46,091 nt of DNA from Candidatus Tenebribacter davisii (GTDB taxonomy: Bacteria > Cloacimonadota > Cloacimonadia > Cloacimonadales > TCS61). The notes below the pieces were generated by a model. It worked only from the letters and a program-made list of their open reading frames with translations, made no database searches and had not been told where the DNA came from. Where the stretch lies: positions 1 through 46,091 of the forward strand of contig JAVCCH010000062.1 in assembly GCA_030765535.1 (NCBI GenBank), given 5' to 3'. This document shows positions 1 to 46,091 of the stretch, one piece after another; the first letter of the stretch is position 1, and the number at the start of each line of letters is the position of its first letter. The position numbers and the translations under genes were made by a program.

Positions 1-66
1 CATAGAAGCAGAGCTTTAAAAGAAATGATACCGATAATAAATAATTATATTGAACAAGGAGAGTAA
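1..66 (+). CDS. C-terminal end of an unidentified protein (partial, 5' end outside window)
   Basis: Frame 1 is open from the first base to a TAA at 64-66 and encodes 21 residues ending in NNYIEQGE. The stop sits three bases before the ATG of the phosphomutase gene, and the GGAG used by that gene lies inside this coding tail. This is typical of an operon. The piece is too short to identify a family. Confidence 0.5.
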   Translation, partial: HRSRALKEMIPIINNYIEQGE

Positions 67-68
67 CA

Positions 69-1421
69 ATGGTAAATCCACAGATCTTTCGAGCGTATGA
101 TATCAGAGGTGTTGTTGATAAAGACCTCAATGTAGACATTCTTTATCAAATTGGAAAAGCCTATGGAACCTTTATGCGCAGACAGAATTTGAAAACTGTC
201 AGTATTGGTGGTGATGCCCGACTCAGTACTCCAGCATTCAAAAAAGCTTTTATAAAAGGAATGCTGGAAACCGGCATAAACGTAATTGATATAGGGATCG
301 TGGCAACTCCTGTGCTCTATTTCTCTATTTGGAAGCTGAAGACGGATGGTGGTGTGATGATAACTGCAAGTCATAATCCTGCTGAATATAATGGCATAAA
401 GATGAATAAAGGATTGCAAAGTGTTTATGGTGAACAGATCCAGAAAATATTGAAACTTATTCAAACACAGGATTTTGCCAGTGGCGAAGGTACTCTTACT
501 GCAAATAATGAATTGGATGAGATCTATAAAGATTACATTTTTGAAGGAATAAAACTGGAGCGTCCGGTGAAAGTTATTGTTGATGGTGGAAACGGGATGG
601 GTGGTCCTTATCTTCCTGAAGTATTAAGAAGATTGGGCTGTGAAGTTACTGAAATGTATTGTGAGCCTGATGGAACCTTCCCAAATCATCATCCAGACCC
701 AACTGTAGAAAAGTATATGACTAAACTCATTGACGCTGTTAAAAACTCTGATGCGGAAGTTGGTCTTGGTATGGATGGGGATGCAGACAGAATTGGTGTG
801 ATCGATGAAAACGGTAAAATGCTGTTCGGTGATCAGATACTGAATATCATTGCCAGAGATTTTTTGATAACTCATCCTGGTGAAAAGATAATTGGAGATG
901 TAAAGTGCTCTAAGAATTTATTTGATGATATAAAAAAGCACGGCGGTGTTCCTATAATGTATAAAACAGGACATGCTAATATCAAGAGTAAAATGTACAG
1001 AAATGGCTTATTAATTAGCGGAGAAATGAGCGGTCATATTTTCCTGAAAGACAGATACCTGGGATTTGATGATGCTGTTTACGTATGTGCCAGATTTGTG
1101 GAGATAATGAGTAAAACCAATATGCCAGTAAGTCAATTTCTAGCTGACCAGCCTAAAATGTACAACACACCTGAGATTCATTATAAGAGCACTGATGAAG
1201 AGAAATTCAATCTTGTTGCAAAAGTCCGTGATTCTTTCATCGCTGAAGGCTATGAGGTGAATGAAATTGATGGGATGCGTATAACATTTAAAGATGGTTG
1301 GGGACTTTGCAGAGCTTCGAATACTACTCCGGTGCTGGTTTTACGTTATGAAGCAGAAACAGAAGAACGTCTACATGAGATCCAAAAAATGATCGAAGAT
1401 AGAATAGAAGAATTGAAGTAG
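69..1421 (+). CDS. Phosphomannomutase/phosphoglucomutase
   Basis: This cytoplasmic enzyme of the alpha-D-phosphohexomutase family interconverts hexose 6-phosphate and hexose 1-phosphate, feeding nucleotide-sugar synthesis for the cell surface. The 450 residues have the usual family length. The phosphoserine loop TASHNPAEYNGIKM (Ser at about residue 101) and the Mg-binding loop MDGDADRIG (about 234-242) are both intact. GEMSGH (about 318-323) is the sugar-binding loop, and RASNTTP near the C-terminus is the phosphate-binding loop. The ATG at 69 has GGAG seven bases upstream. Whether mannose or glucose phosphate is preferred cannot be read from sequence. The family is certain; ManB/AlgC-type bifunctional activity is the likely choice. 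Confidence 0.93.
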   Translation: MVNPQIFRAYDIRGVVDKDLNVDILYQIGKAYGTFMRRQNLKTVSIGGDARLSTPAFKKAFIKGMLETGINVIDIGIVATPVLYFSIWKLKTDGGVMITASHNPAEYNGIKMNKGLQSVYGEQIQKILKLIQTQDFASGEGTLTANNELDEIYKDYIFEGIKLERPVKVIVDGGNGMGGPYLPEVLRRLGCEVTEMYCEPDGTFPNHHPDPTVEKYMTKLIDAVKNSDAEVGLGMDGDADRIGVIDENGKMLFGDQILNIIARDFLITHPGEKIIGDVKCSKNLFDDIKKHGGVPIMYKTGHANIKSKMYRNGLLISGEMSGHIFLKDRYLGFDDAVYVCARFVEIMSKTNMPVSQFLADQPKMYNTPEIHYKSTDEEKFNLVAKVRDSFIAEGYEVNEIDGMRITFKDGWGLCRASNTTPVLVLRYEAETEERLHEIQKMIEDRIEELK

Positions 1422-1494
1422 GTGAATAAATATTATTACTCACAGATTTGATTGATGAAAGTAATTAAAGTAATTTTAATTCAAGAGGTTTTAA

Positions 1495-2244
1495 ATGAAT
1501 TGGAATGACATTTCAAAGTATTATGATTGGGAATTTGATCTGATCTGTACAAATCAGAGAGAAGATATTATCATTTGGAAAACCCTCGCAACTGAATTTG
1601 GAGGACCCATCCTGGAAATTTGCTGCGGTTCCGGCAGGATAACTGAAGAATTGTGTAATAATAATCACAAAATTACTGCAATTGATAACTCTAAAGGAAT
1701 GCTTGATAAGCTCAGAGCAAAGCATTTGCCAGGTTTGGAGATCATTAATTCAGATATGACAACTTTCAGTTTAAACAAAAAATTCAAGTTTGTTTTTATA
1801 AGTTATTCCTCGTTTCAACAGCTTCTCACACTTGATGAACAAATAAGTTGCTTGAACAATATTCATAAACATTTGGAAAATGAGGGAATACTAGCAATGG
1901 ATATTAATCCTCGAATTTGTGAGGGAGAAGATATTCTGCCAAGAACACAAGCATATACTGCCAATTATCCGATCAATAATTCCACCGTTACAATGTACAC
2001 TTCTCACAGAATTGATATGATCAACCAGATCAAACACTGGCGAGATGAATATCTTGAAATAGATGAGAATGGGGAAGAGCAAAGAACCTATGTTGAAATT
2101 TCACTTAAAGAATGCAGTTTGGATTACATGAAATTGTTATTTGAAAAATGCAATTTGGAAATCATAAATATTTATGGAGATTTTAATAAAGGTAAAGTTA
2201 CAGAAAATTCTAATAATTTGATTTATGTGGTGAGAAAACAGTAA
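1495..2244 (+). CDS. Class I SAM-dependent methyltransferase
   Basis: A 249-residue cytoplasmic methyltransferase of unknown substrate. The SAM-binding motif I is LEICCGSGRITEEL (about residues 42-55). An acidic strand end, ITAIDNSKGML, follows and binds the ribose, and NSDMTTF comes after it, as in the Methyltransf_25 group. The C-terminal half has no feature that names the acceptor. The ATG at 1495 is preceded by AAGAGG at a good distance. The 73-base gap after the phosphomutase could hold a weak promoter (TTGATT about 17 bases before TAATTT), so it may be transcribed separately. It converges with the operon to its right. Family call firm, function unknown. Confidence 0.8.
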   Translation: MNWNDISKYYDWEFDLICTNQREDIIIWKTLATEFGGPILEICCGSGRITEELCNNNHKITAIDNSKGMLDKLRAKHLPGLEIINSDMTTFSLNKKFKFVFISYSSFQQLLTLDEQISCLNNIHKHLENEGILAMDINPRICEGEDILPRTQAYTANYPINNSTVTMYTSHRIDMINQIKHWRDEYLEIDENGEEQRTYVEISLKECSLDYMKLLFEKCNLEIINIYGDFNKGKVTENSNNLIYVVRKQ

Positions 2245-2265
2245 CTCAAAGCTCCGTCTTTGAGT
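2244..2265. terminator. Stem-loop between convergent genes
   Basis: ACTCAAAG and CTTTGAGT form a perfect 8-base stem with a 6-base loop (CTCCGT). It starts in the stop codon of the methyltransferase gene. No strong T-run follows on the plus strand and only a mixed T-rich stretch on the minus strand, so it may be a weak bidirectional terminator. Confidence 0.45.
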
Positions 2266-2291
2266 CATTCACAAACAATGATTTTGTTATT

Positions 2292-2657
2292 TCACTTAGT
2301 TATCAGCATTTCTTCTTTCTGTTTACTTTTTATTACGACAGCAATTTCATTCGGAACACAAATAATGGGAAATTTGTCACTCCAACCCTGCTTAATGCAG
2401 TATTGATTCCTACAGGTTGATTCTTTCATCCGAACTTTTCCATTCTTTATCTCTACCACTATCCCATCATCCACATTAATAATTCTGTCTTTATTGAGTT
2501 GGGTAGAAACTAATAATTTGTTATGATAACTGATCTCTACTTGTTTTTCTGAAATGTCATCTTTAATGAGAACAAGAATGAATACAGAAATTGATAATAA
2601 AAATAGTATTAATGTTACATCAGCTAATGTAAATATCTTACCTAATTTTTTGATCAT
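2292..2657 (-). CDS. NusG domain II-containing protein
   Basis: A 121-residue protein with one N-terminal membrane segment (about residues 10-30, LILFLLSISVFILVLI) and a small exported or membrane-facing domain. The layout around STCRNQYCIKQGW and the later FPIICVPNEIAVVIK matches the short NusG domain II family, whose members carry two close cysteines and a third nearer the C-terminus. Family members often accompany redox or cofactor-transport genes, but their role is not established. The ATG overlaps the stop of the radical SAM gene (ATGA), so translation is probably coupled. Last gene of the yicC operon. Confidence 0.72.
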   Translation of the reverse strand: MIKKLGKIFTLADVTLILFLLSISVFILVLIKDDISEKQVEISYHNKLLVSTQLNKDRIINVDDGIVVEIKNGKVRMKESTCRNQYCIKQGWSDKFPIICVPNEIAVVIKSKQKEEMLITK

Positions 2658-3628
2658 GAGAATTCACCATAGATCTCGTGACCACAGGAAGGACATTTTG
2701 CATTTATAATTTCATTTTTTATTGGATAGTCTCTACTGATGAGCAAGTGATGGCAATTAGGACAATATGTATTTCTTTCGGTAATAATATTTCCAAGGTA
2801 AACATACTTGAGTTTTTTCTCCGCAATCTCCTTTGCCATTTCTAATTTGGAAATTGGAGTTGCAGGATTTTTCATCTTATAAGTTGGATAATAACGTGAA
2901 AAATGAAGGGGAATATCAGGGTTTACATCTGCAACGAAATCTACAAGATCTATAATTATATTTTCAGTATCATTTTCATCTGTTATCAGCAAGTTGGTTA
3001 TCTCTATATGACACTGTTTAGAAGCAGTTTTAATTGTCTCTAACACAGGTTGTAACGTTCCATTGCAGATTGATCTATAGAATTTATCATCGAATGATTT
3101 CAAATCAATATTCATCGCATCAATGTAGGGAAGAAGCTTTTTTAACGGTTCTTGATTGATGTAGCCGTTAGTAACCATAACTGTTTTTATGCCATTCTCT
3201 TTAAACAGTTTTGATGAATCAAGTATAAACTCAAACCATGTAGTTGGTTCTGTATAAGTAAATGCAACAAAATCGCAGTTATTAGATCTGCATTGCTGCA
3301 AGATATCTTCAGGAGTAATATTTATGGTTGGAACTTCAAGCTGGCTTGAATGATAATTCTGGCAGAACTTACAAGAAAAATTACAGGAATTGGGGCCGAT
3401 TGAAATAATGTCCTTACCTGGATGGAAATGATATAAGGGCTTTTTCTCCATAGGATCTATACTGATGGAGATTGTTTTTCCATAATTAATAGAGTAAAGT
3501 ATACCGGCAATATTCTTTCGAGCCTTACAGAGCCCGATCTGTCCAGAATCTATAATGCAATTGTGCGGACATAAATCACATCTTACTTTATGATCTTCAA
3601 GTTTGGTATAGAATAAAGCTTCTTTCAT
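2654..3628 (-). CDS. amrS: AmmeMemoRadiSam-type radical SAM enzyme
   Basis: A 324-residue radical SAM protein related to pyruvate-formate-lyase activating enzymes. The SAM/4Fe-4S motif CNFSCKFC (C-x3-C-x2-C, about residues 82-89) is intact. An N-terminal cysteine cluster (CDLCPHNC, then GLCKARKN) and a C-terminal zinc-ribbon-like pair (CPNC about 25 residues before CPSC) are present, as in the AmmeMemoRadiSam family. Its usual partners, AMMECR1 and Memo domain proteins, are not in this window. The reaction of the family is not settled. The ATG at 3628 has GGAAG upstream. It lies 33 bases after waaA and overlaps the following gene by four bases. The PflA-like label is a possible alternative. 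Confidence 0.85.
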   Translation of the reverse strand: MKEALFYTKLEDHKVRCDLCPHNCIIDSGQIGLCKARKNIAGILYSINYGKTISISIDPMEKKPLYHFHPGKDIISIGPNSCNFSCKFCQNYHSSQLEVPTINITPEDILQQCRSNNCDFVAFTYTEPTTWFEFILDSSKLFKENGIKTVMVTNGYINQEPLKKLLPYIDAMNIDLKSFDDKFYRSICNGTLQPVLETIKTASKQCHIEITNLLITDENDTENIIIDLVDFVADVNPDIPLHFSRYYPTYKMKNPATPISKLEMAKEIAEKKLKYVYLGNIITERNTYCPNCHHLLISRDYPIKNEIINAKCPSCGHEIYGEFS

Positions 3629-3661
3629 GATAATCTTCCATTGAATTTGAATTAATTACAG

Positions 3662-4873
3662 CTATTTAATATATTTACCTAAAATCTCTAAATTTATTTT
3701 CAGGCTATCTGAATTCATACCTAAAGTCTGTTTTGCACTGTAACCAAGTTGTTCTCTAAGTTCTTTATTATTGTATAAATTCATAATATCATCAGTTAAT
3801 TTCTTTTTATCTGATACTATAATTCCATTATTATCCAGCAATCTATCAACTGAATCACGACAGGACTGATTATATTTACCAATAATAATGGGAATGCTGT
3901 AAAATGCTGGCTCAAGCGGATTGTGCCCACCATAGTTTAAGAAGCTGCCACCTACTATGGCAATATCTGAAAGAGCATACATCATGTTTAATATTCCCAT
4001 TTCATCTACTAATAGGATTTCACCGGGTTTTCCTAATTTTGTATATATCTTATAATCATATTCCTTAAATATTTCGCAAACTTGCGGTATTCTATGCAGA
4101 TGACGTGGTACTATTATTATCTTAAGGTTGTTTATTTTCGCCTTCAACACAGCAAACACTTCTTTCAAGAGCTTTTCTTCTCCAGGACGACTACTTCCCC
4201 AAATTAATATAAAGTCATCCTTAGAATAGCCTAATTCCTTTCTTAGCTTTGATCTTTTAAATTCAGGTAGATTAATGCAGAATTTAAGGTTATGAGCATT
4301 TATCACATTATTGAATTTAAATCCAATAAATCTGCGTGTATCTTTTTCCGATTGAGCATTTACAGCTTTTACTGCTTTCCAAACAGGTTTCCATAATAAG
4401 CGTAAGTTTCTATAGCGTGGGAATGACCTATCTGAGATTCTTGCATTTACCATAATTACCGGTATATTTCGTTTTTTTGCCACATGCAGCATATTGGGCC
4501 ATAATTCTGTTTCAACTAAAATAATAATTTCCGGATTAATAGTATTAAAGAATCTTTTCTGAATATATGAAACATCAATAGGGAATAAGCTCACAACTAA
4601 TTTCGGACTAATCTTTTTGGCTGATTCTAATCCTGTAGAAGTCATAGTCGTCATAAAGAAATCTTTATGCGGATATTTTTGCAATAACTGATTAACTAAA
4701 GGTTTAACCGCATTTACTTCTCCTACAGAAGATGCATGTAACCAGACGCATGTTTCATGACCATTTTTTATAATGCCTAATCTTTGTTTTTCTTTTTTAT
4801 TTTTCTTTCGTAATTTAATGAACGGATAACATAAACGAAATAAAATTGATGTTAATAAACGATAAATGAACAT
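3662..4873 (-). CDS. waaA: 3-deoxy-D-manno-octulosonic acid (Kdo) transferase
   Basis: This inner-membrane-anchored GT30 glycosyltransferase moves Kdo from CMP-Kdo onto lipid A precursor, the first core step of lipopolysaccharide synthesis. It is 403 residues, close to the usual 420. An N-terminal hydrophobic anchor is followed by WLHASSVGEVNAVKPL (about 44-59), which carries the family's conserved SVGE, and LVETELWPNML. The donor-binding part includes IWGSSRPGEEK and GGSFLNYGGHNPLEPA. The ATG at 4873 has AAGGA upstream. The gene implies that the organism has an outer membrane with Kdo. It lies 41 bases after rnr in the same operon. Confidence 0.93.
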   Translation of the reverse strand: MFIYRLLTSILFRLCYPFIKLRKKNKKEKQRLGIIKNGHETCVWLHASSVGEVNAVKPLVNQLLQKYPHKDFFMTTMTSTGLESAKKISPKLVVSLFPIDVSYIQKRFFNTINPEIIILVETELWPNMLHVAKKRNIPVIMVNARISDRSFPRYRNLRLLWKPVWKAVKAVNAQSEKDTRRFIGFKFNNVINAHNLKFCINLPEFKRSKLRKELGYSKDDFILIWGSSRPGEEKLLKEVFAVLKAKINNLKIIIVPRHLHRIPQVCEIFKEYDYKIYTKLGKPGEILLVDEMGILNMMYALSDIAIVGGSFLNYGGHNPLEPAFYSIPIIIGKYNQSCRDSVDRLLDNNGIIVSDKKKLTDDIMNLYNNKELREQLGYSAKQTLGMNSDSLKINLEILGKYIK

Positions 4874-4913
4874 AGATATTTTCCTTATAATAATTTTGAG
4901 AGCATGATGATAT

Positions 4914-6995
4914 TTATTTTAGTAGCTTAAAATGAACGTCATCGTCTACACTACTCAACTGAACACTCAGTTTATCTGTTAATTTATATATTTTACCTTT
5001 CTGCTTTCCAATAATTCGACTATATTGAGGAAAGAATTCATAGCGGTCATCACTTAGAGATGATATGGTTATAAGACCTGTTACCGGATATTTGTCTAAC
5101 TCTATGATTAAAGAATTTTTGTTTACTCCGATTATGATAGCGGAATATTCTTCACCAACTTTATTTTTCATAAAGATAGTTTTATTTTTAAGATCGACTT
5201 CACGTTCAGATTCATCTGCGATCAACTCTCTATCTGTTGCAATTTTAGCCATTTTGAAAAGATGAGAAGAGGAAAAAGGGTTTTGTTTTGAATTTAATTT
5301 ATTTTTCAATTGATGATGTATTATCAGGTCGGAAATTCTTCTTATTGGTGATGTGAAGTGTGTATAATAACGCATGGCAAGCCCGAAATGACCGAGATTC
5401 TCAACTGAATATTTTGCCTTCTTCATGCTGCGCAATATCTTACGGTCAAAAACACGATGATAGTTCTCGTCCGGCAGAACATTTAAAAGGTTTTGAAGTA
5501 CAAAGTTCAAATTATTATCCATTTCTACTTTAATATTATAACCTGAAACTTCTTCCTTAAGCTTTATTATTCTTTCTTCTTCGGGTTTTTCATGGATCCT
5601 GTAAATAGTGTTTCCTGCTGATAACTCTTTGGCAATAAATTCATTAGCTACGAGCATAAAATTCTCTATCAGTTTATGAGAATCTGTCTCTTTACTGCGT
5701 TCAAGGTCTGTTACATGACCCTCATCATCAAAAATAAAAACCGTTTCAGAAATATTAAGTTTGAGATAACCGCTTTTCACTCTGTTCTCTGTAAGTTTAG
5801 TTGATAATTTGTGCATATTATTAAGTGTTTCAGAAATATCCAGTTCTAAATTGTTTTTCCCCTCAAAGAATTCATCTATCTCTTCATAATTAAATCTGGC
5901 ATTTGAACATATAATACTTTCATAAGCAGTTTGCGAAATAAGTTTTAAATCAGTATTATATCTGGTTTGAACTGTTAAGGTAAGTTTATCTTCAAATGGA
6001 CGTAAGCTGCAGATCTTATTAGAGATTTTTTCCGGGAGCATTGGTATAACTCTTTTAGGGAAATAATAACTGTTGCCTCGTTTTGCTGCTTCTTCGAATA
6101 ATTTACTCTTTGTACTAATATATTGTGCAACATCTGCAATATGGACATATAGAGTATATCCATTTTCATCTTTTGCCAATGAAATTGCATCATCAAAATC
6201 TTTTGCAGAAGCAGGATCAATAGTGAATGTGAGCAAATCTCTTAGATCTTTTCGTTTGGAAATTATATCATCTGATATTTCTTCTGATATATCAGAGAGT
6301 TCTTCTATAACAGCTTGAGGGAATTCCAGCGGCAAGTCATACTGCTTTATCACACTAAGCACTTCTACATCAGGATTTCCTGCTTTACCAAGTACTTCTG
6401 TGATATTGCCGGCAGGTAATTTGTAGTATTCTTTGCTTCCCCAGTTAGTAACATCCAATACAACTTTTTCTCCACTGTGAGCGGTAGAAATATCATTAAC
6501 AGAAAAATTCGTATGGATCCGGGAATTATCAGGAATGATATAATTCTTACCTTTGTACTCCTGAAAAGTACCTACGATCCTTTTATTGGCTCTCTCCAGA
6601 ACTTTTGTGATAATACCATATTTTTTGCCATTCCGCTGATATTTAACTTCTACTTCAATTTTATCATTGTGATAAGCTGTTAATATGTCTTCGGAAGAAA
6701 CAAAAATATCTTCCGGATCTGCCTTTACAAAAGCAAATGTTCTATTTCGTGCTAACGTTGTTGCATCAAATATCCCGATAATATGTTGCGAATGTTTTGT
6801 TTTAACAGCATAATATTTACGGTTTTTCTGATTAATTTCTCTTTCCTTTGCTAATGTGAAAAGCGTATCAATAAGATCTTTATATTTATGTTTTCTTAAT
6901 CCTAAAGCTTGCGATAACTCTTTTATTTTGTATTGGATATGAGGAGTTTCCTCAAGTACTTTCTTGATAGTATATGCTAATTTTTTATCATACAT
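4914..6995 (-). CDS. rnr: Ribonuclease R (RNase II family 3'-5' exoribonuclease)
   Basis: This cytoplasmic exoribonuclease degrades RNA processively from the 3' end. An N-terminal winged-helix-like region (KIKELSQALGL) precedes cold-shock/OB domains. The RNB catalytic domain has DPASAKDFDDAI, whose aspartates hold the metals, and TSPIRRISDLIIHHQL. A C-terminal S1 domain starts near KVGEEYSAIIIG. At 693 residues it is somewhat shorter than E. coli RNase R. The frame is open upstream to a TTG at 7028, but the ATG at 6995 is chosen: it is five bases past the stop of the preceding gene and has AGGG upstream, while the longer start would overlap that gene by 29 bases. The C-terminus lacks the long basic tail of E. 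coli RNase R. Confidence 0.93.
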   Translation of the reverse strand: MYDKKLAYTIKKVLEETPHIQYKIKELSQALGLRKHKYKDLIDTLFTLAKEREINQKNRKYYAVKTKHSQHIIGIFDATTLARNRTFAFVKADPEDIFVSSEDILTAYHNDKIEVEVKYQRNGKKYGIITKVLERANKRIVGTFQEYKGKNYIIPDNSRIHTNFSVNDISTAHSGEKVVLDVTNWGSKEYYKLPAGNITEVLGKAGNPDVEVLSVIKQYDLPLEFPQAVIEELSDISEEISDDIISKRKDLRDLLTFTIDPASAKDFDDAISLAKDENGYTLYVHIADVAQYISTKSKLFEEAAKRGNSYYFPKRVIPMLPEKISNKICSLRPFEDKLTLTVQTRYNTDLKLISQTAYESIICSNARFNYEEIDEFFEGKNNLELDISETLNNMHKLSTKLTENRVKSGYLKLNISETVFIFDDEGHVTDLERSKETDSHKLIENFMLVANEFIAKELSAGNTIYRIHEKPEEERIIKLKEEVSGYNIKVEMDNNLNFVLQNLLNVLPDENYHRVFDRKILRSMKKAKYSVENLGHFGLAMRYYTHFTSPIRRISDLIIHHQLKNKLNSKQNPFSSSHLFKMAKIATDRELIADESEREVDLKNKTIFMKNKVGEEYSAIIIGVNKNSLIIELDKYPVTGLITISSLSDDRYEFFPQYSRIIGKQKGKIYKLTDKLSVQLSSVDDDVHFKLLK

Positions 6996-6999
6996 ATTA

Positions 7000-7440
7000 C
7001 TAAACCCTATTACCGATCTTATCATCAAGTAATTTTAATAACTCATCTTTTTCTTCTTTGGTTCTAGAAAAGCGTAAAGAGAGTCCACGAAAAGGATCAA
7101 GTTTACGCGGCATTTTGAATGTACTTAACATTATTCCCTTTTTATCAATATAATAGCATCCGAATTGAGAATATGGACGTTCCGCTTTTATCAGCCAGTA
7201 TCTAATTAATATTCTATCTTCGTAAAATTCATAAGTAGTAGGTATAAAATATGTTATCAAACTTATTAAGAATATTCCCATACCAAGATAGAAGAATAAC
7301 GGCATTTCCCAATTGACTACAGTTATTTTCCAGAGTAATAAACTGATAATAATTAGGAATACAACCAATAGGGAAGAGCTGATTGGGAAATCTCTAAAAG
7401 GATATGAAATCCATTTCAATCTAGGTATATTATTTGACAT
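7000..7440 (-). CDS. Small membrane protein with a PH-like domain (hypothetical)
   Basis: A 146-residue protein with two closely spaced membrane segments (about residues 20-40 and 46-68), followed by a soluble domain containing YEFYEDRILIRYWLIKAER. A two-helix hairpin followed by a strand-rich domain beginning 'Y.F..DRI.IR' resembles bacterial PH-domain membrane proteins (YdbS/YdbT-like). I cannot confirm the family by eye. The ATG overlaps the end of yicC by 11 bases, and its stop is just before the rnr start, so it belongs to the operon. Function unknown. Confidence 0.6.
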   Translation of the reverse strand: MSNNIPRLKWISYPFRDFPISSSLLVVFLIIISLLLWKITVVNWEMPLFFYLGMGIFLISLITYFIPTTYEFYEDRILIRYWLIKAERPYSQFGCYYIDKKGIMLSTFKMPRKLDPFRGLSLRFSRTKEEKDELLKLLDDKIGNRV

Positions 7441-8305
7441 TTTGAATTATCTCCCGGCATTTCTCTATTTCTTCTTTTATAATGATAACATCTTCAAAAA
7501 CAACTGTAGAATTGAATTTAGAACCTATTGTGTTAATCTCTCGATGCATTTCCTGCAGTATAAAATTCAATTTTTTGCCAATCTCATTTTCTTCTTTTAA
7601 TAATAACATAAATTTTTCTATATGATCCCTTAATCTAACAATCTCTTCGGTGATATCAGTTTTCTCAACATATATGGCAGTTTCTAAAAGCAGCCTTTTA
7701 TGATCATCTTCTTTTAATAATTCTCCCAGTAGTTCTTCAACGTTATTTTTTAACCGTGAATATTTTTCATTTTTATAATTTGGAAATTGATCTTCAATCT
7801 TAAGTAATGCAGAAGTCATTAAATTCAAAGAGGTCAGGCAATAATCTTTCATGGATGTACCTTCATTTGCTGCCATTTGTTGATGTTCTGCAAGCGCTTT
7901 GTTAAGTGTTGCCATAATGACCTTAGTTAATTGATCTTCATTGATAAGCTCTTTATCAAATTTAATAATATCCTTTTCAGATAACAGTTTTGCAAAAGGC
8001 AAATGTGCGTCTGTACCAACTATATCTTTAGCTTTTTTATATAAATTCCAATATCCTTTAACTATTTCTTCATTAAGCTCCATGTCTGGTTCTTTGAGTA
8101 TTTTGAGGTATATATTTATATCTACTTTTCCACGAACTATAATTTTATTTATCTGCTTTGTTATCTCTGATTCTAAAAAAGATAGGATAGATGGTTGTTT
8201 AATGCGAAGATCAAGAAATCTACTGTTCACGGAGCGTACTTCAATTTCCAGATCCACAAACTCATCCAGGTATTTAGCTCTGCCATATCCGGTCATACTT
8301 ATCAT
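7430..8305 (-). CDS. yicC: YicC family endoribonuclease
   Basis: A 291-residue cytoplasmic protein of the YicC/DUF1732 family, members of which act as endoribonucleases in RNA turnover. The N-terminus MISMTGYGRA is the family signature. Also present are VRSVNSRFLDLR (about 25-36) and the C-terminal EENEIGKKLNFILQEMHREINTI region with the conserved metal-site glutamates. The length matches the family. The ATG at 8305 has GGAGAT just upstream. It heads a six-gene operon that also holds RNase R, so two RNA-degrading enzymes are co-transcribed. A TTGACA box lies 57 bases upstream. Confidence 0.93.
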   Translation of the reverse strand: MISMTGYGRAKYLDEFVDLEIEVRSVNSRFLDLRIKQPSILSFLESEITKQINKIIVRGKVDINIYLKILKEPDMELNEEIVKGYWNLYKKAKDIVGTDAHLPFAKLLSEKDIIKFDKELINEDQLTKVIMATLNKALAEHQQMAANEGTSMKDYCLTSLNLMTSALLKIEDQFPNYKNEKYSRLKNNVEELLGELLKEDDHKRLLLETAIYVEKTDITEEIVRLRDHIEKFMLLLKEENEIGKKLNFILQEMHREINTIGSKFNSTVVFEDVIIIKEEIEKCREIIQNVK

Positions 8306-8333
8306 AATATCTCCAAACGAATTTTATAACATT

Positions 8334-8362
8334 CAATTTAAAAAGTATCTGTATTGTGTCAA
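8334..8362 (-). promoter_or_regulatory. Predicted promoter of the yicC operon
   Basis: TTGACA at 8362-8357 (minus strand) is a perfect -35 box. A possible -10, TAAATT, follows after 16 bases, matching TATAAT at four of six positions. It ends about 30 bases before the yicC ATG. Confidence 0.5.
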
Positions 8363-8483
8363 TTATCTTTAATACATGTGTTATGAATAAAAAAGTAATA
8401 CGTCAGTTTTTATTTTATTAAGGTACTTATCAATTGAAAGGTTAACACCTCCTGCAATTATGCTTAATGGTTTTATCCCTCTT

Positions 8484-9842
8484 TCATCTCTCCAATTGTT
8501 TCATATTTTTTTTTAACATCAGTACAAAGATCGTTCCTTTTGGTTTATTGTCCTCTACAAAAACTTCTCCACCATATCTTTCGATAGTGTCTTTGACAAT
8601 ATGCAATCCAATGCCTGTATTCCCAGATTCTCCATGATGGAAACCCTCATCAAATACATTTTCTTTGATTTCTTCAGGAATTCCCGTTCCATTATCTGCA
8701 AATTCTATCCTGCGCATATCATTATCATCTGAAATTTTGATGTCAATTTGAGAAGCTTTACCATGTTTTATAGAATTCGAAACTAGATTTTCAAAAACTG
8801 AAATTAAAGTTTCATCGCCAAATACTCTGCCTGCACCTTCAATTTTAAATTTGATTTTGGGGTACTCGACTGCAACGCTATTTATTACATTTAATAGGTC
8901 TAATTCTTCAAAACCAGTATTTGAATCTAGATAAGATTCGGATTTTCGATAACCTGCAATTGCATTTAAACTCTTTTCAACTCTTTTTTCTATCTCATCC
9001 AGTAATGTTACATCGGAGTTTCTCTTGAAGATTTTAACTGCACTACTGATGACAGTAAAATCATTGGAAAGATCGTGGCGGATGATTTTATTTAGCATTT
9101 GTAGCCTTTCTTTGTTATCTCTCAAAGCTTCAATAGCTTTTTCCTTTTCGGTTTCATTTAGAAGTGATACCAGTACCCTGGAGTAATCTTTTTCGTGTCC
9201 AGGGACAGTATTCCATCTCAAAGAAACATTCAGCAATCTGCCATCAAAAGTTTTATTGATACATTTACCCTCATAAGAGGTTTCTCTATTAGATATTTTA
9301 ATCATTTGTCCCTTAAAGGTACTGAGAGAATCTTCGGTAAATATAGACGCAAGGTTCTTCAAAAAATCTTTTTTCGATCCGGCTTTGAACATTGAAATGG
9401 TAGTATTATTTACATCGAGGATCTTAACTTTTTGTGAGCAGGTGTTTATTTCCTGAGGATTTTCATTGAAAAAGGCTTCGAAGTCTTTGACCCCATGTTC
9501 TCTTAGTGACTCGATATATTGAAATGCACCTGAAAAATCCTCTTCCCAGATCGAAATAGGAGATTGTTCAAAAAGATATTTATATCTCTTTTCACTGTTT
9601 AGAATCATTTCTTCTGCTTGTTTGCGTCCTTCAATTTCTTTGGTGCATTTATCGACATGCTGCTGCAAAAGAATGTTTTGTTCAAACATGGAATAGGAAC
9701 TGCCGACGGAATCAACGCTTCTTTCTACTCGTTCCACCAGGATTTTATTGATCTTCTTTTGCTTAGCCAGTTTCTTTTCAAGTTGTTCCATATTTTTCTG
9801 TAATTCCAGAAGTTGTTCTTGCAGATTCATGTTTTCGTTCAT
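8484..9842 (-). CDS. PAS domain sensor histidine kinase, paired with FIST protein
   Basis: A 452-residue cytoplasmic histidine kinase with no membrane segment. Residues about 5-75 are a coiled coil rich in Leu, Gln, Glu and Lys. A PAS domain of the 'EDFS...GVKDFEAFF' type covers about 85-230. The dimerisation helix has the H-box IIRHDLSNDFTVI (His256). The ATPase domain has the N box ENLVSNSIKHG, the G1 box DNGTGIP and the G2 box GNTGIGLHIV. 'RHDLSND' in place of the common 'HELRTP' H-box is the type frequent in archaeal and PAS-rich kinases. The ATG overlaps the stop of the FIST gene (ATGA), so the two are probably made together, with FIST as the likely sensor. No partner response regulator gene adjoins it. 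Confidence 0.9.
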   Translation of the reverse strand: MNENMNLQEQLLELQKNMEQLEKKLAKQKKINKILVERVERSVDSVGSSYSMFEQNILLQQHVDKCTKEIEGRKQAEEMILNSEKRYKYLFEQSPISIWEEDFSGAFQYIESLREHGVKDFEAFFNENPQEINTCSQKVKILDVNNTTISMFKAGSKKDFLKNLASIFTEDSLSTFKGQMIKISNRETSYEGKCINKTFDGRLLNVSLRWNTVPGHEKDYSRVLVSLLNETEKEKAIEALRDNKERLQMLNKIIRHDLSNDFTVISSAVKIFKRNSDVTLLDEIEKRVEKSLNAIAGYRKSESYLDSNTGFEELDLLNVINSVAVEYPKIKFKIEGAGRVFGDETLISVFENLVSNSIKHGKASQIDIKISDDNDMRRIEFADNGTGIPEEIKENVFDEGFHHGESGNTGIGLHIVKDTIERYGGEVFVEDNKPKGTIFVLMLKKNMKQLER

Positions 9843-10981
9843 TCCTCTTCTCCTATTGCAACACCCGTAAGTGTTTGATTTACGTGAATGGCATTATACT
9901 GTTCTCCGTAGGTGCTGAAACCAAAAAAGTTCTTATCTTTGATGAGTGCAATAACTGGATCAACGATCTTTTTCTCCATGATCTCAAGTCTCCTCAAAAT
10001 GCAGTCAAAGCCAAGAATTAATTTCAGATTTGGGATCTTTTCCTTAACTTCAGACAGCTGCTTTTCCAGATTATCAACCAATCCCACTCCTTCGGCAATG
10101 GTCAAAACCAGGCCGTTATCAATTGCGCAATAGAAAGATAGACTTTTGTCTTCATTCACATGCTGGATGGAACGGACATAATACTCTCCTCCAATTTTGA
10201 GCATGACCGGATGATTTGAAAAAACTGTTGGCGTTAATTCGTCAATTGTTAAGCCAAGTACATCTGCATATTCTTTGGCTGCTGGTTCGCAATTGATTTC
10301 CATCACACGACGATTGGCCGGATCAGCTTTCGTAATCACTAGTTTCATGTCTGTAGGTTTGAAATGCTGTGTCTTGAAAATATGAAATGGCAAGTTTGTT
10401 TCGAACAAAGAAAAAGCAGCAGCATTGGAAATAAATTTGCCGTCCCAATAAACTGCAGTTTTACTAAATTGCAGATCATCACCGGCAGATCCACCGATGA
10501 TCGAGATGTTTTCAAATTGACTATGAATTAAGCTGATTGTTTTTTCCTCCTGCATGGAAAGACCGTCAATCAGCAAATATCCAAACATTTTATCTTTATT
10601 GAATGAAGTCTCAATACTGAGATCACCTCGGATATTACGAGCCATTTTTTCTGCCATTTCCATACTGAAATCACTTAAAGGACTAATCAACCTGGAATGT
10701 ATTTTAATCTCATCACTGGCGATGCTGACTCCCACAAGACTTCCCTCATGATACCCCGTTGTTGTTATCTCTCCTGAGGTTGTACAGCCGATCAGGTGAC
10801 AGGTAAATGTTTCATTTAGGGCATTGCCCATTTTTTCCAAATCATATTTTGATGAACAGAAAAAGATCACAACTTCAGCCTCTGGCTGATATATTTGATC
10901 GTATAATTCTTGAACCGCTAACTGCTCATCCTTGGCAAACGATACGCCATTCTTAACTTCAAGTTTTGAATTTGTAAACAT
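9839..10981 (-). CDS. FIST domain sensory protein (FIST_N and FIST_C)
   Basis: A 380-residue cytoplasmic protein. The first half carries FIST_N features (VVIFFCSSKYD, HLIGCTTSGEITTTGYHEGSLVGVSIAS). The second half is a FIST_C domain (SIQHVNEDKSLSFYCAIDNG, then LILGFDCILRR). FIST domains are predicted sensors for small ligands such as amino acids and usually act with kinases or cyclases. This one is translationally coupled to a PAS histidine kinase. The start is taken at 10981 because AGGAGG lies just upstream; the longer reading from 11005 would place that site inside the gene. The C-terminal region FGFSTYGEQYNAIHVNQTLTG is intact. Confidence 0.9.
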   Translation of the reverse strand: MFTNSKLEVKNGVSFAKDEQLAVQELYDQIYQPEAEVVIFFCSSKYDLEKMGNALNETFTCHLIGCTTSGEITTTGYHEGSLVGVSIASDEIKIHSRLISPLSDFSMEMAEKMARNIRGDLSIETSFNKDKMFGYLLIDGLSMQEEKTISLIHSQFENISIIGGSAGDDLQFSKTAVYWDGKFISNAAAFSLFETNLPFHIFKTQHFKPTDMKLVITKADPANRRVMEINCEPAAKEYADVLGLTIDELTPTVFSNHPVMLKIGGEYYVRSIQHVNEDKSLSFYCAIDNGLVLTIAEGVGLVDNLEKQLSEVKEKIPNLKLILGFDCILRRLEIMEKKIVDPVIALIKDKNFFGFSTYGEQYNAIHVNQTLTGVAIGEEE

Positions 10982-11016
10982 TTGTGTCCTCCTCATCAAA
11001 TTCATATACGAAACTT

Positions 11017-11124
11017 TTATAAAATGATATTTTGATCACGAATATATTTCCAATTTATATTTTTAGATTGAATTATAAAGCTGGCTATAAAAATCTTTAG
11101 CGATTGATTTTTTGCAAAATTCAT
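11017..11124 (-). CDS. Possible 35-residue small protein or leader upstream of the FIST gene
   Basis: An ATG at 11124 follows AAAGGAG with a 6-base spacer, the best ribosome site in this intergenic stretch. The frame runs 35 codons (starting MNFAKNQSLKIF, ending IRDQNIIL) to a TAA at 11017, 35 bases before the FIST ATG. The composition is not clearly membrane-like. It could be a real small gene, a leader peptide, or the remnant of a larger gene. The ribosome-site region recurs in degraded form at 14197-14240 without an ATG. No family recognised. Confidence 0.35.
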   Translation of the reverse strand: MNFAKNQSLKIFIASFIIQSKNINWKYIRDQNIIL

Positions 11125-11226
11125 CAATTACTCCTTTATATTAATTTACACATCAAACTTGACCAGACTTAACTTAATTAATCTCAGCCGTTGAGTTAAG
11201 AATGATAGCTCTCCAATCCTTAAGTC

Positions 11227-11249
11227 AGATCTGCTCCTTCGTCGCATTG
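11227..11249. repeat. REP-like short element in repeat A
   Basis: On the minus strand this reads CAATGCGACGAAGGAGCAGA and continues to TCT. It resembles the scattered 'cattgcgacgaaggagcaatct' type of repetitive extragenic element known from many genomes. The resemblance is from memory, not from a search. Confidence 0.4.
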
Positions 11250-11268
11250 TTAACTGAAGTCTGCTTTC

Positions 11269-11284
11269 TCCGGCAGCTGCCGGA
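11269..11284. repeat. Perfect 16-base palindrome, copy 1
   Basis: TCCGGCAGCTGCCGGA reads the same on both strands. It lies in a GC-rich patch of otherwise AT-rich DNA, 33 bases past the stop of the 885-residue kinase. It is kept exactly at 14341-14356 past the other kinase. It may form a hairpin that ends or stabilises the transcript, although no T-run follows, or it may be an operator. Confidence 0.55.
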
Positions 11285-11316
11285 TCTGGCGAACTCGGTT
11301 CTATTAATCCGATCTC

Positions 11317-13974
11317 TCACACTCTCTTTTTATACTGGTTATCTTTAAATTTAAAATTCCATTTCATACCATTATCAGTATCGTATCTAATCTGACCTCC
11401 CAACTGATATTTTATAAGAGAAAAAACGGTTTGAATTCCCATGGTCTCTATCTTTTCCAGATCAATATCTTTTGGTATTCCAACCCCATTATCACCCAAT
11501 AAAAGGTTAATTGTATCATCTTTTTCTTTGAATAAGCGTACTGAGATCTCACCTTCTGCATTATTTGGGAAAGCATGCTTGAACACATTTGTTATCAACT
11601 CACTTAAGATCAAACCTAAAGGTATTGCAGAATCAATTAATATATATACATCTTCCAATTCAAACTTCAATTTTATTTTTTCTGATCTGGTATTGTAGGT
11701 AACCAGTAACTGTTTAACAAGATCTTCTATATACTCTTTCAAATTTATATGAGACAGATCATTTGCTTTATACAATTTTTCGTGAACCAGACTCATCGAC
11801 TTGATCTTATTGGCGATAACGGTATAGGAATCATGAAGCAATTTAATTCCAACATTTTCAGTTAAGGATTTTGTCTCCATGTTTTTTGCTTCTAATTTAA
11901 GAAGTGAAATTATTAATTGCATATTATTTTTTGTGCGGTGATAAATTTCCTGCAAAAGTAAGCTTTTTTCTGCCAGATCTTTCTCTATCTGCTCATCTTT
12001 TTGTTTATGTTTAATAGCAAGAGCAATTTCTTCTGAAACAAATGTAAGAATTTCCAAATCTTTTTCTGTATATTGATTGGGATCATCATAACTTTGAACT
12101 GATATTATTCCGATTATTTTTTTTTCAATTTTCAAGGGAACACCCAACCATATTTCAGAAGGAGTACCAATAGCTTCGATGAAACCTTTTTGTGTTAACT
12201 CATCAACGACATCATTAGTAGCAAAAAGAGGTTTACCGGTTTCAATTACATATTTAGTCATAGTTTTACCAGCAGGATAAGTTTCAAATTGATCTTTTTC
12301 ATCAACAAGAAAGGGAAGAGAGATCATATCAGCCTTGTCATCGTATAAGGCGACTAAGAAATTTTCTGTGTTGATTACATTTCCCAGAATTTCTTTTACT
12401 TTTCCATAGAGCTCACTTAAACTGTCAGTTGTATTTATTGTATTGGAAATGTTAAATAATGTTTTTTGAATTTCTTCGGACTGTTTTCGATCGGTGATGT
12501 CAATCGCTAGTTCAAAACGAACCATTTTTCCGTTTGGCCACTGGATGGCACGATCTGAACATCGATACCAATGTTTGTTGACCTCGTTTTTAAACTCCCA
12601 AGTATAAGTTTTTCCCAGATTTTCCCCGAAGATTTTATTATTCGTACAAAAGGGACATGGCGAATTACGATCTTGTAAAACTTTGTAACATTTTCCACTG
12701 GCAATGTCTCCCCATACTTCTTTAACCATATTGTTCTGATAAAGTAGTTCGTATGTATTTGGGTCGGCAATATAAACCACTTCATTCATACCACCGAAGA
12801 TAGCCAGGAGTTGTTCCTGCTGTTGCCTGCTCTTTTTCTCTGCCTGCTTGCGTTCGGTGATGTCATGAAATAATCCAAAGGATCCAATCAAATTTCTTTC
12901 CATATCATATTGAGGAGTAACGGTAATTAGAAGTTGTCTATTTGTTTTATCATTTCTGATAATTTCAAATTCATAAGTATTTTTTTTCCCTTTTTTCCTT
13001 TTATCTGACTGATTTTTTACAAATTCCAACATTTGTGGATTCAAAAATTCGTTTAAATTTTTACCGACAAGTTTTCCAGCAGGAACACCAAAAATACTCT
13101 CTGCAGCAGGATTACAATATACAAAATTTTCCTCAAGATCAACAGTTGCAACTCCTTCACCTATATTTGTGAATAATAGACGATAATTTTCTTCGCTATT
13201 ATGAAGTGCTTCTTCAACTTTTTTCCGCTCGGTAATGTCAAGCATAGAGACGATACTGGTTTTGCCGTCAGGAGTCATCCCAATAGAAAGAATTGTATTT
13301 CTTATCTCTCCTTTGGAATTTACTAATCTTACTTCATATTTGTCAGTAGCAGATTCCGAATCTTTTGTCCTTTCCTTAGAGCGTCTGAGCATCATTGAAA
13401 GATCTTGTTCATATACAAATTGGGTCCAGCTTTTTCCAACAAGCTTGGAGGCGGAATATCCCGTAACACTCTCACATTCTTTATTTGCTTGTATAATTAA
13501 AGTATTCATATCAACAATCAAAGTAGCTGTTCCGGTAGATTCAAAAATGGCACGATATTTATTTTCACTTTCTTTCAAATCTTCCTTCGCCTGTTTTCGT
13601 TCTATCGCATATTGCACTATTCGCACCAGGTTATTACTATTTATATCGCTCTTTGTAAGATAGTCCTGTGCACCTTCTTTAATTGCCTGCAATGCCAGGT
13701 TTTCATCTTTCAGTCCGGAAAGAATTACTATCGGTAATCCCGGAACATGTGAACGAACCTTTTTAAAAGTCTCGAGTCCTTGGCTATCAGGTAATTCCAA
13801 GTCGAGTAATATCATCTCGAATTGCTTTTCGTCCAGTAACTTCAGTGACTTGTCGAGTCTTGCTGAATTCGTAATTGTGAACTCAACTTTTTTGTTTTCT
13901 TTAAGGATTTCCATGATAAGTCTGACATCACCTGGATTACCCTCTACTAACAATAAGCGTATTTTAGAATTCAT
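11317..13974 (-). CDS. Hybrid sensor kinase: receiver-PAS-PAS-PAS-GAF-HisKA_2-HATPase
   Basis: An 885-residue cytoplasmic signalling protein. Residues 1-125 form a receiver with Asp58 (ILLDLELPD), Ser86 and Lys108 present. Its metal-binding acidic pair reads EG (VEGNPGD) where relatives usually have ED. PAS domains span about 137-255, 256-380 and 381-500; the third carries a CYKV...CPFC cysteine cluster. A GAF domain covers about 505-660. HisKA_2 has YHRTKNN with His679. The ATPase domain has the N box ELITNVFKHAF and the G1 box GDNGVGIP. The receiver and 5' leader match the 437-residue neighbour, and the last 207 residues match the SBP-kinase. The ATG at 13974 has AAAGGA upstream. The true phosphate source and target are unknown. 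Confidence 0.9.
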   Translation of the reverse strand: MNSKIRLLLVEGNPGDVRLIMEILKENKKVEFTITNSARLDKSLKLLDEKQFEMILLDLELPDSQGLETFKKVRSHVPGLPIVILSGLKDENLALQAIKEGAQDYLTKSDINSNNLVRIVQYAIERKQAKEDLKESENKYRAIFESTGTATLIVDMNTLIIQANKECESVTGYSASKLVGKSWTQFVYEQDLSMMLRRSKERTKDSESATDKYEVRLVNSKGEIRNTILSIGMTPDGKTSIVSMLDITERKKVEEALHNSEENYRLLFTNIGEGVATVDLEENFVYCNPAAESIFGVPAGKLVGKNLNEFLNPQMLEFVKNQSDKRKKGKKNTYEFEIIRNDKTNRQLLITVTPQYDMERNLIGSFGLFHDITERKQAEKKSRQQQEQLLAIFGGMNEVVYIADPNTYELLYQNNMVKEVWGDIASGKCYKVLQDRNSPCPFCTNNKIFGENLGKTYTWEFKNEVNKHWYRCSDRAIQWPNGKMVRFELAIDITDRKQSEEIQKTLFNISNTINTTDSLSELYGKVKEILGNVINTENFLVALYDDKADMISLPFLVDEKDQFETYPAGKTMTKYVIETGKPLFATNDVVDELTQKGFIEAIGTPSEIWLGVPLKIEKKIIGIISVQSYDDPNQYTEKDLEILTFVSEEIALAIKHKQKDEQIEKDLAEKSLLLQEIYHRTKNNMQLIISLLKLEAKNMETKSLTENVGIKLLHDSYTVIANKIKSMSLVHEKLYKANDLSHINLKEYIEDLVKQLLVTYNTRSEKIKLKFELEDVYILIDSAIPLGLILSELITNVFKHAFPNNAEGEISVRLFKEKDDTINLLLGDNGVGIPKDIDLEKIETMGIQTVFSLIKYQLGGQIRYDTDNGMKWNFKFKDNQYKKRV

Positions 13975-14196
13975 TTCTTATTCCTTTAGTATATATTAAA
14001 AATCCATTTATATAAACTTCGGATGAGAACGAGTTTTTAATATACGATATCATACTTAGGTTCTTTACCAATTTGTTTAAGTAATTCATTAATCTCTTTT
14101 CTTAATTCATTAATTGTAATTTCTCTATCAACGGAGGCGTCATTAAAGATTTCCAGCTCATTTATTTTATTTTTCAATTCTTCCTCTGCTTTTTTG
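13562..14196. repeat. Direct repeat B, copy 1: receiver coding region, leader and preceding gene tail
   Basis: This is repeated at 18744-19379. It contains the start of a receiver protein gene, its 62-base leader, and the C-terminal coiled tail of the gene before it. In this copy that preceding gene is reduced to the tail fragment. Confidence 0.85.
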
Positions 14197-14197
14197 C
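14037..14197 (-). pseudogene. Remnant: C-terminal coiled tail of a PAS protein
   Basis: The frame ending at the TAA 14037-14039 encodes about 52 residues (AEEELKNKINELEIF ... GKEPKYDIVY). They match the C-termini of the 723- and 437-residue PAS proteins further along. There is no usable start codon. Homology to the intact copy stops at a TTTTTTG run (14190-14196), where the sequence switches to repeat A. It is a leftover of a larger gene lost by recombination. An unseen short peptide from this fragment is possible but unlikely. Confidence 0.8.
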
Positions 14198-15050
14198 GAA
14201 ATATATTAATTACCTCTTTATATTAATTTACAAATCAAACTTGGCTTAATTAACCTCAGACGTTGAGATTAGAATGATAGCTCTCCAATCCTTAAGTCAG
14301 ATCTGCTCCTTCGTCGCATTGTTAACTCAAGTCTGCTTTCTCCGGCAGCTGCCGGATCTGGCAAACTCGTGTTTATTGACCCGATCTCTCACACTCTCTT
14401 TTTATACTGGTTATCTTTAAACTTAAAATTCCATTTCATACCATTATCAGTATCGTATCTAATCTGACCTCCTAACTGATATTTTATAAGAGAAAAAACG
14501 GTTTTAATTCCCATGGTCTCTGTCTTTTCCAGATCAACTTCTTTTGGTATTCCAACCCCATTATCACCCAATAAAAGGTTAATTGTATCATCTTTTTCTT
14601 TGAATAAGCGTACTGAGATCTCACCTTTTGCATTATTTGGGAAAGCATGCTTGAACACATTTGTTATCAACTCACTTAAGATCAAACCTAAAGGAATAGC
14701 AGAATCAATTAATATGAATACATCTTCCAATTCAAGCTTCAATTTTATTTTTTCCGATCTGATATTGTAACTACCCATTAACTGTCTAACAAGATCTTCT
14801 ATATACTCTTTCAGATTTATATGAGACAAATCCTTTGCTTTATACAGTTTTTCGTGAACCAAACTCATCGACTTGATCTTATTGGCGACTACAGTATACG
14901 AATCATGAAGCAAATTAATTCCAACATTTTCGGTTAAGGATCTTTTCTCCATGTTTTGTGCTTCTAATTTGAGCAATGAAATTATCAATTGCATATTATT
15001 TTTTGTTCGGTGATAAATTTCTTGAAGAAGTATGTTTTTTTCTGTCAGGT
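14190..15050. repeat. Direct repeat A, copy 2
   Basis: The second copy of the block at 11108-11975. It includes the last 207 codons of the SBP-kinase gene and about 200 bases downstream, with the REP-like element and the palindrome conserved. Its far end coincides with the PAS-tail remnant. Confidence 0.85.
14341..14356. repeat. Perfect 16-base palindrome, copy 2
   Basis: Identical to the palindrome at 11269-11284 (TCCGGCAGCTGCCGGA), 33 bases past the stop of the SBP-kinase gene. Confidence 0.55.
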
Positions 15051-17790
15051 TTATTTTTAATTGTTTATCAGATTGTATATGTTTGATTGAGAGAGCTATT
15101 TCTTCTGAGATAAAGTTAAGAAGTGTAATATCTTTTTCAGAATACAGGTTTGGATCATCATAACTTTGAACTGCGATTACGCCAATAATTTCATTCTCTA
15201 CTTTAAGTGGGACACCTAACCAGATTAGAGCAGGAGTTCCAATAATCTCAACTTTATTCTCTTTAATCAGCTTTTTTAATAGTTTCTCATCAACAAGTAT
15301 AGATTTACCTGTTTTTAAAACTAATTCTGTCAACGTCTTACCAGCCGGGAAAGTTTCATAATTATCTTTTTCATCTACATCGAAAGGAAGATAGATCATG
15401 TCAGTTTTTTTATTATATAAAGCGATATAGAAATTGGTAGTGTCTATCACGTTTCCCAAAAAATCTCTTATCTTGCTGTAAAGGTCATGCAAATTGTCTA
15501 CTGTATTTACCGCATTGGAAATGTTGAATAATGTTTTTTGTATTTTTTCTGCATGCTTACGCTCATTAATTTCTAAATGCAATTTCTTTGAAGTTTTATT
15601 GAGGTCAGATAAAATAGATAAAGTAGCAATTCTTTGTCTTTCGCTTTTTTCAAAATGCTTTTCCATTTTTTTTGAATTCTCTTTATTTTCTTCTTCCGCT
15701 TTCTTGCGCTCGGTGATGTCACGATCAACCCCGATAAAACCAATTATTTCTTTGTTAAGATCAACTTGAGGTAAGGCAGAACTCTCAAGATAAATGTAAA
15801 TTCCGTCTTTATTACGCCAACGTGTTACAATATTGTTCCACCCAGATTTGTTATGAATAGCTTGTTTATAGATCTCTATGAACATATTTTGATCTTCAGG
15901 GTGCACTAATTCGATTGTGTCCATATTACAAATTTTACTGGAGGAAAATCCTAAGATTTTCTTACAAACATTATTGCTGTAAATATGTTTTCCCTTTAGA
16001 TTCATTTCCCAGATCCAATCGCTTGAGGTTTCTACTAAAGAGCGATATTTTTGTTCGCTATCTGTAAGTGCATTCTCTGCTATTTTACGCTCACTAATAT
16101 CACGAACCATTGCAAGTCTTCCAATAACATTACCATTAATATCAAAAAGATTTGATACATTTAACTCGACTGGTATTTTGCTACCATTTTTATGTAGGAT
16201 TTCAATTTCATAAAGAGGCATCTTTTTACCAGTAAGGCCTTTTTTAAAGCTCTCAATAGATAACTCAACAAATTCTGGAACTATTAATTCTATAAAAGGA
16301 TGACCCAGGAAATGTTTCCAGTTAAAACCTGTTATTCTTTTAGATGCTGGACTAATGTAAGTAAAATTCCCTTCCATATCTAAAGTGATAATTATATCAG
16401 AAGATGTTTCAGCAAGTGCACGATATTTATTTTCACTTTCTTTTAATTCTTTCTCCAGTTGTTTGTGCTCGGTAATATCATTAATGAGTCCTTGCCAGAG
16501 AAAAACTCCATCTTCTCTCTTGAACGAATTGAACAAGGCACGAACCCATCTTATATTCGATTCATCGATTATTAAACGATATTCAAAATCTAAGTTTTTA
16601 TTGGATTGAAAAGCTTTTAAAGATGCTTCATCCAGTGCTTTAAAATCTTCTTCCGGTATTAGTTTGAAATATTCATTTTGATCTTCATATATTTTTTTTG
16701 CTAATTCTTCTCCTACGATCTTTTCCATACCAGGTCCCTGGTAAATGTACTCACGATGTCCATCCGGATGCCATTGATATATAGACACTACACCGGGTAC
16801 ATTCTCTGCAAATAATTTGAATTTTTCTTCGCTTTTTACTAAAGTTTTTTCAGTGATTTTCCTTTTCGCGATATCTTCTTCCAATTCACTGGTGCGTTTC
16901 CTGATAAGTTTTTTCAGTATCCCGTTCCAAGTGTAAATGATTATAAATCCAACAAAACTTAAACATATTATAGAGATTAAGATAAGCCAGAATTGTTTGT
17001 TACTGAAAATCGATTTATTTTTTATTGTAATCCATTTTTTGATTATTGCTTCTTTTTTGTTCGTTGGAATATTTGAAAGAGTTTTTTGAATTATAGTTCC
17101 TAACATAGGCCAGTCTTTACGGGTTAGAATGGATAATTTTGTATAATATCCTGTTTCTCCTGTTACTCGCAGATTCAGTATACCATCTTTCTCAATATAA
17201 TAAAGAGCAATTGGTAACGTTGCTATAATTACATCATGCATACCCATGGAAATATCTCGAAGTCCATCCTGTAGAGAATTCACTTGAACAATTTCTATCT
17301 TAGGATGATGAAGCGTTAACATATCTTGCCACACATATCCTGATACAATTACAACTTTCTTATTATGCAGATGTTCGATCGTTTTGATTTCAGTATAGTC
17401 ATTTCTGGTTATTATCACACCCGGAAAAATCAAGTATGGTGAAGAAAAATCCATATATTCGGCTCTTTGTGGTGTTTGTGCTGCAGCAGATAACATATCA
17501 ACATCTCGATCTCTAGCCTTTTGCAGAACTTCTTCCCAATTGCTACACTTAACAACTTCAAACTTTATATCCAATTCCTGCGAAATTAAATCCATGAATT
17601 CCGTGGAAATCCCTTGATATAAACCGTTTTCATCTATCCATTCTATGGGAGTAAATTCAGGATCGGGTGCAATCCTAATGATTTTATGATTTGAGAGCCA
17701 CCCTCTTTCTTCATTAGTTAGATTTGTATTCGCAGCACGGGCAAATCCCGATATAATCAATATTACAGTAATAAATAATAATTTTTTCAT
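14389..17790 (-). CDS. Membrane sensor kinase: SBP_bac_3-TM-PAS-PAS-PAS-GAF-HisKA_2-HATPase
   Basis: A 1133-residue sensor kinase. A signal sequence (about 1-20) leads a periplasmic solute-binding domain of the SBP_bac_3 type (about 25-265; IAPDPEFTPIEW, DVDMLSAAAQTPQRAEYMDF). One membrane segment follows at about 268-292. Inside the cell come three PAS domains (about 320-440, 448-570, 575-695), a coiled region, a GAF domain (about 745-900) and HisKA_2 (YHRTKNN) with an ATPase domain of the same type as the 885-residue kinase. The SBP domain suggests sensing of an amino acid or similar small solute. The start is the ATG at 17790 with AAAGG upstream; a GTG three codons earlier would overlap that site. 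PAS1-PAS2 are near-copies of those in the 723-residue protein. Confidence 0.9.
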   Translation of the reverse strand: MKKLLFITVILIISGFARAANTNLTNEERGWLSNHKIIRIAPDPEFTPIEWIDENGLYQGISTEFMDLISQELDIKFEVVKCSNWEEVLQKARDRDVDMLSAAAQTPQRAEYMDFSSPYLIFPGVIITRNDYTEIKTIEHLHNKKVVIVSGYVWQDMLTLHHPKIEIVQVNSLQDGLRDISMGMHDVIIATLPIALYYIEKDGILNLRVTGETGYYTKLSILTRKDWPMLGTIIQKTLSNIPTNKKEAIIKKWITIKNKSIFSNKQFWLILISIICLSFVGFIIIYTWNGILKKLIRKRTSELEEDIAKRKITEKTLVKSEEKFKLFAENVPGVVSIYQWHPDGHREYIYQGPGMEKIVGEELAKKIYEDQNEYFKLIPEEDFKALDEASLKAFQSNKNLDFEYRLIIDESNIRWVRALFNSFKREDGVFLWQGLINDITEHKQLEKELKESENKYRALAETSSDIIITLDMEGNFTYISPASKRITGFNWKHFLGHPFIELIVPEFVELSIESFKKGLTGKKMPLYEIEILHKNGSKIPVELNVSNLFDINGNVIGRLAMVRDISERKIAENALTDSEQKYRSLVETSSDWIWEMNLKGKHIYSNNVCKKILGFSSSKICNMDTIELVHPEDQNMFIEIYKQAIHNKSGWNNIVTRWRNKDGIYIYLESSALPQVDLNKEIIGFIGVDRDITERKKAEEENKENSKKMEKHFEKSERQRIATLSILSDLNKTSKKLHLEINERKHAEKIQKTLFNISNAVNTVDNLHDLYSKIRDFLGNVIDTTNFYIALYNKKTDMIYLPFDVDEKDNYETFPAGKTLTELVLKTGKSILVDEKLLKKLIKENKVEIIGTPALIWLGVPLKVENEIIGVIAVQSYDDPNLYSEKDITLLNFISEEIALSIKHIQSDKQLKINLTEKNILLQEIYHRTKNNMQLIISLLKLEAQNMEKRSLTENVGINLLHDSYTVVANKIKSMSLVHEKLYKAKDLSHINLKEYIEDLVRQLMGSYNIRSEKIKLKLELEDVFILIDSAIPLGLILSELITNVFKHAFPNNAKGEISVRLFKEKDDTINLLLGDNGVGIPKEVDLEKTETMGIKTVFSLIKYQLGGQIRYDTDNGMKWNFKFKDNQYKKRV
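16043..16838. repeat. Direct repeat C, copy 1: PAS1-PAS2 coding block
   Basis: Repeated at 19708-20500 with high nucleotide identity by eye, including long identical runs. It encodes the first two PAS domains of the SBP-kinase. Confidence 0.85.
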
Positions 17791-17810
17791 ATGATTCACC
17801 TTTCAATATT

Positions 17811-17838
17811 ATTATAGTTCAATTTACACAACCCTCAA
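17811..17838 (-). promoter_or_regulatory. Possible promoter of the SBP-kinase gene
   Basis: TTGAGG (17838-17833) and TATAAT (17816-17811) on the minus strand are 16 bases apart, in the 52-base gap before the SBP-kinase ATG. The leader would be only about 14 bases. The adjacent gene may also read through. Confidence 0.4.
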
Positions 17839-17842
17839 GTCT

Positions 17843-18005
17843 TCAATATACGATATCATATTTTGGTTCTTTACCAATTTGTTTGAGTGATTCATTGATT
17901 TCTTTTCTTAATTCATTAATTGTAACTTCTCTATTAACAGAAGCTTCATTAAAGATTTCCAGCTCATTCATTCTCTTCTTCATTTGTTCTTCTGCCTGCT
18001 TGCGC
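17843..18005. repeat. Third copy of the PAS-protein C-terminal tail sequence
   Basis: This encodes the C-terminal coiled tail of the 437-residue protein, ending KYDIVY. It closely matches 14037-14190 and 19220-19375. Confidence 0.8.
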
Positions 18006-19156
18006 TCGGTGACATTCTCAGTAATGGCCATTTCAAATAGTGGCTTTCCCCTTTCATCACGAACAATTTGAGATCTAATGTGAACGTAAACAACGCTTCC
18101 ATTTTTATGTATATATCTCTTATCTAATTCGAAATATCGTATTTTACCATCCGATAAATCTTCATACAATTCTTTATTCTGCGCTTCATCATCAGGGTGT
18201 GAGAATTGATTAAAATGTTTGTGCTGCATTTCTTCCGAGGAATAACCTATCATATTACATACTGCAGGATTCACTTCTATAAATTTACCATTCAGATCCG
18301 TAATGCTAACTCCGATCGGAGATTTATCTATCATTAACCGCAGTTTTTCTTCGCTTTTCTTTAGCTTCAGCTCTATCTGCTTTCGTTCAGTGATATCGGT
18401 CATAAAAGCAAGTCCGCATTTTTCTCCCTCCCAAACAGTGGTTGTAGTTCTCATTTCAACAGGGATTATTTTTCCACTTTTTGCAATCACTTTTCTATGA
18501 TATAAATTAGGCGTTTTTTCACCTTTTATCCGGTTTTTATACATCTTAGCATATTTCTTCAGATCATCCGCTGGTGTTATATCCTTCATTGTTAACTCAA
18601 GCATCTCAAGCTCATTATACTCAATTATATCGCTTAATCTTTTGTTTGCATACCTATGCCGTCCATTTGAATCGGCAATAAGTATTCCATCCGGAGAATT
18701 ATCAAGAACATCCTGAAGGTTTTTTCTAATTTCTTTTAATTGTTTTTCACTTTCTTTCAAATCTTCCTTTGCCTGTTTTCGTTCTATCGCATATAGCACT
18801 ATTCGCACCAGATTATTACTATTCATTTCGCTCTTCGTAATACAGTCCTGCGCGCCTGCTTTAATTGCCTCCAATGCCAGGCTTTTATCATCTATACTGG
18901 CAAGAATCACTACCGGTAATCCCGGAGCATATGAACTAATCTTTTTAAAAGTCTCAAGTCCCTGGCTATCAGGTAATTCCAGGTCGAGTAATATCATCTC
19001 GAATTGCTCTTCGCCCAGTAACTTCAGTGACTTGTCGAGTCTTGCTGAATTTGTAATTGCGAACTCAGCTTTTTTGGTTTCTTTCAGCATTTCCATGATA
19101 ATTCTGGCATCACCTGAATTATTATCTACTAATAATAAGCGTATTTTAGGATTCAT
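17843..19156 (-). CDS. Receiver-PAS-PAS protein with coiled C-terminal tail and no kinase domain
   Basis: A 437-residue cytoplasmic protein. The receiver (1-125) keeps Asp58 (ILLDLELPD) and Lys108. Its metal-site pair is DN (LLLVDNNSGD) instead of two acids, and the conserved Ser/Thr before the loop is Ala86 (VVILAS), so normal phosphorylation switching is doubtful. Two PAS domains follow (about 145-265 and 270-392). The last 45 residues form a charged coiled tail (EIFNEASVNREVTINEL, ending KYDIVY) with no catalytic domain. The tail type is known at the end of other PAS proteins. The ATG at 19156 is preceded by a 63-base leader shared with the 885-residue kinase gene. It may act as an adaptor, or be a kinase that lost its output half. 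Confidence 0.85.
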   Translation of the reverse strand: MNPKIRLLLVDNNSGDARIIMEMLKETKKAEFAITNSARLDKSLKLLGEEQFEMILLDLELPDSQGLETFKKISSYAPGLPVVILASIDDKSLALEAIKAGAQDCITKSEMNSNNLVRIVLYAIERKQAKEDLKESEKQLKEIRKNLQDVLDNSPDGILIADSNGRHRYANKRLSDIIEYNELEMLELTMKDITPADDLKKYAKMYKNRIKGEKTPNLYHRKVIAKSGKIIPVEMRTTTTVWEGEKCGLAFMTDITERKQIELKLKKSEEKLRLMIDKSPIGVSITDLNGKFIEVNPAVCNMIGYSSEEMQHKHFNQFSHPDDEAQNKELYEDLSDGKIRYFELDKRYIHKNGSVVYVHIRSQIVRDERGKPLFEMAITENVTERKQAEEQMKKRMNELEIFNEASVNREVTINELRKEINESLKQIGKEPKYDIVY

Positions 19157-19379
19157 TTCTTACTCCTTGAGTATAAATTAAAATTCCATTTTTATATACT
19201 TATGGTTGAAAACGAGTTTTTAATATACGATATCATATTTTGTTTCTTTACCAATTTGTTTGAGTAACTCATTAATTTCTTTTCTTAATTCATTAATTGT
19301 AACTTCTCTATCAACAGAAGCTTCATTAAAGATTTCCAGCTCATTTATTTTACTTTTCAATTCTTCCTCTGCTTTTTTG
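18744..19379. repeat. Direct repeat B, copy 2
   Basis: Matches 13562-14196. Here the tail at 19220-19375 is still joined to a complete upstream gene, so this copy shows the ancestral arrangement. Confidence 0.85.
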
Positions 19380-21391
19380 AGATCGGTGATATCAAGCATA
19401 GAGACAGCGCTTCTTTTAACGTTTGGAATTACTCCAATAGAGAGAATTGTATTTCTTATGTCTCCTTTTGAATCGATCAACCGAACTTCATATTTATCTG
19501 GAACTGATTCCTTATCTTCATATCTGGATTTTTGACGATTCAACATTATCTGTAAATCTTCTTTATACACAAATTCAGTCCAGCTTTTACCTATTAGTTC
19601 GGATGCAGCAAATCCTGTTATTACCTCACATTCTCTATTTACTTGAACTATAGTTGTTTCTTCGTTCACTATCATAGTAGCTGTCCCGGTGGATTCAAAA
19701 ATAGCACGATATTTTTCTTCACTTTCTGCAAGTGCATTCTCTGCTATTTTACGCTCACTGATATCACGAACCATAGCAAGTCTTCCAATAACATTACCTT
19801 TAATATCAAAAAGATTTGATACATTCAACTCGACAGGTATTTTGCTACCATTTTTATGTAAGATTTCAATTTCATAAAGAGGTATCTTTTTACCAGTAAG
19901 ACCTTTTTTAAAACTCTCAATAGATAACTCAACAAATTCTGGAACTATTAATTCCATAAAAGGACGACCCAAAAAATGTTTCCAGTTAAAACCTGTTATT
20001 TTTTTAGATGCTGGACTAATGTAAGTAAAATTCCCTTCCATATCTAAAGTGATAATTATATCAGAAGATGTTTCAGCAAGTGCACGATATTTATTTTCAC
20101 TTTCTATTAATTCTTTCTCCAATTGTTTGCGCTCGGTAATATCATTAATGAGTCCTTGCCAGAGAAAAACTCCATCTTCTATCTGGAATGCGCTGAACAA
20201 GGCACGAACCCATCTTATATTCGAATCATTAATTGTTAACCGATATTCAAAATCTAAGTTTTTACCAGTATGAAAAGCTTTTAAAGATGCTTCATTCAAT
20301 GCCTTGAGATCATCTTCTGGTATTAGTTTGAAATATTCATTATAATCTTTATATATTTTTTTTGCTAATTCTTCTCCTACGATCTTTTCCATACCAGGTC
20401 CCTGGTAAATATACTCACGATGTTCATCAGAATACCATCTATATATTCGCACTACGCCGGGCACATTCTCTGCAAATAATTTGAATTGTGCTTCACTTTT
20501 TTTTAATTGGGCAGTCTTTTTCACAATCTGGTGTTTCAAAATACGGTTGAAAACGAAGATAATTAATGCAAATGATAACATTAGAGCAATGGTAATTTTT
20601 AACCAAAGGGGGAAAGATGTAATTTTTTCATGTTCACCCAGATATTTATCCATCGATATGTAAAAAATTGAATTTTGATCTTTCTTTAACTTTTTAATAT
20701 GAAAATCAAGTTGTTCAAGATAATATGGTGTTAGTTTTGAATTTATAGAGCAGGCATAATGCATACTTGCTGGTTGGAATATGATTGGTGTTCTTTTTAC
20801 TTTATAATCTTTTTCATGTTTTGCACCAAAATCTTTATTTGTAATTCCAACATCTGCTTCATTATTATTCAAAGCTTCAAATACTTTGACGTAATCATCC
20901 ATTTCGATGATGTCACAGTTTATATCGAATTTGTTAATAAGATCTTTTAATCCTTCAGGTCCTTCAATATTAATACTGTTTTTTAGTCCTGCTATTTTTT
21001 TGCCCTCAATATCAAGTATAGTTTGAAAATTTAATCCTCTTTTTGTGTATAATCTTGTCCAACTAAGGAGAACTGTTTCTTTGTTAAACGAGAATTTATT
21101 TTCTCTAGCAGGAGTTATAGCTACATCAATCATTATGTCGATCTCATTAGTTTCCAATTTCTTCAGACACTGATCCCAAGTTCCATGTACCCATTCGATT
21201 TCCCAATATTCCCGATCTGCTATATGTTTTGTAACATCAGCCCAGAATCCACTCATTTCACCGTTTTCATTAGTATATATCTTGGGTGCATTCTCATAAA
21301 CACCAATTTTTACATGTAATTTTTCTTTTGCTGTTAATGATAAGGTACTTAAGAGAATAAAAAAAAATGTTAGTAAAATTGCTTTTTTCAT
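19220..21391 (-). CDS. Membrane sensor SBP_bac_3-TM-PAS-PAS-PAS with coiled tail and no kinase domain
   Basis: A 723-residue protein. A signal peptide (MKKAILLTFFFILLSTLSL) leads a periplasmic SBP_bac_3 domain (about 25-255; VKIGVYENAPKIY, DIMIDVAITPAREN) and one membrane segment (about 265-290). Three cytoplasmic PAS domains and the same coiled tail as the 437-residue protein follow. PAS1 and PAS2 are near-copies of those in the SBP-kinase, while PAS3 resembles PAS1 of the 885-residue kinase. No histidine kinase, GGDEF or other output domain follows, so it must signal through a partner if it signals at all. The start is placed at 21391, where AAGGAG precedes the ATG and a clean signal peptide begins; a longer reading from 21454 lacks both. 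It heads the island's transcription unit. Confidence 0.87.
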   Translation of the reverse strand: MKKAILLTFFFILLSTLSLTAKEKLHVKIGVYENAPKIYTNENGEMSGFWADVTKHIADREYWEIEWVHGTWDQCLKKLETNEIDIMIDVAITPARENKFSFNKETVLLSWTRLYTKRGLNFQTILDIEGKKIAGLKNSINIEGPEGLKDLINKFDINCDIIEMDDYVKVFEALNNNEADVGITNKDFGAKHEKDYKVKRTPIIFQPASMHYACSINSKLTPYYLEQLDFHIKKLKKDQNSIFYISMDKYLGEHEKITSFPLWLKITIALMLSFALIIFVFNRILKHQIVKKTAQLKKSEAQFKLFAENVPGVVRIYRWYSDEHREYIYQGPGMEKIVGEELAKKIYKDYNEYFKLIPEDDLKALNEASLKAFHTGKNLDFEYRLTINDSNIRWVRALFSAFQIEDGVFLWQGLINDITERKQLEKELIESENKYRALAETSSDIIITLDMEGNFTYISPASKKITGFNWKHFLGRPFMELIVPEFVELSIESFKKGLTGKKIPLYEIEILHKNGSKIPVELNVSNLFDIKGNVIGRLAMVRDISERKIAENALAESEEKYRAIFESTGTATMIVNEETTIVQVNRECEVITGFAASELIGKSWTEFVYKEDLQIMLNRQKSRYEDKESVPDKYEVRLIDSKGDIRNTILSIGVIPNVKRSAVSMLDITDLKKAEEELKSKINELEIFNEASVDREVTINELRKEINELLKQIGKETKYDIVY
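19708..20500. repeat. Direct repeat C, copy 2
   Basis: The second copy of 16043-16838, encoding PAS1-PAS2 of the 723-residue sensor. Confidence 0.85.
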
Positions 21392-21422
21392 TATTTTTCT
21401 CCTTAATTCTACAATTGATATA

Positions 21423-21451
21423 ATAAAAATTATTAACTTTTTACATGTCAA
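21423..21451 (-). promoter_or_regulatory. Predicted promoter of the SBP-PAS sensor gene
   Basis: TTGACA at 21451-21446 (minus strand), 60 bases before the ATG. At a 17-base spacing the -10 region reads TTTTAT. Confidence 0.5.
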
Positions 21452-21602
21452 CAACTTTTACTTACAAGACGGTATTGTATTTATGTAATATGATATTGCT
21501 TCTTTTCAGTTCTCACTTTTCTTCTGTTCCAGGTTCGATATCATTATTCCATTCTTTTTAGTCTTTTTTCATGAGTTCTATATCACTATTCATTTTTAAA
21601 GC

Positions 21603-21620
21603 TCTTAGAATTGATTTTTG
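21603..21620. repeat. Perfect 18-base inverted repeat, left arm
   Basis: CTCTTAGAATTGATTTTT, the exact reverse complement of 22285-22302. The arms bound 700 bases of gene-free DNA. Confidence 0.75.
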
Positions 21621-22284
21621 GTGTTTTTCTATATATTTATTCCTTTAGAACTTAAATATTTGTTATGCTGTTCTGCATTATAGCTTCATTGCTTATTTTA
21701 AAAAGAATAATCTCTTATTATCTAAATGTGCTTTCAATCAGTACTTTTAGCTTTTTTCAGATTCTGTAGTAGGGCAGAAGCTCTTATCAAATATTATAAA
21801 AAATCCTTTTTTCTATTTTTTATGTTAAAATTATACTTATTAGTCTTCAATTCATAAGATTTGATTTTGTTAAAACAGTTAAATAACAGGATCATTTAAA
21901 AATTAATTTTATAGATATCCTATTTCGCATTCTGATTTCTTAGAAAAACATGCTATTAATTTATTTCACAATAAATCTAAGGAATAGCAAATGGTACTTA
22001 AATGCTTAAATAGTTATGGAGCAAGATATTACACATAATCATGCAAGTTTACATAATATATATTATCACATGTTTGAAATCAGGCTGTTTTTAGATACTT
22101 ATTGCTGAAATATCTGCTCTCCTCCACTATAATTTTATTTCTAAGGAATTATACTAAATTATATTTACTGCTGTTAAAACTTGTTTTTGTATTCTTATTT
22201 TTAAATATGTTTAGTAGAATGTATTTTATAAAATAATAATAAATATTGAAAATAATTAAAAAGTATAGAATACATTAAATTCTT

Positions 22285-22302
22285 AAAAATCAATTCTAAG
22301 AG
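22285..22302. repeat. Perfect 18-base inverted repeat, right arm
   Basis: AAAAATCAATTCTAAGAG pairs exactly with 21603-21620. No target-site duplication is obvious outside the arms. Confidence 0.75.
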
Positions 22303-22359
22303 ACGAAAAAATAAAAGTAGAGTAAATTTACATAATATTAATATAATTAAATGATTCCT

Positions 22360-24090
22360 TTAATCTTCAAAGAATGGATTTAAATTCTCAACCTCTTCAG
22401 CTTGGAGTATCTCAAAAACTTCTTCCGGGCTCTTAGATTTTATAATTTGATCTTTTATCTCAGGATGATGACCGAATATTTTGGCAATATTAGCTAAAAT
22501 ATTAAGATGAAGATCATAATTCTTTGTTGGTGTTGCAATGAGTATCATAATATTAACAGGAAGATCATCAATTGAATCAAAGGGTATACCGGTTTTTGAA
22601 ATACCGATTACACCGCGAATTTTAGGTCCTCCATCTATAATAGCATGCGGAATCGCCAGGTTTCCACCAATTCCGGTTGAGATATCTTTTTCTCGTTTAA
22701 TAATCGATCTTTTTAATTCGTTTAAGGATATTTCATGAATTTTGTGAGAACGATGTAAAAAAACTGCCAATTTATCAAGAGCGTCCCATTTGTCTTTTGC
22801 TTTAAGATCAATAGTGATATACTCTTCTTGCAAAAAATCCATTAAACGTATTCTGTTCTTATGGCTCTCACCCGCTTTAATTATTGCTTTTTTTGTGAAT
22901 ATTGGACCCAACAGCTCGTTTATCACTACTGCTGCAAGTACAATTGATGTGATCTGCCCAGAATACTCATGTAGGAAACTACTATTTTCAATCAACAGTA
23001 TTAAACCAATAGCAACCCCAGCTATTGGATAGAGCGAAATCCCAATCCATCTTTTGATCGTTTTTGTTGATCTTGCGATATAAGCACCTAAAGTTGGTGC
23101 TATGGTCTTCCCTATTAACCGTGAGACAATAAGGACTATACCTGCATATCCAGCTGATTTCATAACTCCCAGATCAAAGTGAGTTCCGGCTAGAACAAAG
23201 AACAATGTAAAAACTTCTATTTCTATATCTTTGAAAGCTCCAAAAAAGATTGAACTATATTTTGAATAATTTGTAATAATAATTCCCAGGAAAAGGCATG
23301 ATAAAAGCCCAGACAGGTGTATTAGCTGAGAAGTTCCTACAGTAAGTACAACTGCTAAAATTACCATAGCCAGGAATGAAATCCTGATCTTCCGTTTTTC
23401 AGTAAAATAAATCAGCGTTCCACCCACCGCAATTCCAATAAATGCCGACTCTAAAAGCATTAATAGCGGTTTTGAGATCAAATTAAGTACAGTAATATCA
23501 TGCATTGTACTTTTATAAAATAGATAATTAAACACAGTATAGAATATCAAAATTGTTAATACATTATTTAAAGCTACTACAGCAAGTATCGTTTTAGTGA
23601 ATATACCTTTAGCACGATTTTCACGAATTATATGTAATGTAGAGCCCGGAGCAGTTGTAATGGCTATAGACGCTACCAGTAAGCTTACTTCAAATGACAG
23701 ATGAGCTATTTTATATAAAGAAAAAAATACAATAACCGGTGTGATTATAACATCTGAAAGAGTAATTAAAGTTATTCGTTTCCCGGCACTGCGTAGTTTT
23801 TGGAAATCAATATGACTTCCAATTGAAAGTCCAATAAAACCCAGAGCGAAATTTGTGATAGGAGCTAAAGAGGTAAACGCGCTATCCTGGAAGATATTTA
23901 ATACATAACGCCCCAGTATTACACCTCCGATGATTTGAGCTGTTATGGTGGGAATATGAAGCTTAGAAGCAATTTTTGTAGCGATATAACCTGTTATAAG
24001 CAAAACAGCTAATACTAAAAGTGGATTAGGATGATTTAATAAGGCAGTTTCATGTTGAAGCCATAATTGAATATGCTTCAATATACTCAT
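22360..24090 (-). CDS. Cation:proton antiporter (CPA2-like) fused to a PTS EIIA domain
   Basis: A 576-residue inner-membrane protein. Residues about 20-395 hold roughly a dozen membrane segments of the Na+/H+ exchanger (Kef/CPA2-like) type, including GGVILGRYVL and the half-helix-like GLLSCLFLGIIITNYSK. The C-terminal 160 residues are an EIIA domain of the fructose/nitrogen (PtsN) class, with the phosphorylatable histidine in GGNLAIPHAI and the second conserved histidine in NYDLHLNIL. No NAD-binding RCK domain is present. The fusion suggests control of ion exchange by a phosphotransfer state, though no EI or HPr gene is nearby. The ATG overlaps the miaB stop (ATGA), so translation is coupled. 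Confidence 0.88.
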   Translation of the reverse strand: MSILKHIQLWLQHETALLNHPNPLLVLAVLLITGYIATKIASKLHIPTITAQIIGGVILGRYVLNIFQDSAFTSLAPITNFALGFIGLSIGSHIDFQKLRSAGKRITLITLSDVIITPVIVFFSLYKIAHLSFEVSLLVASIAITTAPGSTLHIIRENRAKGIFTKTILAVVALNNVLTILIFYTVFNYLFYKSTMHDITVLNLISKPLLMLLESAFIGIAVGGTLIYFTEKRKIRISFLAMVILAVVLTVGTSQLIHLSGLLSCLFLGIIITNYSKYSSIFFGAFKDIEIEVFTLFFVLAGTHFDLGVMKSAGYAGIVLIVSRLIGKTIAPTLGAYIARSTKTIKRWIGISLYPIAGVAIGLILLIENSSFLHEYSGQITSIVLAAVVINELLGPIFTKKAIIKAGESHKNRIRLMDFLQEEYITIDLKAKDKWDALDKLAVFLHRSHKIHEISLNELKRSIIKREKDISTGIGGNLAIPHAIIDGGPKIRGVIGISKTGIPFDSIDDLPVNIMILIATPTKNYDLHLNILANIAKIFGHHPEIKDQIIKSKSPEEVFEILQAEEVENLNPFFED

Positions 24091-25388
24091 TTAATTAGTT
24101 CGCCTTTTAATGTCCAGCCAACTGCATCAGTTATTTTTACCTTAACAAATTTGCCAATTAAAGTACTATCCCCGGGGAAAACAGTAATTTTGAAGTCTCT
24201 GCTTTTTCCTGCCATTTCATATTCTGATTTTTTACTGATCTGTTCAACATATATCTCTTTGATCTTACCAATTTGTTCTTTATATTTTTGTGTAGTAATA
24301 TCTTGTTGAAGTTCAATAAGTTTTTTTAATCTCTCCAAGCGTATAGTTTCCGGGATCTGATCTTTGAATTCAGCTGCTTTTGTGCCCGTTCTAGGTGAAT
24401 ATTTAAAGGTAAAGGCATAATCAAATTGGATTTTTTTCATCAGATCATAAGTTCTTTGGAATTGTTCTTCAGTTTCACCCGGAAATCCTGCTATTATGTC
24501 TGTTGTTATAGAAATATCGGGCATTGCTTTTCTTAACTTTTGAGTAATATCATAAAAGTGTTGAGATGTATACCCTCGATTCATCCTGGCGAGTATTTCG
24601 TCATCACCGCTTTGCATTGCCAGATGCAGATGTTCACATACCTTATCTGATTCTGCCATCACCTTTATAACGTCATCTGATAAGTCTTTTGGATGTGATG
24701 TAATAAATCTGATCCGTTTAATAGTTTCAATTTTGTTAACCTTTTTCAAGAGTTCTGCAAAGTTTACATTTTTATAGTGGTAGGAATTTACATTCTGACC
24801 AAGTAAAGAAACATCTTTGAATCCCTTCTTCCCTATCTCAGTGATCTCACTTATAATGTCATCAATTGGTCTACTGCGTTCTCTACCACGTGTATATGGT
24901 ACAATGCAATAAGTGCAGAAATTATTACATCCCCGCATTATTGTTACAAATGCATTGAATTTCCCTGAATGGATCGGATAGATATCTTTATATATTTCAG
25001 CGTCATTCACAATTGTATTGCATTCGAAATCGTTTTCATTATAAAGGCCATTTATAATTGCAGGTAAGTGATTATATTGATCTACACCTACAACAAAATC
25101 AATACTGGAATTCATCTCGTTCAACTGTTTATCAAGACGCTGTGCCATACAGCCAATTACACCAATCTTTAAATCCTTCTTACTGCGTTTTCGACTCATC
25201 TCATTGTTTATACGTCCTAAGACACGATCTTCGGCATGTTGTCTTACAGAGCATGTGTTAAAAATAATTACATCAGCAATATTGATATCTTCTACAATTG
25301 AGAAATGTTCTTTTTTTAAAATTGATGCTACTAGTTCACTGTCAGCTACATTCATCTGGCAGCCATATGTTTCTATATAAATATTCAT
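24087..25388 (-). CDS. miaB: tRNA-2-methylthio-N6-dimethylallyladenosine synthase
   Basis: This radical SAM methylthiotransferase adds the 2-methylthio group to i6A37 of tRNA. It is 433 residues. The N-terminal UPF0004 domain supplies three cysteines for the second cluster (TYGCQMN, FNTCSVR, GCMAQR). The radical SAM motif is RGCNNFCTYCIVPYTRGRE (C-x3-C-x2-C), and a C-terminal TRAM domain (about 370-433) binds tRNA. 'YGCQMN' with 'TRGRERSR' favours MiaB over MtaB or RimO. The ATG at 25388 has AAAGGA upstream. It sits between two EIIA-fused transporters in one operon. Confidence 0.95.
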   Translation of the reverse strand: MNIYIETYGCQMNVADSELVASILKKEHFSIVEDINIADVIIFNTCSVRQHAEDRVLGRINNEMSRKRSKKDLKIGVIGCMAQRLDKQLNEMNSSIDFVVGVDQYNHLPAIINGLYNENDFECNTIVNDAEIYKDIYPIHSGKFNAFVTIMRGCNNFCTYCIVPYTRGRERSRPIDDIISEITEIGKKGFKDVSLLGQNVNSYHYKNVNFAELLKKVNKIETIKRIRFITSHPKDLSDDVIKVMAESDKVCEHLHLAMQSGDDEILARMNRGYTSQHFYDITQKLRKAMPDISITTDIIAGFPGETEEQFQRTYDLMKKIQFDYAFTFKYSPRTGTKAAEFKDQIPETIRLERLKKLIELQQDITTQKYKEQIGKIKEIYVEQISKKSEYEMAGKSRDFKITVFPGDSTLIGKFVKVKITDAVGWTLKGELIK

Positions 25389-25402
25389 TAATAATTTTTC
25401 CT

Positions 25403-27265
25403 TTATTTTCTTCTTCTATCACCTAGTAAAACAAGATCACGTAATGCCTCGATATTTTTTGCTTTTAACCATTTTTTCTCAAAATTTGAGTTTTGTACGA
25501 TCTGAGCAATTGCAGCTAAAGCTTGTAAATGGTAATTACGTTCATCACGTGTACCGGTAATAACAAAAACTGTTGTAACTTTTTTTGCATCATTATTGAA
25601 GTTAATTCCATCTTTGCATCTGGCAAGCAGGATATTAAACTTCTTTTCTCCTTCAATAATAATATGAGGTATTGCCAGAGATTCTGTTAGAACTGTGGAA
25701 CTTTCTGCTTCTCTCTCCAGTATTTTATTATAATAATATTCGCTACTTTTATTAATACTTTTAGAAACATTATCTGCTACAATATGGAAAAATTCTTCTT
25801 TTGTTAATGTTTTATCAATATCAAGAATAATTGCTTTTTCTATAAGTCTATCAAACCTGTCTATATGAAGGTTATCACGTTCACGAATAATTTCTTTCAA
25901 CTCAATATCAAGTGATGTTGTTTCCAGATCTTTAGCTTTGATCTTATTAATCAGCTGCAATAAGGCAGATTCTTTATTAGAGCTAATCCTGCCAAAGAAC
26001 CAATACCAGCTTAATCCCATCAAGATAAAAATAGATGTGATTAACAAAGGCAATCTTCCCATTTCAATAATTATAAATATGTATGCTAAGATAGCTATTA
26101 TTTGTAAGTATGGATATAATGGACTTTTAAATCGTGGTCGGTAATTTTGGATTCCGCTTTCACGCATAATAATTACAGAAATATTTACAAATATAAATAG
26201 TAACAACATCATTGTTGATGCTGTTTTTACAAGAGTTTCCAAAGGCAGGAATATCACTAATATCATAAAAAAACTAGTAAATAATATTGAATTAGTCGGA
26301 GTTTGATGTTTTTTACTTACTTTTCCAAAAAAGGATGGTAGAAGTTTATCACGACTCATTGCCATTGGATTACGTGAAGACGCCATTATTCCGGCATTAG
26401 CTGTAGAAAAGAAAGCCAGCAATGCTGCAAATGAGAGAATATACATTCCGGGTTTTCCGGCAAATATTAGAGCTGCATCACTTATAGGAGTAAGAGAATA
26501 GAGTTTAGGGGATCCTAAAAGAAGCTTATCTCCTAAGATACCTACTGTTACAAAAACTACAATAACATAAAATATTGTTACAATCGTAAAAGCTAAGATC
26601 ATACCTAGAGGTATATTACGTGTAGGATTTTTCACCTCTCCAGCTACACTTGCTATCTTAGTCAATCCACCATAAGAGATAAAGATCAAGCCTGATGTCA
26701 TGAAAAGTGATTTTATATCACCTTTCATAAACACATCAAAATTACGATTATCAATATGTGGAATTCCTTTAACTATATAATATAAAAGTAAAAATAATAA
26801 AGCAATTACCATAGTTGCCTGTAAACGCCCAGTATGCTTTGTACTCGTGATATTTGTAATTGTAAATATTACACAAAAGATAACTGCGACCAACTTTATT
26901 TGAAAAATAGTAATATCCGGATAAATGATAGATGCAAAAGCACCTATCCCAACTAAAGCAAAAGCACTCTTAAAAGCTAAGGAAAACCAGGCAGAAATTC
27001 CAGCTATCGTACCAAAGCCACTTCCCATACTGCGATGGATAAAGAAATAAGTTCCACCTGATTTGGGCATTGCAGTAGCTAATTCAGATTTACTGAACAT
27101 GGAAGGAAGTACAAGTATTCCGGCAAGCAGGTATGCAAGTATAACAGCAGGACCAGATTTATAATAAGCTAATCCTGGTAATATGAATAAACCCGAACTG
27201 ATCATCGCTCCTGCTGCAATACTGAAAACTGATAATAATCCGAGTTCTTTTTTTAATTTTTCCAT
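25403..27265 (-). CDS. APC-family amino acid permease fused to a PTS EIIA domain
   Basis: A 620-residue inner-membrane protein. Residues about 10-430 form a 12-helix amino acid/polyamine/organocation transporter, with the unwound-helix motif AAGAMISSGLFILPG near the N-terminus and ISYGGLTKIASVAGEVKNP in helix 6. The C-terminal part (about 470-620) is an EIIA domain with the phosphohistidine site ESLAIPHII and the second histidine in RNYHLQAL. The substrate cannot be named. No good ribosome site precedes the ATG at 27265. The gene lies 24 bases after the diguanylate cyclase, so coupled expression is likely. It has the same design as the antiporter in this operon. Confidence 0.88.
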   Translation of the reverse strand: MEKLKKELGLLSVFSIAAGAMISSGLFILPGLAYYKSGPAVILAYLLAGILVLPSMFSKSELATAMPKSGGTYFFIHRSMGSGFGTIAGISAWFSLAFKSAFALVGIGAFASIIYPDITIFQIKLVAVIFCVIFTITNITSTKHTGRLQATMVIALLFLLLYYIVKGIPHIDNRNFDVFMKGDIKSLFMTSGLIFISYGGLTKIASVAGEVKNPTRNIPLGMILAFTIVTIFYVIVVFVTVGILGDKLLLGSPKLYSLTPISDAALIFAGKPGMYILSFAALLAFFSTANAGIMASSRNPMAMSRDKLLPSFFGKVSKKHQTPTNSILFTSFFMILVIFLPLETLVKTASTMMLLLFIFVNISVIIMRESGIQNYRPRFKSPLYPYLQIIAILAYIFIIIEMGRLPLLITSIFILMGLSWYWFFGRISSNKESALLQLINKIKAKDLETTSLDIELKEIIRERDNLHIDRFDRLIEKAIILDIDKTLTKEEFFHIVADNVSKSINKSSEYYYNKILEREAESSTVLTESLAIPHIIIEGEKKFNILLARCKDGINFNNDAKKVTTVFVITGTRDERNYHLQALAAIAQIVQNSNFEKKWLKAKNIEALRDLVLLGDRRRK

Positions 27266-27289
27266 TTTTTTTACTGTTATTAAATTACT

Positions 27290-28411
27290 TTACACAATAA
27301 TTACTTTGTTTTTATTTTTAGTTTTACCTTTGTGCATTGCTTTATCAGCTTTTTTTATTATCTCCATTACTGATGTCTCTTCTTTGTCATACTCAATAAC
27401 ACCAATTGTTGCGGTAAGAGATATTTCTTTATCTTGATAGGTTATTGGAAATTTAGCGATCTGTCCAAGAATTAATTTCGTAACATGAAGAGCTCCCTTA
27501 CTATTTGTTTGCGGAAGGAGCAAGATGAATTCTTCACCACTATAACGTCCTACTATATCTTGTTTTCTTATAAGAGCAACAATTAGATTTGATATTTGTT
27601 TCAAAACAAAATCACCACAATCATGACCATTCTTATCATTAACACTATTAAAGTTATCAAGAGAGATCAAAGCAATTGCGAAAATTTCTTTAGATCTTTC
27701 ATATTTTAATATTTCGTAATCAATTTTTTCTATAATTGCACGACGGTTAGGAAGCTGTGTTAGTGAATCTGTTCTTGTAAGAACATGTAATTTTGAATTA
27801 GATTTTTTCAATTCTTTTTGGGATTTATAAAGTTCAGTTATATCTATTGATAAATTAAAAAGCTCCTGTTTTCCAAATACTGTTTCATATTTATGAAAAC
27901 TGGTAAGTACATTTACAGAAGTTTTATCTTTATGCAAATATTCTGCTTGACCCGATGGGATTTTGATATCGCTATCATATAGATTATCAATATTCTTCAC
28001 AAAATTTTTAAAGGATGAACCAGGGATAATAAGAGATTCGATCATCTTGCCTATTACCTCTTTAGAATTAAATCCATATAATTGTTTAGAAGCGGCATTC
28101 CAATAGGTAATCGTATGATCTTTGGCAATACCAACAATTGCTACACCCGGAAGATCATAAACAATCTTTTCAACCTTCTTTTCATATTCATGCAGTCTAC
28201 AATCAAGATTCGACCATTCATCCAGATCTTCTTTATATTCTCTATGTCTACGATATGTAAAAACAATTAAACAAATACTTAAAACAAAGAAAATTAAAAA
28301 ACATTTAATAATAAGCTTATAATTATAAAAGCCGTATACACCCATCATATTCTGTGAAACTTGAAAAATATTTAATAACAAGATTGAAATTAGAATTATG
28401 ACAGCAATCAC
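27290..28411 (-). CDS. Membrane diguanylate cyclase with PAS domain (GGDEF)
   Basis: This protein makes the second messenger cyclic di-GMP. From the GTG at 28411 it is 373 residues. Two membrane segments (about 1-17 and 30-50) come first, then a PAS domain (about 85-190) and a GGDEF domain (about 205-373). The active-site loop reads RYSGEEF, with Ser for the first Gly, a variant found in some active enzymes. The inhibitory RxxD site (RKQD) lies five residues before it. The GTG has no ribosome site. The frame stays open for 26 more codons to an ATT at 28487-28489, four bases after GGAGG, so the protein may really begin at an AUU codon. A 12-codon frame (28523-28485) ends across that ATT. First gene of the transporter/miaB operon. 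Confidence 0.88.
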   Translation of the reverse strand: MIAVIILISILLLNIFQVSQNMMGVYGFYNYKLIIKCFLIFFVLSICLIVFTYRRHREYKEDLDEWSNLDCRLHEYEKKVEKIVYDLPGVAIVGIAKDHTITYWNAASKQLYGFNSKEVIGKMIESLIIPGSSFKNFVKNIDNLYDSDIKIPSGQAEYLHKDKTSVNVLTSFHKYETVFGKQELFNLSIDITELYKSQKELKKSNSKLHVLTRTDSLTQLPNRRAIIEKIDYEILKYERSKEIFAIALISLDNFNSVNDKNGHDCGDFVLKQISNLIVALIRKQDIVGRYSGEEFILLLPQTNSKGALHVTKLILGQIAKFPITYQDKEISLTATIGVIEYDKEETSVMEIIKKADKAMHKGKTKNKNKVIIV

Positions 28412-28571
28412 TGCAAGATCAATCGGTGCATTTTTCTTAGTAAGAAATGAACCTGATAATCCAATTTTGAAAGACCGTTTCTTTTTAATAATTCCTCCAG
28501 CTTAAAATAATATTTTTCTTCATATGATCATCATTTACAATAAATATTTTAAATACTTTCACACAATGAAA

Positions 28572-30596
28572 TCAGGATATTTCGCTTCCTTCTTTTACAT
28601 CTCTGTCCGGGTATAATATGGATAGTTTGCCTTCATCTTCCGCAGCTAAGATCATAGCTTGAGATTCAATACCCATTACACTTCGTGGTTTCAGATTTAT
28701 CAGCATTGGAACTTTTCTTCCTATAATGTCTTCAGGTTTATAATCTTTACCAATACCTGCTATAACAGTTCGTTCTTCCCCACCGATATTAACTTTAAGA
28801 TGTAAAAGCTTATTTGATTTCTTAACTCGCTGAGCTTCAAGTATTTTCACAATTCTAAATTCCAGTTTACTGAAATCATCGTAATCTATCTGAGATTTAT
28901 GTTCAACAATTTTTTCTTCTTTCATGTTTCTTTCCTGAGTTTTCTTAAGTATTTCTATTTGCTCTTTAATCTCTTTCTCATCAATCTTTCTAAACAATCT
29001 TTTTACATAATTGATGAAGAATGCAAAGGTTTCATTTTTTATATTATCCCAGTTGATTTTATCTTCAACACCGATCATATCATGCAAAGTTTTCATACTA
29101 ATTGGAATTATTGGTGAAGCGACTATAGATAGTATACGTAAAATATCTAAACATACATACAATGTTTCAGATGCTTTTTCTTTATTCGTACTGATTTCTT
29201 TCCATGGCTGTGTTTCATCAAAGTATTTATTGCCGATTCTGGCAATATCCATAAACTGTTTAGTTGCTTTTCTCACTTGATAATTTGAATATGATCTACC
29301 GATATCTTCTACAAGTTCATGCACTGTTTTTAAAGTTTTTACAGATAATCCAGATAACTCAGTTGGACGTTTGATCTTTCCATCAAAATACTTATTTGAG
29401 AACACGCATGTTCTATTTGCTAAGTTGCCTAAAACATTATTAAGTTCTGAATTTATACGAATTCTAAAGTCTTCCCAGCTAAAATCACTATCTTTTGTTT
29501 CAGGAGCATTTACTGCAAGAACATAACGCAAATATTCACCATCAAAATACCTAAGGTAGTCTTCTACCCAAACTGTCCAGTTACGGCTTGTCGACATTTT
29601 TTTACCTTCCAGGTTCAGGTATTCATTAGCGGGGACATCATGTGGAAGTATATAATTCACTTTTTGTTTTAGAAGCATTGCAGGCCAAATTATTGTATGA
29701 AAAGGTATATTATCTTTTCCTAAAAAGTGTATCATTTTAGTATCTTTATCTAACCAATAATCTTTCCAGCGTTCAGGTTTTCCCAGTTTTTCTGCCCATT
29801 CTTTTGTTGATGTGATATATCCGATCGGCGCATCGAACCAGACATAAAGTACTTTTCCTTCTGTATTCTCCAGTGGTATTGGAACTCCCCAATTCAAGTC
29901 ACGGGTTATTCCTCTTTCCTTTAAACCTTCATTCAACCAGCCAAGAACAAAATTCCTTACATTATCTTTCCAGTAAGTCTTAGAATTAAGCCATTCTCTT
30001 AATTCAGCTTCAAATTTGGGGAGTTCAAGATACCAATGGGTTGTCTCTTTGATAATAGGTATCTCTCCTGAAAGTTTGCTTATAGGATTGATCAACTCCA
30101 TTGCATTGATCAACTTCCCGCAATTATCACATTGATCTCCGCGTGCACCTTCCGCATTACAAAAAGGGCAAATGCCTTCAACATATCTGTCAGATAGGAA
30201 TCGTTTCTGTTTATTATCATAAAACTGTTTCAGTTTCTTTTTAATTATGTAGCCTGCATCAAGTAAATCTGTAAAAAAATCTTGAGAATCTTTAATATGA
30301 TTTTGATGTGAAGTTCCGGAAAAATTATCTAATTGGATATTTAATCCTTTCAGATCAGCCCTCATACTTTTATTAAATTTATCAACTATCTCTTGTGGTG
30401 ATACGTTTTCTTCCTCAGCTTTGAGAGAAATGGGTGTTCCATAATCATCACTACCACCAACATAAAGGACATCATTTCCTAACAGTTTCTGATATCTCAC
30501 AAAAATATCAGCATTCAAATATGATCCTGCAATGTGACCTATATGTAATTTCCCATTTGCATATGTAAGTGCACTAGTTACTAAATACTTTTCCAA
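28572..30596 (-). CDS. metG: Methionyl-tRNA synthetase
   Basis: A class I aminoacyl-tRNA synthetase charging tRNA-Met; 674 residues. The HIGH-type motif is YANGKLHIGHIAG (about 13-25). A zinc knuckle with four cysteines (CPFCNAEGARGDQCDNC, about 143-159) is followed by the catalytic KMSTS loop GKKMSTSRNW. The C-terminal 110 residues form the EMAP/Trbp111-like tRNA-binding domain (DYDDFSKLEFRIVKILEA onward), which promotes dimerisation. The start is a TTG at 30596 with GGAG at the right distance; no in-frame ATG is available. A TTGACA box lies 64 bases upstream. It is separated from the S41 protease by a terminator, so it is its own transcription unit. Confidence 0.96.
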   Translation of the reverse strand: MEKYLVTSALTYANGKLHIGHIAGSYLNADIFVRYQKLLGNDVLYVGGSDDYGTPISLKAEEENVSPQEIVDKFNKSMRADLKGLNIQLDNFSGTSHQNHIKDSQDFFTDLLDAGYIIKKKLKQFYDNKQKRFLSDRYVEGICPFCNAEGARGDQCDNCGKLINAMELINPISKLSGEIPIIKETTHWYLELPKFEAELREWLNSKTYWKDNVRNFVLGWLNEGLKERGITRDLNWGVPIPLENTEGKVLYVWFDAPIGYITSTKEWAEKLGKPERWKDYWLDKDTKMIHFLGKDNIPFHTIIWPAMLLKQKVNYILPHDVPANEYLNLEGKKMSTSRNWTVWVEDYLRYFDGEYLRYVLAVNAPETKDSDFSWEDFRIRINSELNNVLGNLANRTCVFSNKYFDGKIKRPTELSGLSVKTLKTVHELVEDIGRSYSNYQVRKATKQFMDIARIGNKYFDETQPWKEISTNKEKASETLYVCLDILRILSIVASPIIPISMKTLHDMIGVEDKINWDNIKNETFAFFINYVKRLFRKIDEKEIKEQIEILKKTQERNMKEEKIVEHKSQIDYDDFSKLEFRIVKILEAQRVKKSNKLLHLKVNIGGEERTVIAGIGKDYKPEDIIGRKVPMLINLKPRSVMGIESQAMILAAEDEGKLSILYPDRDVKEGSEIS

Positions 30597-30631
30597 ATCT
30601 ATTCTCCATTTAAAATAATTATAAATTAATC

Positions 30632-30660
30632 TTAAATCTGAAACGAAATATAAATGTCAA
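30632..30660 (-). promoter_or_regulatory. Predicted metG promoter
   Basis: TTGACA at 30660-30655 (minus strand). The -10 region 17 bases on reads ATTTAA. The implied leader is about 30 bases. Confidence 0.45.
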
Positions 30661-30726
30661 GAATTATAAAACTATATAATATGTTAGGTAATTATTATAT
30701 TTATTATAAATTACGAAATTAAAAAA

Positions 30727-30752
30727 GACCTTCCAATGGAATTTGGAAGGTC
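30727..30752 (-). terminator. Intrinsic terminator of the trmB-ctp operon
   Basis: On the minus strand GACCTTCCAA and TTGGAAGGTC form a perfect 10-base stem with a 6-base loop, followed directly by TTTTTT. It starts 26 bases past the S41 protease stop. Confidence 0.9.
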
Positions 30753-30777
30753 TCTCACACAAAAATCTATCTAAGAA

Positions 30778-32436
30778 TTACTTATCTTCAGTATCTTTAT
30801 CTTTTTTTGCAAGTTTAACTTCCTCAGCATAATTAAACATCTCTTCCAGAGTAGGATAATCATCAAATATCTTAATAGTTTCCTGAAGTTGTGTATCTTC
30901 TTTAATGCCGGATTTGTAACGTTCCACTTCTCCAAATTTTCTACCAATAATATTGCTGATTAATTCATTCTCGATCCAACTACTTATACTATCAACATCA
31001 ACCTGCTCAAACTCAATTTCTTTTGTTTTCGCATAATTTAACAGACTTTTAATATCCTTTTGTGAAGCTTGATAATCCAAAGTCACATTTTCTTCATTTT
31101 CTAAAAGATAATTTACAGAATAATCAAAGAATATATTCTTTCTTCTAAGCTCTACACCAAACTTAGTAAGTCGTGATTGTTCAATCTCGATATCAGGAGA
31201 AATTCCTCCTCCCCCATACACTATTCTTCCATTATTTGTGTAATAGATGTTTTCATGACTTTTCTCTTCAGATTCTTCCTGCATTTTATCGATCTCTTCT
31301 TTTGAGATGGCACCTGACATTACACGATCATCTTTCAACAATTCATCATTAAGATCTTTATGAATACATCTTCCAGATTTGATATAATATTTAGCAGTTG
31401 TTACTTTAATGCCGTTTCCATCTGAAAGTGGAAATAATCGTTGAACGGATCCTTTTCCAAAAGAAGTTTGACCAACAACTAATCCACGATCCCAATCCTG
31501 CATCGAACCTGCAAAGATCTCTGATGCACTTGCAGATCCTCCATTGATCAACACTACAACCGGGTAATCATCTCGCTTCCTATTATATTTAGTAATATAC
31601 TCGTTACTTGCTTGTGGAATTCTTCCTTTTGTGAACACAACAAGTTTATCTTTCCCAATAAACTCGTTAACAGTATTGATAGATTCTCTTAAAAGTCCAC
31701 CTGGATTGAATCTAAGATCTATAATAAGACCCCTTATCTCAGTTTCTTCAAGTTCATCCAGCTTATCTCTCATATCTGATGTTGTATTAGCATTAAATTG
31801 ACGAATCCTCATATATCCAACACCATTCTCTAGTTTAAATGAATACGGAATACTGTGAATAACAATTATTTCACGAGTGATCTCAAATTCCAACTCATCT
31901 TTTACACCAGGTCTGATAATAGATATAACTACTTTTGTGCCCGGTTCACCACGCATTTTCTTAATTGATTCATCTGTTGTAATACCAACAACACTTTCTC
32001 CGTCAACTTTAGATATTTTATCACCTGCAAGAATTCCCATTCTATAGGCTGGAGTACCTTCAATAGGCGCAACTACTGTTACATAATCACCTTTTTTATC
32101 AATGGATATTCCTAACCCGCCAAATTCACCTTTTGTATCAATACTAAATTTTTCGAATTCATCCGGTGTGAAGAAATTTGTGTGTGGATCAACTTCATCC
32201 AGCATTCCCTTGATAGCTGAATTTATCAATTTATCGATATCCAGGTCTTCAACATAATTCTGTCGTAAATTGAATAGTACTTCACTAAATAACTTCAATT
32301 TCTTGTAGATATTTGTCTCATCTGAGTTCGACGCATCTACATTTACTGTGTTAATTAGAAAAAATCCTATAATTATCCAACCAACTAAGCTTGCAGAAAA
32401 AAGGATCTTACTCAATTTATTTAATTTATCTTTCAT
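30778..32436 (-). CDS. Carboxy-terminal processing protease (S41 family)
   Basis: A 552-residue periplasmic serine protease anchored by one N-terminal membrane segment (about 12-32). An N-terminal helical domain precedes a PDZ domain (about 85-170; GLGISIDKKGDYVTVV, GILAGDKISKVDG). The S41 catalytic part has GGSASASEIFAGSMQD with the catalytic Ser, and SFGKGSVQ with the catalytic Lys. About 150 residues follow the core. CtpA/Prc-type proteases trim envelope proteins and peptidoglycan hydrolases, and a lytic transglycosylase gene is in the same operon. The ATG overlaps the tmk stop (ATGA). Confidence 0.93.
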   Translation of the reverse strand: MKDKLNKLSKILFSASLVGWIIIGFFLINTVNVDASNSDETNIYKKLKLFSEVLFNLRQNYVEDLDIDKLINSAIKGMLDEVDPHTNFFTPDEFEKFSIDTKGEFGGLGISIDKKGDYVTVVAPIEGTPAYRMGILAGDKISKVDGESVVGITTDESIKKMRGEPGTKVVISIIRPGVKDELEFEITREIIVIHSIPYSFKLENGVGYMRIRQFNANTTSDMRDKLDELEETEIRGLIIDLRFNPGGLLRESINTVNEFIGKDKLVVFTKGRIPQASNEYITKYNRKRDDYPVVVLINGGSASASEIFAGSMQDWDRGLVVGQTSFGKGSVQRLFPLSDGNGIKVTTAKYYIKSGRCIHKDLNDELLKDDRVMSGAISKEEIDKMQEESEEKSHENIYYTNNGRIVYGGGGISPDIEIEQSRLTKFGVELRRKNIFFDYSVNYLLENEENVTLDYQASQKDIKSLLNYAKTKEIEFEQVDVDSISSWIENELISNIIGRKFGEVERYKSGIKEDTQLQETIKIFDDYPTLEEMFNYAEEVKLAKKDKDTEDK

Positions 32437-33056
32437 TTATTTAACTCCTTATTCATGATCTTTATTATATCATTATGAATTTCTTTAATACTTTTTTCAC
32501 CATCTAAGACAAAAAATCTATCCGGCTCCTTAGAAGCCATATCTAAAAAACCTTCTCTTACTTTTTTATGGAACTCCATTGATTCTTGTTCCAATCTATC
32601 TGCATCTTTTGCTAAAATTCTTGATAAACCTATCTCTTCCGGTAAGTCTACTAATAAAGTAATATCCGGAATTAGATCAAAAGTTGCATATCTTCTAATT
32701 ATGTCAATAAGCTTTCCATCAATCTTTCTTGCAGCCCCTTGATATGCAAAGGTAGAGTCATAATATCTATCGGAGATAACTATATTCCCTTTTGCCAATT
32801 CAGGTATAATCCACTCTCCAGTATGTTGACTTCTTGAAGCCATATACAATAGTACTTCAGTTTCAGGCAGCATCTCCTTATTATTAATACTCAATAAAAT
32901 ATCACGTATCTCTTCCGAGATCTTTGGTCCGCCGGGTTCACGTGTAAGAAATACTTTTTCCCCTTTTTCTATCAAGTAATCATGCAGCATCTTGGCCTGT
33001 GTTGATTTTCCACAACCTTCAATACCTTCAAAAGTAATAAATAAACTTTTATTCAT
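32433..33056 (-). CDS. tmk: Thymidylate kinase
   Basis: This cytoplasmic kinase phosphorylates dTMP to dTDP for DNA synthesis. It is 207 residues. The P-loop is FEGIEGCGKSTQAKML (about 7-22). The DR(Y/H) motif ISDRYYDSTFAYQGAAR carries the catalytic Arg, and TREPGG is the substrate loop. A lid region (about 140-155) lacks the Arg-rich P-loop substitute seen in other classes, which is unremarkable. It overlaps rimI upstream and the S41 protease downstream by four bases each. Confidence 0.96.
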   Translation of the reverse strand: MNKSLFITFEGIEGCGKSTQAKMLHDYLIEKGEKVFLTREPGGPKISEEIRDILLSINNKEMLPETEVLLYMASRSQHTGEWIIPELAKGNIVISDRYYDSTFAYQGAARKIDGKLIDIIRRYATFDLIPDITLLVDLPEEIGLSRILAKDADRLEQESMEFHKKVREGFLDMASKEPDRFFVLDGEKSIKEIHNDIIKIMNKELNK

Positions 33057-33514
33057 ATTTTATCCTTTATTAATTTATCCATCAAATTTACACCCATTAC
33101 AAGCGCATCATCTTCTGGAAATTTATAGTATTTATTTCTAACTCTCAGCAGTATAAATCCCATTTTATCATATAGCTGTTTTGCTGCATAATTAGAGCTA
33201 CGCACCTCTAGAAAAAATTTATAGCACTTTCCGTCCAGCAATTTAGTCATTATGAATTGAACGAGTTTTTCACCAAAACCCTTTCTCTGGAATTCCGATA
33301 CAATTGCTATATTTGTAATATTAAATTCATCATGAAGCTTCCAGCCACAAATATAACCGATAATGCTGCCTTCCAACTCTAAAATATATGCATATTGCTT
33401 CTCAATTTCTTCAATAAACATCTCTTCTTCCCAGACTGATGAGAAAAGTTCTTTTTCTATGACCATTATGGCAGTGATATCTTCTAATTTCATCTTTCGT
33501 ATCTTTGAATTCAT
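33053..33514 (-). CDS. rimI: GNAT acetyltransferase, RimI-like (ribosomal protein S18 alanine N-acetyltransferase)
   Basis: A 153-residue GNAT enzyme that probably acetylates the N-terminus of ribosomal protein S18 or another protein. The acetyl-CoA loop is SEFQRKGFGEKLVQFI. The C-terminal EVRSSNYAAKQLYDKMGF is the RimI-type signature. The ATG at 33514 overlaps the preceding lytic transglycosylase stop (TGATG); a TTG one codon earlier is possible. RimI is often near tsaB and tsaD, which are not present here, so the exact substrate is inferred from motif alone. Confidence 0.82.
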   Translation of the reverse strand: MNSKIRKMKLEDITAIMVIEKELFSSVWEEEMFIEEIEKQYAYILELEGSIIGYICGWKLHDEFNITNIAIVSEFQRKGFGEKLVQFIMTKLLDGKCYKFFLEVRSSNYAAKQLYDKMGFILLRVRNKYYKFPEDDALVMGVNLMDKLIKDKI

Positions 33515-34980
33515 CAATAGTATAACTTCTGTCCGGGATATATCATAACTATACCATTTTGTGTTTTAAGTGCATTTCGTGAAATCAGTTTCTTTTGTGA
33601 AATCCCTAATTTTTCAGCAATAAACCCAACGGTATCACCCTTCTTTACAATATGATAATTATTTGTTTTTTGAAGCGAGGAACCTGAAGCTGCTCCATAA
33701 AGCTTGAGTTCCTGTCCTGGATGGATTATGCTTGAATTCAGATGATTAAGACTTTTCATACGTGATACTGTTGTTTTATATTTTCGTGCTATATCATATA
33801 AATTATCTCCACGTTTAACTACATGATGTGTGAAGAACCCAGCATTTTTATTACGGAATTGCTCTTCTATCTTTACCAGCAAAACTTCATCTGTTTTATT
33901 TCCTTTCTCTACCAGAATTGAGTAATCTCCAGGTGGAAGAACAACATCATTAATTGCAGAATACTTCTTTCTATTTCTTTTATAAATCTTGATCCATGGA
34001 TTCAATTCTAAAATTTTACCTATAGATGTTCCTTGAGCTTTTGCCCAATCATCTATTTTATAATGTCCTTTTAATACAAGATCAAGCAATTTGGTAGCAT
34101 CTAATAAAGGAGCTTTTCTCTCAAAATTATTACCGAATATTTTTTCTTCATTCTCCACAATCATTTTAATAGCAACAGCACGCCAGACATACTGATGAGT
34201 TTCATCAACACGCATCAATAGATCAAAAAAGTCATAAGCTTGTTGATTTCTCATAACTTTGGCAATACTGCCAACTCCGGCATTGTAAGATGCCATTGCA
34301 AGTAACCAGTCATCAGAGCCGCGTTCTTTTAGATAACTATGTGAATTAAGCAGATATTTGGCTGCGGCAGGAGTAGATAAAAAAACATTTCTCCTTTCAT
34401 CAATAAAAGAATTGATCCTCATCCCATAACCCTTTGCAGTATTAGGCATAAATTGCCAAATGCCAAGTGCACCGACGCGTGAGCCAGCCATGGGGCTTAG
34501 CCTGCTTTCTGCAATTGCAAGATATTTTGTATCAGTTGGGATCTTATAGTAGGAAAATACTGAATCAAAATAGGTAAAATACTTTCCACATCTTGGAATA
34601 AACTTATGAGCAACTTTCAATTCCTGTTTATAAATAGTTTCAAATTTATCATAAACCCGCTCATTAGTGAGGTCAAAAACCCGACCAGCAAAAATGATCG
34701 AGTCAGGTATAACGAAATTTTTATTAACAGCGATCCTACTATTTGAAACTTCCAAGGCTTGATAGAGCGAATCAACTGTAAAATAAAGTTCTTCAATATT
34801 ATTGGATAGCGAATCAATAATTATGTTTTGTTCAGTAATTTCAGTTTGAAGTGAATCATTATAAGTGTTATTTGAGTTTAAAACTGGTTTTTCAACTACC
34901 TGAATTGATCTTATATCGCTTGTTGCTGCACAACCTGCAATTAATAAAACAATTGCAATACAGGAAAATATTTTTCCCAT
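33514..34980 (-). CDS. Lytic transglycosylase with LysM domains (MltD-like lipoprotein)
   Basis: A 488-residue envelope protein that cleaves peptidoglycan. A lipoprotein signal peptide ends in LLIAGCAAT with the lipidated Cys at about residue 17. A coiled region (about 40-85) follows. The SLT domain (about 140-290) has AIAESRLSPMAGSRVGALG, with the catalytic Glu in ES, then GIWQFMPNTAKGYGM and MASYNAGVG. Two C-terminal LysM modules (about 383-425 and 440-488; HVVKRGDNLYDIARKYKTTV, YHIVKKGDTVGFIAEKLG) bind glycan. The layout matches membrane-bound lytic murein transglycosylase D. One base separates it from rfbB upstream in the operon. Confidence 0.93.
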   Translation of the reverse strand: MGKIFSCIAIVLLIAGCAATSDIRSIQVVEKPVLNSNNTYNDSLQTEITEQNIIIDSLSNNIEELYFTVDSLYQALEVSNSRIAVNKNFVIPDSIIFAGRVFDLTNERVYDKFETIYKQELKVAHKFIPRCGKYFTYFDSVFSYYKIPTDTKYLAIAESRLSPMAGSRVGALGIWQFMPNTAKGYGMRINSFIDERRNVFLSTPAAAKYLLNSHSYLKERGSDDWLLAMASYNAGVGSIAKVMRNQQAYDFFDLLMRVDETHQYVWRAVAIKMIVENEEKIFGNNFERKAPLLDATKLLDLVLKGHYKIDDWAKAQGTSIGKILELNPWIKIYKRNRKKYSAINDVVLPPGDYSILVEKGNKTDEVLLVKIEEQFRNKNAGFFTHHVVKRGDNLYDIARKYKTTVSRMKSLNHLNSSIIHPGQELKLYGAASGSSLQKTNNYHIVKKGDTVGFIAEKLGISQKKLISRNALKTQNGIVMIYPGQKLYY

Positions 34981-36072
34981 CTACTGAGTCTCCAACATAC
35001 GCTTCTTATAAATATTATCATAATAAGAAATATATGTTCCGTTAGCTATTTCTTCTATCCAGTCCATGTGGTTTGTATACCATGTGATAACCTTATCTAA
35101 TCCTTCTTCAAAATCTATTTGTGGTTTCCAGCCTAATTCCTTTCGTATTTTTCTAGAATCTACAGAGTAACGCATATCGTGTCCTTGCCTATCCAGAACG
35201 TATGAAATTAAATCATTCTTTATCTTCATTTTCTCAAGAATGTATTCTACAAGATCGATATTTTTCCATTTATTTCCTGTGCCTACATTGTAAATTTCAC
35301 CGGACACACCTTCCTGCATTACAAGATCTATAGCTTTACAGTGATCTTCCACATGCATCCACTCACGAATATTTTTTCCATCCCCATAAATTGGGATATC
35401 CATTCCTCTTAACGCATTACCAATTACAACTGGAATTAATTTTTCTGGAAATTGATAAGACCCAAAATTATTACATGCTCTAATAACATTTATTCTTTGC
35501 CCATAAGTCTGGAATGCTACACGCAGCATCATATCAGCTGAAGCTTTACTGGCTGAATAGGGATTATTTGGTGAGAGAGGATCATTTTCTGTGGCTTTCA
35601 GATCTCCCGTTATTGATCCATAAACTTCATCAGTAGATACCTGCACAAATTTCTTTACCTTATGCTCTCTAGAATAGTTTAACATGATCTGTGTTCCCAA
35701 AACATTTGTTTGTAGAAAAATATCCGGATTTAAGATACTTTTATCAACATGAGATTCAGCAGCAAAATGGACAACATAGTCAGGATTAAACTGTTCGAAA
35801 GCAGTTTTAACATCTTTTGAATTTGCCACATCCCCTTTAACAAGTACATAATTTGCATTATCTTCAATTGTTGTAAGGTTATTCAAATTTCCTGCATACG
35901 TAAGTTTATCAAAATTTATGATCTTGAAATTTGGATATTTTTCTATTAAATACCTGATGAAATTTGATCCAATAAAACCCGCACCTCCAGTAACAAGAAT
36001 TATCTTATGTTCTTTATTGGAAGTGTTATCACTATCGAAAAATTCAAATGTGCTCTCAGTTTTACTATACAT
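34981..36072 (-). CDS. rfbB: dTDP-glucose 4,6-dehydratase
   Basis: This short-chain dehydrogenase of the extended type converts dTDP-glucose to dTDP-4-keto-6-deoxyglucose, the second step towards dTDP-rhamnose. It is 363 residues. The NAD-binding motif is VTGGAGFIGSNF (about 27-38), the dehydratase loop is STDEVYG, and the catalytic Tyr-Lys lies in NPYSASKASAD. An N-terminal extension of about 20 residues precedes the Rossmann fold. The other rhamnose genes (rfbA, rfbC, rfbD) are absent from the window. The ATG at 36072 has AGGA upstream. Confidence 0.94.
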   Translation of the reverse strand: MYSKTESTFEFFDSDNTSNKEHKIILVTGGAGFIGSNFIRYLIEKYPNFKIINFDKLTYAGNLNNLTTIEDNANYVLVKGDVANSKDVKTAFEQFNPDYVVHFAAESHVDKSILNPDIFLQTNVLGTQIMLNYSREHKVKKFVQVSTDEVYGSITGDLKATENDPLSPNNPYSASKASADMMLRVAFQTYGQRINVIRACNNFGSYQFPEKLIPVVIGNALRGMDIPIYGDGKNIREWMHVEDHCKAIDLVMQEGVSGEIYNVGTGNKWKNIDLVEYILEKMKIKNDLISYVLDRQGHDMRYSVDSRKIRKELGWKPQIDFEEGLDKVITWYTNHMDWIEEIANGTYISYYDNIYKKRMLETQ

Positions 36073-36081
36073 AATTAATTC

Positions 36082-36867
36082 CTACTTAATAAAAAATAAA
36101 ATAACATAAAAAGTTGGAGCTGCCAAGAGAAAACTGTCAAATCTATCAAGAATTCCACCATGACCCGGAAGAGCATTTGAACTGTCTTTTACTCCAGCAT
36201 CTCTTTTCAATATTGATTCAATCAGATCTCCCATTTGACCAAATATACCACTGGAAATAGCAACAGCAACAGCTTGTGCAACGGAGAATTCCATAAAAAA
36301 TAATAATAATATAGATCCAGCTAAAGAAAATATTATTCCAGCTAAAAAACCCTCTAATGATTTGTTTGGGCTTGCTTTGAATATTCCTTTATGTTTTCCT
36401 ATAGCCTTTCCAGTAAAATAAGCTGCCATGTCTGTGATCCAGATCATAAAAAGTAATCCTAAAACAAGATTTCTTCCATTATCTAATGTCCTAATATGAT
36501 AAACACAACTGAAAAATACTGCAATATATACTACTAAGAATACAGCTGCAGAACTTCTTTGCATTGCTCCTTCTAATCTATTTTTCAATAGGTCTATTCC
36601 CATCACAAAAATAAATGTTATGAGCAGTGAAGCAAAAACTACAACTATATCAAAATATAAAGATGAGAGGAAAACTATTAAACCTAAAATTGAGATAATC
36701 CTCGGTAAGATGATCCCCTTTTTAAAGAACATTTCTCTAAGCTCAAACATCATTAGAAAAGCAACTAACGCTAAAAAAGATGCAAGTGCTACACCACCAA
36801 CGTAAAATATATATATAAGTAACGGTATAAAAAATACTGCAATTAAGACTCTTTTTAATAATTTCAT
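36082..36867 (-). CDS. cdsA: Phosphatidate cytidylyltransferase (CDP-diacylglycerol synthase)
   Basis: This integral membrane enzyme makes CDP-diacylglycerol from phosphatidate and CTP for phospholipid synthesis. It has 261 residues with about seven hydrophobic segments. The C-terminal signature is complete: SILKRDAGVKDSS followed by LPGHGGILDRFDS. The ATG at 36867 has AAGGAG upstream. It follows uppS by 10 bases, the common uppS-cdsA order. Confidence 0.95.
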   Translation of the reverse strand: MKLLKRVLIAVFFIPLLIYIFYVGGVALASFLALVAFLMMFELREMFFKKGIILPRIISILGLIVFLSSLYFDIVVVFASLLITFIFVMGIDLLKNRLEGAMQRSSAAVFLVVYIAVFFSCVYHIRTLDNGRNLVLGLLFMIWITDMAAYFTGKAIGKHKGIFKASPNKSLEGFLAGIIFSLAGSILLLFFMEFSVAQAVAVAISSGIFGQMGDLIESILKRDAGVKDSSNALPGHGGILDRFDSFLLAAPTFYVILFFIK

Positions 36868-36877
36868 TTATTTCTCC

Positions 36878-37612
36878 TTACCTTGAGCCAAATCTTCTTT
36901 TTCTATTTTGGAAATCAAGAATGCTTTGAATAAATTCTTCACGACTGAAATCCGGCCAGAGAGTATTTGTAAACCAAAATTCAGAATATGCACTTTGCCA
37001 GATGAGAAAATTCGATAAACGCTCTTCCCCACTTGTTCTGATAATTAGATCAGGATCAGGCATGTATGCTGTGTAAAGATAATTACCAATCATTTCATCA
37101 TTAATTTTTTCTTTTGATATCTTACCAGCCTTTAGATCATCTGCCATTTTTTTAAAAGCATCAATAAGTTCTCGTCTTCCACCATAGTTCATGGCAACAT
37201 TAAGATGTAAACCATCATTTTTCCAACTTTTCTTACATGTTTCAATAACTTTTTTATTATAACTTTTTTCAAGCTCTTCTTTACTTCCAATAAATCTTAT
37301 ATTTACGTTATTATAGTTTAGATCTTCTATCTCTTTTGTGAGAGAATCCATAATTAATTTAAGCAGATAATTCACTTCCTGTTTGGTACGCCGCCAATTT
37401 TCAGTGGAAAAAGCATAAACTGTTAAATATTTTAATCCTGCTTCAACTGCAGTTTCCACAATACGTCTTACAGCCTTAACTCCTTCTTTATGACCATTAA
37501 CACGTTTTGTTTTATGTTCATCAGCCCAGCGGCCATTACCATCCATAATAATTGCAATGTGCTGTGGCATACGCTCTTTATCAATCTGTTGGATAAGTTG
37601 TTCATAATTCAT
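36878..37612 (-). CDS. uppS: Isoprenyl transferase (undecaprenyl diphosphate synthase)
   Basis: This cis-prenyltransferase makes the undecaprenyl carrier lipid for peptidoglycan and polysaccharide export. It is 244 residues. Conserved regions are AIIMDGNGRWA (about 20-30, catalytic Asp), YAFSTENWRR, and the C-terminal RTSGEERLSNFLIWQSAYSE with the farnesyl/IPP-binding Arg and Ser residues. The ATG at 37612 has AAGGGA upstream. It is 11 bases past prfB and next to cdsA. Confidence 0.96.
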   Translation of the reverse strand: MNYEQLIQQIDKERMPQHIAIIMDGNGRWADEHKTKRVNGHKEGVKAVRRIVETAVEAGLKYLTVYAFSTENWRRTKQEVNYLLKLIMDSLTKEIEDLNYNNVNIRFIGSKEELEKSYNKKVIETCKKSWKNDGLHLNVAMNYGGRRELIDAFKKMADDLKAGKISKEKINDEMIGNYLYTAYMPDPDLIIRTSGEERLSNFLIWQSAYSEFWFTNTLWPDFSREEFIQSILDFQNRKRRFGSR

Positions 37613-37623
37613 AATATTTCCCT

Positions 37624-38740
37624 TTAATAGACAATGTTTTCGTTAGCAATCTTTTTTAGATATGCATTCATAAAATTATCCAGAGCACCATCCATCACAC
37701 TGGAAATATTACCGGTTTCATAATTAGTGCGATGATCTTTAACCATTTGATATGGATGAAATACATAAGAGCGTATTTGATTTCCCCACCCGATATCGGT
37801 CTTTTTATTCTCAAGCTTCTGCCTTTCCTTTTCACGTTTTTCTTCATAATGCTGATAAAGTTTAGATTTTAAAATGACCATGGCTACTTCCCTATTCCGT
37901 AACTGAGAACGTTCATTCTGACACTGAACTATTAAATTTGTAGGAATATGAGTAATTCGAACAGCAGAATCTGTTGTATTTACTCCCTGCCCGCCTTTAC
38001 CACTGGCACGGTAAGTATCTATTCTGAGATCGCCAGGATCAATATCTACTGCTATATCATCTTCTATCATGGGATAAACAAATACAGATGCAAAGGAAGT
38101 TTGACGCTTTCCCTGAGCATTAAATGGCGATATCCGTACTAACCTGTGAACGCCAATCTCAGTTTTAAGATAACCATAAACATAAGCTCCGATTATTTCC
38201 ATAGTCACACTTTTCAAGCCGGCTTCATCTCCTGACTGGTAATCTACTATTTCAGTTTTAAAACCTGTTTTTTCTGCCCAGCGCTTATACATTCTGAAAA
38301 GCATCTCAGCCCAATCTTGAGATTCAGTTCCACCCGCTCCGGGATGAATAGTAATAATTGCACTGTTGGAATCAGTTTTACCATTAAGTAAAAACTGTGT
38401 TTCTGTTTTATCAACAATCTTTTTATCGCAAGATAATATATCAGCAGCTTCTTGAAGAAGAGATTCGCTGAAATCTTCTTCGAGAAGTAAACGATATGTT
38501 TCAAGATCATCTTTATATGTTGCCAGATGATCATCCTGTATAAGCTTATTTTTTAATTTATTAAGTTCTTTTGTGATCTTAGTAGCTTTTTTTTGATCAT
38601 TCCAAAAATCGGATCTTTCCATTTCTGATTCAAAATGGATTATCTTCTGCTCTATTTTAGAAATGTCAAAGTAACCTCCGTATATCTGAAATACGGGTTA
38701 TTACTTCTTCACTTTGTTTTATAAAATCTATCAATTCCAT
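37624..38740 (-). CDS. prfB: Peptide chain release factor 2, read through a programmed +1 frameshift
   Basis: RF2 ends translation at UGA and UAA. The gene starts at the ATG 38740 behind GGGAG. The first 24 codons run to CTT (38671-38669), then an in-frame TGA (38668-38666). Skipping one base gives GAC and a further 347 codons, for a 371-residue product close to the usual 365. The long second frame alone lacks the N-terminus. Class motifs are intact: the RF2 codon-recognition SPF in RISPFNAQG, and the catalytic GGQ in SGKGGQGVNTT. It lies 69 bases after dgt in the operon. Confidence 0.95.
38665..38679 (-). promoter_or_regulatory. prfB programmed frameshift site
   Basis: Reading on the minus strand: GGAGG (38679-38675), TTA, then CTTTGAC (38671-38665). 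The internal Shine-Dalgarno-like sequence sits three bases before the CTT-TGA slip site, the same geometry as in E. coli prfB. Low RF2 makes the ribosome pause at TGA and slip +1, so the factor controls its own synthesis. Confidence 0.95.
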
Positions 38741-38808
38741 TAAATCTCCCTAATAATAAACTGCTTTTAAATATAATTAGTGTTACAAAATAAATACTGT
38801 TATTTAAA

Positions 38809-39966
38809 TCAATAAAAACTTCCGGGCAGCAGATAACTTTTAATTTCTTCGTTATAATATCTATCTGTCATTGTAGCTATAAAATCACGCACAATTTCAG
38901 GTTCACTGAATTTATCCCTATAAGAATCTATCTTTCTATTTAAAAATTGCAGAAATATTTTTGATCTAGTATTTTTCTCATTTATATCCTCAATATATTG
39001 TTCAAAGAGTACTTCCATACTTCTATCAATTTTCTCGCGTGATTTTTTTACTCTTTTATCGGTATAAATTCGTTTGTAATTAAATTCCTTAAGTTTGAAT
39101 AAGTAATGAGAAGTCTCTTCATCAAAAGCGATCTGGTCTTTTCCATAACTATTTAAGATCACGCTTTTTACAAGAGTGTCGATAATTTCACTATTTTTAT
39201 GCCCAAGATATTCTGCACATTCTTTAGGAATATCATCCCTTTTTATTATTTTCAATCTTATTGCGTCCTCTATATCCTGTCCGATATAGGCGATAGTATC
39301 AGAAATTCTTACAACGCATCCCTCCAGTGTTGACGGCATCCATTGTATTCCTTTACCACTTTTTCTGATCTTGATATATTCAGTAATATCATTTTCCGTT
39401 TTATCCCGTTGCGGATGTAAGATCATATTATGAACTTCTCCATCATGAGAGATGATCCCGTCCCGTACCTGAAATGTTAAATTTAGCCCTTTTCCTTCTC
39501 TTGAGATATGATCTACAACATGCAGACTTTGAATATTATGATGAAATTCACCTATTCCTGCTTTCACACAGTTTTTTGAAAGTGCAACTTCTCCATCATG
39601 ACCAAAGGGTGGATGTCCCAGATCATGACCTAAAGCAATCGACTCAACAAGTTCCAAATTCAAACCAAGCATATTTGCAATTGTTCTTGATATTTGTGAA
39701 ACATAGGTTGTATGTAAACTGCGGTTAGAAGTCTCTTCATCAAAACTATTTGTAAAAGAGAATACCTGAGTTTTTCCCTGATATCTTCGGTATGCACCAC
39801 TATGCAGAATCCGATCTCTATCAATTGCAAAATCAGTTCTGATAAAGCAATCATCATCCGGAATCTTTCTATTCGCTTCTTTGTTTTTGCAGGCAAATTC
39901 ACTATAGTGTTCACTAGAGCGAGCAACAAATTCATTAAAGATATCTTTGAATTTCTTTCTATACAT
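38809..39966 (-). CDS. dgt: Deoxyguanosinetriphosphate triphosphohydrolase-like protein (HD superfamily)
   Basis: A 385-residue HD-domain enzyme that hydrolyses dNTPs to deoxynucleosides and triphosphate. The family N-terminal signature is DRDRILHSGAYRRYQGKTQVF. The metal-binding HD motif is ALGHDLGHPPFGHDGE, with further conserved His in NIQSLHVVDHIS and Asp in RISDTIAYIGQDIEDA. The C-terminus is shorter than in E. coli Dgt, matching the dGTPase-like type 2 group, whose nucleotide preference varies. Its ATG overlaps the trmB stop (TAATG). Confidence 0.92.
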   Translation of the reverse strand: MYRKKFKDIFNEFVARSSEHYSEFACKNKEANRKIPDDDCFIRTDFAIDRDRILHSGAYRRYQGKTQVFSFTNSFDEETSNRSLHTTYVSQISRTIANMLGLNLELVESIALGHDLGHPPFGHDGEVALSKNCVKAGIGEFHHNIQSLHVVDHISREGKGLNLTFQVRDGIISHDGEVHNMILHPQRDKTENDITEYIKIRKSGKGIQWMPSTLEGCVVRISDTIAYIGQDIEDAIRLKIIKRDDIPKECAEYLGHKNSEIIDTLVKSVILNSYGKDQIAFDEETSHYLFKLKEFNYKRIYTDKRVKKSREKIDRSMEVLFEQYIEDINEKNTRSKIFLQFLNRKIDSYRDKFSEPEIVRDFIATMTDRYYNEEIKSYLLPGSFY

Positions 39967-40595
39967 TATTTACTCCGGTATTTCATGAAGTAAGGTTCAA
40001 AACCTTCTTCTCTTTTCTTCTTTTCAAAATACGTTTCAACATGTCCAGCTTCCGCTTCTCTTGTAAACCCTTTTTTATAGATAGAAGAAAAATCTATTCT
40101 GGTATTAAAGTGTTCAACTATCCACATAGCATAATCTTCATGGTCAGTAGCTATATCAACAATGCCATCTTTTGCGAGCAGCTTATGCATAATATCTATA
40201 AAACTATGCTGGATAATACGACGATGATAATGTCTCTTTTTGGGCCAGGGATCAGGATGCTGCAGATATATCCGATCAATTGAATTTTGAGGAAGAAAGT
40301 TAATGTTCTCTTCATTAATAAAAATCTTAGCTATTCTTACATTCCCTATCTTTTCAGCATAAAGCTTACGATAAAGGGTTTTTACCCGTTTCTCTTTGAG
40401 GTCAACACCAATGAAATTTATTTCTGGTTGATTCATGGCAGTTTTTATAAGGAATTCTCCTCTACCGCTCCCGATCTCAATACGAACAGGATTATCATTG
40501 GCAAATATCTTTTGAAAATCCAGTATTTCATTGTCTTCGATCTGCAGTTCAAAAGACTCTCTACTCTCTTCTAATATCTCATTATCACTTAACAT
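39966..40595 (-). CDS. trmB: tRNA (guanine(46)-N7)-methyltransferase
   Basis: This SAM-dependent enzyme makes m7G46 in the variable loop of tRNA. It is 209 residues. The SAM motif is IEIGSGRGEFLIK (about 37-49), then FIGVDLKEKRV. The family signature HPDPWPKKRHYHRRI (about 112-126) and the C-terminal T-x-x-E type motif VETYFEKKKREEG are intact. The first gene of the long operon. The ATG at 40595 has no ribosome site, and the predicted promoter leaves almost no leader, so the mRNA may be nearly leaderless. Confidence 0.94.
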   Translation of the reverse strand: MLSDNEILEESRESFELQIEDNEILDFQKIFANDNPVRIEIGSGRGEFLIKTAMNQPEINFIGVDLKEKRVKTLYRKLYAEKIGNVRIAKIFINEENINFLPQNSIDRIYLQHPDPWPKKRHYHRRIIQHSFIDIMHKLLAKDGIVDIATDHEDYAMWIVEHFNTRIDFSSIYKKGFTREAEAGHVETYFEKKKREEGFEPYFMKYRSK

Positions 40596-40603
40596 ATTGG
40601 TGC

Positions 40604-40632
40604 TAAAAAAGTTTATGTGGTTTTTGTGTCAA
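40604..40632 (-). promoter_or_regulatory. Predicted promoter of the trmB operon
   Basis: TTGACA at 40632-40627 (minus strand), then 17 bases and TTTTTA at 40609-40604. Transcription would begin about two bases before the trmB ATG. The -35 box lies just past the terminator of the preceding gene. Confidence 0.5.
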
Positions 40633-40642
40633 ATAAAACAAA

Positions 40643-40668
40643 AGCCCCTCAGTTTACACTGAAGGGCT
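40643..40668 (-). terminator. Intrinsic terminator of the beta-helix protein gene
   Basis: On the minus strand AGCCCTTCAGT and ACTGAGGGGCT pair over 11 bases with one G-T wobble around a GTAA loop, followed by TTTGTTTTATTT. It starts 18 bases past the stop. Confidence 0.9.
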
Positions 40669-40685
40669 ATTCATGAATTGATAGT

Positions 40686-43238
40686 TTATTTCAACAACAA
40701 CATCTTCTTATTTACAGTAGAACTTTTCGTTTTCAATTTGTATAAATACACTCCAGAGGCTTGATTAGAAGCATCCCATTGGAAATCATGCTGTCCTGCC
40801 TCAAATTTATGTGTTTCAATTAATTGACCCTTAATATTGAAGATAGAGAGTACACCAACCTCAAATTCTTTTATATCAAATTCTATTGTTGTGAGCGGAT
40901 TGAATGGATTAGGATAATTTGATAAATTGAACTCAACATGCTGGATTTCATTATCTTCAATTGCATTTCCATGATCATAAAACCAGGCACCCATATCGGC
41001 AATTGAACCATCCGGATCATAAATTGAATTTGGATCACCAGCATCTATACATGGAGATCCAAACAGCAAATGATAATCACCAATTCCGGCATCAACAAAC
41101 ATTGGATCCATATCTATATTACCCTCTAACCAACTTACTGTTCCATTACCATTTGTAACTATCCCGGCTTCTCCACCTTCAACATCAGAATACGAAATAG
41201 ATATCGAATTAGGATCTGAATCACCATAAAAGCCGATCTCTTCCCACGAATTATCCCAAATGATACAATTAATTAAAATCGGATTTGCACCATGCATACA
41301 GCAAATTCCACCTCCAGTGATAGTAGCAGTATTACCTGATATTGTTACATTTTTTAAAATTGGACTAACGATATTGCTGCAGTAAATCCCACCTCCGTAT
41401 TCGGCAGAATTATCTGTTATTGTTACATCTTCAATATTTGGAAAAGAAGCAGAACAGACTATTCCACCTCCAGACTGCGCACCAGAATTACCGGTAATTA
41501 TTAAATTCTTTAATGTAAGATTGGAATTATTAAGACAGTAGATTCCATGGGTACCATTTGTAATTGTGAAACCACATAAAATAGTTGAAGAATTCGCATT
41601 AAGAAAGTATACAACATTACCATCGCTGTCTCCATCAATAATAGTAGAGGAGATATAATCAGTATCCCCTGTTGTTAAAAAAAGCGAACCGACTGTGATC
41701 AGCTTTTCATTAATTTCAACATTCTCTACATAAGTACCGGGTTGAACAAGAACTGTGTCTGCATCAGCAGAAACATCAAAACCATGCTGAATAGTAGCAA
41801 ACGGCAATCCTTCTGATCCGTTGCCATATTCATCCGAACCGGTTGTAGAGACATGCCAGACAGGACCATTATAACCAGTAGGATTTGCAATGATATAATT
41901 TTCTTTAATAATAGTATCTGTAAAATCATTTATATTGGTTACAGTAAGTGAAACTGTATATCCTCCAAAATCCTGGTATTCATTACTAGGATTTTGCAGT
42001 GTAGAATTATTACCATCACCAAAATCCCAATACCATTCATCAATTGGGCCAATACCCTGGGTAGAGAGATCTGTAAAATTAACCGTGAATGGAGGTATCC
42101 CAACAGTTGTATCCGCTGTAAAATCTGCAACAGGAGGCTGATAGAAATAAAATGCTCCCATATCGGCAATAGTGCCATCCGGATCTAAAGGTGAGCTTGG
42201 ATCTCCTGCATCTATACAAGGGGAATTGGGTTGTAGGTGATAATCATTGATATTAGGATTAACGAACATTGGGTTAGAATTTATATTCCCACCAAGCCAA
42301 TTTACAGTACAATTACCGTTTGTAATTATCCCGGCTTGTCCATCTTCAATATCAGTGTATGATACTGTGATTGTGTTTGGATCTCCCGTAACTGAACAAT
42401 AAATTTCATCCGGAGAATTATTCCATACAATGCAATTAGTTAAACTTGTTTCAATATTACCAAAGTAACCCCCACCTCCAACCTCACCAGCAGAATTGCC
42501 TGCTATAGTGACATTCTCTAAAATTGGATTGGAGCTGGTAAAGAAGATTCCACCAGCTTCAGCAGTAACAGTATTACCTGTAACAGTTACATTCTCTAAA
42601 ATTGGATCGGAGTAACTACACGAGATTCCACCTCGGCGGTAAGCAATATTATCTGATATTGTTACATTATACAAACTCATATTTGAATAACTATGGATTA
42701 CAATCCCACCACCACCTTGACTTGTAATATTATTTGATATAATTGAATTTGACAAACTTGAACTAGACTCATAACAGTAAATCCCTCCACCATAGAAAAC
42801 AGCTTCATTATTTGTTACAATTAAATTTTCTAAAGTAGGGCTGGAACCGTAGATAAAAATTCCACCACCTCTATCAGAAGTTCCAGAAGCGTAACCATTC
42901 GTAATAGTGAAGCCAGATAAAACAGCGGTGTCGTTTTCACCACTGTTAATAGTTACAACACGACCATCATTGCTGCCATCAATAATAGTTGAAGCAATAT
43001 AAGCTGAGTCTTGGGTCATTAGAAATAGAGAACCTATCGTGATATTCATTCCGTTGTAGTTAATGTTTTCATAATAAGTTCCGGGTTGCACTAGTACAGT
43101 GTCTGCTTCAATTGCTATATCAATAGCAGATTGTATTGTTAACCAGGTTCCTGGAACATTAATAATTGTGGAATACAAAGCTGAGGATAATAAAATGAGA
43201 GTAAAAATTAAAAATAAGGTTTTCTTTAAGCTGAACAT
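40686..43238 (-). CDS. Secreted parallel beta-helix/PKD protein with type IX sorting domain
   Basis: An 850-residue exported protein of unknown binding target. A signal peptide (about 1-22) leads two similar right-handed beta-helix modules (about 25-365 and 465-775) made of repeated GGGI-type turns such as NVTITGNSA. Both end in SPCIDAGDP followed by IADMGA, so the protein contains an internal duplication. A PKD domain lies between them (about 370-455; VNFTDLS, WYWDFGDG). The last 75 residues are a Por secretion (type IX) sorting domain starting NYPNPFNPLTTIEF. Such proteins are usually delivered to the cell surface or released. The ATG at 43238 has AAGGAGG upstream. It has its own promoter and terminator. 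Confidence 0.9.
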   Translation of the reverse strand: MFSLKKTLFLIFTLILLSSALYSTIINVPGTWLTIQSAIDIAIEADTVLVQPGTYYENINYNGMNITIGSLFLMTQDSAYIASTIIDGSNDGRVVTINSGENDTAVLSGFTITNGYASGTSDRGGGIFIYGSSPTLENLIVTNNEAVFYGGGIYCYESSSSLSNSIISNNITSQGGGGIVIHSYSNMSLYNVTISDNIAYRRGGISCSYSDPILENVTVTGNTVTAEAGGIFFTSSNPILENVTIAGNSAGEVGGGGYFGNIETSLTNCIVWNNSPDEIYCSVTGDPNTITVSYTDIEDGQAGIITNGNCTVNWLGGNINSNPMFVNPNINDYHLQPNSPCIDAGDPSSPLDPDGTIADMGAFYFYQPPVADFTADTTVGIPPFTVNFTDLSTQGIGPIDEWYWDFGDGNNSTLQNPSNEYQDFGGYTVSLTVTNINDFTDTIIKENYIIANPTGYNGPVWHVSTTGSDEYGNGSEGLPFATIQHGFDVSADADTVLVQPGTYVENVEINEKLITVGSLFLTTGDTDYISSTIIDGDSDGNVVYFLNANSSTILCGFTITNGTHGIYCLNNSNLTLKNLIITGNSGAQSGGGIVCSASFPNIEDVTITDNSAEYGGGIYCSNIVSPILKNVTISGNTATITGGGICCMHGANPILINCIIWDNSWEEIGFYGDSDPNSISISYSDVEGGEAGIVTNGNGTVSWLEGNIDMDPMFVDAGIGDYHLLFGSPCIDAGDPNSIYDPDGSIADMGAWFYDHGNAIEDNEIQHVEFNLSNYPNPFNPLTTIEFDIKEFEVGVLSIFNIKGQLIETHKFEAGQHDFQWDASNQASGVYLYKLKTKSSTVNKKMLLLK

Positions 43239-43285
43239 TTGAGCCTCCTTTTTATTTTTTATTTAAAATTTGAGATACATTTCAC

Positions 43286-43314
43286 AGAAGAAGTTTTAAT
43301 TGTATGTTTGTCAA
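43286..43314 (-). promoter_or_regulatory. Predicted promoter of the beta-helix protein gene
   Basis: TTGACA at 43314-43309 (minus strand), 17 bases, then TCTTCT at 43291-43286. The start codon is 48 bases further on. Confidence 0.55.
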
Positions 43315-43355
43315 ATTTTTTATTTCTATCTAAAGGTTTTTAATAATACACTTTA

Positions 43356-43387
43356 GTCATTGCGAGTAGTGCAACGACAAAACAATT
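43356..43387. repeat. REP-like short element
   Basis: The stretch begins GTCATTGCGAGTAGTGCAAC and continues GACAAAACAATT. It resembles the common 'gtcattgcgag...gcaatct' class of scattered palindromic elements. It lies between divergent promoters. The resemblance is from memory; other copies in the genome would confirm it. Confidence 0.45.
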
Positions 43388-43429
43388 ATTTCTTTTTTTT
43401 CTTTCACACTTTGCCTGTAACTTTTTATA

Positions 43430-43458
43430 TTGACATATTCAATATCGCAACCTCTTTT
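43430..43458 (+). promoter_or_regulatory. Predicted promoter of the 417-residue membrane protein gene
   Basis: TTGACA (43430-43435), 17 bases, then TCTTTT (43453-43458). It is 32 bases before the ATG. Confidence 0.55.
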
Positions 43459-43489
43459 AACGAAGCATTTATTAAAAGGATAAAAAAAC

Positions 43490-44743
43490 ATGAAGAAAAT
43501 AAGTATGCTCAGCATAATTATATTATTATTTATTACCTTCGCATTTGCAGATTCATGTGATACGATTGATAATATTTCTGTTTATATAGATTATGAATAT
43601 GGTGATCTGAAATATATTAAAGAACAGATCTCTAATGTAAATTATGTTCGTTTTAAAAATGAAGCTGATGTATTCATTCTTTTTACCGAACAAAGCACCG
43701 GCAGTGATGGAGAAAAATATACAATTGATTTTACCGGTGCAAACAAATTCAGCGGGATTGATGAATCTTTATCCTTTATTTTAAAACATGATGCTACTGC
43801 AGAAGATAAGAGAATAAAAAGTGTGCAATGCTTGAAAATGGGATTAGTAAGGTATCTATGCCGAACCAGTATGGCTGATAAGCTGATGATCATCTTCCCA
43901 GATCATGAAAAAAAAGAAATACTCAAGGATAAATGGAACAATTGGGTTTTTAGTACGAGTTTAAGCGGATATATGAGTGGTGAAGAAGCTTCTCTCTCAC
44001 AAAATTTCTGGGGTAATGTAAGTGCCAATAGAATTACAGAGTATTCTAAGATCCAAATAAGCTTCTATGGGAGTATGAGTAGAGACAGGTTTGAATGGGA
44101 TGACGAGATCTATAAAAGTTCCTCAAACAGTAAAAGTTTAAATTCATACTATATTAGATCTTGGACCGATCATCTTTCTTATGGTCTTTGGGTTTATGCT
44201 TATACATCAAGTTATAGCAACATTGATATAAGTATCGGCTTATATCCTTGCCTTGAATATAATCTTTTCCCTTATTCCGAAGCTAACAGAAAGCAACTGC
44301 GTTTTCAATATCAATTGAATCCTAATTATGTTAATTATACAGAGAGAACGATCTATGAAAAATTTGATGAAAAATTATTAAGACATTCATTTAGAACAGA
44401 AATCGAATATATCCAGTCATGGGGATCGATGAGCATTAGTTTTGTTGCTTCACAAAATCTTGTAATTGATGCTTCTGTTTTAGAAAACTTAGATAAAAAC
44501 AAGCTGTCACTTTATGGTGAAACTTCATGGAGAATATATAAGGGATTATCCTTGAATCTTTGGGGTAATACTTCACGAGTACATGATCAGCTTTCATTAG
44601 CAGCTGGAGATATATCTACAGAAGATCTCCTTCTTAAGAGAAAAGAACTGCAAACTCAATATACATATTTCCTCTCACTTGGATTAAGCTATTCATTTGG
44701 TTCTATATATAATAACATCGTAAATCCCAGGTTTGGAGATTAA
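43490..44743 (+). CDS. Predicted outer-membrane beta-barrel protein (conserved hypothetical)
   Basis: A 417-residue protein with a signal peptide (about 1-20, ending FAFADS). The N-terminal domain (about 25-130) reads ISVYIDYEYGDLKYIKEQI, VNYVRFKNEADVFILFTEQSTGSDG and then the GLVRYLCRT region. This pattern seems familiar from uncharacterised proteins of FCB-group bacteria, but I cannot name a family. The rest (about 150-417) alternates polar and aromatic residues in short amphipathic strands (WGNVSANRITEYSKIQISFYG, YFLSLGLSYSFGSIY), as in an outer-membrane barrel. No type IX sorting domain is present. The ATG has AAAAGGA upstream. The downstream nuclease gene has its own promoter. Confidence 0.68.
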   Translation: MKKISMLSIIILLFITFAFADSCDTIDNISVYIDYEYGDLKYIKEQISNVNYVRFKNEADVFILFTEQSTGSDGEKYTIDFTGANKFSGIDESLSFILKHDATAEDKRIKSVQCLKMGLVRYLCRTSMADKLMIIFPDHEKKEILKDKWNNWVFSTSLSGYMSGEEASLSQNFWGNVSANRITEYSKIQISFYGSMSRDRFEWDDEIYKSSSNSKSLNSYYIRSWTDHLSYGLWVYAYTSSYSNIDISIGLYPCLEYNLFPYSEANRKQLRFQYQLNPNYVNYTERTIYEKFDEKLLRHSFRTEIEYIQSWGSMSISFVASQNLVIDASVLENLDKNKLSLYGETSWRIYKGLSLNLWGNTSRVHDQLSLAAGDISTEDLLLKRKELQTQYTYFLSLGLSYSFGSIYNNIVNPRFGD

Positions 44744-44773
44744 ATAAAATATAGAATAAACATAACCTTTTCT

Positions 44774-44802
44774 TTGACATAAAAAAGATAAATTTTTCTT
44801 TT
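44774..44802 (+). promoter_or_regulatory. Predicted promoter of the endonuclease I gene
   Basis: TTGACA (44774-44779), 17 bases, then TCTTTT (44797-44802), identical in both boxes and spacing to the promoter at 43430. It is 21 bases before the ATG. Confidence 0.55.
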
Positions 44803-44823
44803 CGCATATAAATGAGGTATAAG

Positions 44824-45897
44824 ATGAATAAAAATATAATTATAATAATTTTCCTGACATTATGCAGTTTTGCATACGCACAAATTCCTTCGGGCTATTA
44901 CGATGGAACTGAAGGATTAAGCGGAGATGATCTAAAATCTATCTTAAATGATATTATTGATGCTCATGTTGAATTTCCTTACACAAGTAATGCTACTGAT
45001 GTTTGGGATATTCTCAAAGAAACCGATAGAGATCCAGATAATTCAGAAAATGTAATTCTTTTATACACAGGTTGTTCAGTAAATGCAGCTCAGGAATATA
45101 ATAATGGTCAAGGATGGAACAGAGAACATGTCTGGGCTAAATCTCATGGTGATTTTGGTACCGCAATGGGTGCCGGTACTGATGTTCACCATCTAAGACC
45201 TTCTGATATTCAGGTTAACGGCGATCGGGGAAATTTAGATTTTGACAACAGCGATAACCCCTACCCGGGCATTCCCGGCTGTTTTTATGACAGTAACTCA
45301 TGGGAACCGCGTGATGAAGTTAAGGGTGATGTAGCCCGAATGATATTCTATATGGCAACCCGATATGAAGGTGAGAATGGTGAGCTTGATCTGGTTGTTG
45401 TAGATGAAGTTAATACCTTCCCAAATCCTGAACATGGAAAACTTTCTACTCTCTTAGAATGGAACCTGCAGGACCTTCCGGATGACTTTGAAGAAAACAG
45501 AAATAATAAAATTTATGATAATTGGCAGGGAAACAGAAATCCTTTTATTGATCATCCAGAATTTGCAGATCTGATCTGGGGAAATACTTCTGTAGAGAAT
45601 GAATATCTAGTTGAAGATAAATATGCTCTTTCAAATTATCCAAATCCATTTACAAAACAAAATGCAGGAACACAAATTAATTTTAATATTTCCGATAGTG
45701 CTCATAATGTCTCTATTGATATTTATAACATTAAGGGGCAAATAATAAAACACCTTATCCCTGCAACGAATAATCAATCTGTTAACTGGGATGTAACCAA
45801 TAAAAATAATAAAGAAGTCAGATCCGGGATCTATTTTATAAATTTAAAAATAGACAATAAAAATATTGTGTCTAAAAAATGTTTGGTGATTCACTAA
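44824..45897 (+). CDS. Secreted endonuclease I family nuclease with type IX sorting domain
   Basis: A 357-residue exported nuclease of the His-Me finger endonuclease I (EndA/NucM) family, which cuts DNA and sometimes RNA outside the cell. A signal peptide (about 1-19, FAYAQ) is followed by the catalytic region GWNREHVWAKSHG (about 97-109), then DVHHLRPSDIQVNGDRGNL, with the metal-binding and catalytic histidines. A Por (type IX) sorting domain with NYPNPF starts at about 274. The start at 44824 is preferred because AGGT lies at the right spacing; an ATG at 44812 would overlap that site. It may help recover nucleotides or loosen DNA in biofilm; this is inference. Confidence 0.93.
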   Translation: MNKNIIIIIFLTLCSFAYAQIPSGYYDGTEGLSGDDLKSILNDIIDAHVEFPYTSNATDVWDILKETDRDPDNSENVILLYTGCSVNAAQEYNNGQGWNREHVWAKSHGDFGTAMGAGTDVHHLRPSDIQVNGDRGNLDFDNSDNPYPGIPGCFYDSNSWEPRDEVKGDVARMIFYMATRYEGENGELDLVVVDEVNTFPNPEHGKLSTLLEWNLQDLPDDFEENRNNKIYDNWQGNRNPFIDHPEFADLIWGNTSVENEYLVEDKYALSNYPNPFTKQNAGTQINFNISDSAHNVSIDIYNIKGQIIKHLIPATNNQSVNWDVTNKNNKEVRSGIYFINLKIDNKNIVSKKCLVIH

Positions 45898-45913
45898 TAA
45901 TTAAGGATGTGTT

Positions 45914-46091
45914 ATGAAAGAACTTGATAAACTAACTTTAAAGTGTGTTTTAGAAAGAAGTGCTATTCAATTTGCCACAAAACCATGTGTCAGTTGGGTA
46001 GACGGAAAACCAATTAGATACAATGAATTTTATGAACAAGTTAAAGAAGTTCAGTTGTTTATGCTGGAAGAAGGAATAGGAAAAGGTGATA
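45914..46091 (+). CDS. AMP-dependent acyl-CoA synthetase, N-terminal part (cut by window end)
   Basis: The ATG at 45914, with AAGGA upstream, opens a frame of 59 codons that runs off the window. The protein begins MKELDKLTLKCVLERSAIQF and continues SWVDGKPIRYNEFYEQVKEV, the usual start of long-chain fatty-acid-CoA ligases of the ANL family. The catalytic motifs lie outside the window. It follows the nuclease gene by 16 bases and may share its transcript. Confidence 0.72.
   Translation, partial: MKELDKLTLKCVLERSAIQFATKPCVSWVDGKPIRYNEFYEQVKEVQLFMLEEGIGKGD

Follow-up and report, generated by a model that had tools for sequence, protein, structure and literature searches.

Neighbouring sensor genes of a Cloacimonadota bacterium as probable mosaics of modules exchanged at inter-domain linkers

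Most inferences of domain shuffling in the sensors of bacteria draw on ancient events, where comparisons are blurred. The two-component proteins of myxobacteria, which draw on the same kit of REC, PAS, GAF and HisKA/HATPase modules as the locus described here, have diversified by fusion, domain gain and loss, and horizontal transfer (PMC4603909). In that survey, direct shuffling between proteins was judged rare, with loss followed by gain the likelier route (PMC4603909). The present locus differs in that donor and recipient are adjacent, the tracts are recent, the junctions can be mapped and the trees conflict within a gene; it is a clear counter-example to the rarity of direct shuffling, though the process itself is known. 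PMC8097286 likewise describes recombination between modules of large multidomain proteins as a driver of diversity in NRPS gene clusters; those are biosynthetic enzymes, whereas here the proteins are sensory and the tracts end in coiled-coil linkers. Functional linkers of PAS/LOV histidine kinases obey a heptad rule, a seven-residue periodicity in length established with linker-length variants of the LOV kinase YF1 (PMC6798134), and what sets this locus apart is that natural recombination points obey the same rule, their linkers being almost constant at 14 residues. A further comparison is with HisKA_2 kinases that carry SBP_bac_3 heads (PF07568, PF00497), to which the 1136-residue protein of our locus conforms by domain content and with which an 885-residue protein shares the kinase part; unlike in those kinases, the closest forms of these heads often end in a tail rather than in a kinase. 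A literature search on gene conversion among sensor kinases found nothing specific.

We analysed a 46,091-nucleotide stretch of Candidatus Tenebribacter davisii (contig JAVCCH010000062.1), hereafter the window. Four large signalling genes lie on its minus strand. In order of transcription they encode a sensor without a kinase (19220..21454, SBP1-TM-PAS-PAS-PAS-tail; a 744-residue reading frame with a TTG start, or 723 residues if the ATG at 21391 is used, the length by which we refer to it), a 437-residue protein also without a kinase (17843..19156, REC-PAS-PAS-tail), an 1136-residue sensor kinase, or SBP-kinase (14389..17799, SBP2-TM-PAS-PAS-PAS-GAF-HisKA_2-HATPase), and an 885-residue kinase (11317..13974, REC-PAS-PAS-PAS-GAF-HisKA_2-HATPase, its PAS3 recognised by a local profile). 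A FIST-domain protein and then a PAS histidine kinase follow. Together with a Na/H-exchanger and PTS-EIIA protein, these genes make up an extra block between miaB and yicC (8484..24090, minus strand).

Profiles support the domain assignments. SBP_bac_3 lies N-terminal to the PAS domains of the 723- and 1136-residue proteins (PF00497, E 2e-16 and 4e-23), and the 885- and 1136-residue proteins match Pfam HisKA_2 (E 7e-18 and 3e-18) and HATPase_c (E 2e-7 in both) and have the phospho-acceptor His, in the box EIYHRTKNNMQ. The receivers of the 437- and 885-residue proteins (PF00072, E about 1e-16) keep the phospho-acceptor Asp and the conserved Lys (DLELPD, TKS), and in neither is the full acidic pair found together with the conserved Thr/Ser: the former reads VDN, with one residue of the pair gone, and VILAS, with the Ser/Thr gone, and the latter reads VEG and, in VILSG, keeps the Ser. 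The copy in Candidatus Celaenobacter antarcticus reads VED and VILTG. The 437-residue protein's receiver (gene at 17843-19156, minus strand) also evolves fast, with a dN/dS of about 0.7 against the 885-residue copy; these residue losses and the fast change suggest that its phosphorylation may have been lost or altered.

Two other proteins of the window were noted in passing. The Na+/H+ exchanger fused to a PTS EIIA domain (22360-24090, minus strand) lies directly behind miaB, and its homologues in the same genus are only 28-34% identical and located elsewhere. An 850-residue beta-helix/PKD protein (40686-43238, minus strand) has a Por secretion tail and internal repeats of about 67-80% DNA identity.

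The four signalling genes have linker-to-linker blocks in common at 88-97% DNA identity, with ends that are abrupt in sliding identity. A first-pass annotation of this DNA had described the genes as mosaics of duplicated modules, and self-blastn bears out each of the pairings that it named. PAS1-PAS2 of the 723-residue sensor and of the SBP-kinase (repeat C, 19707..20501 and 16043..16837, both minus strand) align without gaps at 92% over 795 nt. The receiver and leader common to the 437- and 885-residue proteins lie in repeat B (18744..19382 and 13562..14199, minus strand; 89% over 639 nt), which is bounded by the linker ahead of a tail and the linker behind the receiver, with the tail, the intergenic DNA and the receiver between them; the first copy given comprises the tail of the 723-residue sensor and the receiver of the 437-residue protein, and the second holds an orphan tail and the 885-residue protein's receiver. 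The C-terminal tail modules of the 437- and 723-residue proteins (17843..18015 and 19220..19392, minus strand) match at 88% (17838-18015 against 19215-19392). PAS3 of the 723-residue sensor does resemble PAS1 of the 885-residue kinase (19363-19727 against 13209-13573), but at 73% nucleotide identity and a dS of 1.5 this likeness is older.

Repeat A, said to duplicate the kinase ends and about 200 downstream bases, spans 11105-12477 and 14187-15549 (83% over 1.38 kb) and proves to be of two ages. Identity steps sharply at about 12000/15064, between GAF and kinase: the GAF part is old, at about 69-70% of nucleotides, and the kinase part with the DNA behind it stands at 90-98%. This recent part (11225..12000 and 14298..15064, both minus strand) comprises HisKA_2-HATPase, 93.5% identical over 214 codons, and about 90 nt of downstream non-coding DNA, itself 90-98% identical, beyond which homology runs about 110 nt further. 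High identity therefore extends outside coding DNA, as had been claimed, and self-comparison shows identity exceeding ordinary protein-level similarity. The orphan tail in repeat B, the homologous but old GAF upstream and the identity step in repeat A go beyond the earlier description.

The non-coding segment behind both kinases (11225-11316 and 14298-14388, minus strand) is richer in G+C than its surroundings and carries the palindrome CCGGCAGCTGCCGG. A structured RNA was considered for it and rejected: it has no Rfam match, and in one copy only is folding better than that of shuffled sequences (z -3.3; the other copy has -0.6). Since the stem of the better-folding copy is not kept in the other, we regard the segment as having been carried along with the copied tract. 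With just two copies in the genome, it is not a genome-wide mobile repeat either.

The ends of the blocks fall at inter-domain linkers. In the breakpoint analysis that the first-pass annotation had proposed, 12 of 13 mapped ends lie inside a linker and one a residue away (1.8 expected inside), and all 13 lie within five residues (2.6 expected), although the exact p-value must be discounted because the linker list was partly drawn post hoc, the REC-PAS and GAF-kinase linkers by hand. The PAS linkers follow the consensus DITERKxAExxLKxSExKYR, and the DIT and SE motifs of 62 linkers, taken from 74 loci, are spaced by exactly 14 residues in 51 of them, with 58 showing spacings divisible by seven. 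The linker DNA is itself repeated, at up to 92% over 37 nt. Swaps between 14-residue, two-heptad linkers would thus preserve both reading frame and coiled-coil register. Breakpoints at linkers could also result if breaks were random and selection kept only those that left domains intact.

The orphan tail (14040..14198, minus strand; profile E 2.3e-29) is a remnant lying in the intergenic DNA between the genes for the SBP-kinase and the 885-residue kinase, still in frame to its own stop. It meets repeat A at about 14188, with the microhomology CAAAAAA; left of this junction the DNA matches the segment downstream of the 885-residue kinase, and right of it the tail of the 723-residue sensor. The remnant is either the former end of the SBP2 sensor, later replaced by a kinase end, or a passenger of a copied tail-receiver block, and the contiguous identity of repeat B is compatible with both origins.

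If modules are shuffled, relatives should carry them in other combinations, and those in Cloacimonadota do. Behind SBP1 come one PAS and a tail in genomes G018 and G009, two PAS and a kinase in G025 and G032, and, in G035 as well as Celaenobacter, three to four PAS with a tail; behind SBP2, G004 and G005 have PAS-tail. Both heads occur in relatives with a kinase or with the 50-residue C-terminal tail, and the sensor-head tree contains at least four changes between the two endings. Two adjacent genes of G006 (754 and 816 residues) are fused in its near relative G003 into one for a 666-residue protein, at 88-92% identity, and in another cluster G003 has two in-frame module deletions.

At least one module, the receiver, has moved between families as well. 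Celaenobacter (Cloacimonadota; another family) is the closest named record to carry one of these genes; there, the receiver module of a 565-residue protein, taken as 410 nt including the ribosome-binding region, is 87% identical to that of the window, with a dS of 0.36. Identity falls to about 30% over the remainder of that protein, housekeeping DNA of the two genomes stands at about 65-69% in longer matches, and miaB and yicC show a dS of about 1.0-2.0 between the window genome and its own genus. Set against that scale, the receiver's low dS indicates that one module crossed families. No other genome among the 125 searched has a receiver at comparable identity.

These relationships bear on whether the mosaic arose in another lineage and was imported whole between miaB and yicC. 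In three genomes of the same genus (G001, G002, G004) the block is absent and miaB adjoins yicC with only intergenic DNA between them; the window keeps part of that DNA, in the gap separating antiporter from mosaic cluster, and also its yicC end, so that antiporter and signalling block look like separate additions. The empty site, the separate additions and a receiver nearly shared with Celaenobacter would all suit import. We nevertheless consider it unlikely: none of the 125 genomes of the class has this arrangement, and so no relative with an identical old order was found; the modules' nearest relatives are scattered, with SBP2 and the kinase closest within the genus; and the GC content resembles that of the surroundings. 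Import would in any case bear on where the exchange took place, not on whether it occurred.

A 24-base AT-rich, palindrome-like motif, TGTGATAATATATATTATGTAAAC, lies at 22047-22070 (minus strand). Four genomes of the genus (that of the window, G001, G002 and G004) keep it almost unaltered in the intergenic DNA between miaB and yicC, and short matches that overlap it come up in further genomes of the class. The motif has no Rfam match and could be a regulator site or promoter.

Divergence at synonymous sites separates exchange from a simpler history in which whole genes were duplicated in tandem and then diverged, the patchy identity reflecting no more than uneven selective constraint. The genes are adjacent, co-directional and partly paralogous, as duplication would leave them, but dS jumps about sixfold within a continuous homologous module, from 1.17 in the GAF immediately upstream to 0.19 in the kinase of repeat A, and falls to 0.067 over its last 104 codons. 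Values inside the other blocks are similar (0.18 in repeat C, 0.17 in the receiver of repeat B and 0.17 in the tail), non-coding DNA is as similar as coding DNA, and residue identity drops to 24-25% once the comparison leaves the blocks for the heads and remaining PAS domains of these supposed duplicates. The trees conflict as well: the kinase ends of the 885- and 1136-residue proteins are sisters with 100/100 support, and a sister relationship of their GAFs is rejected (p-AU 0.0075), the 1136-residue protein's GAF pairing instead with that of genome G018. Adjacent segments of one gene thus have different histories in both trees and dS, the mark of a mosaic gene, which argues for exchange between paralogues; tandem duplication alone is very improbable. 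Nor do the kinase ends evolve uniformly in concert inside each genome, because in several relatives orthologue pairs across species are closer than a genome's own paralogues (G005/G009, G003/G006).

An assembly chimera might be suspected in a draft metagenome-assembled genome of 218 contigs, near-repeats being prone to misassembly, but we regard it as extremely improbable, as the copies differ throughout (83-97%) with all reading frames intact, the flanks are collinear with same-genus genomes and similar mosaics recur in independent genomes. Programmed diversification, with modules shuffled by a recombinase, retroelement or invertase devoted to the task, has recurrent module changes in many relatives and two small inverted repeats near 21.6-22.3 kb in its favour and can hardly be right, since the window proteins scanned include no recombinase, reverse transcriptase or transposase family, the inverted repeats are short and imperfect, and the breakpoints follow protein linkers rather than one fixed DNA site. 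Neither the enzymes nor the fixed sites that define a DGR or phase-variable shufflon were found, and the description of the cluster as a machine for making new sensor combinations finds no support as that of a dedicated device: the block and its flanks yielded neither a recombinase or reverse transcriptase nor an invertible repeat system, and the inverted repeats seen are weak. "Machine" is best read figuratively; ordinary recombination at repeated linkers is enough.

Taken together, the dS steps, the conflict between GAF and kinase trees, the non-coding identity, the linker breakpoints and the other combinations in relatives sustain the proposal of recent shuffling or gene conversion. We therefore favour, with considerable confidence, repeated and fairly recent module exchange between neighbouring paralogues, with linkers as interchange points and two alternative C-termini. 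On this reading the four genes are mosaics produced by whole-module exchange, putatively mostly non-reciprocal, through gene conversion or ectopic recombination, with the exchanged tracts ending in inter-domain linkers. A role for the linkers as interchange points is suggested by their near-identical DNA (about 40-60 nt) and two-heptad length, which would keep chimeras in frame and in coiled-coil register. One genome per species is available, so that gene conversion is not separable from other routes of exchange, unequal crossing-over with later deletion among them, nor can single events be dated. An ending in HisKA_2-HATPase would make a protein a kinase, and an ending in the 50-residue helical tail a kinase-less input subunit; shuffling would then alter which heads and which PAS, GAF or receiver modules are connected to kinase or tail.

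The tail (consensus LEIFN..VDRE..INELRKEINELLKQ.GK..KYDIV) is C-terminal in all 56 proteins that carry it and occurs with a HATPase domain in none. It matches no known coiled-coil or output family in Pfam, where the best hit (OmpH, E 0.004) falls below the cut-off, and no solved structure in the PDB, where the best E is 0.2. In each of 45 cases with a long enough contig, the same-strand gene run from the tail gene reaches a kinase gene, directly in 26, via further tail genes in five and with another small gene between in 14. The next neighbour is a kinase or tail gene for 35 of 52 tail genes, against 58 of 340 other genes at the same loci (Fisher p 4e-13), in a set of loci many of which were fetched by similarity to the 885- or 437-residue protein and about 20 by a tail-only search. 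From gene order, we infer that tail proteins may be kinase-less input subunits that feed, and would pair with and modulate, the kinase encoded downstream.

In genomes G009 and G005, a gene of about 144 residues lies between the tail genes and the kinase gene (L094 6194-, L099 2651+), with 90% DNA identity between the two species; its product is possibly another component.

More tentatively, Cloacimonadota may use a plug-in design, in which many kinase-less sensors end in a single conserved helical plug that docks on the kinase at the end of the run, and recombination at standardised two-heptad linkers swaps heads between plug and kinase ends. If so, a new input could be connected to a kinase already present, and no additional kinase would be needed. 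With donor, recipient, tract and junction all within 10 kb, exchange at interchangeable heptad linkers becomes testable, and the locus offers an unusually clear view of bacteria building new sensors in the little-studied phylum Cloacimonadota. The undescribed C-terminal tail, in turn, suggests in concrete terms how sensors that lack a kinase, and to which genome annotation assigns no output, may feed neighbouring kinases.

Follow-up and report, generated by a model that had tools for sequence, protein, structure and literature searches.

The question raised by this locus of Candidatus Tenebribacter davisii (Candidatus Cloacimonadota) is why two transporters of different families should each end in a phosphotransferase EIIA domain. 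The locus lies in the window, the 46,091-nucleotide stretch of DNA that was analysed. Here an APC permease and a CPA-fold protein, each with a C-terminal EIIA domain, stood on either side of miaB (Table 1), and the open reading frames, which were as first described, agreed with the Pfam matches, bearing out the gene arrangement given in the earlier note. The genes were closely spaced: miaB overlapped the CPA gene by 4 bases, 14 bases separated the permease from miaB, and 24 bases separated the GGDEF gene from the permease. The observation that the operon begins with a diguanylate cyclase was correct for this locus; elsewhere such a gene was a frequent but not a constant neighbor, lying beside the permease in 15 of 30 permease loci.

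Table 1. Features of the transporter locus, with positions in the window.
Feature	Position	Strand	Remarks
CPA-fold membrane protein ending in an EIIA domain	22360..24090	-	576 aa
EIIA_2 domain of CPA protein	22402..22836	-	PF00359, residues 419-563, E 3.5e-27
H528, second conserved histidine, CPA-protein EIIA	22507..22509	-	Codon checked
H482, predicted phosphoacceptor, CPA-protein EIIA	22645..22647	-	In LAIPH; codon checked; aligned to PtsN
CPA-fold membrane domain, residues 1-405	22876..24090	-	Na_H_Exchanger; NapA-like fold
H304	23179..23181	-	E, N, R or K in compared unfused antiporters; codon checked
N175-N176	23563..23568	-	Place of CPA ion-binding dyad (NapA DD, PaNhaP ND); codons checked
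H93	23812..23814	-	Glu in 29/30 compared unfused antiporters; codon checked
miaB (tRNA methylthiotransferase)	24087..25388	-	Usual gene between both transporters; MiaB by Pfam
APC-family amino-acid permease ending in an EIIA domain	25403..27265	-	620 aa
EIIA_2 domain of permease	25433..25834	-	PF00359, residues 479-611, E 6.6e-25
H579, second conserved histidine, permease EIIA	25529..25531	-	Codon checked
H534, predicted phosphoacceptor, permease EIIA	25664..25666	-	In LAIPH; codon checked; aligned to EIIA-Mtl
APC membrane domain, residues 1-430	25976..27265	-	AA_permease / AA_permease_2
L156	26798..26800	-	Aligned with TM5 lysine K191 of GkApcT; codon checked
PAS-GGDEF diguanylate cyclase	27290..28411	-	First gene of presumed operon; active-site motif SGEEF

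Both EIIA domains scored well above the curated PF00359 cut-off of 27 (93-99 bits in the genome search; 88.2 and 95.6 bits with hmmscan), and seven EIIA_2 domains were found in the genome as a whole. The LAIPH phosphohistidine motif and second histidine noticed earlier were present in each. In alignments, H534 of the permease paired with residue 65 of EIIA-Mtl (1A3A), which we take to be its phosphohistidine site, and H482 of the CPA protein paired with the equivalent histidine of PtsN (1A6J). Both histidines were invariant in 63/63 permease-EIIA sequences, a set drawn from a subset of the matching places and excluding matches that ended before residue 600 or started after residue 200, and in 21/21 CPA-EIIA rows from 20 genomes. 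Mean EIIA identity to the window's domains was ~56% for the permease fusion and ~68% for the CPA fusion. On a tree the EIIA domains of the two fusions fell into separate clades, a placement which shows, at the level of sequence, that the permease and the CPA protein recruited EIIA independently.

A phosphodonor for these domains was encoded elsewhere in the genome. The earlier statement that no EI, HPr or sugar EIIBC is nearby held for the transporter contig; EI and HPr genes were found on another contig (C164) of the same genome, in a rpoN...hprK-ptsH-ptsI cluster that also held lpt-type genes (rpoN was identified by reading its translated start). HPr carried H15-type and S46-type sites (GMHARPA and NGKS motifs) and was adjoined both by HprK (HPr kinase/phosphorylase) and by EI, the latter with the active-site sequence SHSSIIAR. 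This gene content, EI, HPr and HprK near rpoN, is that of a regulatory phosphotransferase system (PTS); EI held only three PEP-utiliser domains and no N-terminal GAF domain, and is thus not of the strict PTSNtr type. No further EI copy was found in the genome by PF05524 profile search. The genome search for ptsI and ptsH proposed in the earlier note therefore recovered both genes, together with hprK. The same note would have given up phosphotransfer if a missing phosphodonor had coincided with variable histidines; EI, HPr and HprK were present, and the histidines were kept in all orthologues examined.

Across the phylum, HPr was present in 114/124 genomes (67/70 when only near-complete genomes are counted) and EIIA_2 in 124/124. 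PTS_EIIC was found in 0/124, a search that covered PF02378 and none of the other EIIC families, such as those of the mannose and ascorbate classes. The genomes in which HPr was missed, 10/124 in the phylum and 2/38 outside it, were in many cases incomplete; among the 38 CPA-EIIA-bearing genomes that were Myxococcota or unassigned, 36 had HPr. With HPr near-universal and PTS_EIIC absent, the relay of the phylum looks purely regulatory. Three more antiporter genes in the same genome each adjoined an EIIA gene. The closest described arrangement is the EI-R cluster rpoN-ptsK-ptsI-ptsO-ptsN, which a 2008 survey lists for Proteobacteria, Chlorobia, Chlamydiales, Planctomycetes and Leptospira, with EI, HPr and HprK near rpoN and most hosts lacking PTS transporters (PMC2405797); the comparison is one of gene content, not of an EI tree. 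Unlike in that system, EIIA domains are among the outputs here, either joined to transporters or encoded next to them. A literature search for PTS work on Cloacimonetes found only work on another phylum.

The permease domain matched APC family profiles, and its closest folds were cationic amino-acid transporters, MmCAT1 (9fqw, Z 45.7) and GkApcT (6f34, Z 45.4), with GkApcT also the best sequence match. It is a permease of the cationic-amino-acid-transporter type, and its substrate is predicted on that basis. The TM5 lysine is a feature of proton-coupled bacterial APC homologues. At the position of K191 in GkApcT, all 62 of the 62 readable permease-EIIA sequences had Leu, and the added EIIA domain is a second difference from GkApcT. 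In a plasmid collection, seven records covered at least 80% of the permease; among the best matches listed, all were haloarchaeal and ended short of the end of the EIIA domain. These haloarchaeal matches mostly spanned the permease part, some being annotated next to a NAD-binding protein; in this permease family, the linker and what follows it up to the C terminus seem open to exchange.

Such exchangeability would suit EIIA domains that are structural or vestigial add-ons and have lost phosphorylation, as would the Asn found at the first histidine in 2/10 Myxococcota permease-EIIA homologues (L206 and L207), on account of which EIIA may work without phosphate in some lineages. This explanation was judged very improbable, given that the histidines were invariant in both fusion sets despite the sequence divergence of the domains, and that nearly all genomes of the phylum have HPr.

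We consider it reasonably probable instead that a regulatory phosphotransferase relay without a sugar permease acts on both transporters: HPr phosphorylates the tethered EIIA domains, and these gate their own transport domains. Phosphate would pass from PEP to Enzyme I and HPr, and from HPr~P to H534 of the permease and H482 of the CPA protein; the phosphorylation state of each EIIA would then alter its docking on its own membrane domain, which would open or close. HPr kinase/phosphorylase, acting through Ser46, would set the amount of HPr able to donate.

Two known systems resemble parts of this scheme. LacS of Streptococcus thermophilus is likewise a secondary transporter outside the PTS that bears an IIA domain at its C terminus. 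It is, however, a sugar carrier whose domain is of the IIA-Glc type, with a different fold from EIIA_2, whereas here EIIA_2 is attached to an APC permease in a phylum without PTS_EIIC. In LacS, phosphorylation of the fused IIA by HPr(His~P) regulates transport (PMC10703360). In Escherichia coli, how active the CPA-fold transporter YcgO/CvrA is depends on the phosphorylation state of an EIIA of the same family, PtsN (EIIANtr), as we infer for the protein here; unphosphorylated PtsN binds and inhibits this K+/H+ antiporter (PMC11808508). By analogy, EIIA would be expected to restrain its transporter while unphosphorylated and to free it once phosphorylated. PtsN is, however, a free protein that binds the C-terminal domain of YcgO, while here EIIA is fused, and YcgO is an active CPA1 antiporter, while here the Asp dyad reads NN. 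In the open-licence literature no description was found of an APC permease or an antiporter fused to EIIA, which does not imply absence from print, and such architectures may well be listed in domain databases.

The CPA-fold protein had been called a cation/proton antiporter, and of this description the fold was upheld and the family's ion-binding aspartate was not found. The membrane domain matched NapA (5bz2) with Z 39.9 over 375 aligned residues (rmsd 3.2, 17% identity); profile matches were to NapA and PaNhaP, and the fold also matched PaNhaP and KefC. Those proteins combine DD, ND or QD with an RCK or other tail, whereas here NN is combined with EIIA, and N176 occupies the place of the ion-binding second Asp. 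Of the genomes carrying the CPA-EIIA fusion, 20/20 in Cloacimonadota and 32/37 in Myxococcota had the NN dyad (duplicate genomes, and a second CPA-EIIA copy in genome G436, were outside these counts). By comparison, 30/30 antiporters without EIIA kept the second Asp. These controls were not a random draw: they came from 20 chosen regions, loci of earlier comparisons and two antiporters encoded in the genome studied here; two regions had two genes each, one region's fused gene was excluded, and L183, flagged as fused by a gap rule, was counted as unfused in that its EIIA motif was absent. Within the NN clade, four Myxococcota proteins read Ile-Asp, so the second Asp is not uniformly lost in the subfamily; the position of these rows is unsure, since the tree was quick and midpoint-rooted with long branches. 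One further Myxococcota member (L161) had Gly-Ser at the dyad.

An association of Asp loss with EIIA fusion itself was considered and rejected: the EIIA-fused antiporter L209 (genome G059) has DD, as does the EIIA-fused CPA part of L208 (G063), which may reflect an internal deletion or an assembly artefact. Since other EIIA-fused antiporters of the phylum keep DD, Asp loss marks a subfamily and not the fusion.

Because NN replaces the ion-binding dyad, classical ion exchange is doubtful. It is possible, though unlikely, that the protein still exchanges cations for protons by way of other residues (H93, H304, E392), with EIIA gating ordinary ion exchange. The shared fold with NapA, PaNhaP and KefC, the conservation in NN rows of T146-A-P148 (TM4), R324 and K328, and the DD retained in the phylum's other EIIA-coupled antiporters are all compatible with this. 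Against it, virtually every CPA exchanger studied is described as unable to do without the dyad Asp (PMC9408914), and bound K+ was absent from the KefC D156N variant (PMC11150392). H304 is, moreover, not kept throughout the NN clade: it was present in 29/32 NN rows from Myxococcota. As candidate substitutes for the Asp dyad, H93 was called invariant and E392 conserved. The site itself offers lysine, arginine and mostly histidines, and no acidic dyad.

The CPA-EIIA protein is thus probably not a classical cation/proton antiporter, and its membrane domain probably either carries another substrate or serves as a sensor with little transport. A fully transport-dead membrane sensor, passing a ligand state to EIIA or to the relay by titration of HPr~P, would fit a fold kept while the ion-binding Asp was lost, a fused signalling domain and the Gly-Ser member. 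This was thought improbable; the membrane core is nearly as conserved as EIIA (mean identity to the window's protein 0.59 vs 0.68), which also fits an active carrier. Gene context gave no hint of a substrate, being variable in Myxococcota: among the eight of 37 genomes whose CPA-EIIA neighbors were scanned, TraB/GumN and thymidylate synthase genes occurred in three (L192, L193 and L195) and were absent in the other five. No record in the plasmid collection covered at least 80% of the protein. Our tentative proposal, at slightly less than an even chance, is that a CPA-fold family of Cloacimonadota and Myxococcota gave up its ion-binding Asps and became a phosphorelay-controlled device, either a membrane receptor or a carrier whose solute is neutral or anionic, forming in Cloacimonadota, with the permease, two outputs of a non-sugar PTS.

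The co-occurrence of the fusions, which the earlier note had proposed to examine, was common within the phylum and nearly lacking in Myxococcota. Among 24 Cloacimonadota genomes with the CPA-EIIA fusion, 21 also had the permease fusion, and in 11 of the 24 both were found on the same contig, about 3.2 kb apart or less, as read from match tables. In Myxococcota only three genomes were common to both gene sets, and the permease matches there stopped before the EIIA domain. Genomes of family f2 kept EIIA proteins and gave no permease-fusion match; the fusions are therefore dispensable. The shared operon suggests joint control of the permease and the CPA protein, perhaps by a joint physiological signal, and this control is not obligatory, as the fusions barely co-occur in Myxococcota. 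Of the earlier suggestion that amino-acid uptake and ion exchange are gated together, the ion exchange is doubtful in view of NN, and joint gating, drawn from one operon, is unsupported outside Cloacimonadota.

The wider question is what a regulatory PTS without sugar permeases controls; the survey that named the EI-R group gave no functional information on EI-R (PMC2405797). Here part of the answer is written in the genes, because the transporters carry the final component of the relay as a covalent part of themselves, and the same attachment lets phosphorylation and transport both be tested on one protein at a time. In the NN subfamily, a residue is missing that published work calls strictly conserved and indispensable across the CPA superfamily. 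Its retention in members of two phyla implies a function other than textbook exchange, or exchange done another way. If the proposal is true, an amino-acid permease and an altered CPA device would be two outputs, with independently acquired switch domains, of a PTS that no longer moves sugar.

The PAS-GGDEF, permease, miaB and CPA genes on the minus strand (see table) were separated by gaps of only 24 and 14 bases and by a 4-base overlap; because of this close spacing, a single transcript is suggested. Open reading frames and Pfam bore out the earlier note's observation of two transporters around miaB that each end in an EIIA domain: a 620-aa APC permease (permease-EIIA) and a 576-aa Na_H_Exchanger-type protein (CPA-EIIA). 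Both domains (EIIA_2, PF00359) scored well over the Pfam cut-off. The histidines named in that note are genuine: H534 of the permease aligned to residue 65 of EIIA-Mtl and H482 of the CPA protein to the corresponding PtsN histidine, with H579 and H528, respectively, as second histidines. Both positions were invariant in 63 permease-EIIA sequences and in 21 CPA-EIIA sequences from 20 genomes. Elsewhere in the window, three adjacent PAS-rich sensor proteins shared near-identical stretches, suggesting recent duplication; two of them begin, by eye, with a solute-binding-like part.

Features of the window and EIIA-bearing loci of this and other genomes
Feature	Location	Strand	Basis
PAS-GGDEF protein	27290-28411	-	ORF + Pfam
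APC permease with C-terminal EIIA	25403-27265	-	ORF + Pfam
miaB	24087-25388	-	ORF + Pfam
CPA-fold protein with C-terminal EIIA	22360-24090	-	ORF + Pfam
PAS-rich sensor trio	14389-21454	-	
Sensors with solute-binding-like start	14389-17799; 19220-21454	-	By eye
272-278-aa EIIA proteins, own genome	L012:5861-6685; L013:4330-5166; L014:4153-4971		
HTH_17-EIIA protein, own genome	L011:8491-9162		
Na_H_Exchanger-EIIA fusion, genome G059	L209:296-2503		
CPA part joined to EIIA, genome G063	L208:647-2353		

EI and HPr, for which the earlier note had proposed a genome search, were both present on another contig (C164). The HPr carried GMHARPA (His site) and NGKS (Ser site) motifs, and its gene was flanked directly upstream by HPr kinase/phosphorylase and directly downstream by EI, in which Pfam recognized three PEP-utiliser domains and no GAF. 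The gene row (kdsA, kdsC, lpt genes, rpoN, lpd, lipA, hpf, hprK, ptsH, ptsI, metK; most names read from translated starts without a domain scan) resembled the rpoN-ptsK-ptsI cluster of the regulatory EI-R group, which Comas and colleagues report mostly from organisms without PTS transporters (PMC2405797). Across the phylum, HPr occurred in 114 of 124 genomes (67 of the 70 near-complete ones) and EIIA_2 in all 124. PTS_EIIC (PF02378) was found in none of the 124, while the same search was positive in 7 of 14 control genomes; this absence covers that EIIC class only.

Among Cloacimonadota, the permease (>40% identity) was found in 62 genomes, the CPA fusion in 24 and both in 21 (Fisher p 6e-5, ignoring relatedness of genomes). 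Read from match tables, the two lay on one contig and at most about 3.2 kb apart in 11 of the 24 genomes, usually with miaB between them. At 30 permease loci, miaB followed the permease in 20 and a GGDEF protein preceded it in 15. Within 377 Myxococcota genomes, the CPA fusion was matched in 37 and the permease in 53. Since only three genomes appeared in both lists, with permease matches that stop short of EIIA, the pairing is a habit of Cloacimonadota and no rule.

The genome encoded seven EIIA_2 domains, two of them in the window. One of the others was standalone (148 aa), one lay behind an HTH_17 domain, and three belonged to 272-278-aa proteins encoded next to Na_H_Exchanger genes. These three had about 120 additional C-terminal residues without a Pfam name, perhaps a ligand-binding or docking module. 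The HTH_17 protein, with ALLHP in place of AIPH at its active site, is perhaps a transcription regulator within the same relay. A tree of 55 EIIA domains, containing several long branches, placed the permease EIIAs in one clade (support 99/96), the fused CPA EIIAs of both phyla in another (91/77) and antiporter neighbours of the type on contigs C13 and C216 in a third (94/91). Because the permease and CPA EIIAs form separate clades, they did not stem from one shared acquisition.

The membrane domain of CPA-EIIA has the CPA fold: the AlphaFold model (mean pLDDT 83.4) aligned with 375 residues of NapA at Z 39.9, with an rmsd of 3.2 and 17% identity. CPA proteins bind their ion through a dyad of the transport core, which reads DD in NapA, ND in PaNhaP and QD in KefC. 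CPA-EIIA instead carried Asn-Asn (NN); a profile alignment matched N175-N176 with the DD of NapA, and N176 with the Asp in the ND of PaNhaP. With one sequence counted per genome, NN was present in 20 of 20 Cloacimonadota fusions and in a further one cut by a contig end, in 32 of 37 from Myxococcota (the remainder being Ile-Asp in four and Gly-Ser in one) and in the single unassigned bacterium with a CPA fusion. The three other antiporters of the genome had DD, and 30 antiporters without EIIA kept the second Asp in every case and the first in 29. NN was accompanied by H93, where 29 of those 30 had Glu, and mostly by H304; the TM10 lysine K328 was retained. Virtually no CPA exchanger studied so far is reported to do without this Asp (PMC9408914), and a KefC Asn variant is described as lacking bound K+ and giving background-like currents (PMC11150392).

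A midpoint-rooted tree made by a quick method separated EIIA-fused from unfused CPA sequences (SH-aLRT 99). That EIIA fusion as such entails loss of the Asp was ruled out by L209, a 735-aa fused antiporter with DD followed by TauE and BtpA genes, and by L208, a DD-bearing CPA part of about 260 residues in frame with an EIIA protein of the type on contig C101. L208 is a genuine fusion or else arose by a deletion in the assembly. As other EIIA-fused CPA proteins of the phylum keep DD, NN marks one subfamily. Its members may transport another substrate, exchange cations via other residues or act only as sensors.

The permease membrane domain was nearest by sequence to cationic amino-acid transporters (5oqt, 6f34), and its best fold matches were MmCAT1 (Z 45.7) and the bacterial CAT homologue 6f34 (Z 45.4). 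In GkApcT, lysine K191 serves proton coupling. The permease, in contrast, has Leu at this position (L156; 62 of 62 readable sequences), so that, provided the lysine has this role, it would be coupled otherwise. Among Myxococcota relatives, EIIA was followed by TrkA_C, the C-terminal domain of K+-channel regulators, in three of four scanned (L202, L204, L206), and the first EIIA histidine was replaced by Asn in 2 of 10 (L206, L207). The permease seems to be a chassis for interchangeable C-terminal regulators. The nearest plasmid-borne relatives of its core (matches H16-H30) were haloarchaeal permeases, some annotated next to an NAD-binding protein.

The best-supported reading is that a regulatory PTS places EIIA outputs on transporters, each tethered EIIA gating its own transporter. 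Such gating is credible by analogy, because unphosphorylated PtsN is reported to bind and inhibit YcgO (PMC11808508) and HPr(His~P) phosphorylation of the LacS IIA domain to regulate transport (PMC10703360). We can only infer which way control runs, what is transported and whether the signal is PEP/pyruvate or, via HprK, ATP and phosphate; the signal is not readable from miaB, the diguanylate cyclase or the nearby metG. The earlier note's proposal that a phosphotransfer or nutrient signal gates amino-acid uptake and ion exchange jointly is partly supported: the presence of EI and HPr and the invariant histidines favour it; the NN dyad and the restriction of the pairing to Cloacimonadota weaken it. 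Literature searches of open-licence papers returned none on covalent EIIA outputs or the NN subfamily. The regulatory PTS is of an already known kind; what seems new are its covalent EIIA outputs and, most of all, the NN subfamily.
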